A DNA stretch of 64,000 nucleotides, taken from contig CM063251.1 of the NCBI GenBank assembly GCA_032158295.1, forward strand, positions 17,113,425 to 17,177,424, in the 5' to 3' direction. The position numbers and the translations under genes are program-made. Of this stretch, positions 1 through 64,000 are shown in pieces; position 1 is the first letter of the stretch, and each line of letters starts with the position of its first letter. The notes below the pieces were generated by a model that had not been told where the DNA came from, did not search any database, and worked only from the letters and a program-made list of their open reading frames with translations. The stretch is from Pycnopodia helianthoides (lineage: Eukaryota > Echinodermata > Asteroidea > Forcipulatida > Asteriidae).

Positions 1-3000
1 TAATATTCACTGCAAGATATAATCTCAAGCTGCGACAGTTTTTACTGGTATATGAAGACTAGTATAGATTCATTACCACTTATTGGGGGGGGGGGGTACT
101 AAAACACGCTTGACCCCCCCCCCAAAAAAAAAAAAAAAGAGAGTGAAAAAAAGTGCAATAAATAAATAACAAGACTTTGCTATCAGAAATGGGCATCTGG
201 TATTCTTTGGCACATTTATAACTTGTGTTGGCCGTGTCCCGATGGCAACTATAATAATATGGCTGGAACTCCGGAAAGTCCAGGGCCATGTCACACGAGG
301 CAATTTACAGGCAACCAGTTTCAGCCAATCTCTAAGAAGAAAAGGCATTCACATTTGAAATGTTCACATTTTGGGGGATGGTGTATAGAAGACAATGTTT
401 GGAAGAATTACTTCAAAGTTGCTGTCATGGTTGTTTGTTTCGCATGCAGGTGCGTTTGGTTGCATCTTTGACGACTGTAAAAGTTGTCTCGTGTGACGAG
501 GCTGGCCCAATATTCTTCAACATTGTCGTTGTAGCCAGCAGCCGCATCCGTAGCCATAGCCGTAGCCGAAGTCACTTGATTGGGACTCGGATTTTCACAG
601 CGTCACCGTGGTGGTGTTTCGTCTGCACGCCTCACGGAGAGTCCCTTGTTTTATCTGTCATTTACATTACGTTCGTCTCGAGCGAGTAGGCTGAACACCT
701 TGTTTTGTAATTTCCATTCGATGTGGACACTCCTTTTTCCAGATCCCGGCTTACACAGCCTGATCCTTACATCAAAAAAAGTTATACTGTGACCAGATAA
801 GATAATTTACAATGCGTACAAATAATAATTGCGTTGAAGTATATAATGTTGGTCGACTGCCTCGGGTTTTCCTTTAAATGTTTTGCTTTGTATGTTATGG
901 ACTTTTTATTCTAAATTACTTTAAAAAATAATATCCATTCGTTTCTTGCGCTTGGGCTGTGGATGTTGTTTGAAATCGATAAAATAAATAAACAAAATAA
1001 AATAACATTTAAAAGGAAATATTAGTTATTTTATTTCTAAATGTTCTTAAATCTATGCTCTACCAACAGATTTTAAGTTAATACAAGCGGTACTAAAACA
1101 AATTGTGGGCGAAGCTTATAGTGTCGGATATAATCAAAACAAAAATATAATGTATACAAATAATATTGGTATTATTATGATTCTATTAAAAGGCCAACAA
1201 TAATACTCATTAGAAGGAAGTCTACACATGCACATTCTGAATGGATTACTCTTTATTGAAAGTGTTCCAAAATTAAATTGATTGACCACAAACGAAGATA
1301 AATTGCGTTTGAGGAAACACCCCCCCCCCTTGCCCTTGCTTCATAACATTACTGTCTCACTGACAGAGAACTGTCAGAACTATAAAGACCACCAACTCCA
1401 TGTTGAAAATCCCAAGTTTCAAATTAACCACACTTTTGACAATTCATTTCCTTTGCCACAATGCCACCCTTATTTTTTGTTCTGACAATGCTAAAATTAA
1501 CTTCAAAATGACAATGTTTGGGTAGAAAAAAAACTTGCACGTGAGTGAGTGGCTTTCGAGAAGCGTGCGAAGCCCAAGCAAGACGCCGGCTCCACCCGGC
1601 GGACACTCAGCCTGCGTGGCGCTGCTTTTTCCTCTACTTATTCCGCAACAGGCCCCGTTCTTAACAACACTGGAGTATAAAACCCCGGAAACCGAGTGTG
1701 TTTTTTTTTTACTTTGGCGGGCAATAAGTTTCATTGAGATTTATTAATAATGGAGGAGGAAGAGCAGAAGTTTTTATCGCTGTGTGGATTGAACCGCGAA
1801 GGTCGCCTTTGTAAAAGTACATAAGCCGCGAACCACGACTCCGGATGTGTTCTAACATGCAATCATACTGCCGGCACCAGACCAAGGACAAACAATACAA
1901 CTTACTGCGCATGTGCCAAGTTTTGAGATTAAAACAATAGCTGGGCATTGAGTACAACAATGATACCGCATTCAACAATGGTTCGAAATAATGTCGAGAT
2001 AGGGGCATTTCGTTGGTTGGAATTTGCAAGGAATCTCACAGCAAAAAGTTAGTGTCTTGTCGAATGTAACTGTTTACAATGTTAAAGTATTGCATGGTTA
2101 CGGGGTTTGTTTTTCTTCAGAACAAATTCATTCAAATCTTCTAGTTTTAAGAGGCATTCCATTTAAATGACTCGGAAAACTCATTACGAGGGCTGGTTGT
2201 TTTTTTTTTTGGGGGGGGGTTTTCAACAACAAAAATGTCTAGGCTTACATTTATCACTTTTATGACCGTTATTATACTCGTTTATGAATGAACGCATAAA
2301 ATTGAATCACATGTCCGTATGGTCACACCTCGATTATAAATAAATGCAACTGTATACGGCATTATTTGTGATCAGAAAAACGAATAAAAGATTTACAATA
2401 TTTCTCTTTCTGTATTAAAAAAAAATACGGACATTACAAAGGGGAATTTCCACTGAACTCAGTTTTTGTTAACCTCTTGTTCTTAAGCTGGAACTAAATC
2501 AACAATAAGCACTTGTGAAAATTTATAAATAAGTCAATGAAAACAATACAATCTTTTTTTCGCTTTCTTTTTCTCTGGGAAAACGTGGCGACCCAATTAG
2601 ATAGAATTTCCACGATATTTTTTATTGAAAGCTGATAGTGTTTGGATGAATGTACTCTCCTTTAAAAAAAAAAACACTGCTGTAATCACACCATTTGTTA
2701 GCCTCAGGGTAAAACAGTCTGTCCAACAAATAAAATGAACCACTCCGGTCTTCTTCTTTTTTTTTTACATAATACCATTGTGATAGCTTCTTTGGTTGAG
2801 CACTGTTAGAACGCGCAGTTCACCTCATGATTGGTTTGACTTCCCTTAAAGCTTGCAGCAAACAACTTGCAGCCAAAAAATCCAGAACCCCCCCCCCCTC
2901 TCTCACGAGTGTTGGCAAATGAAGTGCAATTGGTGCTCAATATATGAGCCATGCCGTGGTACCCTGCCCCCCACCCATTGTGGCTTCACCGTGTTCTGGG

Positions 3001-3736
3001 ATTGTTACATATTGTTCAGATGATTTACGGATGGGGGCTCCTTTTTTTTTACAAGAGGGGAAGACTGTGTTGATGGGAACTTTTGGGGGGAGGGGGGGCG
3101 GGTGCTCCCTCTGCCACATATCGGGCGTGGTATGACGAAGTGAGTTGGGCATTACTTGTTGACAACTTCGACAATAGGTTGTTATTGTTACCCCGTTTTA
3201 TGCTGTGGCACTATCTGGAACACATTCATTTGTCTAAACACAAATGAGAAGAGGGACAAGGTCCCTGTATATATAAAGCGGAAACATACGTTCGGTTGCT
3301 GTGGGCATTTCCCTTTAATAAAGCAATACGGCGAGTGTGGTTCACGGTGGTGACGCTCCAAATTGCGTGGAACTAATCTTTCTCTAAACAGTTCGACGTC
3401 ATTAATGGTGCAATGTGTTTGTTCCATCGAGGAAATCATTCGGATTGTATGATGCCCGGAATGTTAATTTGATGTTCTCCTTTTTTTTCTTTTGGTTTTC
3501 TGTTTCATTACACACCTGAACAAAAAATAACAAATTCTTCATAAAAACATTGATGGGTGAAATAACATAGAAGAACAAAAAAAACAACAGCAACCAAGTG
3601 AAATAACCTTGCAATAGACCACCCTGGTCCCACATGCATAGAAGGAAACACACTCGCGCACTTTAACGGGTCCCAATGTTCGAATACTCGCGAGACTTGC
3701 GCAGTCTATAGATAGGTTGCAGTATGACGTAAATCG

Positions 3737-3952
3737 GCCATCTTTACGGGCAGTTTAGAACCATAGATATATAATATATTCTATATCTATGTTTAGAACA
3801 AACAGTCGTGCGTTTCGTGTGAGAACGGCGTGCAACACGCGCGCATTTCACGAAACTCATTGCAGGATTTGTCAGTGAACAACGCGGCTGCGTTAATAAG
3901 TTGAGCGTTTGACGCACCTGCCAGCCAAAATGCAATTTACCCGTAAAGATGG
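3737..3952. repeat. Possible foldback element with internal hairpin
   Basis: A segment reading CCATCTTTACGGG near 3739 recurs in reverse complement as CCCGTAAAGATGG near 3939, about 200 bp away. Just inside the left arm, CATAGATATA and TATATCTATG (about 3763-3792) form a perfect 10-bp hairpin. This looks like a small inverted-repeat element. No target-site duplication was established. Confidence 0.45.
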
Positions 3953-4156
3953 CGTCTACTGGGAACTATCTATAGGGACTTCAGTTTGCCTTTTAATGGT
4001 AGGGGCTGCTGAAGTGAAATATTAAATAAAATACTTGTACAGAACAGAAGATTTTTGCGGACCACCCCCCCCCCTCCTCCAATTGCCTTCAACACTCATT
4101 TGTTACATTTTCCCTTACCTTTATATTTTCCTCTCTGCAAACAAAATTGCAGGCCT

Positions 4157-4312
4157 GGGGGTCGATTTCACAAAACTCTTTCTAACTTAGGACTAGTCCA
4201 AGGCAATGCTAAGAGATAGGACTTACTGGTCCTAACTTAAGACTAGTCCTATCTCTTAGCATTGCCTAGGACTAGTCCTAAGTTAGGAAGGGTTTTGTGA
4301 AATCGACCCTGG
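4157..4312. repeat. Palindromic MITE, family P1, copy 1
   Basis: The element begins GGGTCGATTTCACAAAACTC and ends with the reverse complement GTTTTGTGAAATCGACCC. Almost the whole 155 bp folds back on itself, including repeated GGACTAGTCC blocks. A second copy lies at 13546-13710. It has no coding capacity and is typical of a non-autonomous foldback DNA transposon. Confidence 0.85.
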
Positions 4313-5321
4313 GGTTGGGTCGAGGGGGTGTTAACCACACTCAGCTCACCCATCTCTGGTGCACCTCTACAACTGAGTCGGATTGTCAATCGGACTCGAA
4401 CTTCTTTGTAAATGTCATCTTAGGTGAAGATAATATTCAGGATAATTTCTTGTAAAACTGTTGGTTCCAATTTTTCACACAGTTAGTTTCTAGCTTAAAA
4501 TTACCAGATTTATGTAAGAAAACACATTTAAATGCAGTTTTAAAAAAAATTGATTCAGTTAACGGTAAACTTTCAGTGAATTTAAAGACTTGAATGTGTC
4601 CTGAGATGAAGCCGTTTGGAACTTTCTGACAACAAACAAATCAAGTAACAGATAGGTACATACTCCAAGTTTTAGTTGAGTTTCATTAGGTTAGTACATT
4701 TTTTTCTGCACACACGTCAAAATACAACGTGGTGCAAAAGGGACAACCCCGAACAGGCACTCAGGCCCACTAAATTGGGACCCTTGATCACACACCAGAT
4801 TAAAACAAAGAAACAAAGACAACAGCAAAAAACAACTGTAGGAAAAAAACATGGACATATTTGAACAGTAATAAAAGTCATAAAATCACAGTAAAAAATA
4901 TATATATAAATTATAGACAATTTACAGTACAATTACGGTTACATATGGCATGTAAATGTAAACCAGTTTTGTGTTCGGGATCGTCGCAGATGTAATGATG
5001 ATAAAATCATCAATCAATCAATGCTGAACCTTTTTCATGAAACTAGACCACGTCTTTCCTCTGAACGGTCACTTTACCCGAGCGCCTAAAAAATAAATGA
5101 AAAAAATTTAAGTCCGTGGCCGTCTCGTTTTATACCGAGGGGTGCAAAAGGTAGCCTGTTTGTTGCTGGCCTTGTCCACTTTTTTTCTCGAGTGGGATTT
5201 TGAACATTTTGCATGGCTTTTGCCTTGTGCATTTACGTTTTGGGCTGATTTGTTGAATGTTTGTTTGCGTCTTTGCTTGTTGAGAATATATCCTTGTCTG
5301 TTGTTTACTTGATTGTTTACT

Positions 5322-5349
5322 TATTTCTTTCTTTCTTTCTTTCTTTCTT
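5322..5349. repeat. (TTTC)n microsatellite
   Basis: A short run of TTTC repeats in non-coding DNA. Confidence 0.85.
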
Positions 5350-5586
5350 AGTCTGTTACTGTTGTTTACCAGTTTGATTGGATTGTGTGTTTTTTCCCTT
5401 TCTTTTAACGGGCTGATTGAACCATATGGTCTGGAATTTGTTGTTTCCTCCACTGTCCTATCTGTGAAGTGAAATAGATTAATATACTGGTTTGGAAAAA
5501 AAATCTGGGAAGGTCCACGGTAACAACTTGTAACTATCTCACTAATGAGTTGTCGTGATTCTGGAAAGATCCTATACTTAAACAAC

Positions 5587-5626
5587 TCGACGTTTCGATT
5601 AGTATGCTCCGGTCGTCTTCAGGAGA
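5587..5626 (-). ncRNA. Hammerhead-like hairpin, divergent copy
   Basis: On the minus strand this reads CTCCTGAAGACG, a hairpin with an AGCATA loop, then CGAAACGTCGAG. This is the same layout as the copies at 44197-44239, 63497-63540 and 20863-20902. The stem is weaker in this copy. Ribozyme activity is inferred from the core pattern only. Confidence 0.35.
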
Positions 5627-6350
5627 AAAAATACTTTTCAGTTTTGCCTCGCAGCGAAGCAACTCGATCGTTTACACCCCGCCAGTTCCTTTCAGAAGCG
5701 CTATACAGTTCGTTTTAGAGAGATACAATAATCATAAAGTGTGTGACCGCAAACCTTAGTGTCTTAGATTCTGGTTCTTGAGGATGATGACATATTTATC
5801 TTTCTGTGTCTACTGTATCCCCCCCCCCCCCCCCTTCCCCTTTTTTCTTCGTCCCTTGTTCCTTACGCCGCTCCATCTGTTTGTATATATCATTGGTGAA
5901 ACTAAACATTTTCATATGTGTGTTTGGGGGGAGGGTCAGAGACATAATTGGGGGGGGGCGCTATATAATTTATCGAACCCTTCATCTGTGCACGTCTTCT
6001 ATGTCATTTGAGGGGGGGGGGGCAAGAGGGGTGCAAGGTTTCTAGCCCCTGATATCAACGTCACTGATATCACTATCATTACTTCGGGCAAGATGTCTGG
6101 CTCTGCAACTCGTATCTACCTGTTCGTGCTTTCCGTTATAAAACAATGTCTCTAGTGCTGGTGTGTTCCTCCCTCAGTCTGTGACTCGGTTTGCAGCGCG
6201 TCCAGTTTCAGTTACGAGATCGACCGATTTTGGAGAAAAAAAACCTCTGGTGTAGAGGTTGTGTGCAATGGACGGATAGGCCTGGCCTTGAGTGACCATG
6301 GCTCCTAGCACCCATCAATGGCCTATAAACTCATATCCTGTCACAGCCCT

Positions 6351-6502
6351 GGGGCCCAATTTTATAGAGCTGCTGAAGTAGACAATTGTAATCATGTGCT
6401 TAACAAAAATTAGCAGGATACCAGTCAAAAACAGTACATGCGACATTGTATTTTGGCTGGTATTTTGTTGTGCCGAAGCAGCTCTATGAAAATGGGCTCG
6501 GG
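6351..6502. mobile_element. MITE family M1 (GGGCCCAATTTCATAGAGCTGC), copy 1
   Basis: The left end resembles GGGCCCAATTTTATAGAGCT and the right end is near its reverse complement (AGCTCTATGAAAATGGGC). Between them is the family's internal block AGCAGGATACCAGTCA. Other copies lie at 16369-16687, 23879-24016, 39512-39689, 59172-59362 and 61494-61686. It has no ORF, so it is non-autonomous. Confidence 0.8.
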
Positions 6503-7200
6503 CTGGACTCCTCCGCTGCATACAACGCGACGCAACGGAGATTGGCGTCCTACGTTTTTATTGGGTTTAACGTGAATAACTGTACACGTTGTTGTTAATG
6601 TATTTTGTTTTGTTTTGGGGGTTTTGGGGGAATTTAATTTATCAAATAAAGTTTTCAATAAGCACACCACACACAACCAACCTGTGAATTGTTCATCACA
6701 GAGAAAGGACCACGGACCCTCTATGAATGGTATAACTGTTCGTTTCGATTGCTTCAGCAGTGAAATGAGTAACTGGGATAATGCTATTTTCTCAATGTTG
6801 ACAGTATGTCAGACGAACTAAACATGTTTCTCTCGAGGATTTTCATTGTGTTCTATTTCTACAAATTATTTAATTTGAATATTATTTATTTTAATGTTAC
6901 ATGAAATGTTGTTATTGCTCGCATAAAACCACAGGACTGGAATGTGGCTAAAAAGGATATCAAGTTAATTAGTAATTATAAAAAATGAAGGTACTATCTT
7001 TTTGGGATATTGTTTTTTTAAGATTGCATCTCACTTACGCACAATAATTTAGTACTAATTTAGTAGTTATGTTTAACATTTCAAATAAATTCTTTAATTT
7101 GTACTGAATATTTTCAACGATATCTATCTAGATAAGTATTTTGAAACAAACAAGGATATAATTTGTAATCAAAATGTTTTTTATGTTCTGTTGTCTATAG

Positions 7201-7557
7201 AGACCGATAACAAGTGCTTACTTGCCGCTGGGAAGCGTACCGTATCAACCCTCGCATCAGCCCACCACGCAGTACCACTCGCACCAGCATGACTGGCCGG
7301 GCGTTCACGTCCCCAGCACCGCCGACCACTCAGGAGTACCGCTCACCACACCGTGGCGAACATGACACTGTGTCATCCCGCGCGCAATGACTATTTAACT
7401 GTAACGTCTTCGGCGTTGGCTGAAGCGTCAAAAGTCCGAGAAATGGGAGGCAGCGTGTCGCCCGAGTCGGTGCCGAGCCCGACGGCGCAGAGTAACGGGC
7501 TGATGGACAACAGTCATGACGAGCACGGCTCACTGGAGAAGGGAAATCACAAGAAAG
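7201..7557 (+). CDS. Mox: Mox/Meox homeobox gene, N-terminal exon (reading frame broken)
   Basis: This exon encodes the region N-terminal to the homeodomain. A pyrimidine-rich acceptor ends in TCTATAG at 7200, and the donor GGTATGC follows 7557 in phase 1, which joins in frame to the homeobox exon at 24069. The first part, read from 7201, is rich in His, Gln and Pro and contains HQHDWPGVHVPS, resembling the NWHxPxxS stretch of vertebrate MEOX. It stops at TGA 7363-7365. The second part, in the frame starting at 7353 and ending SLEKGNHKK, leads directly to the homeodomain but is closed upstream by TGA 7290-7292. Both parts look like Mox, so the frame must change between 7293 and 7362. A one-base loss (or two-base gain) in the sequence would explain this. 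An alternative acceptor at 7315-7316 would give only the second part. No start codon for the protein is identified here. Confidence 0.8.
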
Positions 7558-9044
7558 GTATGCACTGTTAATAAAAAAATAATAAAAACATTCAACATAA
7601 ATAGGAAATCATTCCGAAAGGACAAACTTGCATCATGTTGATGCCTCAAATCACAGAGGCAAATATCAGAAGCTATAATGCAATCCAGTTTCCCCGGAAA
7701 AGGTAAACCACGGTTATTTTTCTTGCCGCATGGATTCTCTTCCTGCGGGCATTTACTCCGGATAAAAGGGCCGATGAAAACTAGTGAAGTTCAATGCTCA
7801 AATACGGAGTATGTACAAGTTCGAGGGTGTTCAGTACCGAGTGGGGAGGGGGCTGGGCTTAATGGGAAATAAGGAAGGGGCAAATACGTCTCTTAGTAAC
7901 GGGAGATGTGAGACGCAGCAATTTTAAAGGGGCGCACATCTTGTGAGATTCTTAATGTGATACCTTTGACTTTTACAACTCGATGATGTTGCATGCATGA
8001 ATGTCCACAGATGTTCATTTATGATTCGCCAACAGTTAAAGGAACGTTCGCATTATTTTCGCGACAACATGAGTTTTACATTAGCCTGGTGCGGAGCTGT
8101 CTGTATTTCTATAAATATCGCCCAGGAAAGACTTTACTTTAACCTATACAAAAAACACTTCTAAGAAAGGTACAACTACGAGACGGTGATACACTTTGTG
8201 GGGGGGGGGGGTTTAGAGAACTATTTTGGAACCAGCGATCCGTGTTGAAGAGCGAGGGATGATTTTGAAAATTCTGCCACACTTGCCAATAAGAGTTAAC
8301 ATAACATGTAATTACCGATGGCCAAATGCATTGTTACAAAAACGGTTATCTGTTACGTTGAAAAACACAGAAGAATGTAAGTTTATAGACCAACGCGTAA
8401 TTTTATTTGTAGAGACAAGTTTATCATTTTGTTCTCATCTTTGGCTTTGGTTTTCAAGCAATATCCATCATTTCTGTTCACATCTTGGAGAATTCGGGGG
8501 GGGGGGGGTGGGGGTATGATCCCATGGGCCGATCCCCGCTCCAAATAGTGAGGAGGCGGGTCCTCCACATCCCTGTATTGATAACAACTCTGTATCGATG
8601 GTATTCGAGTGCAGGGATCCATGATACAGGAACATACAGTGCTGTTTCCACACAGGAAATCTTTACTATAAATACCTATCACAGTAATCATCCAGTATAT
8701 GTGATCCCTCTACGTCAGGCGGCGACGACCGGATTAAAGGTAGACTATACTGGCACCATTGGTCTCTGGGGGACAGCGCCTTCGATATACTTCTGTTTCT
8801 TTGAACGCCATCCAAAATTTGTGAAAATTATTCTGCCGGACGAAAAAAGTAATAATAATACATAGAAAAGCATAATGTTGCGTTGAAGGTCGTTTACCAA
8901 TGAACATGTACATTAATAGTTTGCGTGACCAGTTGGCTTCCTGCCAGTGTTTGTTCCAATGGCACAATCAATTCAATTCAAACAGCAACATTTTGCTAAA
9001 CAGAAACAGGTCATACATTCAGATTTTCATGAAATTTACTGTTA

Positions 9045-9490
9045 ATGTGAACGGTGCCCTGCTTACGTTTTGCTTAGCGAGGAAACAAATCTTCGGGCAC
9101 AACAATCATACAGCCTGGATGTGCTGTAGCACACAAAAATGCTAAGCACACAAAAAATACTTGCTTAGTAGAATCATGTTACCTGTCAGATTGTCACAAA
9201 GTTTACATTACTGCGACCGGTGCCCTGCTCACTTTTAGCTCAGCAAAGAAACTTGGTAAGCAATTTTTTGTTTGCTAATAGGAACGAAATCTACTCTTAC
9301 GCACAAAGTTGGTGAAGCTTGTAAGCACACAAAAATGCTAAGTACAGAACAAACCTTTTTAATAATAGCAGACTCGGGTCACCAGCCAAAGTGTCAATTA
9401 GTTTTGAGTTTTTGCGACTGGTACCCCCACTCATTTTTTGCTTAGCAAAACTACTAAGCGGTTTTGTTTCTGCTACAGCTACCTTTTTGC
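9045..9490. repeat. Cluster of degenerate M1-like repeat units
   Basis: Three degenerate units recur with variants of GGTGCCCTGCTTACTTTTTGCTTAGC, at about 9053, 9220 and 9420, each followed by snippets such as AGCACACAAAAATGCTAAG. They resemble decayed internal pieces of the M1 MITE family in reverse orientation. Confidence 0.5.
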
Positions 9491-9994
9491 CATGGTCATT
9501 ACCCACATGTACATGCATGATGACCCATTTGTATAGTGTACAGGAACCTCAACTGTTTTCGATTCGGAAGCGTTTGTTAGACTCAACATGGCTCTCGTGC
9601 ATGTTTCAAGGATTCCAGCGCCGTTCTCCCTTGACAGTGGTCCGCTTTAAAAACCACACAAGGACCGGTCGAAATTCACTCCAAGTGGTCCGGCATGGCT
9701 GGTGCAGTGTTGAAAAGTATCCCTGGAGAGAAACAAACTGGCTGGCCGTAGTGAAATGATAAGCTAAGCGGTCCCGCTGTATGGCCAGTCACTGAAAAAG
9801 TAAAGGGTAAACCCCGAACTTGCTGTTGCGAAAACCACGGCAAGCCGTACTGTTGGTACGGTACTCTATTTTTGTAAAGTTCAATACACCCCTCACCTGC
9901 AGAAGCTGATTGTAAAATGCCCGTTGAACTGATGTAGAAGTGAAGGGCTGCATTTGGCATCAACTCGGACCAATATCTTGTTAGGTTTTCACAT

Positions 9995-10377
9995 TTAAAG
10001 GAACATTACAGAATTGGTTTGTGCTAACAAAACAGTTGCTGGCAGTGTAAGCACTTTATGTAATCCACCATATACATAAACTGACAAACCTGTAGAAGTT
10101 TGAGATCGATTGGCCATATGGGTCACGAGAAAATAGTGAAAAACCGATTACACATTTGCATATAGATTCAACAAATGAACAAAACGCTCACTGATCGATA
10201 AACTCCAATCGGAAAATTAGTTTATTCATTTCTCATCAAATATGGCATTTCAGACAGAATATTTCAAGGGATGTTTTCTACTATCATTATCATTAGACCG
10301 TGTAAGTTTTGTGTAAATCTGTGATCAAAAGTATCTTTTACAAGTTTTTTCTTACCAATTCTGTAATCTTCCTTTAA
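9995..10377. mobile_element. MITE family M2 (TTAAAGGAACATTACAGAATTGGT), copy 1
   Basis: The element starts TTAAAGGAACATTACAGAAT and ends in the near-perfect reverse complement (ACCAATTCTGTAATCTTCCTTTAA). The inside is AT-rich without an ORF. A second copy is at 42327-42693. Confidence 0.85.
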
Positions 10378-11083
10378 GAAACCATCGATCTATGATAACA
10401 TATATGGTGTAATTATAGTGGTGATGGCAAGAACTAATTCAACTGATGTAATGATTGCATCGGGCATAAAGAATACTATTTTGTTGTTTTTACCTTTTTT
10501 TACACTGATTCATGTGAGATCAGCACTTAACACTCAAATGCTTTCCTGCAAGTGGGGACGGGGGGTTCCACAGGTATATTACCACTTTATGAATTGGTAA
10601 TAATTGTTATTTTAACAGCTTGCATTTGTGTGGCACCAATCCACCTGAGAAATATTGAAATTTGAAATGTTGTCATCTGCGAAAAAAATTGGGGTTTACT
10701 TGCATGTATTGCCTTTCTGCACAAGAGAAACGTGTCCAAGTACGGTGGGCCTCACAAACAAATTAAACCATCATTGATTTTCGATTAATGTTGTCCCCCG
10801 TGAAAACGAGGTTGTAACTTTTTCCCTTTCGATGACGTCATCAGAGCTGTCACCGAGTACACGCCCCTTTCGCTTTTCTCACATAAACACACTTCACGTA
10901 ATCTCACGAGGTTTCCAGGTAAATGGACTGACCTCTTATTAAAGGTTGAAATTAGCAGCGTCATGACCATAGTGGTAAATAAGGTACCATACAAGACGGC
11001 CAGTAAAATGATAAAACAGTCTCGTCCGGGTCCTGGGAGGTCCAGATTCCTAAAATTGCCGAAGCGAATTTATTTTTTTAAGC

Positions 11084-11425
11084 TTAAAGGTATTATACAC
11101 TTTTGGTAATAGCTCAAAATCAGTGTCCACATTTTGTGTGATTAAACATATGCATGAGCAAACAAACCTGTGAAAGTTTGAGCTCAATTGGTCATCGAGG
11201 TCACGAGAAGATAGTAAAAAGAGATCTTATGTGTTTTCTGTTTTTTCAAATTATCGCGCGCGATAATTACTATTGTTTTACTCGTTTCTCAGAAAAGATA
11301 GCATTTTAAGCAGAAATATTTTAAAGAACCCTTTCTACCATTACTTACTTTAAATCATGTAAGTTATGTGTGAATCTGTGAACATTGTGTTCTTCGATCT
11401 TACCAATAGTGTACAGGGCCTTTAA
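11084..11425. mobile_element. MITE family M3 (TTAAAGG...CCTTTAA), copy 1
   Basis: The ends read TTAAAGGTATTATACACTTT and AGTGTACAGGGCCTTTAA. Inside are family blocks such as AACCTGTGAAAGTTTGAGC and a GCGCGC palindrome near 11255. The right-hand part recurs at about 16397-16515, inserted in an M1 MITE. Confidence 0.8.
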
Positions 11426-12055
11426 CAAAAGCTGGTTACCAGTTACTGCATGTAATTGATGTGGCCGTTTTGCTGGTAACCTATTTCTAACTAAGCAATT
11501 TGTGTGTTGTGCTGCAAACATGGCCCTGGCCTTCACAGTCACGGGACGGTCTATAAACAAAGGGCAATACGGCCATGTACATTTTAGGACAACGCTTTGT
11601 TTGTGACAATTTCCGTTCTTTGTTTCCGATCGTTGGAAAAACACTGCAACCCATTTTTTCTTCGAAAAACAAAAAAAGCTCGAAAACTTTATCTGAGAAG
11701 ATTGTGGATAGCTTCGTAAGATGATTTTTTTTTCAGTGAATATTCACATAATAAAATGATCCATCGTACCTTTAACTTGATATGGACATTTTGTTTTCTT
11801 TGGGGAGGAATATTCCAGTTAATAGTCTAATTTTTTCTGAGACACTTAATGCATTTAATGTGGGGAACTGTCATTAAAGTGGGTCTAACCCTTGAGTGGC
11901 TTTACCTGTTCCTGCGGTTTTTGTATATACGTGTTTAACTGTTTAGTTTTCTCTTCATTGGATGGGCCTGAAGCAACACATTAAAGGTGCTGGGTCTGAT
12001 TTTGGGCCCATTTGACACGAAATCTTGTCATCGATTCGATAAAGTTTTAAGCTTT

Positions 12056-12398
12056 CATTTAAAAGGTATTGCACTGGATTGGTAGAACTGACAAAGTAGG
12101 CAGTGTTCATGTTTTATGTGATCAACCATACATGAAACATACAAACCTGTGTGGAATTTGGGCTTAATCCGTTAAGAGGAAATAGTGAAGGCACAACCAA
12201 AATTAAGGACAAAGTGCTTACACGCTGACAATTTTGCATGGCTTTACACTATTTTCTCCTGACTCGCACAGCGGATTAAGCCCAAATTTACACAGGTTTG
12301 TTGTTTCATGTATGGTCGATCACACAAAACATGAACACTCATGTCTGTGGGTATTTTGTCGGATCTGTCCATCCTGTAGGCCTATCATCCCTTTAAAT
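12056..12398. mobile_element. MITE family M3-related foldback element, copy 2
   Basis: AAAAGGTATTGCACTGGATT on the left and CATCCCTTTAAA on the right. Inside are long inverted arms: CATACAAACCTGTGTGGAA / GGATTAAGCCCAAATTTACAC. The element can fold into one long hairpin and has no ORF. Confidence 0.75.
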
Positions 12399-13545
12399 AC
12401 CCTCTGTGTAAAATTGTGTGTTTTTTAAAAGATAGTAGTCGGATTTCATTTTGTACACATTATTGCCAATGCACTTCTAATATTAGTAATAATTATAGTT
12501 ACTTCTTCATCTGAACGCCGGAGAGAGATTCAACTTAAGTTTTAAAAACGTTGTCTATTTTCGAAATGATCTCAACTACAAAGAAAATTGAACAGTATTT
12601 TTTTGCGTACGATACACCACCAGCTGAACAGGCGACTTCACACCGTACTCGTTTTATATCATTGGTCTGAGCGTCCCAGAGCCCTTATTTGAGGGATTTA
12701 ACATGTGTGAATTTGTGTTAAATACAATCTTGGCACCAGACAAGGAAAGTACGAGGGTCATCAGGACCCCTGAACCTTACATCCCCGCAACCCCCGACGC
12801 TATCTCTCTCTCTCTCCCCTCAGCGCGCTCCATGGAGCCGCCACACGGTACCAGATGTGCCAAGTCACGAGACTCTCTCCCTCGCTCACGCCGCCTGGGG
12901 CGAATCTCTTTTAAACTTTTCCCCCTCCGTGTCTTAGATATTTGTCTCTCTCAATATGACGGAACTGGGTCGAAACGGCACTTCGTTACCTAGGGCAATC
13001 CATTTTTCTCATATTTCCTCGGGTACATAATGGATCTGGCCCTCGGTGAATATTACCTGTATGTCTGTAAGTAGCTTACATAAATGCGGCATAGTATCGT
13101 GTTTCTGGTCGTCGATAATATAGTAATGATGGCCCTGCGTTTTTTGCTTATAGCGACATTATGCCGCTATATATGCAACAAGGAACCGCACATGTGTTTC
13201 TATACAGCGGTGTTTGCGTTATATCGGTTAATTTCTTCTTCACACCGGTGGTTGGGCTCGTACTTAACGTTCATTCGACCGAGCATTTATGTTAATTTTA
13301 AGACAAATATTGATACGGTTATGGTTTGTTTATTTGACAGTTTTATTAATACTTTGTTGGTCCATTAGCCTAGCCATTCAGGCTTTTCATTTCGCAAAAA
13401 AACATACATATTATATGTATAAATATAAGATAAGTTCATCAAGAAAATAGACTAATAGGAAAATTATTCCAATATTCACTAAAAGGGAAATATGTATACT
13501 GAAGAAGCATATGGCCACAGTTTCACGTCAAACTGTAGATGACCA

Positions 13546-13710
13546 GGGGTCGATTTCACAAAACTCTTCCTAACTTAGGACTAGTCCTAGGCAATGCTAA
13601 GAGATAGGACTAGTCCTAAGTTAGGACCAGTACTTAGGACTAGTCCTATCTCTTAGCATTGCCTAGGAGTAGTCCTAAGTTAGGAAGAGTTTTGTGAAAT
13701 CGACCCCTGG
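13546..13710. repeat. Palindromic MITE, family P1, copy 2
   Basis: Same family as 4157-4312: GGGGTCGATTTCACAAAACTC at the left and its reverse complement at the right, with GGACTAGTCC blocks throughout. This copy is a better palindrome, suggesting more recent insertion. Confidence 0.85.
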
Positions 13711-13750
13711 CTGCTTATTATAAACTCGCCATACAATTGGGGGATGATTT

Positions 13751-14038
13751 AAAGGGTGTGTACAACATTGGTAAGGTTGAAAATATAAATGTTCACAGAT
13801 TTGCATATAACTTACATGGTTTAAAGATGGTCATAATAAGTGGAAACCTTCCATTGAAATGGTTTTGTTCGAAATTCAGTGAAAAAACATAAGTTTTTTT
13901 TTCACTGTTTTCTCGTGACTCCGATGACCGATTTAGCTTAAACTTTCTTACAAGTTTGTTATTTTATGTATAGGTTGGATCACACCAAGTGTGGATACTG
14001 GTCTTTGACTATTACCAATGTTGTACTTTTGCTTTAAG
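13751..14038. mobile_element. MITE family M3-related, copy 3
   Basis: TAAAGGGTGTGTACAACATTGG at the left, and TACCAATGTTGTACTTTTGCTTTAA near the right end in reverse complement. The interior carries the shared TTTTCTCGTGACTCCGATGA block. No ORF. Confidence 0.7.
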
Positions 14039-14995
14039 GTTTAACAAAATAACACAAGAACAACAAAAACATGTGTTATTTGCACGTGGGGGTGATGGAT
14101 GGAAGAAATTACTATTGAGACTGCAATTTTGATAATTTTGAATCAGTGGGAGAATCTCGTTCCAGGGAGAATCGGAACGGCACTGCACGCAAAGCAATTG
14201 TTAAGCCAATATTACAAAATTCATGATTTGCTAAAACTTTGCGTATATTTATTGTTCATGATCAAAGCTTATTAGCGGACATCTGCTAAGCAGTCGAATG
14301 TCAATACTGTACTAAAACTGGATTCTATATATCACTTCACTCAAGGCTGAATCTTACAAAGGATATCACAAAGAAAACATAATGATTGTGTATTTTTCCA
14401 CTAGTAGACTTAAAGGGGCAGTTCAATATAATTTTTGTTGAAAAAAGAATGCGTTAATTTTTGTTTTATCCATCTCCAATTTATCTTAGAAATATGCCTA
14501 AATTGTATAAAATGAACATGTTGCTGTTTTGGAAAATTTGCGTACATTAGTTCACGAGTTTGTGGTACATTGTGTTGGATTTTAGAATTTGCTTATCGGT
14601 CTTACCTTTTTGGTTTCTGAGTGAAATCCAGGATCCGATTTACATCTTCAATTTTCCGGAGTGGTGGCCGTCTTAGACTTGTCCACAGAACAATGTCATA
14701 CCAGTGTGGCTTTATAACAAGCAAAGACATGTGTCACGTGTGTTTTTCTCACATCCAGCCCGTTCTCCATTATAGTAACAAAAAGTATAGTGTATAGTTT
14801 TTGGAAGAGTATAGATTCATTCCCATCTTCTAGTTTTTCCGATCACACAATACATTCAATCTATGAACATTTTATCCGAAAAATTCGGTTTTAAAGTTGC
14901 AGTGGAAAATGACGGAAACCGTTAATGTTTTGTCAGAGAATTTTTGCAAGTTCATACACGTGTTGTTTGTTTGTTGGTCGTTGTTTTTTGGGGGT

Positions 14996-15152
14996 TTTTT
15001 TGTTGTTGTTGTTTGTTGTGTTTGTTTTGCTGTTGTTGTTGCTGCTGCTGCTGCTGCTGTTGCTGATGTTGCTGCTGCTGCTGCTGCTGCTGGTGCTGCT
15101 GCTGTTGTTTGTTGTTGTTGTTGTTGTTTTGTTGTTGTTGTTGTTTTGTTGT
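14996..15152. repeat. (TTG)n/(CTG)n compound microsatellite
   Basis: About 150 bp of TTG and CTG trinucleotides. Conceptual translations give only poly-Leu/Val/Ala/Cys, so the overlapping open frames are not genes. Confidence 0.95.
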
Positions 15153-16026
15153 CTGCTATTTTTCAGACTTTGACATTATTTCAGACGGAACTATTTTTCT
15201 GGTGGATTGGTGCTGGCATGAACTTGATATAATAATCAGTGATTTGTCAGATAAAAACTTAACAACTTTAAAAAAAAATTACTTTGTCTTTAGAAGAATA
15301 ATATGCGGTGGAAGATATCTTTGTCTTTTAATAATTACCATTTATGTATATGCCTTTTCTTTAACATTATTTGTGTTACCTTAGCTTAGATTCTTTATAC
15401 ACAAGCCCATGGACACTTTATGCATTAGCAGTAGATCTGGACTAACTCGGCTTTCTATCGCTTTCATTTCGCGTCGGTTTTCCGGTATTTCGTAATTTAT
15501 GGTAAGGTCAACCCCAATAAAATGCACACGCACCCCAAAAAAAATCCACGCCGTGCTGTTTCTAAGTTTTTGTCTAATAGTAAAATAGTTGTTTGCGGGG
15601 TTGTGCGGCCTGACACGTCCCAAATGTGAGTCAGTTAGCGCACTGTTCATCCTCAACAATGTGTCTCTCTGGCGTTTTTATGACTACATTGGCAATCAGA
15701 TCAATAACGAAGGACGGTTTCGCAAGCGTCTACGGAAAGCATCAGACACCGTTCCTGGCTAGGATCTGTACTTCTTCTTTCTTTTTTTCTGAGAGAGTAG
15801 AGAGTGAGAGAGAGAATTCAATCTCAGAAATTTCAGCCCCGGCCTGCGAGGGAGTCGATCTCGCCGCTACACCCCCATGAATCAACTGTTAAATATACGA
15901 GTCCCCGTAGTCGACGAGAATTATACCTCTGGTCAGTGTATTCAAACCAGACACCAAACCAGAGCTAGCTGGGTTTCCCTCTTGTGAATGAACTGATTCT
16001 GCGGCATGTAGGCCGAGGCCTGAGCT

Positions 16027-16090
16027 CACCCCCCCCTGCTACCCCCCCCCCCTGCTACCCCCCCCCCCTGCTACACCCCCCCCCCCCCTC
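16027..16090. repeat. C-rich minisatellite (C8-11 TGCTA)
   Basis: Three to four tandem units of a long C-run followed by TGCTA. The strand is G-quadruplex or i-motif prone. Confidence 0.85.
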
Positions 16091-16368
16091 TTCTCGCCAT
16101 AAATCTGTCATTATCTCGAGATGCTTTTACGGGGAATGAACTCTCGTAGTTTATTTGTTGGTTCCGTGTTCGTTCGTGGTTGAATGTTTTCGGTGGAAAT
16201 GTTAGTCTTTTACATGATTGCGGGTCAGGAGAGTTCCCAGTGCTTAAGATATCATCTCGCACGATGCGATAAGTCATAACACTTCTCTCTCCCTCTCTTT
16301 TTTTTTAAACTCGCTTAAAGGAGACGTGCGTTTTGAAATTGGGTTACTTAGCGTGTCGTGGCCAACAT

Positions 16369-16687
16369 GGCCCAATTTCATAGAGCTGCTAAGCACAGGC
16401 AGAAATATTTTAAGGAACCCTTTCTACCATTACTTACTTTAAATCATGTAAGTTATGTGTGAATCTGTGAACATTGTGTTTTTCGATCTTACCAAAAGTG
16501 TACAGGGCCTTTAAGCAGAAAATAATGCTTGATATGTTTCTGCTAAGGTAAAAAAATAAGCAGGATACCAGTCACAGAGGGTGCATGTGAGATGGTACTT
16601 GGGCTGGTAACCTTATTCTGGTAAGCAGAAATGTTTTGTGCTCTGCTACTTTTTTCGTGCTGAAGCAGCTTTATGAAACCGGGCCCT
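16369..16687. mobile_element. MITE family M1, copy 2, interrupted by an M3 fragment
   Basis: The left end GGCCCAATTTCATAGAGCTGC is at 16369 and the right end GCAGCTTTATGAAACCGGGC closes at 16687. The interior from about 16397 to 16515 is not M1 but matches the right half of the M3 element at 11084-11425, including its AGTGTACAGGGCCTTTAA end. This indicates a nested insertion or gene-conversion patch. Confidence 0.75.
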
Positions 16688-16950
16688 GGTGGCGGAGACG
16701 TCAGAGCGTCGGGTTCGAGTCCCGGTCGTGACACTTGTGACCTCAATAACACTTAACGGTAATTGCTTCTCATCACCCAGGAGTACGGTTGGTACCTGCG
16801 AGGGTACGAGATTGCTGGTGTGACTGACAAGCTTCCTGTGAGCCAATTTGGCTACCGGTGCTTCATAAACCTAAGGAGTTCCGGTTGCAGGATTGTTTAA
16901 GGCCCGATAAACCTGGCTAATACTTAGTAATGAAAGGCGTTTTGGGTGCC
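16688..16950 (+). mobile_element. tRNA-derived SINE, 5'-truncated
   Basis: The B-box-like GGTTCGAGTCC at 16712-16722 is followed by a body with ACACTTGTGACC, ACACTTAACGGTAATTGCTTC, CACCCAGGAGTACGG and GGTACCTGCGAGGGTA. This order resembles SINEs common in aquatic animals. The A box is missing, so the copy is incomplete. It abuts the right end of the M1 MITE. Confidence 0.65.
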
Positions 16951-19900
16951 TATATATACTTAGCTTGAACAAGCACATAACACGTATATTTATGTTGTGT
17001 TTTACATAATTATTTCCCCAAAAAGGAGCTTAAATGTCATCCAAACCAGTGATCATGTTAAAAATTGCACTACCTAAAATCAACACACAAACTTCAAAAA
17101 CGCCATTTGCCAGGCAGCATCGTTTTTGTTTCTTTAAGTTGAAAGAAAAGTACCAGGGGAGAAAAACGAAAAAATGTAATATTTCTGCAGGAAAATTCCT
17201 GCACTAACCTAACGCGAACGGTGAGTGCGTTTTTCGAATAATTGTAAATGCCACCACAATCGTATCGATGCTTTAGCGTATAGGGCGTACCAGTCACATG
17301 CCCCTTTAACGGTTCTGTCTTGCAGCACTTTGCCTATCCGTGGAAAACGGTCTTTCAATAAAGACCAAAGTGCAGTTTATTTCCATGGATTCCTTTCTCG
17401 AGAGATGCGTGCGTTTCTTAAACCAAAGTAAACTTGACTTCTTTGTTACCCCCCCCCCCCCCCGATTCAGTCGTGATTCTCCCTACACTAAACCTCATTT
17501 TCAACAAACCTTTTCTTGTATTCGAGTCTGGGCTGTGTGGAATTGACAAGTGGCCCGCAGATTGTGGAGATATTTCCATACTTGTCATCACTCATTATTT
17601 TGTGCCTTCGAGGTGTAATGTAGATGTACAGTATATACCGCACCCGGCATGTCTTCTGACGGTTTACGCTGCAGGGGTAGTGTCCGTACAACCATTTGAG
17701 TGTTTTGCTAGCCAGTGTAGTGTAATCCTGCGGGAGTTTATCAGGACAGTTTTGTAATATTATTGGCGGATTTTTTTTATTTTATTTTTTTTACCCCATT
17801 ACTTTCAGTTCTTCTTTGTGTGCACCTCTTTTCGTTTTGTGTATTGTGTGAAGACTGAAGAATGATACCAAGGGAAGATAACATCAATGATTACTAAAGG
17901 TGGTGGCTCGTTGAGGAACCGTAAAGTGTGTGATAGCGTTCGACGAGGGCGCCCTTCAAAATGGCCGTCGTTTTCATTTATTTCCCGGCTGTGTGTGACT
18001 GTATTAGGAGTTGAAACTGCACAACTTTTCACATTTACTCACGTAGTTTCATATAGAAATCATTATAGTAAAAGTAAATTGTTTCACTTTGATTGTTTAT
18101 CATTATTTTTTAAAAAAATCTCAATAAATAGTTTAAAAGCGATATCCTCGAGGGAGTGATGTAGAATAATACTTTGAAACTGTTTACAACTATAAACAAC
18201 GTTTTCAATGTGTTTGTCAAATCGAGATGTGTGACACCGTCTTCATATTTGTTTGTCCCAACCAACCCGGGACGGTAAAAAAAAAAAACTCGGCCACTGT
18301 CGGGCGAGCAACTGGCCCTGTCTGTCCCAAGGTCGGGGTGTGTGCCTGTCACAGACACTCTTATGGTCTGACGACGGGAGGCGAAGCTTTCGAGGGGGTG
18401 CTTGAGCTGCTATGTATACTGCCAAATGAATCCGTGGTCTGATCCCCGATGACAGACAATTGGAACAAATCTACGGAGGCGTCTGTCTTGCTGGTTAATC
18501 CTGGCTGGGAAAGAAAGAGAGAGAAAAAAAAACTTGAAGAAAGAGAGAAGTAATAAAAACAAGCATTAAGTCAATTTTTGAGTCAAAATATTAAATCGGT
18601 CATTTTGATGCCCTAAGGCAGGTTGACCGGGGCACACTGTAAAACGATACCAATAGTTTCACTTCCGCGAGTGACTCGCAAAAAATGGCGTGCAAGAATG
18701 CGCGGTAAACATTTGTTCACAAAATACTTTTTGAAAAATTGCATGTAAATTGCGTTGCCTCAAGGCAAAACAAGGATCAGTATACACACCCAAGTGCTGC
18801 ATAGCACTGGCTCTAAGAGTCAACGGTCACACTTTTGTTATGGCCCAATTCTACTTTGATGACGAATCTTCAGTGAAGTGTAATGTATAAACTATGCGTT
18901 GATCAGAGTTTGGCTTTAGTAGAGTATGTTTGATTTGATTTCATTTCATTTCATTTGAGTTGATTTGAAATGGTTTATTTATATTCGACCCTCGCAGCCA
19001 GCAGCTGAATTGCGGCCAGAAAGTTTAATTCAAAAGTTTTATTAAAAAAAAAGCTTTAAAAGGAGATTAAACCAGTTTCAAATTAGCTTCCAGCAAACAC
19101 AGTCAGTTGTAAACAAGATAGCATTGGTAACGTTACAAAGGATGCCACTCTAAATAGGAAAGGAAAGGAAAGTTACACATGTTTAGCACGACACAATGCC
19201 ACCATTAAAAAGCATAGCCCTGCCCCCTTCCGCACTAAAAACGATGCCCCCTCCCCCTTGTGAAAAACATTCTGGATACGCCGTTCATGCATAGAGGTAA
19301 AATTAATGGTATTTAGACAGAAATCTGTGAGCAAGCTAAGTTTGGTTATACTACATGTAAACTCCTCTATACTGTGTGCTTAAAAAGTGCAGAGTTTTAA
19401 ACAGACCCTTAGGGGCCAAATTTCATAAAGCCTGTAAGCAGATGTTTTCTTCTTACGGAGCGGCCATTAGCAGAAGTTATTTTTCACCAACACTGCTAAC
19501 CGTAACTATAAAAGCAAGCTAAGGGCACCCTAGCTTGTGGTTGTTCTTCTATAAGCAGATGGGTGCCCAACAATGCAAAACAATATTGTGAACGCGCACA
19601 CGCGCTGTCAAGTCTTCTCGGTCGTTTATATTAATACAATTTCGCTTACGCATGTTTTTTGGCCTGCTGTAAAGTGCACAAATTTGAGGTAAACAACTTT
19701 ATGAAATTGTAGCCCGGTTCACCGCTAAAAAAAGTTCTGCTGAATGCGGTTAACTTTAAGGCTAGGTAGAGACCTCTAATGTCAGTGTGACTGCGGCTGC
19801 GAGGCACTCTCCGTGTAGCTCGTAGCGGTGGGTATTCTCCTCCCGTGGGCATTCCCCAAGAGGCGAACCGAGAACTGTGCTCAGTTCAAGAAGGAAAAAC

Positions 19901-20862
19901 TCCCGCAGATGTTCACATCACTAAACTCCGTCGACTGCATGTCTCTGCCAATTTCCAAGTCCTTCATTTTGGGGTCTGACCTTTGACCTGTTCTGTCAAA
20001 TCTTAACGGAATTGCGCAGGCAGCAGGTTGTTGTCACCACGGATATCACATGTCAGTTGTTGGGGTAAAAAAAAATTGCTGTTAAAAATTGGGGATTTAC
20101 ATATCAGTTCCTCGTACACATGGCGTTTGGGGGGAGGAGGGGGTTGTGATCTGTTTTCTCATGTGAAATCGGATTTGGTTAAAACCGAAACTTTATTTCG
20201 GCTTTGGTGCTTTTGGTACCCGTGGTGCGTTTATCCAATGTTATGACAGGTTTAAAAGACAAAGATTGTTACGTGTATTTGTAATTATTGGATATGATTA
20301 GTTTTAATCTGGAAGCTTAATGATTTAAGTCAAGTCCATATCTTCAACAACCAAAAATAACAATAATAGGAAAAGAAAAACGTTCGGTAGTCAAGCGTGT
20401 CCATTGTTTGTGCTTATAGATTGTTCTCTGGCTATTTTGCAACCGCACTGCGATGATCGTACGGACTTTACTAAACCGTTTAAGTAATTTGTCATTTGTT
20501 GTGCCGGGAGCGATGAAGGGAACGCATTGTCTGGTGGGTTCACAGAGGAATTCGAGAACAATGTATTTTGGTTAAACTCTTTTCAAGGCAAGTATTATTG
20601 AGAAGTAAACAACCATAAATGGCTTCGTTAACATTGTATTTCACGGGGGGTAGTACTGTGTAAATTGTAAATTGTACTGTACCTATTGTTTGACAATTAC
20701 CAATGTTGATCGCATGTTTTTAGGTTACATCATTCATTAGTTGGTTCTCATTCAATTTTCCATGTTTAAAAAAAACAGGCAAACAAAACATTTGGAAATT
20801 TCGCAAACTGTATTTAAGTGATTAAAGCTTTACGAGAAGACAGCGAGTAACAGTTAACGTTT

Positions 20863-20902
20863 TCTCCCGAAGACAATCAGAGCATACTGATCGAAACGTC
20901 GG
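20863..20902 (+). ncRNA. Hammerhead-like hairpin, covarying copy
   Basis: Reads CTCCCGAAGAC, then ATCAG-AGCATA-CTGAT hairpin, then CGAAACGTCGG. Compared with the copy at 44197 the stem sequence differs but pairing is kept, which supports a conserved RNA fold. The first core base is changed (CCGAAGA, not CTGAAGA), so this copy may be inactive. Confidence 0.4.
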
Positions 20903-23878
20903 ATTGTTATTTCATGTGCACGTGTTTAATACCGCATATTACTAGATAGAGTCTTTGTTTTGTCGATGAATAATGGTGCAGCTGGTATTATTGATGCTGC
21001 GTTTCAGCTAAATTGAAATATGAATTGAGTTTGTGGGGCTATTGTTCTAACAAGGCAGTATTATTAAGTGTTTAATGTGTATTTTGCAGGTCTTTTTCCA
21101 ATAAAGACAAAAATGTTGACAATAGCCCAGTTAAGAAATCTCGTAATCTTTTAAAAGATCACAGAGTTTTTTTTTTTTTTTGGTTTTCCCCCGTCAGCCC
21201 ACCCCCATTGTTGTACGCAGTTTGTACTCTTTTTTTGTTTTCGGAAATTGGTGAAATATTAATAACATCCGCTGAAGTCCCTCAAGAGCTCAATGGAAAC
21301 CCGTATCACTTGTACATGCACTCTGCAAGAGTATAAATCATTTTTGTGTTCGGTGCTGGGGAGGCGTTATTTATTGTTCCACAAAATATTAAGACCTGCG
21401 CTACAGCTGTTTTGGTTGGCGAGTTTGTAACGGACATTTTAAAAATTGTAGCGCATAGCCGGAAAATGTTAAACAAATTGATCACTTTAACGATTAGCCT
21501 TTGAGAAAGACTCTGCTAGGGTCGGAACGTGATGCCATTTACTACTTTTTGGCGTCTGTATCCACAGGTGATTTGGGTTGGTAAAGAAGTTTTCCAAGAG
21601 CTATTTTTTCTTAACTCATTTATTTCTTTTGTCTAAAATTATGGGGAACTGTCCTTTTATGAATACTTAGTCAGATTATTTAGTCGTTTGGGTTCTGTTG
21701 ATTCCATAATATTTTCTGTGTACGCTCTCAAATAAACGTTTCCAAATCGTCATCTAGAGATGATTTTTTAATTTTTTTAGTCTTTCCGAAAAAAAAGCAA
21801 TGAAACTCTACGTAAAACGATTCGCGTTTGTTTAGAAGGTATTGTACAATTTTTATACATTTTGTTTTTGAAGAAATTTATACAATTTAGAAGTTTTCAA
21901 GTCAAGTGTTATTTCGTGGCAGACATTTAAATAGTTCCTAATTATCTTGTACTGCTTACATTAAAAATCAATCTCTCTAAATACTTTACATAACATGCAC
22001 ACAAACCAACCACATGTCTGACCATCCCTTTGTTAAGAAGTCAACAGAAGGCTAAATGTGATCTCTATATGGCTATAAAACTCTCATTTTGGCGTTGAAC
22101 TTCAAATCTCACCCGCACAGTCGCGGAACAGTTACGGGTGACTGGCAGCGTGTCAGCACCCGGTAATATCGGGGAGTCTTGCCGCGGCTTCGTGTTCACG
22201 CGGCCGGCAAACCGGCGGGTTGAACGTACCTGCTTGTTTGTGGTGAGGGGCCGTCCTTGCTCTTTGGGCCGGCTCGGCCGTCCACGCATGCAAAGCAGGC
22301 GAGGCACACACAGGTCGCGTGTGTCGATGCCCCTTGAGTTTTTTTTTCTCAAATACTTCGGGAAGATTTTTAAGGGATGCATTCATAAGGGTTTAGTTTT
22401 GATGGATTGATAATGCACAGGTAGCTTTGAAAAAAAGAATGTAATGTCAGGTGGAAATGTTTGGTTTAGATGGTTTTGCAATCACCGAAAATTGATGAAT
22501 TTTTCCGTTTTTAGTAGTTATACAGGTTCCAAATTTCAATTTCCTTTACAGCTGTTTTAAAACAGAAATAAACTTAAAAATTGTGTTCTTTAAATGGCAA
22601 TTTGAGCACATTGAATTGGTCACAAGCAATAAACCTATCTTGTCTTTTTACTATTTTTACTATTGAAGAAAAACAAATAAATGTTATTATGTTGTGTGGC
22701 GTTGGGAGAATTTTCTTTTTATTTGGAAACCCGAAATCTGTCAGTATATGGAGAATATTCTCGGCACACAATTTTCAGTTTCTTTGTGAAAATTTGGACT
22801 CTATATTTCCACTTCTGGCCACAACCACTTCGGCTGCCAATGAACCGTGCCACTCTACCCCCAGTTTGCAGCGTGTATACATTTTGGTAACTGCATGTAA
22901 TGCATCCATTGTAATTTTTAGTAAAGTCATTCGAGTAGAGTCTGCAGGCCGCTGCAACACAAAACCTCTGCCATTATACCCGAACCTGAAACTTGTTGTC
23001 ATTTACAATAATGCATCATAGAATAACATTGGTTTCTTGTTTCCAATATGATTAGGGGCCCTTAATGAACGGAATGGCTTCTAGCTGAAAACGTAAACAC
23101 GGAAAGTGTTTCGGGAGGGGGGGGCTAGGAAACGGTGGCTACAACACAAAAATATAAATTGGCACGCGTCACGTTCGTGACCGCAAGGCCCTCATAAACA
23201 AGAGGCGTTAATTTCTCGCGCCACTTTTCGCTCCCCTTAAATTTTTACACCACCGTTACACTGTGAAAACAATAAACGCTATTTCGGCCGATTGATTGTG
23301 TGCAAAAAAGGAGAAAGAGTCACAACTGCGTGGAATACACCGATGGTGTAACTGCATTAGTGGTGTTGTAACAGCTGCCCGGGCTCTGACAGGGATATGT
23401 TTCGGGTCTTCCTGGTATCTGGGGGTACTGTACACACTTGTGCTGTCATGTCTGTAACAGCATTTGGGATTTGTTGTAACGTGTTGGTTGTTTCTTTGCA
23501 GCTAGAGCTTACAGTTTGTGTGAACTGAGCAGAATCAACACGATCGTGACTAAGATTGGGTAATAAACTGCATTCCTTTGCTTAACACATATTCAAGGCA
23601 ATTGGGTACAAATTAAACAGACCGTTGCAAACTAAGACTGCCGAATTGTCGGCTACGGCTATGTACGAATTTCTAAGGTATCATAAGAAACCTATACTTC
23701 AACGCATAATAACGCGGCGAACCAGCCGTAGCCGTAGCCGTAGCCGTGGCTGCCGATTGGCAGACTCGGCCTAACTCAAGTTTTCAGCTAGGTCTAAATG
23801 GCGCCGATGCGATGGTTACCAAAAACCGTGGTCACTGATGCATAAAACATTACGCTCAGCAAACAGACAGTCTGCACA

Positions 23879-24016
23879 GGGCCCAATCTTAGGCCTCGGC
23901 ACAAAAATCAGCAATGTTCACAACAATTGTGCATATCAGTAAAAGGTTACCAGCCAAATTATCACAATGTACCATTTGTGACTGGTATCCTGCTTATTTT
24001 TGCTGTGAAGCTATAT
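23879..24016. mobile_element. MITE family M1, degenerate copy beside the homeobox exon
   Basis: The left end GGGCCCAATCTTAGG and internal TTGTGACTGGTATCCTGCTTATTTTTGCTG match the M1 family in reverse orientation. The right end is decayed. It stops about 50 bp before the homeobox exon acceptor. Confidence 0.65.
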
Positions 24017-24068
24017 TTGTATTCATGATGTTTATGAATATTGTTTTTGCTTTTGCTTATGGTTTCAG

Positions 24069-24244
24069 GCAATAGCGGAGATCAGGGGTACAAACTCGAC
24101 CTGAACTCAAAACCAAGGAAAGAGCGGACGGCGTTTACCAAAGACCAGATCCGGGAACTTGAGACGGAATTCAGCCACAACAACTACCTTACGCGCCTGC
24201 GCCGATACGAGATCGCCGTCACGCTCAACTTGACAGAGAGACAG
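24069..24244 (+). CDS. Mox: Mox/Meox homeobox exon, homeodomain positions 1-44
   Basis: This exon encodes the linker before the homeodomain and the first two helices of a Mox-class DNA-binding homeodomain. After two bases completing a Gly codon, the peptide runs [14 protein letters not shown] and then the homeodomain from [16 protein letters not shown]. Homeodomain landmarks F8, L16 and F20 are all present, and [14 protein letters not shown] is a strong Mox signature. Differences from vertebrate MEOX are few (T18, S21, N23, T and N in the second helix region). The exon ends LTERQ, directly before the donor GTAAAC, placing the intron between homeodomain residues 44 and 45. Known Mox proteins act in mesoderm and muscle patterning in the nucleus; a similar role here is inferred. 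Phase agrees with both neighbouring exons. Confidence 0.95.
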
Positions 24245-24306
24245 GTAAACAAATAGATATATTTCAGTTAACTTAGCTGTAATTTGCTATGGGGCTATAT
24301 GGTTTA

Positions 24307-24731
24307 TTAAAGGTAGGGTCACAGATTGGTTTTTGTCAATGTAGTGCTGATTTAGAGGCACAATTATAAAGGAAGATACAATAAAAGTCACTTGTGGAAG
24401 TTTCAGGTGAGCACAGTGTCTACTTGCTGAGAAAATTGCAAAACCCTCACGGTATTTTCACAAGATGGTCGAATCCATCCACGTGTAGAGAAGTGACAGC
24501 GGCTACCAACCGCATCTTTGGCCGCGGCATTTACGAACGGACACCAACCCCAGAGATCTTCTCAGATTCAAATGTTTTGGGGTGAACAAATTATCCAAAC
24601 CATGTTACTTCGAAGGGTTAATCCTTTCTAAAAAATGGTTACTATCAACAGCTGCGGTGCTTCTCACCAAATAAGTCTTTGTGGTCATTAATTTTTTGAG
24701 TATTTACCAATCTATCTTACCCTACCTTTAA
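24307..24731. mobile_element. MITE family M3-related, directly after the homeobox exon
   Basis: TTAAAGGTAGGGTCACAGATTGG at the left and CCAATCTATCTTACCCTACCTTTAA at the right form imperfect terminal inverted repeats. The element begins about 60 bp after the homeobox exon donor. Confidence 0.75.
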
Positions 24732-25338
24732 TTCAGCCGCAAGTTTCATGGGGGGGGGTCTTTTCGTGGCAAAACTGTTCAAAATGTTTAATATATTCAC
24801 CAGCCTGCACATCGTCAAAACGTATTGATGAATTGTTGGAAAAACCAAAGATCTAGTTTGAAAAATGGAGTAGTTTTAGGGGGAAATGTCACGAACTTTA
24901 TATTTTGAGTATAGAGGAACGGAGAGGTCGCTTTGCCGGCTGATTTGCTTTCGGAAAAAGTCCACAGTCTGGAAAGATTCAAGGAAGTTGGTATTGATTT
25001 TGAGGGCCATGACGTTTCGATTTCATTGAAGATTTTTGACATGTGTGGCCTTAGGCCGATGTATAAATACAGACCGTGACAATGTGCTTATGATGTAAAC
25101 ATGACTGAAATGTCACTCAGATTAATGTGTCGTTATCATTTATACATATTCAGACTACAAGTACGAGGTTTAACCAAGCTACCCCCCCCCCTTCCATACC
25201 ACCACCACCATTACCCACCCCCCTTTCCCAATCAGACTGTAGGATGCCTGTGTGATCAGGGCACTACACGGAGCAAGGACCGCAGTGTCACCCTTTCGAT
25301 CGCCCTGGCTCCATCTCGTGCCATAGTCTCCCCTCTCT

Positions 25339-25361
25339 CTTCTTCTTCTTCTTCTTCTTCG
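25339..25361. repeat. (TTC)n microsatellite
   Basis: A run of TTC triplets. The open frames overlapping it are poly-Ser/Leu or poly-Arg and are not genes. Confidence 0.9.
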
Positions 25362-26029
25362 TCTTTGCTCTCGCGTCATTCATTGAGTACTGAGAGCATT
25401 CACGGAAGTAAATTTAACTTGAGACGGCCTTTCAGCAGCTCATTTCCCCTCACGCCATCCATTCTGTCCGTTTCTTAAACGGGCGGCAGTGCGGCTTTTT
25501 CGGCTGATGTTGTCGACGTCGCTTTCCCGCTCTTTCTTTAAGAGAAGCGCCGTTGATTAATAAAAGTGCATCACGGCAAACCTTCACAGGGTAAAAAAAA
25601 AAAAAAGTGGGGCCCCCACTGTCTGTCATGAACTTTGAGCATTCGTCGGCGGCAACTGCACTGATGCAAGTTTAATTGCAACCGAGGGCACCCGTATTCG
25701 TTTGAGGTGTTAAGTCATGTCACCCAGTCACCGCACATTAATGTTCGTTAGGCATGGGTTTCGCTCCAATGCTCTAAGAACCGAGACGCGATATGGACCA
25801 TATATCACTACATCATCAGGGCAAACTTTGCAACGATTGTAATGATCAATTTCCAAAGCTGCTGTAAACATACATATTTGCTTAGCATAAACAATTTCTG
25901 CCACAACAGAAATCATTGCTGAAAATCCGTGAAATTCCGGCAATGCTGAAATCCCATGTAATTCACCTTGTTGAAACTGATGCCTCGTTATTTTTGCATT
26001 CATTTTTTTCACTCGCTGCTTAAAAAAAT

Positions 26030-26280
26030 AAATTGTCAAGTAATAAACCACAAGGGAAACTGACTGGGTAAATTTCAAATAGTATGGGGTTGAACAAAGA
26101 AAAATTGACTAGACTTCTGACTGGCACCCTTGAACAAAGATATTGACAAAATAGGGAGACCGCCAATATAGGGCTAGATAGCTCAGTTGGTAGAGCGCCG
26201 GTACGTTAATCCGGAGGTCGTTGGTTCAAATCCCGCTCTAGTCAATTTTTCTTTGTTCAACCCCATACTAAAAAAAAAAA
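26030..26280 (+). mobile_element. tRNA-like repeat R1, copy 1, with inverted tail
   Basis: The core 26172-26243 folds as a near-complete tRNA cloverleaf. The acceptor stem GGCTAGA pairs with TCTAGTC (one G-U), and the D arm GCTC/GAGC is perfect. The anticodon stem CCGG pairs with CCGG, the loop ACGTTAA has GTT in the anticodon position, and a B box GGTTCAAATCC is present. Position 33 is C instead of the universal U and the T stem has a mismatch, so this is a repeat-borne relic, not a working tRNA. The D arm and T arm resemble tRNA-Lys. About 30 bp flanking the core (26080-26112) recurs inverted at 26237-26270. Confidence 0.75.
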
Positions 26281-26404
26281 TTTGCAGAGCAATTCTTTGG
26301 TTGCTCACCAGCTTCATGGAGTTTGGCTAAGCTTATACTTACAGCCAAGTTTATAAATCAGATTTACACCACGGCTTGAACTCTTTATTGCAAACATTTA
26401 CCAT

Positions 26405-26790
26405 TTAAAGGCAAAGTATACCTTTGGTTTTTGGAACCGTTCGATTGTTTTAATCCTATATAAATGTAGATATATACAATAAAACTAACCTGTGAAAATT
26501 TCATTTCAAAAAGTGGGAGCGTTTTTGAGATATCGCCAAATATCTGGAGCGGTTATGTCCACGCAGGAAGAATAATCCCTAATAGGAATACACAATCTGA
26601 GAAATTCTGAAAGATTCAAATTTGGGAGGGATAAAAACTGACATCTTTTTAAAATCATATCCACAATATTTTGAATTGAAATATTTCTCAAAATGCTTTA
26701 TACTATCGAAAGTTGCTGTACTTCTAACCAAGTCAGTTTTTATTGCCATACATTTGTAGAGTGGCTACCAAACGTATACCTTCCCTTTAA
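26405..26790. mobile_element. MITE family M3-related, copy 5
   Basis: TTAAAGGCAAAGTATACCTTTGG at the left and CCAAACGTATACCTTCCCTTTAA at the right are imperfect inverted repeats. The interior shows AACCTGTGAAAATTTCA, shared with other M3 copies. Confidence 0.75.
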
Positions 26791-28657
26791 ATAAGTTGAG
26801 GGACCAAACTGTTTTTATTTTATCCGTGATTGCATATACATTTCTGAGGAGCAGTGTATCATGATTTCCTTTTCCTTTTCCTTCTTCTAAGCATTTAGAA
26901 TGCATTCAAATTTATGTATAGGCCTATCAGTAGAAACCCCCCCCCCCCCCGAAAAACCACTCGAATGATTTGCAATCTGCGATCAGTTTAAATTAGGTCT
27001 CTACTTGGATTTAAGGCAAATCATTGTATGAGTGAAATCGCCTCTGTCCGGACCAACGTTTTAGAATGACGCTATAGTTTACGCCGCAAGAGGGAACAAA
27101 ACATGTCCCGCCGTGATGTCTGCAATTACGTCTTATATAGAATGTCGCATTAATAATTATATAATTACGTCTCGGTAACAATAATGTCCCGTATTATAGA
27201 TGATTTAAATTACGTAACTGCGTTATTATAAACAAACATGTGTATTTGATTTTGATTGAATGACCTGAAACATCGATCATTGTAATGGCGTAATGATTGC
27301 GACGGGTGAACCGTTCATAAGATTCACTGTTAGACACATTTCCGTAATTTGAATGGAGGCAGTTTTTGTGTGTCTTCTTTTAAAGGGATGAGGTAACTTT
27401 CTAATTTTTTTTTAATTTTATAATAAGAGGCATTTAAGTGGCAAACTGACCTCCCTCCTTAAAAAAACCCAATCGACCAATAAATCAACCGATCAATCAA
27501 TTTGTCTGTCTATTATATAGATATATCAAAATCAAAATTTGAAATATAAAGTATTAGAACACACACGCGGTAAAACCGTTACCGTATACCGGTAAGTTAT
27601 TACGTTGTGGCTTAGAAAATCTTGTATAGGCCTTACAGTGATGTTTTGTTTTTGTCTTCTTTTTGGGGGGAAACTTTAATTTGTGTCTGGCTGCTGTCAA
27701 CTGTTCATCTTATTTTGTGCTGCTTTTCAAATATACTGACAGCATTTGATGAGCTACTTGTCAGGGTTGTTTTCAAGCAATTTATAGTTTTGTCAAATTA
27801 CCATTACAGTGGATATAAAATGGTGTACTAATGTTGCGTTTTGTCCCGAAGTTCAATTTTATGGAAAAAAGGGAAACAACATTTCCAATCGAGGAACACG
27901 CCCAAGGTGAGCTTTCAGTCTAGGATGTTCGTTCCACTAAATTGTAAAATAAGGGTTGTGGTCGAGTCTACGCCAAACCGTGAATGTCTGCGTTATCGCT
28001 TCAGACCTTCAACATATGTAGCCTACTCTCTTTTTGAAAAAAAAATAAATTCTAACTCATTAAAAATGTAAATCCAAAAAATTACAAGAGAAGATCCCTT
28101 TAATCCCAAGGCTCCCTATCCAGAAGGCGATTTGCTTTAATTGGAGAGACACCTGGAGTGAGGGAGGGATTCTAATTTTAGGTGCCGCGTACAACTCCTT
28201 CTCGTCCATCTCGAATCCAAACACGAACCACGGCTGAGAAATAATTCTACATCCGCTGGAGGTCACGAGATCAATGAGAATACCATCGCCCCCTTCAACC
28301 TCCTCCCCGTGGTATCAATATATTCAGAAAAGGAGTAAGACTGTTGCGTTTTGGACATCAGCGAGCAGTTTTCTAATCACTCCAATTATTGGATTAAGCC
28401 GGATTACTTGAACCCATAAATAACAACCCATTGGCTTGCAGTTGTCTGCACGCACGTTGACGACAGGCACTTGGTTCTTCTCCCCCAAACCAGAAGTGGC
28501 TCTGGCTTAAGGCTCAAAGCCCTTTCGAAACACTGGCTTTGGCTCCGGCTCTGCCATTGGCTTAGCTCTGGTTTTGAAAAGGCTCTAGGGCTTGCGCTCT
28601 GACTTTAAATCAATTCGTCAATTTTAGGGCCATGCTGGAAGAACTCAGCTTTCAAAG

Positions 28658-29030
28658 GTATTATACTGGATTGGTAAGGATACAAAACACCAGTGTTTAA
28701 TTTTAGTTTGAAAGCTTACTAATTATAAAGTTCATACTAAAACCGTTTTTCTGTGCCTCTGAAATGAAGTCATATTCGAGAAAAATGTAGCGGGAACCCT
28801 CCTAAAATGGCAAAGCTGATTTCGGTTCTTACAACCAAAATTTTTGACAATTATATGTTTCTGAAAAATAAGGCTAATGCATGGTTTTTCACTATTTTCT
28901 CCTGACTCCCTCACACAACGGATAAAGCCCAAATTGTCACAGGTTTGTTATTTCATGTATCTGGTTGATGACACAAAACTAAAGACCGTCTGCATGCAAC
29001 TATTTTGTCAACTCTACCACTCCTTTAAAG
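28658..29030. mobile_element. MITE family M3-related, copy 6
   Basis: CAAAGGTATTATACTGGATTGG at the left; CTCTACCACTCCTTTAAAG at the right. Internal TTTTCTCCTGACTC and CACAGGTTTGTTATTTCATGTA match copy 2 at 12056-12398. Confidence 0.75.
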
Positions 29031-29299
29031 TTACCGGCGGAGTCTAAGCCAGTGGAAACGCTTCACTGCAAGCCTTGTTGATATAAGAATTGTGACTCCA
29101 CCTCATTGTCACTTCCTTGCACTCTGTAAAACATTACGTGTGGAAATAAAATTAATTTCTTTGAAGTGAATTGGAAGGTTCGAGATCTTGTTGCGCAATC
29201 CGGTCATCCTGGACAAGTGCCACTTTCACACGAGTGAGATTTCAGTAGTAATGTCATTTAAATTTCAAGGTTGCGAGTCTATTTTGTCCGTCTCACCTT

Positions 29300-29425
29300 G
29301 GGCCGCGTCCGAATTAGTGGCTGTGGCTGCGGCTTGATCGTCACGTGATAAAGCGTTGAAGCATATGGTGCCCATAGCAACACCCTTGGCAACAGCCACA
29401 GCCGCCAATTCGGACACGCCCTTGG
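29300..29425. repeat. Foldback repeat with GTCCGAATT / AATTCGGAC ends
   Basis: GTCCGAATTAGTGGCTGTGG on the left and its reverse complement CCACAGCCGCCAATTCGGAC on the right enclose about 90 bp. Related palindromic repeats with GCCGTAGCC blocks lie near 23640-23770 and 45175-45300. Confidence 0.7.
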
Positions 29426-32023
29426 TTTGTTGGTCTAGATCTTTAAAAATCTGACAACGATCGCACTGAGTTGGCGGACTACTTATTTAAGGGCCTTTTC
29501 GAAACCCCGGCTTGGGCTCCCGGCTCCGGCCATTGGCCCTGTCATCAATTTTGGAGCAGTGTACATTTTGCACAGTGTTTCCAACATCAGTCGGAGCCCG
29601 AGCCGGAGACGGGCCTAATCCGACGTTTGAAAATCCCCGAAGTCCACTTTCAATCACGTGCTCTTGACTCTCCAAATCAACTTTGCTTTCCCGCCAATAT
29701 AGTGTCCACTTTGACCAATGTGACAGAGCTAGTTGCACGTGCGTGAAGAGACAACATCTAGCGAATAAACTACGTAAACCGGGCTTTAACTTGATGCATA
29801 GTTTCGTACAAATCTTCCTGTCACAAATTAAGCTTGCATCGTCGTGCTATATGCGCTCAAAATAGGGTGGTCTTTGTTGAAGAAAGATAGATGTAGGGCT
29901 TATATCATTGAGAGCAAAAAATGCAACAAAACTGTTGATTGGGTCCCTCAAAAGCTGCCTCAGATACCAAAGTTAAACTTGAAAATGAAGGAAATGAAGA
30001 AATGCTCGTCTCGATAGTCCAAGTTATTAACTTGTATCTTCTTATTTCTTGTTGTCTTTTATTTCTACTCTGGGGCAGCCTACGGACACTAACTATAGTA
30101 AAATAATTATAGACGAAAACATCTCAGCAAATGTAAAATATTTCTACATTACTGGGGAAGTTTGATTATTTTGTACGTCACTCGTCAGTTTTGCACTTTG
30201 GGTCTAGTGTGTTTTTGCCGCGTCTCAACTGCCACACCACCATAAGCCATTTTGAGATACACAATACATCACTTTTAGGTTTGGGTAAACTTTTTACACC
30301 CAAACCAAACAGTGCACTCCTATAGTACCCACCATGTCTCAAAAAGGCTAATCAAGTTGAAGGGATTCGTAGCAGATATATGTTGTTTAAGATTTCTGTT
30401 CCCAATTAGGCGTCGGCCTACACTCAATTTGTGATGCCCAGTTGTCTTTACAAAAACGTTTTTTTTTTTTTCTTCATTGGATATAGTTTTAATGAGCTTA
30501 GTGTCTGGGTTTTAGCAGATCAGTCTATTAAATTTTCATGGAGATTTAGCGATATCATTACCGTGTGAACTGTCCACTGTCCAAACGGAAGGGGAAATCT
30601 CCCTCTCACTTTCGAATCGCTGCGAGATTCGGCTGTGATTCTAGATTCTGGTTCTTGTTTCTTTTAATGGTGACTGAACATGATAACACATGTAGTACCG
30701 CTTATGTAATGTAAGTTTTTCGTTAAAGAGATATCCGTAAAGTTGACGGTAATTTTGTTGTCAGGTACATTAACCGTAACAATTTCTGCCAATGAAGGAA
30801 CACTTTCAAGTGTGATGTAAATTTGCCTAGAAGATTTGAGGTAGGTTGAAACAACGGTATAGCAAAAACTCAACAAGACGAATCTTCAATGGATTTTATA
30901 GACATGTTTGGTCTGATTCCGTTTTGGGCATGGTATGACTTTCTCGGTGTAGAATGTCCCATTGCCGCAAGATTTTGTCATTGCTTAAAATAAGCAATGA
31001 TCTATGAAATACACCAGATATTAAAGCGATACTTTGGCTGATTAAGTAACCGCCCTGGCATTTCGCTATTTAATGCGACGCAGCTTTGCTGTTTGTCTAG
31101 TACGACTGGCTACATATCAACCCACGTGGTTTCCATAACGTCAAGTTCATGTAATATAAGCAATTCGTGGATTATTCACTTGAGGATTGGCTCTTTATGA
31201 CGATGATCGGGTCTCACAGGGGCCCCCTTGACTTGTGACTCATCAGTGAGCGCCGTCTATACCTCCAGTGTCCCATTACCTCTCCATGCGAGACGCCAAG
31301 ACACCAGACCCGGGCCTGCTGTACACGCTGCCAGCAATCATGCTGACTGATCGTGGGCACGGCCGTGGGGATACATACGCTTCCCCCAACCATATGTTCT
31401 GATGTCGTTCATGAACATCGACCAGGCAGACCGTACAAGGGCGAGCGAGGTCCCGGGGGAAATGGTCTTGGTCAACGGCGTGTTTCTCCGCTTTGCTGTG
31501 CCCGTGCCGCCGGCGCCATTACCGATACACTTAATTGGTCAAATTATAGCTTGTATTAACGGGGCGAGACGATCTGCATCGGTTTGCTCTCAGATCCGGC
31601 ACACAGAGCGTATGGATAAGATTTCGTTTTAGCAACTTGGGTGACAGTTTGTACTAATTGCAACCTTCTCGTATTTTCATTAATTTCCCTGTAGAGACAA
31701 GAAGATACAATGAACCTCCACCTTTTTAGTGTCATAATTGTTTGTTTTGCAGCGTGGTATATATTTTCGAGACGGAACTCGTTTGCGTTTTATGTTATTG
31801 CAATGATTGTAATTCGCAAACAATCATCTTGGAGAATTAATTGCGTATAATGTAGCTTGGCAAGCAACAAATATTTTTTTGCAAAAGTCTCTCGGGCGTG
31901 GCAGATGTTTTTTCTCTCTTTTCTTTGCTTGTTGGGGTCGGGTTGGTTGTTTGTTTGTTAAATGTTTTGTTGAGGTTCTTTGTGAGGTGGTGAGAGTAAA
32001 TGCATTTAGAGTTTGGCTGCTCA

Positions 32024-32146
32024 GGATCAGGATCAGGATTGGGATTAGGATCAGGATCAGGATCAGGATCAGGATGGATCAGGATCAGGATCAGGATCAG
32101 GATGATCAGGATCAGGATCGGGATCAGGGTTAGGATCAGGATCAAT
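32024..32146. repeat. (AGGATC)n hexanucleotide repeat
   Basis: About 120 bp of AGGATC repeats with a few variant units (ATTGGG, ATTAGG, GATGGATC). All overlapping open frames are simple-repeat artefacts. Confidence 0.95.
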
Positions 32147-32489
32147 ATTTCAAAGCACGTTTCAGAGCCAAACGAGAGGAGTGAGCGCGGTTTAGTTTTT
32201 TAGTGGGATTCTAGGCGGGTTATTACGGCACCTTTGGGGGTCTTATTGTCCGTAAATTGGTATGATGTTTTGGGGAAAGTAGGAATATATTTGAAGCAGT
32301 CTTTGTTTGCGGAGAACAGCTGGTAGGCCTTGCTGTGATTGTGTCTAGAAAATAAATTTGGACATTTTTTGTATTTAATCTGGAAAGCGTGTTTACATTT
32401 TGTTGGGTCAGGAACCCGTACTCCAGATGGCAGTATTACGTCTCAACATGATGCAATCTTTGTAAACATTCTGTGTGAATCTAATCTCA

Positions 32490-32840
32490 TTTATTTTTAG
32501 TCAAATTTTCATTGTTCAACCAAAAGTTATTTAAAATTTACCCAGTCAGTTTCCTTTGTAGTTTGTCACTTGATATTTGAAATAAAAAGTCGCGTCTCCT
32601 TTTAAGGTGATCCCTCTGCTGCTGTTTCCCAGGTGTATCATAAACGAATGTGATGGCCCTGACTATACGGCAGTTACAGGTTAATAAATGGCTTCTGCCT
32701 GGCATCCCGGAAAAAAAAGATATTGACAAAATGAGACCGCCAACATAGGATAATGGTAGAGCCCTTGTACGTTAATCCAGAGGTCACAGGTTCAAGTCTC
32801 GCTCCAGTCAATTTGTCTTTGTTCAACCCAAAATTTGTTT
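32490..32840 (+). mobile_element. tRNA-like repeat R1, copy 2
   Basis: A tail-type segment (TTGTTCAACC ... TTTACCCAGTCAGTTTCC, 32511-32552) precedes a body with AAGGTGATCCCTCTGCTGC, GGCAGTTACAGG and GAGACCGCCAACATAGG. The tRNA-like core follows (about 32747-32808, B box GGTTCAAGTCTC), then a second start of the tail (GTTCAACCC at 32821). The D arm is damaged in this copy. The spacing between tail copies is about 307 bp. Confidence 0.7.
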
Positions 32841-33712
32841 AAGCTTACTGTACAAGGCAAAACAATTGTGTAGACCTACAGAGCCATCAAAATGCTCATG
32901 GCCAATGTTTTCTTCAAAACTGTGAACCCATGTTTTAACACTAGGCTTATAATAATTTCAAATTGAATAGTTAACCTATAATTGTTCAAAAGTTGTATTT
33001 CATGTTCTATAGCAAGTTTCATATCTTTAGAAAATCTACTAAACAAAATTCCTAAAATATGTTCGAAGGAAATAATGCTTTCGACAAAACACTAAAACTT
33101 CAAGGTAAACATTCCACATGTTTTATACTGTTGAGAATTTTTTTTTCGAATTCCACCACTTTGCTTTAACATAGTCTGTTTAGATAAATCAACAATGAAT
33201 CGGTTGTTCTTATCCATTCTTCAAACTAAAATAAATGCGTACGTCTAGAGGAGAAATTCATAGCGTGTCTGCAGTGCCATTGGGTTTTAAATTCAAACCG
33301 AGTTTGGTTGTCACCGCCTTTTCTCAGATAGGATTTAGTTGACGATCAGCGGTGACAGGATCAGACATTCTTGAAGGTCTGATCATTGCGATTGGCGCTT
33401 TCGATTTAAAAGAAATGTGATGTCGTTATGCTTGTTGGAATGCTGTATAGAGACTCTTCAATCTAAGAAATTGTCTTTTCAGTGACGATGCTTTCGTGAC
33501 TTTTTTTGGGGGGTGAGAGATGGTCGTGGTGGGAAACATCCTTTGTGAAATAATGTTCGCCTGAAATGAAACAGTTTATGAGAAAGGAGTTAAATAATTC
33601 AGCCTTGATCTCGCGAGTCCGAAAAGCCGATGTTTGAAAAATTGTGTTTCTCGACCATGGCAGTAGTTTCAGACAGAAATAATGTCTCTGAGTCTTTATT
33701 GGAGGATTACGA

Positions 33713-33893
33713 CTTCAAAATTTAGCTGCTAGACTGGTCACATGCACTCGCCCACGTGATCATACAACTCCCATCCTACAAAACCTACATTGGCTCCCTG
33801 TTCAAGTTAGAATTCAGTCTAAAACTTCTCCTCCGAACTGTTCATTGTTTACTAGGCTTAGCTCCAGTTTATCTCCACATACGAATATGGTTT
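33713..33893 (+). pseudogene. LINE reverse-transcriptase C-terminal fragment, frameshifted
   Basis: The frame starting at 33716 reads QNLAARLVTCTRPRDHTTPI followed by LQNLHWLPVQVRIQ. This is the well-known segment C-terminal to the polymerase domain of CR1/L2/Rex-type LINEs (consensus around A-ARLV and LHWLPV). The match then continues in a different frame as KLLLRTVHCLLGLAPVYL, so there is at least one frameshift near 33810-33825. Only about 60 codons remain. The fragment is dead and lies in sense orientation in the Mox intron. Confidence 0.8.
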
Positions 33894-35081
33894 ATTATGG
33901 TTTAAACTTTATAATCATTGAACTCTTAGATTGAGACCGATCAACTTGATACCAATAAACTACAATCCTGTTTTAAAGGTCACTGTCCTCAACATTGCTG
34001 TAACATTTCATTTTTATTTTATAGTCTGACATTATTCTTCTTTAGTTTCAAGATGGTGAAGAAAAAGTTGACATCTTGAGTGTGAAAATTCCTATTATGT
34101 AACAGTATCCGCTCCGTGTCATTTGCTGGCCTATAATTCCTCTCACACTTCAGCGAGGCCCTGTGTCGGCGCACTGCCGTCGATCGTACGTGCCACCGCC
34201 GCATTCTCTCCCCCAAATTCCCGGTGACTTTATCGACGCAACCGGCCATCAATCTTACCTTTGCCGAATTAGTGTCACAATCTTCGGCATTTATTGTGTT
34301 TATAATGTGATATGGGTGACATGGCGTGTTTAACCTCAACTCAATTTGGACTTTTTTGTTTTTTTTTATTAAAGGCCGTTTTGTTCTTCCCATGCCACGG
34401 CTGGTCTTCTCCACCGGGCTTGGGGGTCAGTGTAGCTCCCGTATCACTACACCCGTACGTGACTCCCCCTGCCCTTTGGCACATGCTCGACAAATTTTCC
34501 TTGGGGGTGACGGGTTTTTCCTGAAACATTTATTGCACCCAAGAAAAATAACTTTGATTTATTCACATCATCAGTTTTTTTTCGCAAACAAGGGAGCAGG
34601 GAGATATGCGATCACACGGCGCAATGCATGATCGTATATAGTGGTAACGATAGCGAACATGGGTGTTGTACCCTCGCGCCTTGCCCGTGAAATGTCCCAG
34701 GCGACGGTCAAATGCCAAGCAAGGCAACATGATTCATAGCTCATTAGAGTATGAACATAACATTCGCTTCAAATTATAAAGGTCCAAGACTTTACGGACC
34801 AGTGTTTCTTACGGCTGATCATTGAGCAAGGACTCTATGGGCTGATGAACTAAACTCGAGGTTGTTTTATTAGAAATCAAAGGGCAAAATCACCTTGTCT
34901 TCAGATGGTAGTTTGTAATTAACTTGACCCTCGTTAAATTACAAGCCTCATTATCAAGATTCTTTTGATGAGGCAACTTTCTTTACGCATTTTATATAAT
35001 GCTGCCGAACAGAACGCAGAACATAACTGAGATCGAGTAACATGTATTTTTAAAGCACGGGCCCGATACTTAAAAACAAGC

Positions 35082-35215
35082 CCACTGAACCAAGCACATA
35101 CAAACAAGGTTACCAGACGAAATGCCATGTAATCGTTGTGACTTACCTGGTACTCTGCTTATTTCTGCTGAGCATATAAACTGGTTTAACAAGTTGTTCT
35201 GCTGAAACAGCTTTG
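35082..35215. mobile_element. MITE family M1, decayed copy
   Basis: Contains AAGGTTACCAGACGAAATGCCATG and ACTTACCTGGTACTCTGCTTATTTCTGCTGAGCA, matching the inside of M1 in reverse orientation. The ends are degraded. Confidence 0.5.
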
Positions 35216-36046
35216 GAATGAGACGTTAGTCTCACTTTTAGTTCATTCTTGAAGCCCTTAACATTTCTCGAAGAGGGCCCCTTTAAGAGCTCATTTTTGA
35301 AACTACGGCTTCGGCTTTGGCTCGGGCTCAGTCTCCGTCAGTCATTTTGAAAAAACGTGCACTTTCGATACGATGCTTCAAACAGATGGACGGGAGCCTA
35401 AGTTGAGCCCAAGCCCAAGCCGGGGTTTCGAAAAAACCTAGATCGAAATCAAGGATAGATCTTTCCTCTGTTATATTTTGCATTATATCTTTACATGAAA
35501 AAAAAACAATGTCAGTGAGCCAACCGAGGCCAGAACGAAAACAGTATGGTGCCGTAAGATCATTGAGGGTGTTAACTTCTTCCTGACAGGGAACCTGACC
35601 AAGGTGTCAGAACTATAATTTAAGTCTACAGAACTCTGCACAAACATTCACAATATTTAATTTGGTACTACTTGGTCGAGAATTAGTTCACGGACCTGGG
35701 ATTGTGTATGTTTTGCAGACTGGGGTCTCACCAACCGCCACTCCCAAACAAAAGAGGGCGCTATTATTGACCGTGAATACTCTTGCGACGAACTTTGGAA
35801 AAGCCAACACTGCCATCAGAAAATGTGACTTTGTAACTTTTTTTACTTTTCGGCAAAATGTTGAAATCATAACCAAACAAAATCATGATGTGGAAACCTG
35901 ATTCTAGAAACTAAGACCGATTCTTCCACAGGAGCAATTTTCTGTGGTCAAAAAAAAACTTGTAGACTTTACAATATTGGTTCCTGTGTTCTCAATGCAT
36001 TAATGCGTTTTAACTGAAAATGTATTTTGTCTTCTTCTTTTTAAAG

Positions 36047-36328
36047 GTGAAGGTATGGTTTCAGAACAGACGTATGAAGTGGAAACGATGCAAAGGGGCC
36101 CGCGACAAAGACCTTGCCGAGAAACGGCTTCAGGCGATGGAGGCCAAAATCGGCCTTCCGCCCGGCAGCTCTAGCGCCCTCACCGCTGGAGGAGCTACCA
36201 TGCCCGGACACGTGATCACGTCTAGAAACGGACTCAGAAGCCCGCACGAGATGAACGGGTACCCGGAGGACAGCGGTGGGCTGAGTCCTCCGGATAGCTA
36301 CGGGAACCCCGAGACCGATTTCAAGTGA
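36047..36328 (+). CDS. Mox: Mox/Meox homeobox gene, last coding exon (recognition helix and C-terminus)
   Basis: This exon completes the homeodomain with VKVWFQNRRMKWKRCKGARD, the DNA-recognition helix (W48, F49, Q50, N51 and R53 all present), in phase 0 with the donor after 24244. Q50 gives the usual Antp-class TAAT(T/G)(A/G) preference; this is family knowledge. After the homeodomain come a short basic stretch (DKDLAEKRLQAMEAK), then a tail of about 70 residues rich in Ser, Pro and Gly with SPPDSYGNPETDFK before TGA at 36326-36328. The tail has no further domain that I recognise and is somewhat longer than in vertebrate MEOX proteins. The acceptor is TTCTTTTTAAAG at 36046. A 162-codon open frame on the opposite strand is a shadow. 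Confidence 0.95.
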   Translation: MKVWFQNRRMKWKRCKGARDKDLAEKRLQAMEAKIGLPPGSSSALTAGGATMPGHVITSRNGLRSPHEMNGYPEDSGGLSPPDSYGNPETDFK

Positions 36329-36422
36329 AGATTTGTGTGTCGGACTGGCTGTGGTAACTCTACCATTTTTATCAAAAACACCCGTGTCTGTAAACTCTCC
36401 TCCGGTGGCTCGGGTCTTTGTA

Positions 36423-36428
36423 AATAAA
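36423..36428 (+). terminator. Candidate polyadenylation signal of Mox
   Basis: AATAAA occurs about 95 bp after the Mox stop codon. Other AATAAA or AAATAAA motifs follow near 36924 and 37428, so the real 3' end cannot be fixed from sequence alone. Confidence 0.35.
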
Positions 36429-39400
36429 CCTTGAAGGGGGAACATTGCGAGGAGAAACAAGTGGCTCAGGCTTTCTTCGATCCTCCACCAGTGCATATCC
36501 GCTATGTACTCGAACCGTTGAGGGCGCACTTCATAAAAACTCCTGTCATCCTACCATTGGCATGGGGACTGGCATTACATTTACCGATATTCATTTTTCG
36601 CTATACACTTCCACTGGTTGTCGAATTGTGGAGGTTGTGTGTATTTCATTGGTTGTGGGCATCAACAACTGAGTTTGTTGTCGTCGCCAGAGGGCCGAGA
36701 CGTGAACAGAGGCAGACTGGTCTACGGTGTTACGGGAAGCCATGTAAACATCTACGAGTCTCAAGCCTTTTTCAAGGAACCTTACGAAGAAGACGACGTG
36801 CATCCAGAATTAATCAAGAATATCGTGCGCGTCCCCACACTAACTCATCTTCCTCAGTGCTACCATTCTCACAATGACTCAGAAAGAAGACAGACTCACT
36901 CACATGTGCATGTTGATTGGTAAAATAAAATAAAAATCCCCACGATTAATATTAATTATCACGTTGAAACGCTTCCAACTCAAGCTAGCATGAGAAGACA
37001 ACATTTTGTGAAGCGCCCTCAATGTCTAAACTGCCGCCTCTCTACAGACACTCTAGAGCTTGACAAGTCAAGTGGATGAACTTTTACTGTGGTCCGATTG
37101 TAATTTCGAACAGTGTGATCACACCCTACTGTCCAAAGATGTCAAGTGATGGCACACTGTTTGGGAGGAAGTTTTGAAGCCATGACTTTCCACCGTTGCT
37201 TTGAACGGGGTGAGAATGGTTCAGTTTGCCATTGGCAGAGGTCTACCTTCATATCTTATCATCCAGAAGCACACCACAGCTTGGGGGTGATCAGTACTTT
37301 TAAACCCGGAAGTAGGTCAAGGGTAAACTTTAACCTCATGTGTTGGATTGGGCCATAGATACCGATCATTTCTGCGCCTATGGATTAGGTTTTAGAAAGA
37401 GAAAACATCAGAGACTCCATGACTGTAAATAAAGTATGTTGATGACGTGTACTTGTTCGAGTCCAAGTTGTTGAATAAGCAAACAAATGTTCTTAAAAGT
37501 AATGGCTGTCCAATTGTTATACATTTTCTTCTAGCAAAAGTTATCCATTGAAAACAAGGAATTGTCATAAAGATGCCACACGATTCGATTAGGATTAAAA
37601 CAGACCTTGTTTTGTTGCTCGTTGATTTACAGAGTATTAAAAAACTGGGGGAAATGGTCGTGACTTTGTATTTTATTTGACGAGCAAACGTTAGCAGGGA
37701 ACCAGTCACGAGCACCGTGTGCATTACACAATACTTTTCGCCTGGTAACCCGATTCTGCAAAGCAATACTTGTTGTGGAAGTGGGCCCTGCTTGCAGACT
37801 ATATTTGATTTACATCAAAGCGTGGAAGTGGAGGGTCCATAAGTTTGCAAGGAAATAGAACTCGGAAGTGTGTAGCAAGGGGTTAGTTATAGACCTTCTT
37901 TGTTGATCAACAAACCGCGCTTGTTGGCATGGAGGGCCGAATAGTAGCAAAACATTCAATCTCGGGTACAGATGTTGTGACCGAATTCAACATTTCTGCA
38001 AACTTTCAATACAAAAAATATACATCTTATGATTGGTTGCTGTTTCCAACAAGTTCAACACTATTTTTGAATATTATTGTGTAACATTGTTACAAACTAT
38101 AACTATCCGTTTTTTCTTTGTATTGATGGCTTCCCATAGTTTTCCAACCTTGGTTGGCAAAAACTTGGGCTGTGACTATGCAAGAGAAAGGTCTATCTGC
38201 TTTGAGGTAGTTCATGGACGGTGCCATTTTCTTATTAACTTTCCCGCTGATTTGGTTTATATTCCCGGACAGGAATATCACGTGTTGATGGCCCTTTTCG
38301 AAACTGCGGGTTGGGCTTGGGCTTGTGCTTGGGCTCCGTCCACCGTAAGGAAAGCCGTACACTTTACACATAACTGACAAAGCCTAAAAAGCCCAAGCAG
38401 ACACAGCTGCATCACCTCAGTGTTCTATTTCTCGTTGTTTTTTTATAGGTTTTAAATAATTGTTAGTCATTGACCGTCATCAGCCTCCGGTGGGATCCTA
38501 GTCTTGATTGGCGTTCATTTTGTTTAACGTAGTGCGATATCGCAACACGAATTACTGGAAAGAGATATCTGTATCACACGAACATTTGGATCAACATGAA
38601 CGTCTTGACGTTGTTTCGATCCAGATTTATAGACTTGCCCGGCCTTCTGAGTCAGCCTCCCATACAGTCAATGTAGCGCCCTCTACCGTTGGCTAATACA
38701 AACAAAAACAGCGTCGCCAATCAAGACTAGTGGGATCTGGAACTCTCAACCATGTAGTGGTTTGAATGTCGTCATAATGTACATTTTTTACCCAAGTCTT
38801 GCATCTTTCAGGCCTTATTGTTATGATTGTGGTGGAATGTAAATACTAAACATCGTCCTACGGGACGTTTATTTAAAAGGAAAAAAAAACAGTACGTTTT
38901 TTTTGTTTTATTATGTAAAGATAAATGTATTATATTTAACGCTTTAGTACACATGCCTCTGGTTTGAAAACAGTGTGCACAATGATATCATGACTCAATT
39001 CATGTTCGTGCTTCATGTAACATTAGGACTACATTGTATACTCCAAATCTAGTACTCATACAAACTAAGACGGTGTATTCTTTTCAAAAAAGAAAACTTG
39101 TGATTCTTTGAGTTTGAAGGGACAAGGGATTGGAAATGTTTTTGTTCAAACTACATTAAGATTAGGAAAAAACAAAAAGGACGATTTATCTTGCTCTTTC
39201 TGAAAACATTTTGCATGAGCTGTCACGACAGTCAACTTTATAAACAGCGAAACACGCGTAAAGACACGACACGTCCAGGATTATATTCACAGGTTTATAC
39301 TTAAAGTTTAATTTACAGAATTTGTGTTCCACTCCTAAACTATGAATGGAAGTTCTGTTCCAACAAAAATGGTTTCCTTCCCTCGAAGAGATCGAGCAGT

Positions 39401-39511
39401 ACTTTTACTTATGTGTACTATCTAATATCTGCTGCAGCTATGAAGAAATATCATTGGTTACTGCTATACGTTGACTTTGACTTGGAAGTGACAGTGCTTT
39501 GCTCTTGACCA

Positions 39512-39689
39512 GGGCCCAATTTCATAGAGCTGCTTTAAGCAGCAAATATTGCTTAACAATTTGCTACTAAGCCAAAATGAGCAGGATACCAGTCACAAAT
39601 TGTACATGTGACATGGTATTTTGGCTGGCAACCTTAGAGCTGTTCAGCATATTTTTAGTGTGCTTAGCTACTTTTTGAAATTGGGCCCA
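39512..39689. mobile_element. MITE family M1, best-preserved copy
   Basis: GGGCCCAATTTCATAGAGCTGC at the left and AAATTGGGCCC at the right, with AGCAGGATACCAGTCAC and TGTACATGTGACATGGTA inside. It serves as a reference copy for the family. Confidence 0.85.
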
Positions 39690-42326
39690 GGCGGCGAGCC
39701 GTGAGGGCTGGCTCGGCACACAATATTTTGAAAGTTGTGTATCTTTTGTCGCTAGAGGGCCCTGCAAATGAACGTCATTGGTTTTGTTTTATTGTGTATC
39801 GCCCTTTCAAACTGACCACCGTTTTGTATGGGCGGCCTCGAGCATCGAAATGTATAACGGGGTTCTTGACACCAATTTGCCCCTTTTAATAAAAATTTTA
39901 AAGAAAATTACATTTTTTATGGAAAAATATTTTGTACTTTTTTGTTTTGGGTAGCACAATTGGTTTATCAGTGATATTAAGGATAATTTGATAACATGTA
40001 CTATTAAAATAATAAGTTATTGTACTCCTTCCAGCTAGAGCACCCAGTACTTTTTGCCCAACAATGGTGGTAAATTGCGGCTGCGAAGTCGCGGTAGACA
40101 GGTCTTTACTGTATTACTTGTATTTTGATGGCCCCTCTCAAGAAAATAACCCAGTCATCAACACTTTACCTTATCTGAATATAGGTCCCTCATGCTATGA
40201 AACCATTACGTTATTGTACTGTACTCGTTTTTGTTGAACTATTCAATAAAATTTGTACTATAAGCTCTGAGTTTTAAATGGCCTCTTTTGTGTAGTTTTC
40301 TTTTTTTTTGAAGGTGTCATTACAAATGCGAGTCATCTCGCCCCTCAGCAAAGTAGCCCCATACAAAGTTGTCACATACAAGTCACCGCTATCAAACTCG
40401 CCCCCTTGCAAGCCTGTACCCACCCAGTTCCAAAATTGTTACCCTCAACACAGCCGCCCCCAACCCGACAAAGTCGCCCCCTAAATCAATTCTTGAACGA
40501 GCCGAATAAACAATGGCAGTCAATTCTGTGTGTAATGTTTGTACGACATTATACTCTATCCAGACTCTATCAAAATGAGAATGATATTTTAGAGGATCTA
40601 TTGGTACTGTGGTGGCAGAACCCCCCCCCCCCCCCAACCTGGTTCTAATCTCGCCTTCTTCACAATCTTCTCACCAACTCGTCGTTTTTACATCACGATA
40701 AAAATTTACCACAAGTATACGTGACCATTTTCTTTGTGCGCAAACAAACTTTGAAGACCTCTTTCAACAGAAAAACGAATATTTTTTCTCTTTACACCAA
40801 AATTATAGCCATCCTACTATTTGAAACCAAATTATTTGAAATCTAATCTTTGGTCAAACTCCCATCAAAGGCTAAACTTGTGGTGGACTCATAAAGGTAT
40901 ACTACGTCCACAGATGGTCCAAGTTTATTGTGTTTAAAAACGAAAATTAACGTTTCCGGCCGGGGCTGGTGCCTCGATCCTCCCTGTGAAACCGTTGTCG
41001 AGGGATGGAAAAAGGGAACAAGTTTCATGTTTCTGGGCTCCAGTGGGAATGGGGGTAATTTATGGTCAATAGAGCGCGTAATTGTTGTCAACTTTACTGC
41101 TGCTAGTGGGGTTGGGGGGGCGGAATTGGGTATACGGTACTCGTATCGCACAATGGGTTTGAGTGTGAGTAGTCTTTCATATAAAAGCTTTGTGTTTGTG
41201 TAGAGATGCAATCATGTCTGGTTTTTCGCTGTTTGCTGGGCTGCTCCACTGGTTGGAGGGGGGGGGTCAAAGGAACACTTTAACATTATTTTTTGTTGTT
41301 CACGATCTTACTTTATTTATTCATTTTTTTGAAGGGGGAAATGCATTGTTTGGCGATGTTGATTTAGCCTTTCATTATATGAAACCGTCAACACTATTCT
41401 CCTTCTCGATTTGGTTTGACTTTCAAGTCACCTTGCTTATAAATTTGATTATGAACATACAGCGCACAGACATTTGTCATTTGATTGGTGGAACAAGCGT
41501 CACGTGTCATCCATTATTTTGCCACGTATTCACTGTCGCGACGCAACGCTCCAAAAGTTAACAATGAGGGTCCAATAATGGATAACGTATCGGACGTTAT
41601 CCAGTATCGTTGCCAAACTAATCGTTCCCCGCCCGTTTGTCCACACGAGGCAACGTTGCGTCACGGCGGACAAGGTTGATGTCGTCCACGTTGTTTTAAA
41701 AAAAAAATTGTTTGGTTTATTAATTTTTTCGGAGTGTGGAGTGGATGAGTCTCCATGTCTGTTTTGTGTTTATTGTGGGGAAAAAATCTAAATGACAAGG
41801 ATCTATGTATGAGTTATATAAAACAAAATGCATTTCGTTCGATCGTGCACTGTCACAGCATGAGAGGTTGGTTGTGGGTCCTTTCTCTATGGTCACAGTA
41901 ACCACGAGCTGAAATCTGGCTTTTTACATTTCACTCGGCTTCCCCTCATGAAATGGAATAGTCCAGGTTTCAACTCGTACTTATATTATGCCACAAATGC
42001 GTTCATAACTAAGCAACCAATATCGGTATTATATTTTACACAAGGAACACCATTGCATTGCAACAGCCGGAAGGCTTGGGTTAAAAAGTGCGCGACACCG
42101 CAAACAATACCATGGATATTCAACCACAAGAGGGCGCCATTGTGCGAAAATTTGGGACAAACAGAAAATCGCATTTTGTGGCATAAAATTATTTGCTTGT
42201 TAAAGAACACAAATATTCAAAGGAAGCCCTCTCCATAAATAAATATTCATATAGTCTATATCACGTGTAATAATTGCGACATAATGCCACCATAAACCAC
42301 GCCCACTTCGTACAGAATTGCTTCTG

Positions 42327-42693
42327 TTAAAGGAACAGTACAGAATTGGTTGTTGCTAACAAAACAGTTGCTGGCAGTGTAAGCACATTATGTAATCCAC
42401 AATATACATAAACTGACAAACCTGTAGAAGTTTGAGATCGATCGGCCATCTGGGTCACGAGAAAATAGTGAAAAACCGATTACACATTTGCATGAAATCA
42501 TATAGGTTCAACAAATGAATTAAACGCTCACTGAGCGATAAACTCCAATCGGAAAATTAGTTTATTCATTTCTCATCAAATAGGCGTTTCAGACAGAAAT
42601 ATTTCATGGGATGTTTTCTACAGTTTTATGTAAATCTGTGATCAAAAATATTTTACAAGTTTTTTTCTTACCAATTCTGTAATGTTCCTTTAA
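42327..42693. mobile_element. MITE family M2, copy 2
   Basis: TTAAAGGAACAGTACAGAATTGG at the left and CCAATTCTGTAATGTTCCTTTAA at the right. High similarity to 9995-10377 across the whole length, apart from a missing block near the right end. Confidence 0.85.
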
Positions 42694-42924
42694 ATCTGAA
42701 GGGTAAAACTATTCAACATGTTGTTTGTTCCCTTGTTATGCTTCATTTCTCATCAAATATGGCGTTTCAGACAGAAATATTTCATGGGATGTTTTCTACA
42801 GTTTTATGTAAATCTGTGATCAAAAATATATTTTACAAGTTTTTTTCTTACCAATTCTGTAATGTTCCTTTAAATCTGAAGGGGTAAAAACTAATTCAAC
42901 ATGTTGTTTGTTCCCTTGTTATGC
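42566..42924. repeat. Tandem duplication of a MITE end plus flank (period about 177 bp)
   Basis: Starting with TCATTTCTCATCAAATA, the right half of the M2 element and about 45 bp of unique flank (ending CCCTTGTTATGC) are repeated directly at 42743. The units differ by a few short indels. The join lies between the flank end and the internal M2 sequence. Confidence 0.85.
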
Positions 42925-44146
42925 TAAGAATTCGGGACACGCTTAATGTCGACCCCTTCCGAATTGCAAGTGAAAACAAACTTTAGGTTTTTAAAAAACA
43001 CCTCAAGATTGATTACCTTGCCAGCAGCATGTGTTTATAGTGCCAGGTGAATATTCTTGACATGCGAACATATTTCTTGTTTATTGTTTTTTATTTATTA
43101 TTATTTATTTATTTTTATTTTTTAACATGGGGTTTGGATATTATTATTTGACGGTTAGCTGCAGTGGCTGTTATTATTAGCCGCGGGGAAAATATGGAGT
43201 CGGTGTGCGCCGGCTCGAACTTCGAGCACATACGTTATGGGAAACACTAAGTTATTATCTTTTTAAAATATAGTTTGTGTGATTTTCTTTTGAAACTCAT
43301 AAAATATTCACACTCCTGTCGAAAAATAACTATACTCACTTGTCAAAGAAACATTTTCACCTGGCACTTAATGGGCTTCCATGCGAATGTTACTAAATTT
43401 TTATTTTGGACTAGGGCGTGAACATCTGCATTATTCTGCACTTGCCAAACCGGTCTGCGATTCTAGCGCCCTCTACTGTTGTTTGCGTTGTTGGGCGTCT
43501 GAGCCATGAATTGGCAAAGTGTTTTCGATCACCTGAATTATAATGAAGAGCGCCGATGGGGAACTCGGAAATGTGAAGTGTGCACTGGACGCCATTTTAG
43601 AACTATAAGCAACTACTTTGATAGATTAGTGCAGATAGTGACCACTGCTGTCAAATAAAACATTTGCTTGCTGAAACTTGAGCGTCCATGCGTGTATTTC
43701 ACGTTCCAACAATGAGCTCCAGTTCCGGCGTGCGCCTTTGGTGTGGTATGGATTTTACTATTCAACTGGAGAAGAACTGCGAAGGCCTATGCATAACAAT
43801 AACGGTTAACATCTCAGCAATTATAGTTTTCTGGGAAAACATAGAGCTTCAAGAATGCATTGAGTACTCTGCAATTTTAGCAGTAGGGCTTATGCTCGTA
43901 CAAAAACCTAGTCTTCAATCAAGACCTTCGCTCTTCAAATTGGTATGACTCATTCATGCACATCTTGCTACAGTGCACAAATCACAACAATAGAGGGGCT
44001 ACTAACTGACCCAATCGTCGGCTTCCGAGTTCACGACACAGTTTGAATACTACTAAAAAATACAGAATATGAGCCGTTAAAAAATGTTGCTTATCCGAAA
44101 CACCAGTTGTTAATTAACATCTTCTGAGAAAGATAGATAACATATA

Positions 44147-44334
44147 GGAAAAACTATAAATAAATAATAGTAAACTTGCGGGTACAACAAATGTGTTTCT
44201 CCTGAAGACGAGCAGAGTATACTGTTCGAAACGTCGAGACCAAACCGGCTCTTCTCAGAGCCAACACTCAAACAAAAGAGATTTACACATGGTTGTACCC
44301 GTAAGTTTACTATTATTTATTTATAGTTTTTCCT
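44147..44334. repeat. Foldback element with hammerhead-like core
   Basis: Arms of about 42 bp: AGGAAAAACTATAAATAAAT at the left through GGGTACAAC, and the reverse complement GTTGTACCCGTAAG...AGTTTTTCCT at the right. The loop region holds the motif described at 44197-44239. A related element, with the core on the other strand, lies at 63408-63563. Confidence 0.8.
44197..44239 (+). ncRNA. Hammerhead ribozyme-like motif
   Basis: TCTC, then CTGAAGA, then C and a hairpin GAGCAG-AGTATA-CTGTTC, then GAAAC, GTC and GAGA. In hammerhead terms this gives a CUGANGA core, stem II, GAAA, a two-base-pair stem III (AC/GU), a cleavage-type GUC and a 4-bp stem I (TCTC/GAGA). The extra C between CUGANGA and stem II departs from the strict consensus, so activity is uncertain. 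Confidence 0.5.
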
Positions 44335-45174
44335 ATTTGTCCACACCATGCAAAGCTTCAAACAATATTTAAGATAGAAAACCTTTTGGACGAGGTTGAC
44401 CCCGAATAAAAGCTTATTTCTAGAAGACCAAAAAAGTTATGCCTAGTTAGAGGGTAAATGCAAAATACTTGTTGTCTGTTTATATATAAGTGTTGCAGGA
44501 TTTTCTGTTTCCCATCCTGCGAATTAATATTGTGCAGAAACTTCGTCTAATAGCGCCCTCTTTTGACTCAATTTCCTTCAGCCCATGTTATACTGCAGGG
44601 GGATGGATATACACACCGGGGATATGCAAAAATCCCCTATTTTTCTTTATGAATGTGGCCCATTCACACCACACACTTCATAAACAAAACCAATAACCAC
44701 GTACCCATCGAGGGAAGTTCAGTCGAGACGGATGGTTGTATTTTTGTTTCTAACGACACTCATTACACGGTTTCCGCGCGCACCTTTCTTGTGTAAACAA
44801 AGAGAAACACCGTGGAAATTAAATTATCCATACATTTTTAATGCTTCAAGTTAAGATTTGAATTTTACACAGAGATTTTGCCTGAGTAATGTTGAGTGTT
44901 TTAGAGATGAGAAGAAAGTGCGAACAACCATTTTGGAACTTCGTCACTCTGTTCTTCTAATTTAGCCTCCCCCCGGTTCTTAACCGCTCATCACCCATGC
45001 AAACATTATCGTTTACCCAACCCAGTTCCCTCGTTGAATACAAAATTATAAACTGAACATTAAGTGAACAAAAGAACTTTGCAAAAATTAGTCACACTTT
45101 TCGAAAATGCCCCAACGTCTTTGACTGAATGTATGGCCGTGGTGAGATAATAAGGCTGTACAATACAGTGTATC

Positions 45175-45300
45175 CGAATTGGGCCAACAGCTACGGCTAC
45201 GACTGTTGCTAAGGGTGATAAGGTCATCTTAAAGCATTATGACACGGCGATCCAGCCGTAGCCGTAGCCGTCGTAAGCTGCGATAGCCGTGAAGCACACA
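45175..45300. repeat. Foldback repeat with GGCTACGG / CCGTAGCC arms
   Basis: ATCCGAATTGGGCC...ACAGCTACGGCTACG on the left and CCAGCCGTAGCCGTAGCCGT on the right. Same style as copies near 23640-23770 and a fragment near 545-570. Confidence 0.6.
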
Positions 45301-46298
45301 TCAGCCTGAAACAAGGGTAGAAACAAGTCGAGTTGTGTACCCAGTGTTTATACCCAGGGTTTACCCTTAACGTGTAACAATGACTAGCTAACTGGTTCCG
45401 TTGGCTAGTTACTGAGTCTGTTTCCCCCCTTTTCTGTTTTTTTTCTCATCAAGTTCTTGACTGAACTCGGGCAATTCGTCTTTCGACGGGCTCTTTGGGA
45501 AAATAAACAAACCGTTCGTTTGGATGTCGTGCTTTAAAAGGTCAAGGTTTATAACAGAGTCTAGTTTTATTTCTTCAATTATTAATTCCTATTCTGACCC
45601 AGAAGCATGGACCATCAGAAAGGCAGCCGCCCTGATGTATTGGTGAGTCCATTCACACTCTCTAGTAAATCCGACTGATTCGCAGTTTCTTAGCTCTTTG
45701 TGAAATTGAGCCTGCATATGCCTAATAATTAGCACAAAGTGTGTCTCATAGTTTCGTACACAATCAAGTGGGCCTCCCTCCCCCACTCTATTGGTTGTTT
45801 TTTAATGCGACGGACAACGAGTTGATGTACACAGTAGTACGAGAGGATAATGTACATTCATATGTGCTTACATACACAATAATGTACATAATATTTGTGT
45901 AGATTTACAAACGTGTACCGAAGTGTGTTTCTTTCCTCAGTCAACAGTCAAACCGCTGAGCAACCGCTGAACTTCCTGCATTAAGTGCGGTCTAATTGTC
46001 TTTTTTTATGGTATAATTTTGTGGAGTATCTCGGCCGCAAATTAGTGCCCTCAATCCTGTGTATTTTAGCACAGTGCCACTGAGATTCTGAGTAATCCGT
46101 CAGCTCCGCCCCTTCCACGAGCCAACCCAAACAAATCATAACGGTGTGTACTTTGCCAATTTCACAGTACTGCCTGCTAGATCACCATGCAGCAATCAAC
46201 TAGATAAATCACAGACAGTCGCTGAGTTCAATCTACGGGCAAAAAACAAAAACAAACACACAGAAAACAAAAAACAAATACACTTCCTTGTAAAATAC

Positions 46299-46325
46299 AA
46301 ATAAATAAATAAATAAATAAATAAA
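46299..46325. repeat. (AAAT)n microsatellite
   Basis: Short run of AAAT units. Confidence 0.9.
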
Positions 46326-47267
46326 ACAAACATGAAAATTGGGTCTTTGCCAACTATGTACAAGGGTTGTTAACACTACAGGGATATCATTTCGCTATGC
46401 TGTACTATTTTTAGTATGATATAATTTGTCAGTGATTTTTTAACATGAATATCAGCTGAATGTTGATGTTGATGTTTTTGTGGGATTTTTTTCTTGTGGA
46501 TCTTTTTTCCCAATTGTGACTATTTGCGATTTGAAATAGCCATGACATTGTTTGTATTATTATTAAATAAATGTATATATTTTGTATTTTATTATTAATA
46601 TTAATAATCACGTAGTCCTACTGATCCCGTTTCGTTGTCCGCGTCGTGCGCACCGTACCACCAACTGTGGTATATACATGGATGAAGTAGAGCCTGTCGT
46701 CCCGGCCCAAAAGCCAGCGCGCGGACCTCCATTTCCTGTGCGCTCTGCTAAATCCTAACAACACTGCATTTCACCTTCGGTTGATATCACGAATCGTGGT
46801 AAATGCCTCTTTATGGATATCCACAGCCTTTCAATATTCCAACTGAAGTTTGCTCGCGATAAGATGTTTCCAAGGTAGGCCTTGGACGCCAGTTTAGGGC
46901 ATGTCCACTTTGAGCATACAGTATTTTGATTTAAAAACCCCGTACGAAAAAAATGTTCCCATTGATAAACCTACAAACGACGGGTCGGCATCCTTCATCC
47001 TCGTACGTAGAAATTAGCATAATAAAGAGGTCATTTAATCATTACAAGAAAATTACTCCGCGTTTGTTTCAAATCATGTTTATTTCAGTTTCTGAATCAG
47101 TCAGGGGATTTTACTCATTTTTATATTCTTTATTGTGATGATTTGTCATACTAATTTTGTTTTAAGAAGATTTTTATTCGTTAAAACACAAACGGCTATC
47201 AGAACATACACCGGGTGAACTACTTTTCGGTTATCAAATTTGTCGAGGTCATTTAGAGTAAAGTGGT

Positions 47268-47281
47268 TCAAGATGGCGGCT
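47268..47281 (+). promoter_or_regulatory. YY1-type promoter element, probable start region of the KMT2C/D gene
   Basis: TTCAAGATGGCGGCTG matches the YY1 consensus (AANATGGCGGC), which typically sits just downstream of the start site in housekeeping genes. It lies about 540 bp before the KMT2C/D start codon. The region between is relatively CpG-rich (for example 47500-47560) and may be 5' UTR. The ATG inside the motif opens a six-codon upstream ORF (47273-47293). Confidence 0.55.
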
Positions 47282-47815
47282 GCTTCAGAATAAACGTATG
47301 CAAGGGAAAATTAACAACGCTTTGTTTCAGTGAAAATTCCAGTAATGCCCGTTCAAATTGTGCTGTGGACGAACCGCTGTGTGGTAAATAATGTGCGAGA
47401 CGAATACTAGGGATATTGAAGGTACAATTTAAGGCGAAAATCGTCCGGTTGTAATCAAATTTTGCAGCTAGTCCTGGCGAATTATCCGAGGTCGTCAGCG
47501 GCGGGTGGGTACGGTGTGTGAACAGGAACGGAGGGGAGTTAACGACGCGACAGGAAAAGCTTATCGCTGGTGTGTATCGAGTACAGATTTTTCACGTTTG
47601 TTCATTTACACCTACCCAGGCTTAACAATTATTTCATCTCGTGAAGTTTCAATTGTGTAAGCTCCGTCGAAGTCTTCAATGCCCAGGGCAGGAAAAACAG
47701 ATTTTAACACCGCCGGAGACAAGAAGTTGTAAAACAAAACATCCCAGATTTTTACATCTGAATGTACAATGAAGCCTGTGTTCCATCTGTAGCCGTCCTC
47801 TCCTAGACGGCAGGC

Positions 47816-47822
47816 ATGTCAG
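47816..47822 (+). CDS. KMT2C/D (MLL3/4) histone methyltransferase gene, start codon in first coding exon
   Basis: ATG TCA G precedes a consensus donor GTAAGG. An in-frame TAG at 47804-47806 makes this the first possible start. The single leftover G joins GT at 56068 to give Gly, so the protein begins MSGRKKKFPRFKGETE. The upstream 500 bp is presumed 5' UTR. The full protein is expected to be a very large nuclear H3K4 mono-methyltransferase of the COMPASS-like complex; only its first roughly 250 residues are in this window. The start assignment rests on the splice phase and the lack of other upstream in-frame ATGs. Confidence 0.7.
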
Positions 47823-50800
47823 GTAAGGAAACATGATACAAATTCCTCTTTTTTAAATATGTTTTTATGTTTAAATATAAATATTTACAAAGACTTCCAT
47901 AATCAATTATGTAGGTTCTATCAAAATTATTGTGTGTAGACTGTGTAGGTTTGCGCTTAATTTAATTAAATGCAATTTCTTGGGGGTATCTGCAGTGAAC
48001 ATAACAATAATTACAATAGTTATGGTGAAGACAAATTCATTTGTTGATATTTTGTCGAGTAAAGCATGTAATTGTTTGTGCTGTGTTTAAATTTCACGGG
48101 TAAAGTCAAGACTCAAATTGTTTCGCCATAAAGATTTCAAATTGTGCAGAATCAGTACAGAATAACTCACACTAGTTGCGATAATCAGAACCCTTAATTC
48201 TTCCCAACAGTCGTATGTAGGACTGGAAGGTTACGTTGAACCATGATATTATGTACATTAAAATTTGGTAAATTTTGTTGACTCCTTTTTTCAATATTAT
48301 AAATGTATCCAATTGGGTACATTAAAAATGCGGTGAAAAAAAATTCCAGAAAAATGTGGCTGAATTCTAACACATATTCCATTGTAGCTCATTCTGAGAC
48401 AAGGGACTTGACCAAGAGCTATGATCATCGCAGCTAAAATAAAAGATATCTTCAACGCATAAAATACACAAACAAATCGTTCAAAATGACATTTTGAACA
48501 AAGCATAATTTCAAGGTCAGCTGGTGTTGTAAGTGTGTTATGAAACATCTTTGTACATGTACCTCTTCGAGTCGAGGGTTTCTGCGTCTTCACAATAAGT
48601 AGGCCTACTTGTACAAATGAGTCGTAGAATAAAATGAATCCACCCAACCCAACGGTAAGATAGACCACAAATCACAATGAAACCAAATTGCAATTACACT
48701 TTTTAAGATAATTGGACATTGCCGAGTATAATAATGTACAATGTCATTTTAAATTGTGTTGAGTTGTATTCCGCGTGATGAATTTGTATTAATCGTTAAA
48801 ACAAATTAAATTACAGACATGCTAAATAAAGATTTCTAGGCAAATTCCATAGCACTGCTTGCCGTGGATTTCTGCACTTCTGACGCCCTGTAAAGCGCAT
48901 GATTCTGCCGGCCATAAGCGCATACTTCCATGGTAAGCAGAATCATGAAATTGGGCCCTGTTCATTCTGAAATAGTTTTAAATGGTACACAGGGTAAACA
49001 AATTGGCAACAAATCTCTCATGTTGTATGCTGATTGCCTCCGACTGCGCAGCTCAGAGTAAGAAATTCCTTTACAAACTTAGAGTCAGCAGACCTATGAT
49101 TTGCCAAAATTTGTTCTTATTTAGATTTTTGCTAGATGTGATGCTGCTATTAAATGTGGGGGATGTGTATTTTAGCTCGATCGTGTCCGAACTCTAAGAT
49201 TTCTATTTGTGGTGATGTAGAAAGTTACATGAAATTTGTGATTCAGATCAGAGGAATCCATCTTTAGACGAAGATAAACGTACTTTAATTTCCCATGATT
49301 TTCAATTGTGCACAATCACATCCCTAGCCCCGGTCCAATGATTTTACATGATATAATTGGGAAAACAAACATGTTGTGCAGTATTTGCATGAACTGATCA
49401 ACTCAAATTTCAGAATAGTGTGAGCAGTTGTAACACCATTATGGAAGTGATTACTAAATCATCATAATTATGTTAAAATGCACCATTACTTTCAAAAAAG
49501 AATATACAAATTGTAAGGTTGGAGTCTAAAAATACAATTAATTCAGACCGTACATTTGTAGCATTTGCTATCTACATGTAAGAGCTACAAGCTACATGTA
49601 CTCTCACTTGTTTTTTTTTGCTGTTATTTTGCAGATTTTTCTGAAAACATACGGAACATACGTACATGTTGTACACGTATGCGATCTTTGGCTATTTGAC
49701 CTGTAAATGTGAACCTAGACACAGGCATTCTCTTAGTACCATGGGAAAGTAGCGTGTACCAGTTTACATAGGTACTTTGAGTGCTTAAGAAGCTCTATGA
49801 AATTAGGCCCAGTCTAGTGAAGGCCTGTGTTGCCTTCAGTGCCCAAAGACTGTGCAGGCTTCTGATGCATTCAAATAGTCTGACAGTCTGTAAATTGCAC
49901 TTTTTTGTTTCTTTCACATCCTGCTTGTATTTTAAAATGCAATGCTCACGGGACCAAATGGGTCCCCCCCAATTTTTTTATGCGCCTGAGACTTTCCCCG
50001 GTCTCTATTGCAGAGTGTTGCTTGGAGGGGATAATTGCTTGAATCATTTTTTCAAAATCCCTTCCCAGGCCTGGAATAACACGGACGCCATGGCCTCTGT
50101 TGCCCCTGGTCTTGGCCTTAGTGCCCCATCAAAAGTTTGCCGTATAATTTAAGATGTTGCAATGGAAGTGCTCTTTGCAAAATGAAAATGGCCTTGCCCT
50201 CTCAAAGATGAAATTCCAGGCCTGCCTTCCATGTAATTTTTGATCATGTTCATTATGATACAGTTGTAATAGAATTTTGATTGTGTAAATTGCACAGTCC
50301 GCCTTTCTCTCGGTTTAAAATTGAAATATTTAATCTCATTCACTTTTCCTTTCTGTATAATTTGATGTCAGTGGGAAAAGATCTATTGAAATAAATCTGT
50401 GAATAACAATGTACGTTTACAATGTCTGGGAGATTTCGGTGAATGCAATAAAGTGAATGTCCCAAATTGAGCGCGACATTGCGACACATAGCAAAACAGT
50501 AATACAATACTCTCCTGTTTTCAGATATTAAAATGAGAATGTGGTATTTGCAAGGCATCTGAGGATAAACTAATCACATTCTGGATTCAGATTACTGTCT
50601 TTATGTGATAACAATGCTGGACGGAAAAAGCAGGTCCCCCCCCCCCCCCCCGCCACACACGCAGACATTCGTTCGCAACAGCAATACCATGATTTTTTTA
50701 TCTTTGAGACTTTGGCATGTGACCTGTAAAATGAGAATTGTAAGTCTTGATATTTCTGGGTTGAGCCTCTTGTATGAGCATTTTTAAGTCAAGTGTGTTC

Positions 50801-52020
50801 TTCAGTACAATGTCGGTGTGTACATTTGCAGCCGAGCTCGAATTTGGGGGTAAAATTCTATAAGACCGTAGGGCTTGTAGTTAAAAAATGTTTACCGGAC
50901 CAGAATTAATTTTACAAGACCTACAAACAGTTTTTGTTTGAACGTGCGCTAAGAGAAGATTGATCTCATTTGTCTTTGGGGTAAATTTTGATACTCAACC
51001 GAATTGAAAGATACTTATCAGACTCAAAGTCAACATTTAAATTTACCTTTTTTTAAATTAAATATATTGCAGAATGAGGTATCATTATTCAATTGAAAAA
51101 CAACAGACTGCTGGACTTGTCTGGTCCTGAGTTTACTGGCCGGACACTAAAATCACTGGCCTTGGGCCTGCTGTCCAGTGCCAAATTTGAGCCCTGTGTA
51201 GTTGGGACAAACAAGTTGTTGTAGCGTTGTGTTCTAAGTTTCCGCTGAAAAAGGCGATCCCCCTGACGACTTAATAAAAATTTAGGATACATTGGGTGGG
51301 ATTGGTCAGAAAGAATCACGTTCACATTAATACGCACTAGATCATGGTGAAAAGTCTCTGGGTTCTTCTAGTTGAGTCCCATTTTTTCTTCTAGCTGTGA
51401 AATATTTTCAGTAAGTTTCAGGACCTTACACGTAATGGTTTCGTAACTACACTCACTAAATTTACCATTGTGCATACTGAGTGGTTGCACGAAGTCAACA
51501 TGCTGTGATGAAGACGCTATTTTTTTGACCACATGCACGGTTGTGTAAACAATTTTTTTTAACCCAGTTAGGCCTGGAATTACACATTTTTTAGGGCATG
51601 GCCACTTTGGCCTTGGAGTATTTAAAATTTTGGAGGGCACCAAGGCCAGTAAAAAGGGCACCAAGGCCAAAATGTGAAAAATAATAACAAGCACAAAGGC
51701 CACTAAGTTATGAAAGTTATAAAACAAAATACAACCAACGGTGAACTACTTTGTTGATTCATTAAACAGGCCTCCTTATTGAATAAGTGTCCACCAGAAG
51801 AGGGCGTACGAAATAACAGAGCGCCCTCTGTTGGTCAGTGGTTTTTGTTATAGACTGGCCCTTTGTTTAAGGACGTCTGGTGTTCGTGAACAACGGGTGC
51901 ATACACTGTTTGCAACTGATAAGACGGTCACGGTAGCAGAAACGTTAATAATTTTTGCTACAACTTTAACATCGTCGGCTAAAAACTAAAACAAGTAAAT
52001 ATTTTACTTTCATTAAAAGT

Positions 52021-52098
52021 GCAAGACGGCCAACGGGGGAAAGGGCACAACGGCCAACGGGGGAAAGGGCACAACGGCCAACGGGGGGAAAGGGCACA
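52021..52098. repeat. 24-bp tandem repeat, three units
   Basis: Units of GGCCAACGGGGGAAAGGGCA type repeat three times. Related motifs (GGGCACCAAGGCCA) lie at 51640-51680 and GGGCACCACGGCCAG near 52132, suggesting a larger decayed repeat around it. Confidence 0.85.
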
Positions 52099-53059
52099 TC
52101 ATTTTGGTCATGAAAAGCGCATTTTTTAGAGGGGCACCACGGCCAGTTACAAGGGCATCGACAGCACTGGCTGTCATGGCTGTCGTGTAGTTCGAGGCCT
52201 GAACCCTATATTTTGTGTCTGAAACGGACGGTAACACGTGTAACCGAGCATTTCAGAAACCATTACACGATCACAAAAATAACCATAAACGCACAGGCTT
52301 AGTTGATAAAGTTACCAGTAACTTAACATACGCCAACTGTAGTAAACATGAGTGGTTTTCCCAATACCCTTTACATGTACAGTGTATTGTGTGTGTTCGT
52401 TGTACGTGTGAACATGAATGTACAGTGTGTACATTGTGAATGAATGTCACCGCAAGTGACCCTTTCCCAGAGTAGAGTACATACATCATACAAATACATA
52501 CGTGTATGATTCAATCACAGAACGTGTTACACTACAGGCATGGGTTCTTGGTATATGAGCCTTGCTCTATGGTGTGAGTTTGTATTTAAAATGTGCTGCA
52601 GTGTGTGTCATGTCAGCCTACACACATGCATGTACTGTGTACATTCATAGTAAATTCATCTGTGTGAGCTGTACCCGCTTATTGAAATACATGTAATGTA
52701 CAGCGTGCACCGGTTACATTACAGGTTTGCCCACAACAGTTCATTATGCACGGACATGGGGGATGATTATTGGTAATATGTACATGATAATCTCATTTGA
52801 ATAGATCTGCATTTCAAATTGTCCTTCTGAGCAGACAAATTGATGTTACAATATACAACGTACACCAAGTGTACGTTAGTTATACCATGGAGGATACAAG
52901 GAATAACCTCCAACCAGTCCACAGTAAACAACTAGGAGGCACTAGAAAGAGCCCTGATATTTAAAGGGCATTAAATTTGAGAAAATTGCCACAGAACCGT
53001 ACTACTTGTGGACAATGAAATAGTTTACATTATTTAACATTTTTTTTATAATTAAATAT

Positions 53060-53441
53060 CAATTAATAAATTAGAAGGGAAACTGACTGGGTAAATTTTA
53101 AAATAATTTTGGGTTGAATAAAAAAAACTGACTAGAGTGGGACTTTAACTGAGGACCTCCGGAATGAAAGTGCCGTGCTCTACCATTAATAGCCGTAATG
53201 TTGGTGGTCTCCCTATTTGTCCAATACCTTTTTTCGAGGATGCCAGTCGGAAGCCACTCAACCTGTAACTGCTAAGTAGCCAGGGATCACACCCAAGTTT
53301 ACGATACAACCTGGGAAGTGGCAGGAGAGGGTTCACCTTATGGGGGAATATGGGGATGCAACTTTTTTTTATTTCAAATACAAATTAATAAACCACAAGG
53401 GAAACTGACTGGGTAAACTTGAAATAATATCTGTTCAACCC
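53060..53441 (-). mobile_element. tRNA-like repeat R1, copy 3, with terminal direct repeats
   Basis: On the minus strand: tail (GTTCAACC ... TTTACCCAGTCAGTTTCCC, 53441-53383), body with AAGGTGAACCCTCTCCTGCC, GCAGTTACAGG and GGGAGACCACCAACAT, a tRNA-like core (about 53196-53131), then the tail again (53121-53060). The two tail copies are about 322 bp apart. The layout matches copy 2 at 32490-32840, so this is the family's structure rather than chance. Confidence 0.8.
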
Positions 53442-53979
53442 CAAATTATGCTCTCATTCTATCACATAGTTCTGAAAGGGCCCTACACAATGTACATGTA
53501 GCAAAGTAGCAGTCGCGAGATAACGAAGGCTAGCAGCCTGTAAGATATTACTGGAAACATTGTAAACTGCTTTTGTGTCGCAAAGTGTAGTGCGCTGATC
53601 CCAATGTGGTCTGCATTTTGCGGCACTTTCGAGTGAAGGTAATAACGGTTATCTGAGCTGTAGAAATGTAAACGCGCAACCGAACGATCAGTTGGTTAAC
53701 CATGTAACCAGCGCTGGCTCACTTTATAAATTACTTAATAAAAATACACTACAAACAGCACTCTATGTAAAAATTAAAACTAATTTGTGCAAGAGAGAAA
53801 GGGTTAGGAATTCAAGCTTGCTATGGCGATGTAAGGCATTCGTTTGTATTTAAAGAGGTACAATGTACATGTAGTACATCGGTAAAATTAAATGACTGTA
53901 CATACTTGTATGTTGAAAATATGTTTTGTATAAAAATGTGTCGTTTTAATTGATTATGATAACAAAATTAAAGCAAGCT

Positions 53980-54050
53980 CTATGGTCTAGTGGTTGAGGC
54001 GTCTGCTATAGAATGCATGGGTCGTGGGTTCGAATCCTACTCGAGCAGTA
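53980..54050 (+). repeat. tRNA-like sequence (A and B boxes)
   Basis: TGGTCTAGTGGTTGAGGC resembles the A box of tRNA-Glu/Asp/Gly types and GGTTCGAATCC is a perfect B box. The acceptor stem is partly paired (GCTC/GAGC) but the anticodon stem does not pair well. It is most likely a tRNA pseudogene or SINE head, not a functional tRNA. Confidence 0.55.
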
Positions 54051-54883
54051 CAAATGCCTGTGGATTCCCCCCCCCCCAAGCAGGACCCCGAAAGCATGAG
54101 TACATGTACATGTACATATCGTCAGCTTAGAACTATTTAAAGGTTGTTAGCGCAGTTTGTATGAATTTCATCAAATTCGGTTTGCACACTTTGGAGCTTT
54201 TGGTAAATGGAGTTTATTGATCAAGTCTCAAAAAATTAGTTTGGCAAAAAGAAACATTCAGTTTCTAAGAAAAAAATTTACTTGTAGATTTTGATTTATT
54301 TTTTCAAACTTATTTGCATTTTTCACTTAACGACCTTTTGATCATTACGGATTTGAAATTGCAATTAACGACCTTATAGCACTGAGCCGTCGATATAGTG
54401 CTTATCACACCAGTGGTGTAAGGAATAATCCGTAAAATTGTAAAAATAACGCCTTTTGTAGTTTTTAATTAAAAGGAAGTGTTGTGTTTTATGCTAATTT
54501 AACAAGCACACATCGATCTAAAGCTGCTTTGTGTTTCTGTCGTTTGTTTTGTTATTTGCCCATCGAGTCAATCAGGTGCACGTAAACATAATTAGGTTTT
54601 AATGACTCAGTGTGGAGGCAGAGGACCATGCCTCAAATTTCACAGATGCCCCCCCCCCCCCGGAGGTCACGACCTCCTTTGTCCCTGTCTTGAACTCCGT
54701 GCTTCTTTAGATTAACAGACATTGTACTTGTAGTTTTGGGAAGAAAATGCCGCAATCTCTGGATATTTCACCCTGTTTGTCACAACTCCAGGCCTCGTGA
54801 TGTTGATTGGTGATTAGGACAAATTTGGGCCTGTATAAAAACAATTAATTCGGAACTTTAATGTCATGTAGTTGGCAGCAGTC

Positions 54884-55401
54884 TTAACACGTTGACTGCC
54901 GGTCATATCTTCGTAGGGCGTTCGTTCCCATTTGCCAAGTGCGGTGCGCATTTGCGCATACCAGCATACCAACTAGGTACTTTGACCCCTAAAAATTGAA
55001 CATACACATTCTAAGGATGCCATGTCCTCACCACTGCCAGAAGCGTATGTGTTGCGTGCTCAGTGATGCCAGTGTATTTAAATAACAATACAAAGCCCTT
55101 TCATTCTCTACGAGTATACTCGTAGCACTTGCAGAATCCGTTACGCTGATAGTACGAATATACTCCGAGGGCTACGAATATACTCGTAGGCGGCTACGAA
55201 TATACTCGTAGGCGGCTACGAATATACTCGTAGGCGGCTACGAATATACTCGTAGGCGGCTACGAATATACTCGTAGGCGCTACGAATATACTCGTAGGC
55301 GCTACGAATATACTCGTAGCGGCTACGAATATACTCGTAGGCGGCTACGAATATACTCGTAGCGGCTACGAATATACTCGTAGGCGGCATCAACGTGTTA
55401 A
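54884..55401. mobile_element. TTAA-flanked MITE (piggyBac-like) filled with palindromes
   Basis: Both ends are TTAA followed by CACGTTGA-C-TGCCG (left) and the reverse complement CACGTTGATGCCG (right). TTAA is the target site of piggyBac-type transposases. There is no ORF. The right half (about 55109-55385) is made of tandem 18-nt palindromes (next entry). Confidence 0.8.
55109..55385. repeat. Satellite-like array of CTACGA-ATATAC-TCGTAG palindromes
   Basis: About ten near-identical CTACGAATATACTCGTAG units plus one degenerate copy (55152) and one outlier (55109), spaced 20-23 bp apart by GGCG-type spacers of slightly varying length. Each unit has perfect 6-bp inverted arms (CTACGA/TCGTAG). 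Confidence 0.95.
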
Positions 55402-56067
55402 AGAGGTCTCCATTGCTTGAGATGTTTGAGGCATGTAGAATGGAAGGAGTTTTCATAGTGTTAAAAAAAGTTTAACTTGAGCGGTCTATTTCCTTGCAAT
55501 GTCAGTTATTTGACATTATTAAGTGTTTATTTATTTTTCTTTTGAACAACCTCGTGTAAAGTAAGCACATAAATTAGTTTGTTTTGTTGTTGTTGTTGTT
55601 GTTGTGGTGTTTTTTTTGTGTGGGTGGGGGTGGTAATTGTATTCCAGTGTTCTTTGTCTTCTATTGAAGGAAAAAGAGACAAGAAAAGAAAATTCCTTAT
55701 TTTAGTACAGACCGTTCAGTGAGAAAATAATATATCTTATTTGAAAAGTTATGGTGTTTTATGGTAAAATTTCTGTCATGCCATAATTTTCACTTTTTTT
55801 TAACATTAAAAAATAATAATAATAAAATAAAAATTTACTCTTTTTTACTTGCCCATTTCCAAAGACCACTTTACCAAATGTTTTATTTTGTTTACCATTC
55901 TTAAGCACTTACCTCCAGAAAAAACCCAGCTTACTAAAAGTAAGTGGGACAGCAGTGTTAACTTTGATCATGGTAATGTATACAATTCATGAGCATACTG
56001 TTAATTTTTGCTTTCGATGGTGTGATTTTCCTTTCTAGTTACAGTTTGTTTATCTCTTTGTTGACAG

Positions 56068-56108
56068 GTCGCAAGAAGAAATTCCCCCGATTTAAAGGCG
56101 AGACGGAG
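56068..56108 (+). CDS. KMT2C/D exon 2, basic N-terminus
   Basis: After TTTGTTGACAG, the exon adds GT to the Gly codon and encodes RKKKFPRFKGETE, then donor GTATGT in phase 0. It is short and Lys/Arg-rich, a likely nuclear-targeting start. The assignment depends on consistent phases with the start codon and the AT-hook exon; the peptide alone is not diagnostic. Confidence 0.65.
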
Positions 56109-58546
56109 GTATGTTTTATATTCAACTTATATCTAGAAAAAACTAGTTAAATAAATGGGGTGTTTTACCCCCAATTATGATAGTTGCAAATATGAGGGTT
56201 AAGCCCCCAAAATAATATCTTTAAAAAAAAAAACCAAAACAACAACAACAACAATCAGATCAAATTCATAAAAATCATAGAAAATATAACCATGCTCTGT
56301 GTAGGAGCTTTTCAAACCAAATGTAAGCTTTAAAAAAAAGTTCCTAAAACCTCGTTTCAATTCTGCATGCTTCGGCCAAACTTGCAAAAAAATCTGGGTC
56401 CAGAATGCCCAACAGTTTTAAATATATTCTTGGGAAAACCGTGCACATGTAGCACAACCAAGCATGTGTACACATGTACGTATAGACATTGGCAGACACA
56501 ATGGTCTTGAGTTTTTGCTTGGACTTTGACGAACCATCCTCAAATTTTGTTCAGAACCCTTTTGCTTCACTCAGAATAAGAAAAACATTTTACGGACATT
56601 TCATTATTACCCAGGACAGTTTTACCAATTAGATTAATGTCGATTTAGGTGTCAGGTGAAGCTTAGTTGAGATTTACTCGTGTTTATTGGTTTTGCGTTA
56701 TAGAAATAAATGTCATTTGAATTGAATAGAGATTTATAATCAAATAGACCCCATGCATTGGCCGGAGGTCAAACAACGGAAACGTGTACTCGCCGTGCAC
56801 AACTGTCAGCCAATGATAGGTCTTTATTGAACTCGGTGAGGGTGCTGTTTTGGCTTTTGACATTAGGGGGGTCTTTTGAGATTTGTAATGGAGAACTTAT
56901 TTAGGATGTGCAATAAACCTTTGAGTTGACTTTAGCACAGCCCCAGGGCAATTTATCTATAATTTCAGGTAAATCTCCAGGATGCCACAGGTCTTGTAGC
57001 TTGTTTCTCAAATACTGAAGTTCGGGATAGACTTTTTTCTTTTAAGACTTGCGAATAATTTAGTTAATCTTGCAAAGTAAATTTATGTGCTTGGACCAAC
57101 ATTGGAATGCCGCACTTGTTTTTGTTTTCTCAATAATAAATGAATGGATTCAGGCCAGTGGCCCAGTGGGCCTTTCGAGCCCAGAAGCCCCCATGCATGC
57201 AACTATTGTAGTATGAGGATCTTTGTATTGTTCTAAAAATGCACATCCACTGAAACGAGTATCGATTGTAATTAAACGTAAACACGGCTTGAGTACAGTA
57301 CAGTGTATGACGAAGAAGGTGGGCATCATCTTGTTACTCTGGATCTGCTCTGTGTACAGTATGCTTAGTGTACGATGTACATGTATGTGCTGTAAAACAA
57401 TTATCTTTTAAAAAGGAACAAAGCAAATTAAATTGCTAACAAAACAAATGCGCTGTATTTTATATAAACATTGTTTTCAAGTAGAGGAAATATGCACATC
57501 TAAAACCAGTTGTCTTGGTTAAAACACAAACATTTTGTTCTATTTATTTACTGTTTATACACAAATTATAAGGCAGAGCAAAGGATTATGGTTATTTTCA
57601 GGACTCCCTCCCCTCCTCCTCCCCCCCCCCCCCACCATTTTGTCACCATTCAAAATTGTGAAAACTGACATTTATCGATATCAACTAAGTCTACATGTGT
57701 TCCTTTACTGGCATACAAAAACAATTTTAGCTAGGTACAAAAACTGCTTGACATTGACACAACTATTACAGAGCTGCCAACTGTCCCTGATTCTGCAGAA
57801 AGTTCCCTGAAGATAACCCAATCTTTCCATGTGCTGATGAACACATTTGAAAAACTCCATGATTATGGAAACTTTCCCCCTATTGTGTTGAATGTAATTC
57901 TAAATATCTCCCCGATTGTTGTACAAAATCTCCCTGACTGCAAGATGCTAATGTTGGCAGCTCTGCATTTAGGGTACCCCCCCCCCCCGATAAAAACAAA
58001 AAGTACCTCAAATTTGTAAAAAGAAATTGGAACTTGATAATTTACTACTACCCTGTTCAACCCTCCTCTTCCTTCCAACCTGCTTGAATCCCTTCTGAAC
58101 AGCCTGAACAAGCCTCCTCACCTTATTCATGAGTTTGCCAACAGATTCTTTATTCCCCGACTATCAGAGGTAGTGTGTGTGTGTGTGTGTGTGTACATAT
58201 GCACATGTTTTAATATTTAAGTTGAGGGTTATTATTTTGTATTCGCGGGGCCGGGCTGTTTTTTTCAAATGTCTTGATTGCATTCGGCAACTTTGTACAT
58301 ATCCGAATGTCTTTTATTCAGTATGTCTGGATGTTGTATATGTTTTTCATTGGAATTCTCAAACTGTTGTTATTGTTTTTTTTCACTAGGGCTTGAAGCA
58401 TGTAATCACCAGGGTGGGGTTGAGATGATTTTCCGTTTGCTGTGAACACAGTGGAAAAAAAATCCCCTTAACAACTGCTTGTGATTGTGAAATATTGATG
58501 AGAATCGTTCTTAAACAATTTTAATATTTCATTTTTTACCATACAG
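56109..58546 (+). other. KMT2C/D intron 2
   Basis: About 2.4 kb, no coding signal. Notable content: homopolymer runs (for example 57620-57634 and 57976-57988) and a GT dinucleotide repeat at 58173-58194. No MITE of the families above was recognised. Confidence 0.8.
58173..58194. repeat. (GT)n microsatellite
   Basis: About eleven GT dinucleotides in KMT2C/D intron 2. Confidence 0.9.
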
Positions 58547-58629
58547 TATACCATAGATGAAGGAACAATGCGTCGAGGCCGAGGCCGACCTAGAAAAGAT
58601 GGACACTCGCCTGTACCCAGGAGACGAAG
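58547..58629 (+). CDS. KMT2C/D exon 3, AT-hook
   Basis: The exon encodes YTIDEGTMRRGRGRPRKDGH and then SPVPRRR. RGRPRKDG is a canonical AT-hook (GRP core flanked by basic residues) and closely matches the RPRGRPRKDGASP motif near the N-terminus of KMT2C. AT-hooks bind the minor groove of AT-rich DNA. Acceptor TTTACCATACAG; donor GTATTT in phase 2, matching the next exon's single leading base. Confidence 0.9.
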
Positions 58630-58779
58630 GTATTTATTCAAAATGACGTTTCCGTGTCCTAACAACACCACGTATTGATGCTGCTATATTAGTCAAATGT
58701 GGATGGTTTGTCAGGTTTTTGTTATTCCCAGATAGATGCAGAACTGAAACTTTCACCACACCATGTTAATTTTTTTTTT

Positions 58780-58835
58780 ACAAGTAATAAACCACAGGGG
58801 AAACTGACTTGGTTAATTAAAAAAAAAAAAAAAAA
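58780..58835 (-). mobile_element. Tail fragment of the R1 tRNA-like repeat
   Basis: CAAGTAATAAACCACAGGGGAAACTGACTTGG matches the R1 tail in reverse orientation and ends in an A-run. No tRNA-like core is present. Confidence 0.65.
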
Positions 58836-59171
58836 CTCTGAACAATTTTTAGAAATTGGAATTACTACATTAATTGCAGTTAATGTCTTCCTGCAGTGCG
58901 CACAAATGCTTTGTAATTCACTGCAGTTCTACCCCAGAAACTGAACATGTTAAGAAGCTTGGGTATAACTAAAGACCCCCCCCCCAGGTTTTAAGACCGT
59001 CTGTGAGTCCAACCCTGTCCAGTAGAGACAGTTGGTCCTTGAATTAACCATGGCGCCCTCAGCAAGTGTCATGCGTGCCCTTTGCTTTTGTCATGGTTTG
59101 TCATGGTTCTCTCTTTAAAGGTCTTCTAAAAATTTATAATTTTTCCCACTAGGAAGTTACCCTGTTACCAT

Positions 59172-59362
59172 GACCCAGTTTCATAGAGCTGCTTAAGCAG
59201 CAAAAATTGCTTAAAATATTTAGTAAAATGAGCAGGATACCAGTCAAAAATTGTACTTGTGACATGGTAGCTTGGTTGGTAACCTCATTCTGGTAAGCAT
59301 ACATTTTTTTGTGCTTAGCTACTTTTTGTGCTTTTAAGTCGCCCCCATGAAATTGGGGCCCA
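59172..59362. mobile_element. MITE family M1, copy in KMT2C/D intron 3
   Basis: ACCCAGTTTCATAGAGCTGC on the left and ATGAAATTGGGGCCC on the right. The interior carries AGCAGGATACCAGTCA and the stem-complementing GGTTGGTAACCTCATTCTGG. Confidence 0.8.
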
Positions 59363-59682
59363 GGAGTTTATTGTCGTGTCTATTCAAGGACAAAGTCCGA
59401 GACCTGGACGGAGGATTTGTAGCCATACCATCGGGGGCATTCGTGTTGTACTCTTGGTTTTTATCAACGTTTTGCTTGTGATGTAATCTCTCAAAGGATG
59501 TCTGTTTCACTTTTTTTCTGAGAGTCTGTGGTGGTTTTTTTTTTTGCCGATGGGAAGATGATGGGATATTGAAACCGATTCTTTTCATCACCTGTTCTCC
59601 TCCCCACCCCCCCCCTAACCCCAACTATCAGTTCTGAAAATCCAGGTCAAGTTTTAATTAAATTTGTGGTTCTATCCCTTAG

Positions 59683-59952
59683 ACCTATTGGTGACGACGA
59701 TGATGACAGTAGCAGCGTAACCATGGATTCCTCCTCCCCGGCCCCGGACACCATTCCCGTCTTGCATCTGAAGGCGACAGAGGGCGCCCCGGGCGAGTTT
59801 GACAACCAGACCGCGTCGTGCGGATCGATGGACGGCATGTCGGACGCCAGGATGGACCTGGATCAGTGTCTGGACTCCAGCTACGAGAGAATGATGACAG
59901 ACGCAGATCTAGCCCTGAATCAGCCCGAGAACGAACCTCACCCACAGGCCAG
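59683..59952 (+). CDS. KMT2C/D exon 4, acidic and serine-rich linker
   Basis: One leading base completes Arg, then PIGDDDDDSSSVTMDSSSPA and a further 70 residues rich in Asp, Glu, Ser and Met (for example DGMSDARMDLDQCL and ERMMTDADLALNQPE). Human KMT2C has a comparable acidic, Ser-rich linker between its AT-hook and first Cys-rich region. No fold is recognised, and such linkers are usually disordered. Acceptor TATCCCTTAG, donor GTCAGT, phase 2. CpG content is higher than in the surrounding introns, typical of coding sequence here. Confidence 0.9.
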
Positions 59953-61097
59953 GTCAGTTGAGAATTGCTGCTTCGGGTAACACTCGAAGACCCCTGACGT
60001 CACAGACAACATCGTGCAAACCATTGTAGTCTCAGCGTTTAGTAGAGTCCTGTGGCCAGTAAGGCCAAGCATTCAACCCCCCCCCACCACAATTCCACTG
60101 GCATATCATTAGTATTGTGCTCAGTTGTGCTTTCCGTTGTTGTTGTTCTGATGAACTATTAACAAATATTTCATAAGCTACGATCCTTCCCTCAATCAGA
60201 ATCTGTCTGCATATATATGGTTGAACCCCAGAAGCCAAATTTGTGTACTCACCAAGTTCTGGTAATGTTTTCCAAATGAATCTTTCCTTTCAACCCAATC
60301 AACGGATATGTAAGTTTATTTTAGTGGATGACGTGTATTCGTACTATGTTTGGACCTGGCATGATCTTTCCCATGCGTTCATGTACTCACTCAATGTCTT
60401 CACCATTATGCTGACTGGTCCCTGAAACACAAACAAGGGTTTGAACCTTTGACTCGCTCCCCCCCCAAAAAAAGGCAGACATCTAAATTTGAAATCTTGT
60501 CAGATGTGAGATTAGTAATTCCTCACCAGGACACCCCCATCCTGTCACGCCCCTCATTTTATTTCCCCCAACGTTTCATTTAAACTTAAATTAAAATGTG
60601 GTTACTTTCAAAGAATTTGCTATTCAAATTCATTTTCTCACGGTCAGGTTTTTTTGTGTAAAGGGCGTACCTAATGAAGTGTGCCATGTTGATGCCTGAA
60701 ATTTCCTGCACATTTTATAGTAAAACTGGTGGAGAATGCAATGAAATAGTAGTTTTGTGTGATACAAATCACAGACTATTGATTTTTCTTGCATGACATT
60801 CTTTAAGCCAGGACATAGCATTTTATTCTGAGTACAACTTATCAGGCACCAGTGGCATCATTAGTACCTTTCATGCAAGTTACATTTTCAAATAATAATT
60901 TTCCCCCAATAATTTGTTGAATCGTTCAGCAACTGATTTGTACACTTTTTTAAGAAAGCTGTTTCTTGTTCAAATTCCCTAATTGTTGTTTTGCTTTCTT
61001 TTCACTGGATATGATTGTATTGTTTTTTGTTTACTTTGTCTGCTTCTCTGCGCCTTGACCATCTTTTGGGATGATTTGGCGCATTACAAATGCCTTA

Positions 61098-61120
61098 ATA
61101 TTATTATTATTATTATTTAA
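61098..61120. repeat. (ATT)n microsatellite next to an exon acceptor
   Basis: Seven or so ATT triplets end about 10 bp before the acceptor at 61130, replacing the usual pyrimidine tract. Confidence 0.85.
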
Positions 61121-61130
61121 ATTGATACAG

Positions 61131-61348
61131 TCAAGGCATGCTGTGCTCGCTATGCTGCTGCGGAGAGAAAAGCCTCCTAGGCCAGGGTGACCTTCTCAGG
61201 TTTGACCCCACCCATGGGTTCAACCCTTTCAAGAAACCAGTACCACGGCAACGGAAAATGGCAGAGGAAGACGCCCCCTACAACCCGAACGACAGGAGTC
61301 CGAAGCACCTTACTGGAGGAGAGCAAGAGGCCCTTCAAAAATTCAAAA
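61131..61348 (+). CDS. KMT2C/D exon 5, start of the first extended PHD region
   Basis: One base completes Ser, then QGMLCSLCCCGEKSLLGQGD followed by LLRFDPTHGFNPFKK. CxxCxCGEKSxLGQGDLxxF is nearly identical to the segment beginning the first cysteine-rich extended PHD region of KMT2C, where the cysteines bind zinc. This is the clearest family evidence in the gene. The rest is basic and Pro/Glu-rich (PRQRKMAEEDAPYNPN, then ending EALQKFK). The donor AAAAGTGAGG leaves one base (phase 1). The next recognised exon needs phase 2, see the findings. Confidence 0.93.
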
Positions 61349-61493
61349 GTGAGGATTTTTTAATTTGCATTTTTAAAATTTTTTTGGGCTACAATGTCGG
61401 TTTAGAGGTATATTTAATACCACTGACAGGGCTCCGAGTTTACACGCAACCTAAGGCCAGTGATTTTAGTGTCGGGGGCCATTACTCACGACC

Positions 61494-61686
61494 AGGGCCC
61501 AATTTCATAGAGCTGCTTAACACAAAAAGGAGCTAAGCACGACAAAATTATGCTTACCAGAATAAGGTTACCAGCCAAACTACCGTATCACATGTAAAAT
61601 TTGTGACTGGTATCTGCTCTTTTCTGCTTAGCAGACAATTGTTAAGCAACATTTTCTGCTTAAGCAGCCCTATGAAATTGGGCTCA
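61494..61686. mobile_element. MITE family M1, copy in KMT2C/D intron 5
   Basis: GGGCCCAATTTCATAGAGCTGC on the left and GCAGCCCTATGAAATTGGGCTC on the right. Terminal arms are long, and internal TTGTGACTGGTATC and GGTTACCAGCC are in reverse orientation. Confidence 0.85.
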
Positions 61687-61825
61687 GACAAGTCCGAGCT
61701 CTGACACCTCACTGTGTAATCTTTTTTTAAAAAAAAAAGGGGGAGATGATTAGATGTTGACTTTGAGTCAGAGAAATGTCTGAGTGTTGAAGTTCATTTA
61801 TGTTAAACTGTGTAGATAGTTTTTT

Positions 61826-62630
61826 TTACTAGCCTTGGCACTGAGTGTTTACTCTGCTAAATGCACCAATAATTAATATGCACCGAAGTTTGCTGGGGAC
61901 CGGGATTGCACACAGACATGTCAAAGTCATGTAGAACCCTGCTCAATGCAGCACCATGCAAAGTATGGGAATTGAGTTGACGGCTTCAAACAAAATACAA
62001 GCTTTTGGGGCATTTGTGTTTGGCAGGGATAGCCTTCGAGAAAGACTCTGCTAGGGTCGAAACGTCAGGCCACTAACTAATTTTTTAGATAGTTTTTTCT
62101 TATTTTGATTTTGGTCTCGTACAAAATGTACTAGTTAAGTAAAACTCTGGTCAACTCCGGTCTTCTTGTAAAAAAAAAAAAAGTGTTTACTTGGAAAATT
62201 CTGGACCACATACTGCTCATAAAATAGATACTAAGATTTTAGGCTTACATTCAGACCCCCTACCTCCCCCCCCCCCCTCTGAAAAAAAGGATTACTGTGT
62301 ACATCCTATCTACATGTGCAAGTGTAACAAGGCAGGTCATCATTGCAGTGCAACAATAAAAATCCTTAAAAGACCGTGTACGTCCATTCTGTATTCAAAC
62401 ATTGGGACCCCCCCCCCAAACCCTATCCCTGCCAAACACAAATGCCCCAAAAGCTTGTATTTTGTTTGAAGCCGTCAACTCAATTCCCATACTTTGCATG
62501 GTGCTGCATTGAGCAGGGTTCTACATGACTTTGACATGTCTGTGTGCGATCCCGGTCCCCAGCAAACTTCGGTGCATATTAATTATTGGTGCATTTAGCA
62601 GAGTAAACACTCAGTGCCAAGGCTAGTAAA
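61826..62630. repeat. Large inverted repeat (arms about 205 bp, spacer about 390 bp)
   Basis: The left arm 61826-62032 (starting near TTACTAGCCTTGGCACTGAG) is matched by the reverse complement at 62423-62630. By eye the arms differ at one or two positions (for example ATTGCACAC against GCGATCCC). The spacer holds GAGAAAGACTCTGCTAGGGTCGAAACGTC, a C/T-rich run and no ORF. Confidence 0.92.
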
Positions 62631-63030
62631 CTAGTTCACTTTACAATGCAACTGAATCCTCTCTTGCATTTAGCAGGGCTCTCATTTCAACTGTGTTGCA
62701 TGTTGATGCATTCAGCAGGGTGCTTTGAGTTACCTGGGAACAATAGGTCTAGAATAGTGGGGGGGGGGGGGAAGGTGACCCAGGCCCATGAGCCATTCTC
62801 AGGAATTTTCACATTTTTCAAATCTCATCCCTCGGATAAGTTGCTTGGTATAAACCCATAATGGTTATTATAAATACTACACTGGGAAGATGAATCTGTG
62901 GGTGCCCACACCCTTACTCATGACGTCTTTTTGATCTTGTTCTATTTCTGAGGTGTTTTTTTTTTTTAAATGTTAAACTTAAAAGGCATTCTTTAATTGA
63001 TAACCTCCTCTATCTTGTTTCCCCCCTCAG

Positions 63031-63158
63031 GGAGAAGAGTAAGTCACCTCGTAGGATACCCCCAGACAACCTGGAATCGGGCTCCCCGGGGGTCGACGAA
63101 CTCGGCATGGTCGGCCACCAAGACGAACCCGACGTCCACGTCACCTTTGAACTTTCAG
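63031..63158 (+). CDS. KMT2C/D exon 6, leading into the first extended PHD finger
   Basis: Read with one leading base, the exon gives EKSKSPRRIPPDNLESGSPG then VDELGMVGHQDEPDVHVTFELS. DELGxVGxxDExDV resembles the DELSLVGLPDAIDIQALF segment that precedes the zinc-binding residues of the first extended PHD in human KMT2C. Acceptor TTTCCCCCCTCAG, donor GTGATA in phase 1, as expected for the Gly codon that follows in relatives. The next exon, starting with the CWAHHxCV-type segment, lies outside the window. Confidence 0.85.
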
Positions 63159-64000
63159 GTGATAATTTCCTCAATCTCGTTTTCTGCTTGTTTTTTTTTT
63201 TAAACCTCTCTGTCCCTCTGCCTCGACCATCATAACAAAAATTATGATTTTTGTTTGTTTCAATTGTTCATTGTAAGGTCTTCTGGAAGCGGTTTGCAGG
63301 GAGTGGAAAACAATTCCCACTAATAAAGGACAGGGATGACAGATTAGTACAAACGTGTTGACAGAATAAATGTTGTTTGAAGCTTTGCATGGTCTGGAAA
63401 AATTAGGAAGGAACTATACATAAATAGTAAACTTGCGGGTACAGCCATGTTTAAATCTCTTTTGTGAGAGTGGTGGCTCGGAAAAGAGCCGGTGTGCTCT
63501 CGACGTTTCAAACAGTATACTCTGCTCGTCTTCAGGAGAAGAACTACTTATTTATAGTTCCTTTCTAATGTTGACAGAATGTTTGTTTTGTACGTCGTGC
63601 GATGATTTCAGGGGGAAGGCAGGAAATTGATGTTGATATTGTCGAGATCTTACTCAGGATGACTGGGCGGGTCTATATCAGTACCTTTCTCAACATCATC
63701 TTCACAAATGGTGCAACGACCACCGCTCAAGATTTTTTCTGTTTGACTAAAAAAAGTCTTCTGGACCCCCGCATGATTCTTTTGAAATCTTGAACCGTTC
63801 ACATCTCACTCTCTCAACACTCCCTCCACATAAAGGCCCGTTAAAATAATCAGATCATTTCCTACGAGCTACTTTGTACCTTTTACCTCCCCCCATTGAG
63901 GTTTGTAGGTCATATGTGCTTCCTTTTCTGTTTTTCGAGAATTCACCCTAGCACGGAGGAAACAAAACCTCAAGCCCTTCATGGCTGGTTCACCGAGGCG
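63159..64000 (+). other. KMT2C/D intron 6, continuing beyond the window
   Basis: No further KMT2C/D exon is recognised to the window end. It includes a foldback element (63408-63563) with a hammerhead-like core. The catalytic SET domain and the other PHD fingers must lie to the right. Confidence 0.7.
63497..63540 (-). ncRNA. Hammerhead ribozyme-like motif, second well-kept copy
   Basis: On the minus strand: TTCTC, CTGAAGA, C, hairpin GAGCAG-AGTATA-CTGTTT, GAAAC, GTC, GAGAG. It is nearly identical to the 44197 copy and also sits between inverted arms (63408-63426 and 63544-63563). Stem I can extend to about 5 bp. Confidence 0.5.

Follow-up and report, generated by a model that had tools for sequence, protein, structure and literature searches.

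A short tRNA-carrying repeat in Pycnopodia helianthoides with ends that resemble those of Penelope-type retroelements more than those of ordinary tRNA-derived repeats

In tRNA-derived SINEs, the tRNA head is placed at the 5' end and the pol III promoter about 10-15 nt from that end, according to the accessible part of PMC8969392. Helenus, a miniature LTR retrotransposon with a tRNA, is present in six animal phyla (PMC10886601). Penelope-like elements (PLEs) are described, in the excerpts available from PMC3846280, as bearing an optional tail of ~31 bp on one of their inverted pLTRs, and their ends as able to move an unrelated gene; the available part of PMC11167929 reports two adjacent start sites inside the RNA, cutting of AT-rich DNA and extension of both strands. 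We describe here, in a window of 64,000 nt of the P. helianthoides contig CM063251.1, a dispersed repeat whose end pattern resembles Penelope-type retroelements more closely than ordinary tRNA-derived repeats.

The unit, of ~310-320 bp, consists of a tail T (~80-90 bp, with a part Ta and a part Tb), a body (~160 bp) and a tRNA part (~60-73 bp). The order tail, body, tRNA-like part, tail is common to copy A (32498-32846) and copy B (53047-53450, minus strand), which are 73% identical across 352 aligned columns (BLAST, E about 6e-51) and reach a local alignment score of 142, against a maximum of 21 across 300 dinucleotide shuffles. The layout that a preliminary description had attributed to these two copies was thus borne out, as was its tail spacing of about 307 and 322 bp, re-measured as 307 bp in A, by counting, and 322 bp in B. 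The T/body junction is identical in A and B. The window holds three copies only, A, B and C, plus an isolated Tb fragment, D (58781-58818, minus strand, E 4.6e-9), and no tandem array of the unit was seen within it. The element gave 0 matching stretches in viral contigs (T and body patterns) and 0 in a second collection (T patterns), which says little, since what these collections contain is viral or prokaryotic. A 77-aa translation of A returned two candidates, neither at E <=0.01, Pfam matched 0 of 7 ORFs tried among the 25 of at least 120 aa in the window, and fragments of the element had 0 matches in paper texts.

Copy A lies on the plus strand. Its left tail T1 (32498-32590, Ta then Tb) has as its first 5 nt TAGTC, from the acceptor 3' strand of the tRNA, and is followed by the body (32591-32748), by a tRNA-like part (32749-32805) that begins ~250 nt from the left end, has lost box A, has kept box B and was not called as a tRNA, and by a right tail T2 made of Ta (32806-32846), the right edge of which is fuzzy (32838-32846). 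In copy B, the minus strand carries a left direct tail T1 (Tb, 53367-53424), the body (53198-53366), a tRNA-like part in which both box patterns are missed (53137-53197), and a right tail T2 with Ta and Tb, then A-rich (53047-53136). The two tails are 31/36 identical in A and 52/61 identical in B, in neither case a closer match than between tails from separate copies. At the left edge of B lies an 18-nt piece of Ta (53432-53449, plus strand), inverted relative to the rest of the copy, with an E of 0.011 for the window and adjoining the element. The preliminary description did not include this piece.

Copy C is differently built: its body is shortened and its tRNA intact. Its left tail (26035-26113, Tb and Ta) is inverted, on the minus strand, and its inner end includes the complete acceptor 3' strand of the tRNA (7 nt); on the plus strand follow the last ~58 bp of the body (26114-26171), an intact tRNA fold with anticodon GTT and boxes A and B (26172-26244), beginning ~140 nt from the left end, a T5 run (26246-26250), and a right tail of Ta only (26237-26268), which overlaps the tRNA as counted from the acceptor strand and has the same letters as the inverted tail. 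Indeed, the inverted and direct Ta are identical at 34/34 positions, up to 26270, and have a private variant in common. The inverted tail reported earlier for a copy at 26030-26280 was confirmed, 26031-26111 being 83% complementary to the left tail of A (32498-32578).

Candidate target-site duplications flank C on the plus strand (26021-26034 and 26269-26282), AT-rich and matching at 13/14 positions; an equal score was reached in 1/400 random and 0/400 AT-matched flank pairs, and over a wider search span the score of 10.5 was exceeded by the best of 150 controls (11.0). At A (7/7, inside T2) and at B (6/6), even the best duplications did not exceed the 95% point (8.0) set by 150 controls.

The position of the tRNA-like part does not correspond to that of a SINE head. 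It lies internally, between body and tail, in 3/3 copies, as had been claimed, and a simple SINE headed by a 5' tRNA was rejected on the ground that the body precedes it. Among A, B and C, a tRNA was called by ARAGORN in C only, which also was the only copy recognised as a tRNA by Rfam (RF00005, 56 bits). Since the box A pattern is missing in A and B, a shared loss, and a T5 run stands behind the tRNA of C, the tRNA part appears to be carried along as cargo and not to serve as a SINE head, and the proposal that the repeat spread as a pol III unit is not supported, in view of the same two observations. The acceptor-strand bases that open T1 in A (5 nt) and C (7 nt) point towards a tandem or circular template; the circular or tandem intermediate proposed earlier fits. 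A tandem array was not found in the window.

The ends of the element recall those of PLEs. A and B have direct, pseudo-LTR-like repeats at either end, in agreement with the direct terminal repeats noted beforehand, and the left one of C is inverted. An inverted tail or piece occurs at the left (5') side in two of the three copies, as 18 nt in B and as a full T in C. In B and C, one of the two outer ends carries extra Tb (~50 bp, versus ~31-40 bp in PLEs), among three copies whose outer ends were assigned by eye, the right end of A being fuzzy. The preliminary reading of a short terminal-repeat retroelement with LTR-like ends fits insofar as the repeats are terminal; they are also incomplete and vary in extent, and some are inverted, in which they depart from LTRs and match Penelope pseudo-LTRs.

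From a mechanistic point of view, we tentatively favour, at somewhat less than even chances, a short non-autonomous tRNA-carrying retroelement that relies for its copying on a PLE reverse transcriptase acting in trans. A tandem locus or a circle would be transcribed from outside promoters into an RNA exceeding one unit. The enzyme would then cut AT-rich DNA and start copying inside T, near T+34 or the end of Tb, where ends are observed. Copying would pass the tRNA, the body and the next upstream T and, in A and C, stop after 5-7 nt of the acceptor strand of the upstream tRNA, the end points being observed and their cause supposed. Priming inside T may also occur at the other DNA end, or the new strand may fold back, with the outcome observed in B and C, an inverted T or piece at the left; repair would finally give an AT-rich target-site duplication, for which C alone offers a candidate. 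The fuller proposition, that the family spreads a tRNA gene by Penelope-type reverse transcription of tandem or circular RNA, each copy stopping at a point that the tRNA fold determines, is doubtful. Against the PLE reading stand the small number of copies (three), the absence of a visible RT partner, the negative hammerhead results for A, B and C, the lack of a duplication above control at A and B, the dissimilarity of T to the elements P1 and P2 described below, tails that match no better within A or within B than between copies, and the lack of an inverted piece in A, unlike B and C.

Two other elements of the same window, P1 and P2, bear on this reading. Both carry flipped copies of their own 3' ends, of unequal lengths (53/56 and 30/36 identical), and putative hammerhead cores. 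Their assignment to PLEs is unproven, because these cores were matched by a sequence pattern, carry an additional base next to stem II, and are not listed by Rfam, which returned no hammerhead for the whole window, P1 and P2 included, at E up to 10. That Rfam does not recognise P1 and P2 as hammerhead-bearing lowers confidence in the PLE-style reading. T as a part of P1 or P2 was rejected, 114/200 and 31/200 shuffles reaching the score.

The strongest competitor, a possible but unlikely one, is a tRNA-SINE, dimeric or nested, that a LINE would move. Its unit would be body-tRNA-T with an A-rich tail, joined to an older T by fusion with, or insertion into, the A-rich end of that T, and C would be a twin-primed inversion. 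Twin priming indeed gives 5' inversions in LINE insertions, T ends A-rich, and the candidate duplication of C adjoins an A-run. When B is read as nested, 10/10 A-rich bases are found on both sides, a match to be expected anyway with both Ts ending A-rich, and the corresponding match in A is only 5/5. This explanation is at odds with the identical T/body junction of A and B and with the position and box A loss of the tRNA described above, as well as with the T5 run in C, and it leaves unexplained the acceptor-strand bases that open T1 in A and C, and the inverted piece of B.

The same acceptor-strand bases, and direct terminal repeats spaced by about one period, would be accounted for by a satellite-like tandem repeat or an excised circle with a tRNA gene, of which bits just over one unit were reinserted, an explanation akin to the circular intermediate or tandem spread of the preliminary description. 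We consider this improbable: no array lies in the window, an inverted T is not predicted, and T holds five ends of the copies A, B and C, which random cuts of the unit would give with p 0.001-0.003, a figure calculated post hoc on three copies.

A metazoan retrozyme, that is, a circular RNA with a hammerhead, possibly moved by a PLE, the ribozyme being here decayed or of an unlisted type, appears very improbable. The short unit (~150-300 bp in animals), the repeats and the possible PLE dependence are alike in the accessible parts of PMC7761336 and PMC8969392; a tandem or circular template is a further point in common. Retrozymes bear a type I hammerhead per unit, whereas here none was detected and a tRNA gene is present: no ribozyme of any family was among the Rfam matches of A and B (E up to 5) or C (E up to 10), the hammerhead core pattern was found in none of the three copies, and the single CUGANGA match in the element is on the strand opposite to the tRNA part of B. 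This Rfam result is weak, since the putative hammerheads of P1 and P2 were likewise not listed. A structured RNA in T was also rejected, T folding no better than shuffles (z 0.01, 1.28 and 0.40). Finally, a TRIM of the Helenus (TRIMp3) kind, which shares the short length, the direct terminal repeats and the presence of a tRNA-like sequence, is barely credible, and the LTR/TRIM class was rejected, as the single tRNA part lies between the repeats instead of inside both, only 5-7 nt recurring where T1 begins in A and C, by eye neither a TGG-type primer site (PBS) after T1 nor a purine tract (PPT) before T2 is seen, the duplication candidate of C has 14 bp versus 4 bp for such elements in animals, and B and C have inverted repeats.

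If the preferred reading, copying by a PLE enzyme, is true, it adds to LINE-dependent SINEs and LTR-dependent Helenus another way in which short repeats containing a tRNA disperse, and some such repeats labelled SINEs may move by Penelope-like enzymes. Genes for tRNA would then multiply as cargo of PLE-type ends, tRNA-gene counts may be inflated by such elements, and the copies would offer natural substrates for the poorly known integration of PLEs (two start sites, strand switching, tandem template). A PLE-mobilised tRNA-carrying element was not found among the titles and abstract openings of the literature searched.

Compared with known systems, the element has in common with tRNA-derived SINEs (SINE2) a tRNA-like part, an A-rich 3' end, a size of ~350 bp and a dispersed distribution; it differs by a tRNA that is not 5', a tail on both sides, the missing box A in A and B, and the T5 run directly behind the tRNA of C. 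Compared with PLEs of the Penelope/Poseidon type, it is without an RT/endonuclease ORF, a detected hammerhead or a visible partner, its T measures ~80-90 bp versus ~200 bp, its interior is a tRNA gene, and the candidate duplication of C has 14 bp versus 8-10 bp in the accessible parts of PMC3846280 and PMC11167929. As far as these same parts describe them, PLEs and the present element are alike in their direct terminal repeats with an added inverted repeat at the 5' side, in 5' truncation and in a partial-tandem make-up, and may be alike in an optional short extension at one end and in an AT-rich target.

The element is represented by three copies from one window. Copies A (32498-32846, + strand) and B (53047-53450, - strand) both consist of a left tail (T1), a body, a tRNA-like part and a right tail (T2), and they align with 73% identity over 352 columns, the score of 142 being far above the maximum of 21 in 300 shuffles. 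The tail spacing given in the preliminary description was borne out, at 307 bp in A (counted) and 322 bp in B. Copy C (26035-26268, + strand) comprises an inverted tail at its left, no more than the body's final ~58 bp, a tRNA whose fold is intact (anticodon GTT) and a short T2, while D (58781-58818, - strand) is a tail fragment. Profile searches of the window with the body, the tRNA and the two parts of the tail (Ta and Tb) revealed no further copies, matches beyond A-D and an inverted piece at B having E values of at least 0.32. The window itself looks eukaryotic, because its GC content is about 40%, its dispersed repeats are numerous and the longest of its 25 stop-to-stop frames of at least 120 aa reaches 169 aa. 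Its other repeats include a minisatellite (55153-55388, 11 copies of the 22-bp unit TACGAATATACTCGTAGGCGGC), long ACTTAGGACTAGTCCTA-type hairpin repeats (4158-4309 and 13543-13710, arm complementarity up to 99%) and a dispersed family with GGCCCAATTTCATAGAGCTGCTT-like ends, in which a 37-nt stretch occurs five times (starts at 6339, 16355, 39499, 59158 and 61482).

The template was probably longer than one unit. In C the tRNA 3' acceptor strand recurs in full (7 nt) at the start of T1, and in A 5 nt of it do; a tail merely fused to a body has no reason to hold tRNA bases, and a tRNA thus probably lay upstream of T1 as well, in a tandem or circular RNA. As both A and C end within the acceptor strand, we infer a halt, which suggests that copying stopped at the tRNA fold. 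These stops would likewise be accounted for by a fixed boundary of the LTR type, and B has no acceptor-strand end of the kind found in A and C.

Numbered from the tRNA 3' acceptor strand, the tail (T) divides into Ta, which runs as far as about T+34 and finishes after an AC-rich stretch, and Tb, which reaches roughly T+78 in C and D, and roughly T+90 in A and B, where it is A-rich. The outer ends, placed by eye, lie at T+3 (left) and, fuzzily, at T+33 to T+47 (right) in A, at T+35 (left, inverted) and about T+90 (right) in B, and at about T+79 (left, inverted) and T+32 to T+34 (right) in C. Tb is thus at one outer end only in both B and C, and absent from the other. All five ends counted across A, B and C fall inside T (p 0.001-0.003 for random cuts, post hoc and on three copies). 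The inverted piece at B (53432-53449, 18 nt), missing from the preliminary description, adjoins the element and has an E value of 0.011 for the whole window. Inverted and direct Ta of C are identical (34/34) and have in common a variant absent from A and B, so that both were probably copied from a single source. For A (31/36) and B (52/61), similarity between the two tails of a copy does not exceed that between copies, an observation that is neutral towards a common source or speaks slightly against one.

Evidence at the target site keeps a nested SINE in play. C is flanked by a candidate AT-rich duplication of 14 bp with one mismatch; in tight windows, flank pairs scored as high in 1/400 random and 0/400 AT-matched controls, and when the windows were widened, C (10.5) fell below the highest-scoring of 150 controls (11.0). 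The best matches at A (7.0) and B (6.0) stay under the controls' 95% point (8.0). Read as a nested insert, matching bases were 10/10 in B and 5/5 in A; the match in B keeps this rival alive, although it is expected, because the A-rich end is common to both tails.

The tRNA probably travels as cargo. Pattern matching found promoter boxes A and B in C, box B alone in A and neither box in B. Part of box A is absent from A and B (11 and 6 columns), with a common right-hand edge in the alignment, which fits a subfamily that spread without that part, parallel losses being possible. A T5 run, a usual pol III terminator, lies one base past the tRNA in C; a tRNA-driven transcript would therefore exclude the body and Tb. 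Elsewhere, a tRNA-like stretch at 53976-54048 (+) scores 26.6 bits with the Rfam tRNA model, short of the gathering score of 29, and may form the head of a tRNA-derived repeat unrelated to this element.

Two other elements, P1 (44140-44340, +) and P2 (about 63393-63578, -), which are related to each other and may be Penelope-like elements (PLEs), are identical at 140/159 positions from core through 3' end. At the left of each, the element's 3' end recurs in inverted orientation, over a length that differs between P1 and P2 (53/56 and 30/36 identical); B and C carry a signature of this kind. A hammerhead-core pattern run on the window matched inside P1 (44202-44233) and P2 (63504-63535), at 57834-57873, probably by chance, and at 5591-5622 (-), a full core pattern with a GAAACGTC-type motif. 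In P1 and P2 the core contains an additional base next to stem II, and Rfam gave no hammerhead in either at E up to 10. Since T has no similarity to P1 or P2, they show at best the type of machinery, not the element's partner. Both carry a hairpin resembling the histone 3'UTR stem-loop (RF00032; 31.1 and 24.5 bits, under the gathering score of 34 in both cases). Further GAAACGTC-type motifs, as in P1 and P2, occur at 20893 (+) and 62059 (+), and a GAAACGTC motif is located just within the left arm of a recent-looking inverted repeat (61825-62032/62423-62630; 208 nt, 100% complementary, arms 390 nt apart).

Among known systems, Helenus has a tRNA-like sequence within its LTRs (PMC10886601), unlike the present element. 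Animal retrozymes are described as ~150-300 bp long with type I hammerheads (PMC7761336). In the Penelope inserts described, an ORF is typically flanked by two direct pseudo-LTRs with an adjacent inverted one added; one inverted pseudo-LTR may bear a 31-bp tail, the duplication in that example is 9 bp, and in one case Penelope ends carried a gene unrelated to them, the duplication there being 8 bp (PMC3846280). A PLE is reported to start copying inside its RNA, from two neighbouring sites in a stem loop that is AC-rich, and to cut AT-rich DNA and extend both strands (PMC11167929). No hammerhead was found in A, B or C with Rfam or the core pattern, and partly for this reason we file the element neither as a PLE nor as a retrozyme; we propose that it works like one of them.
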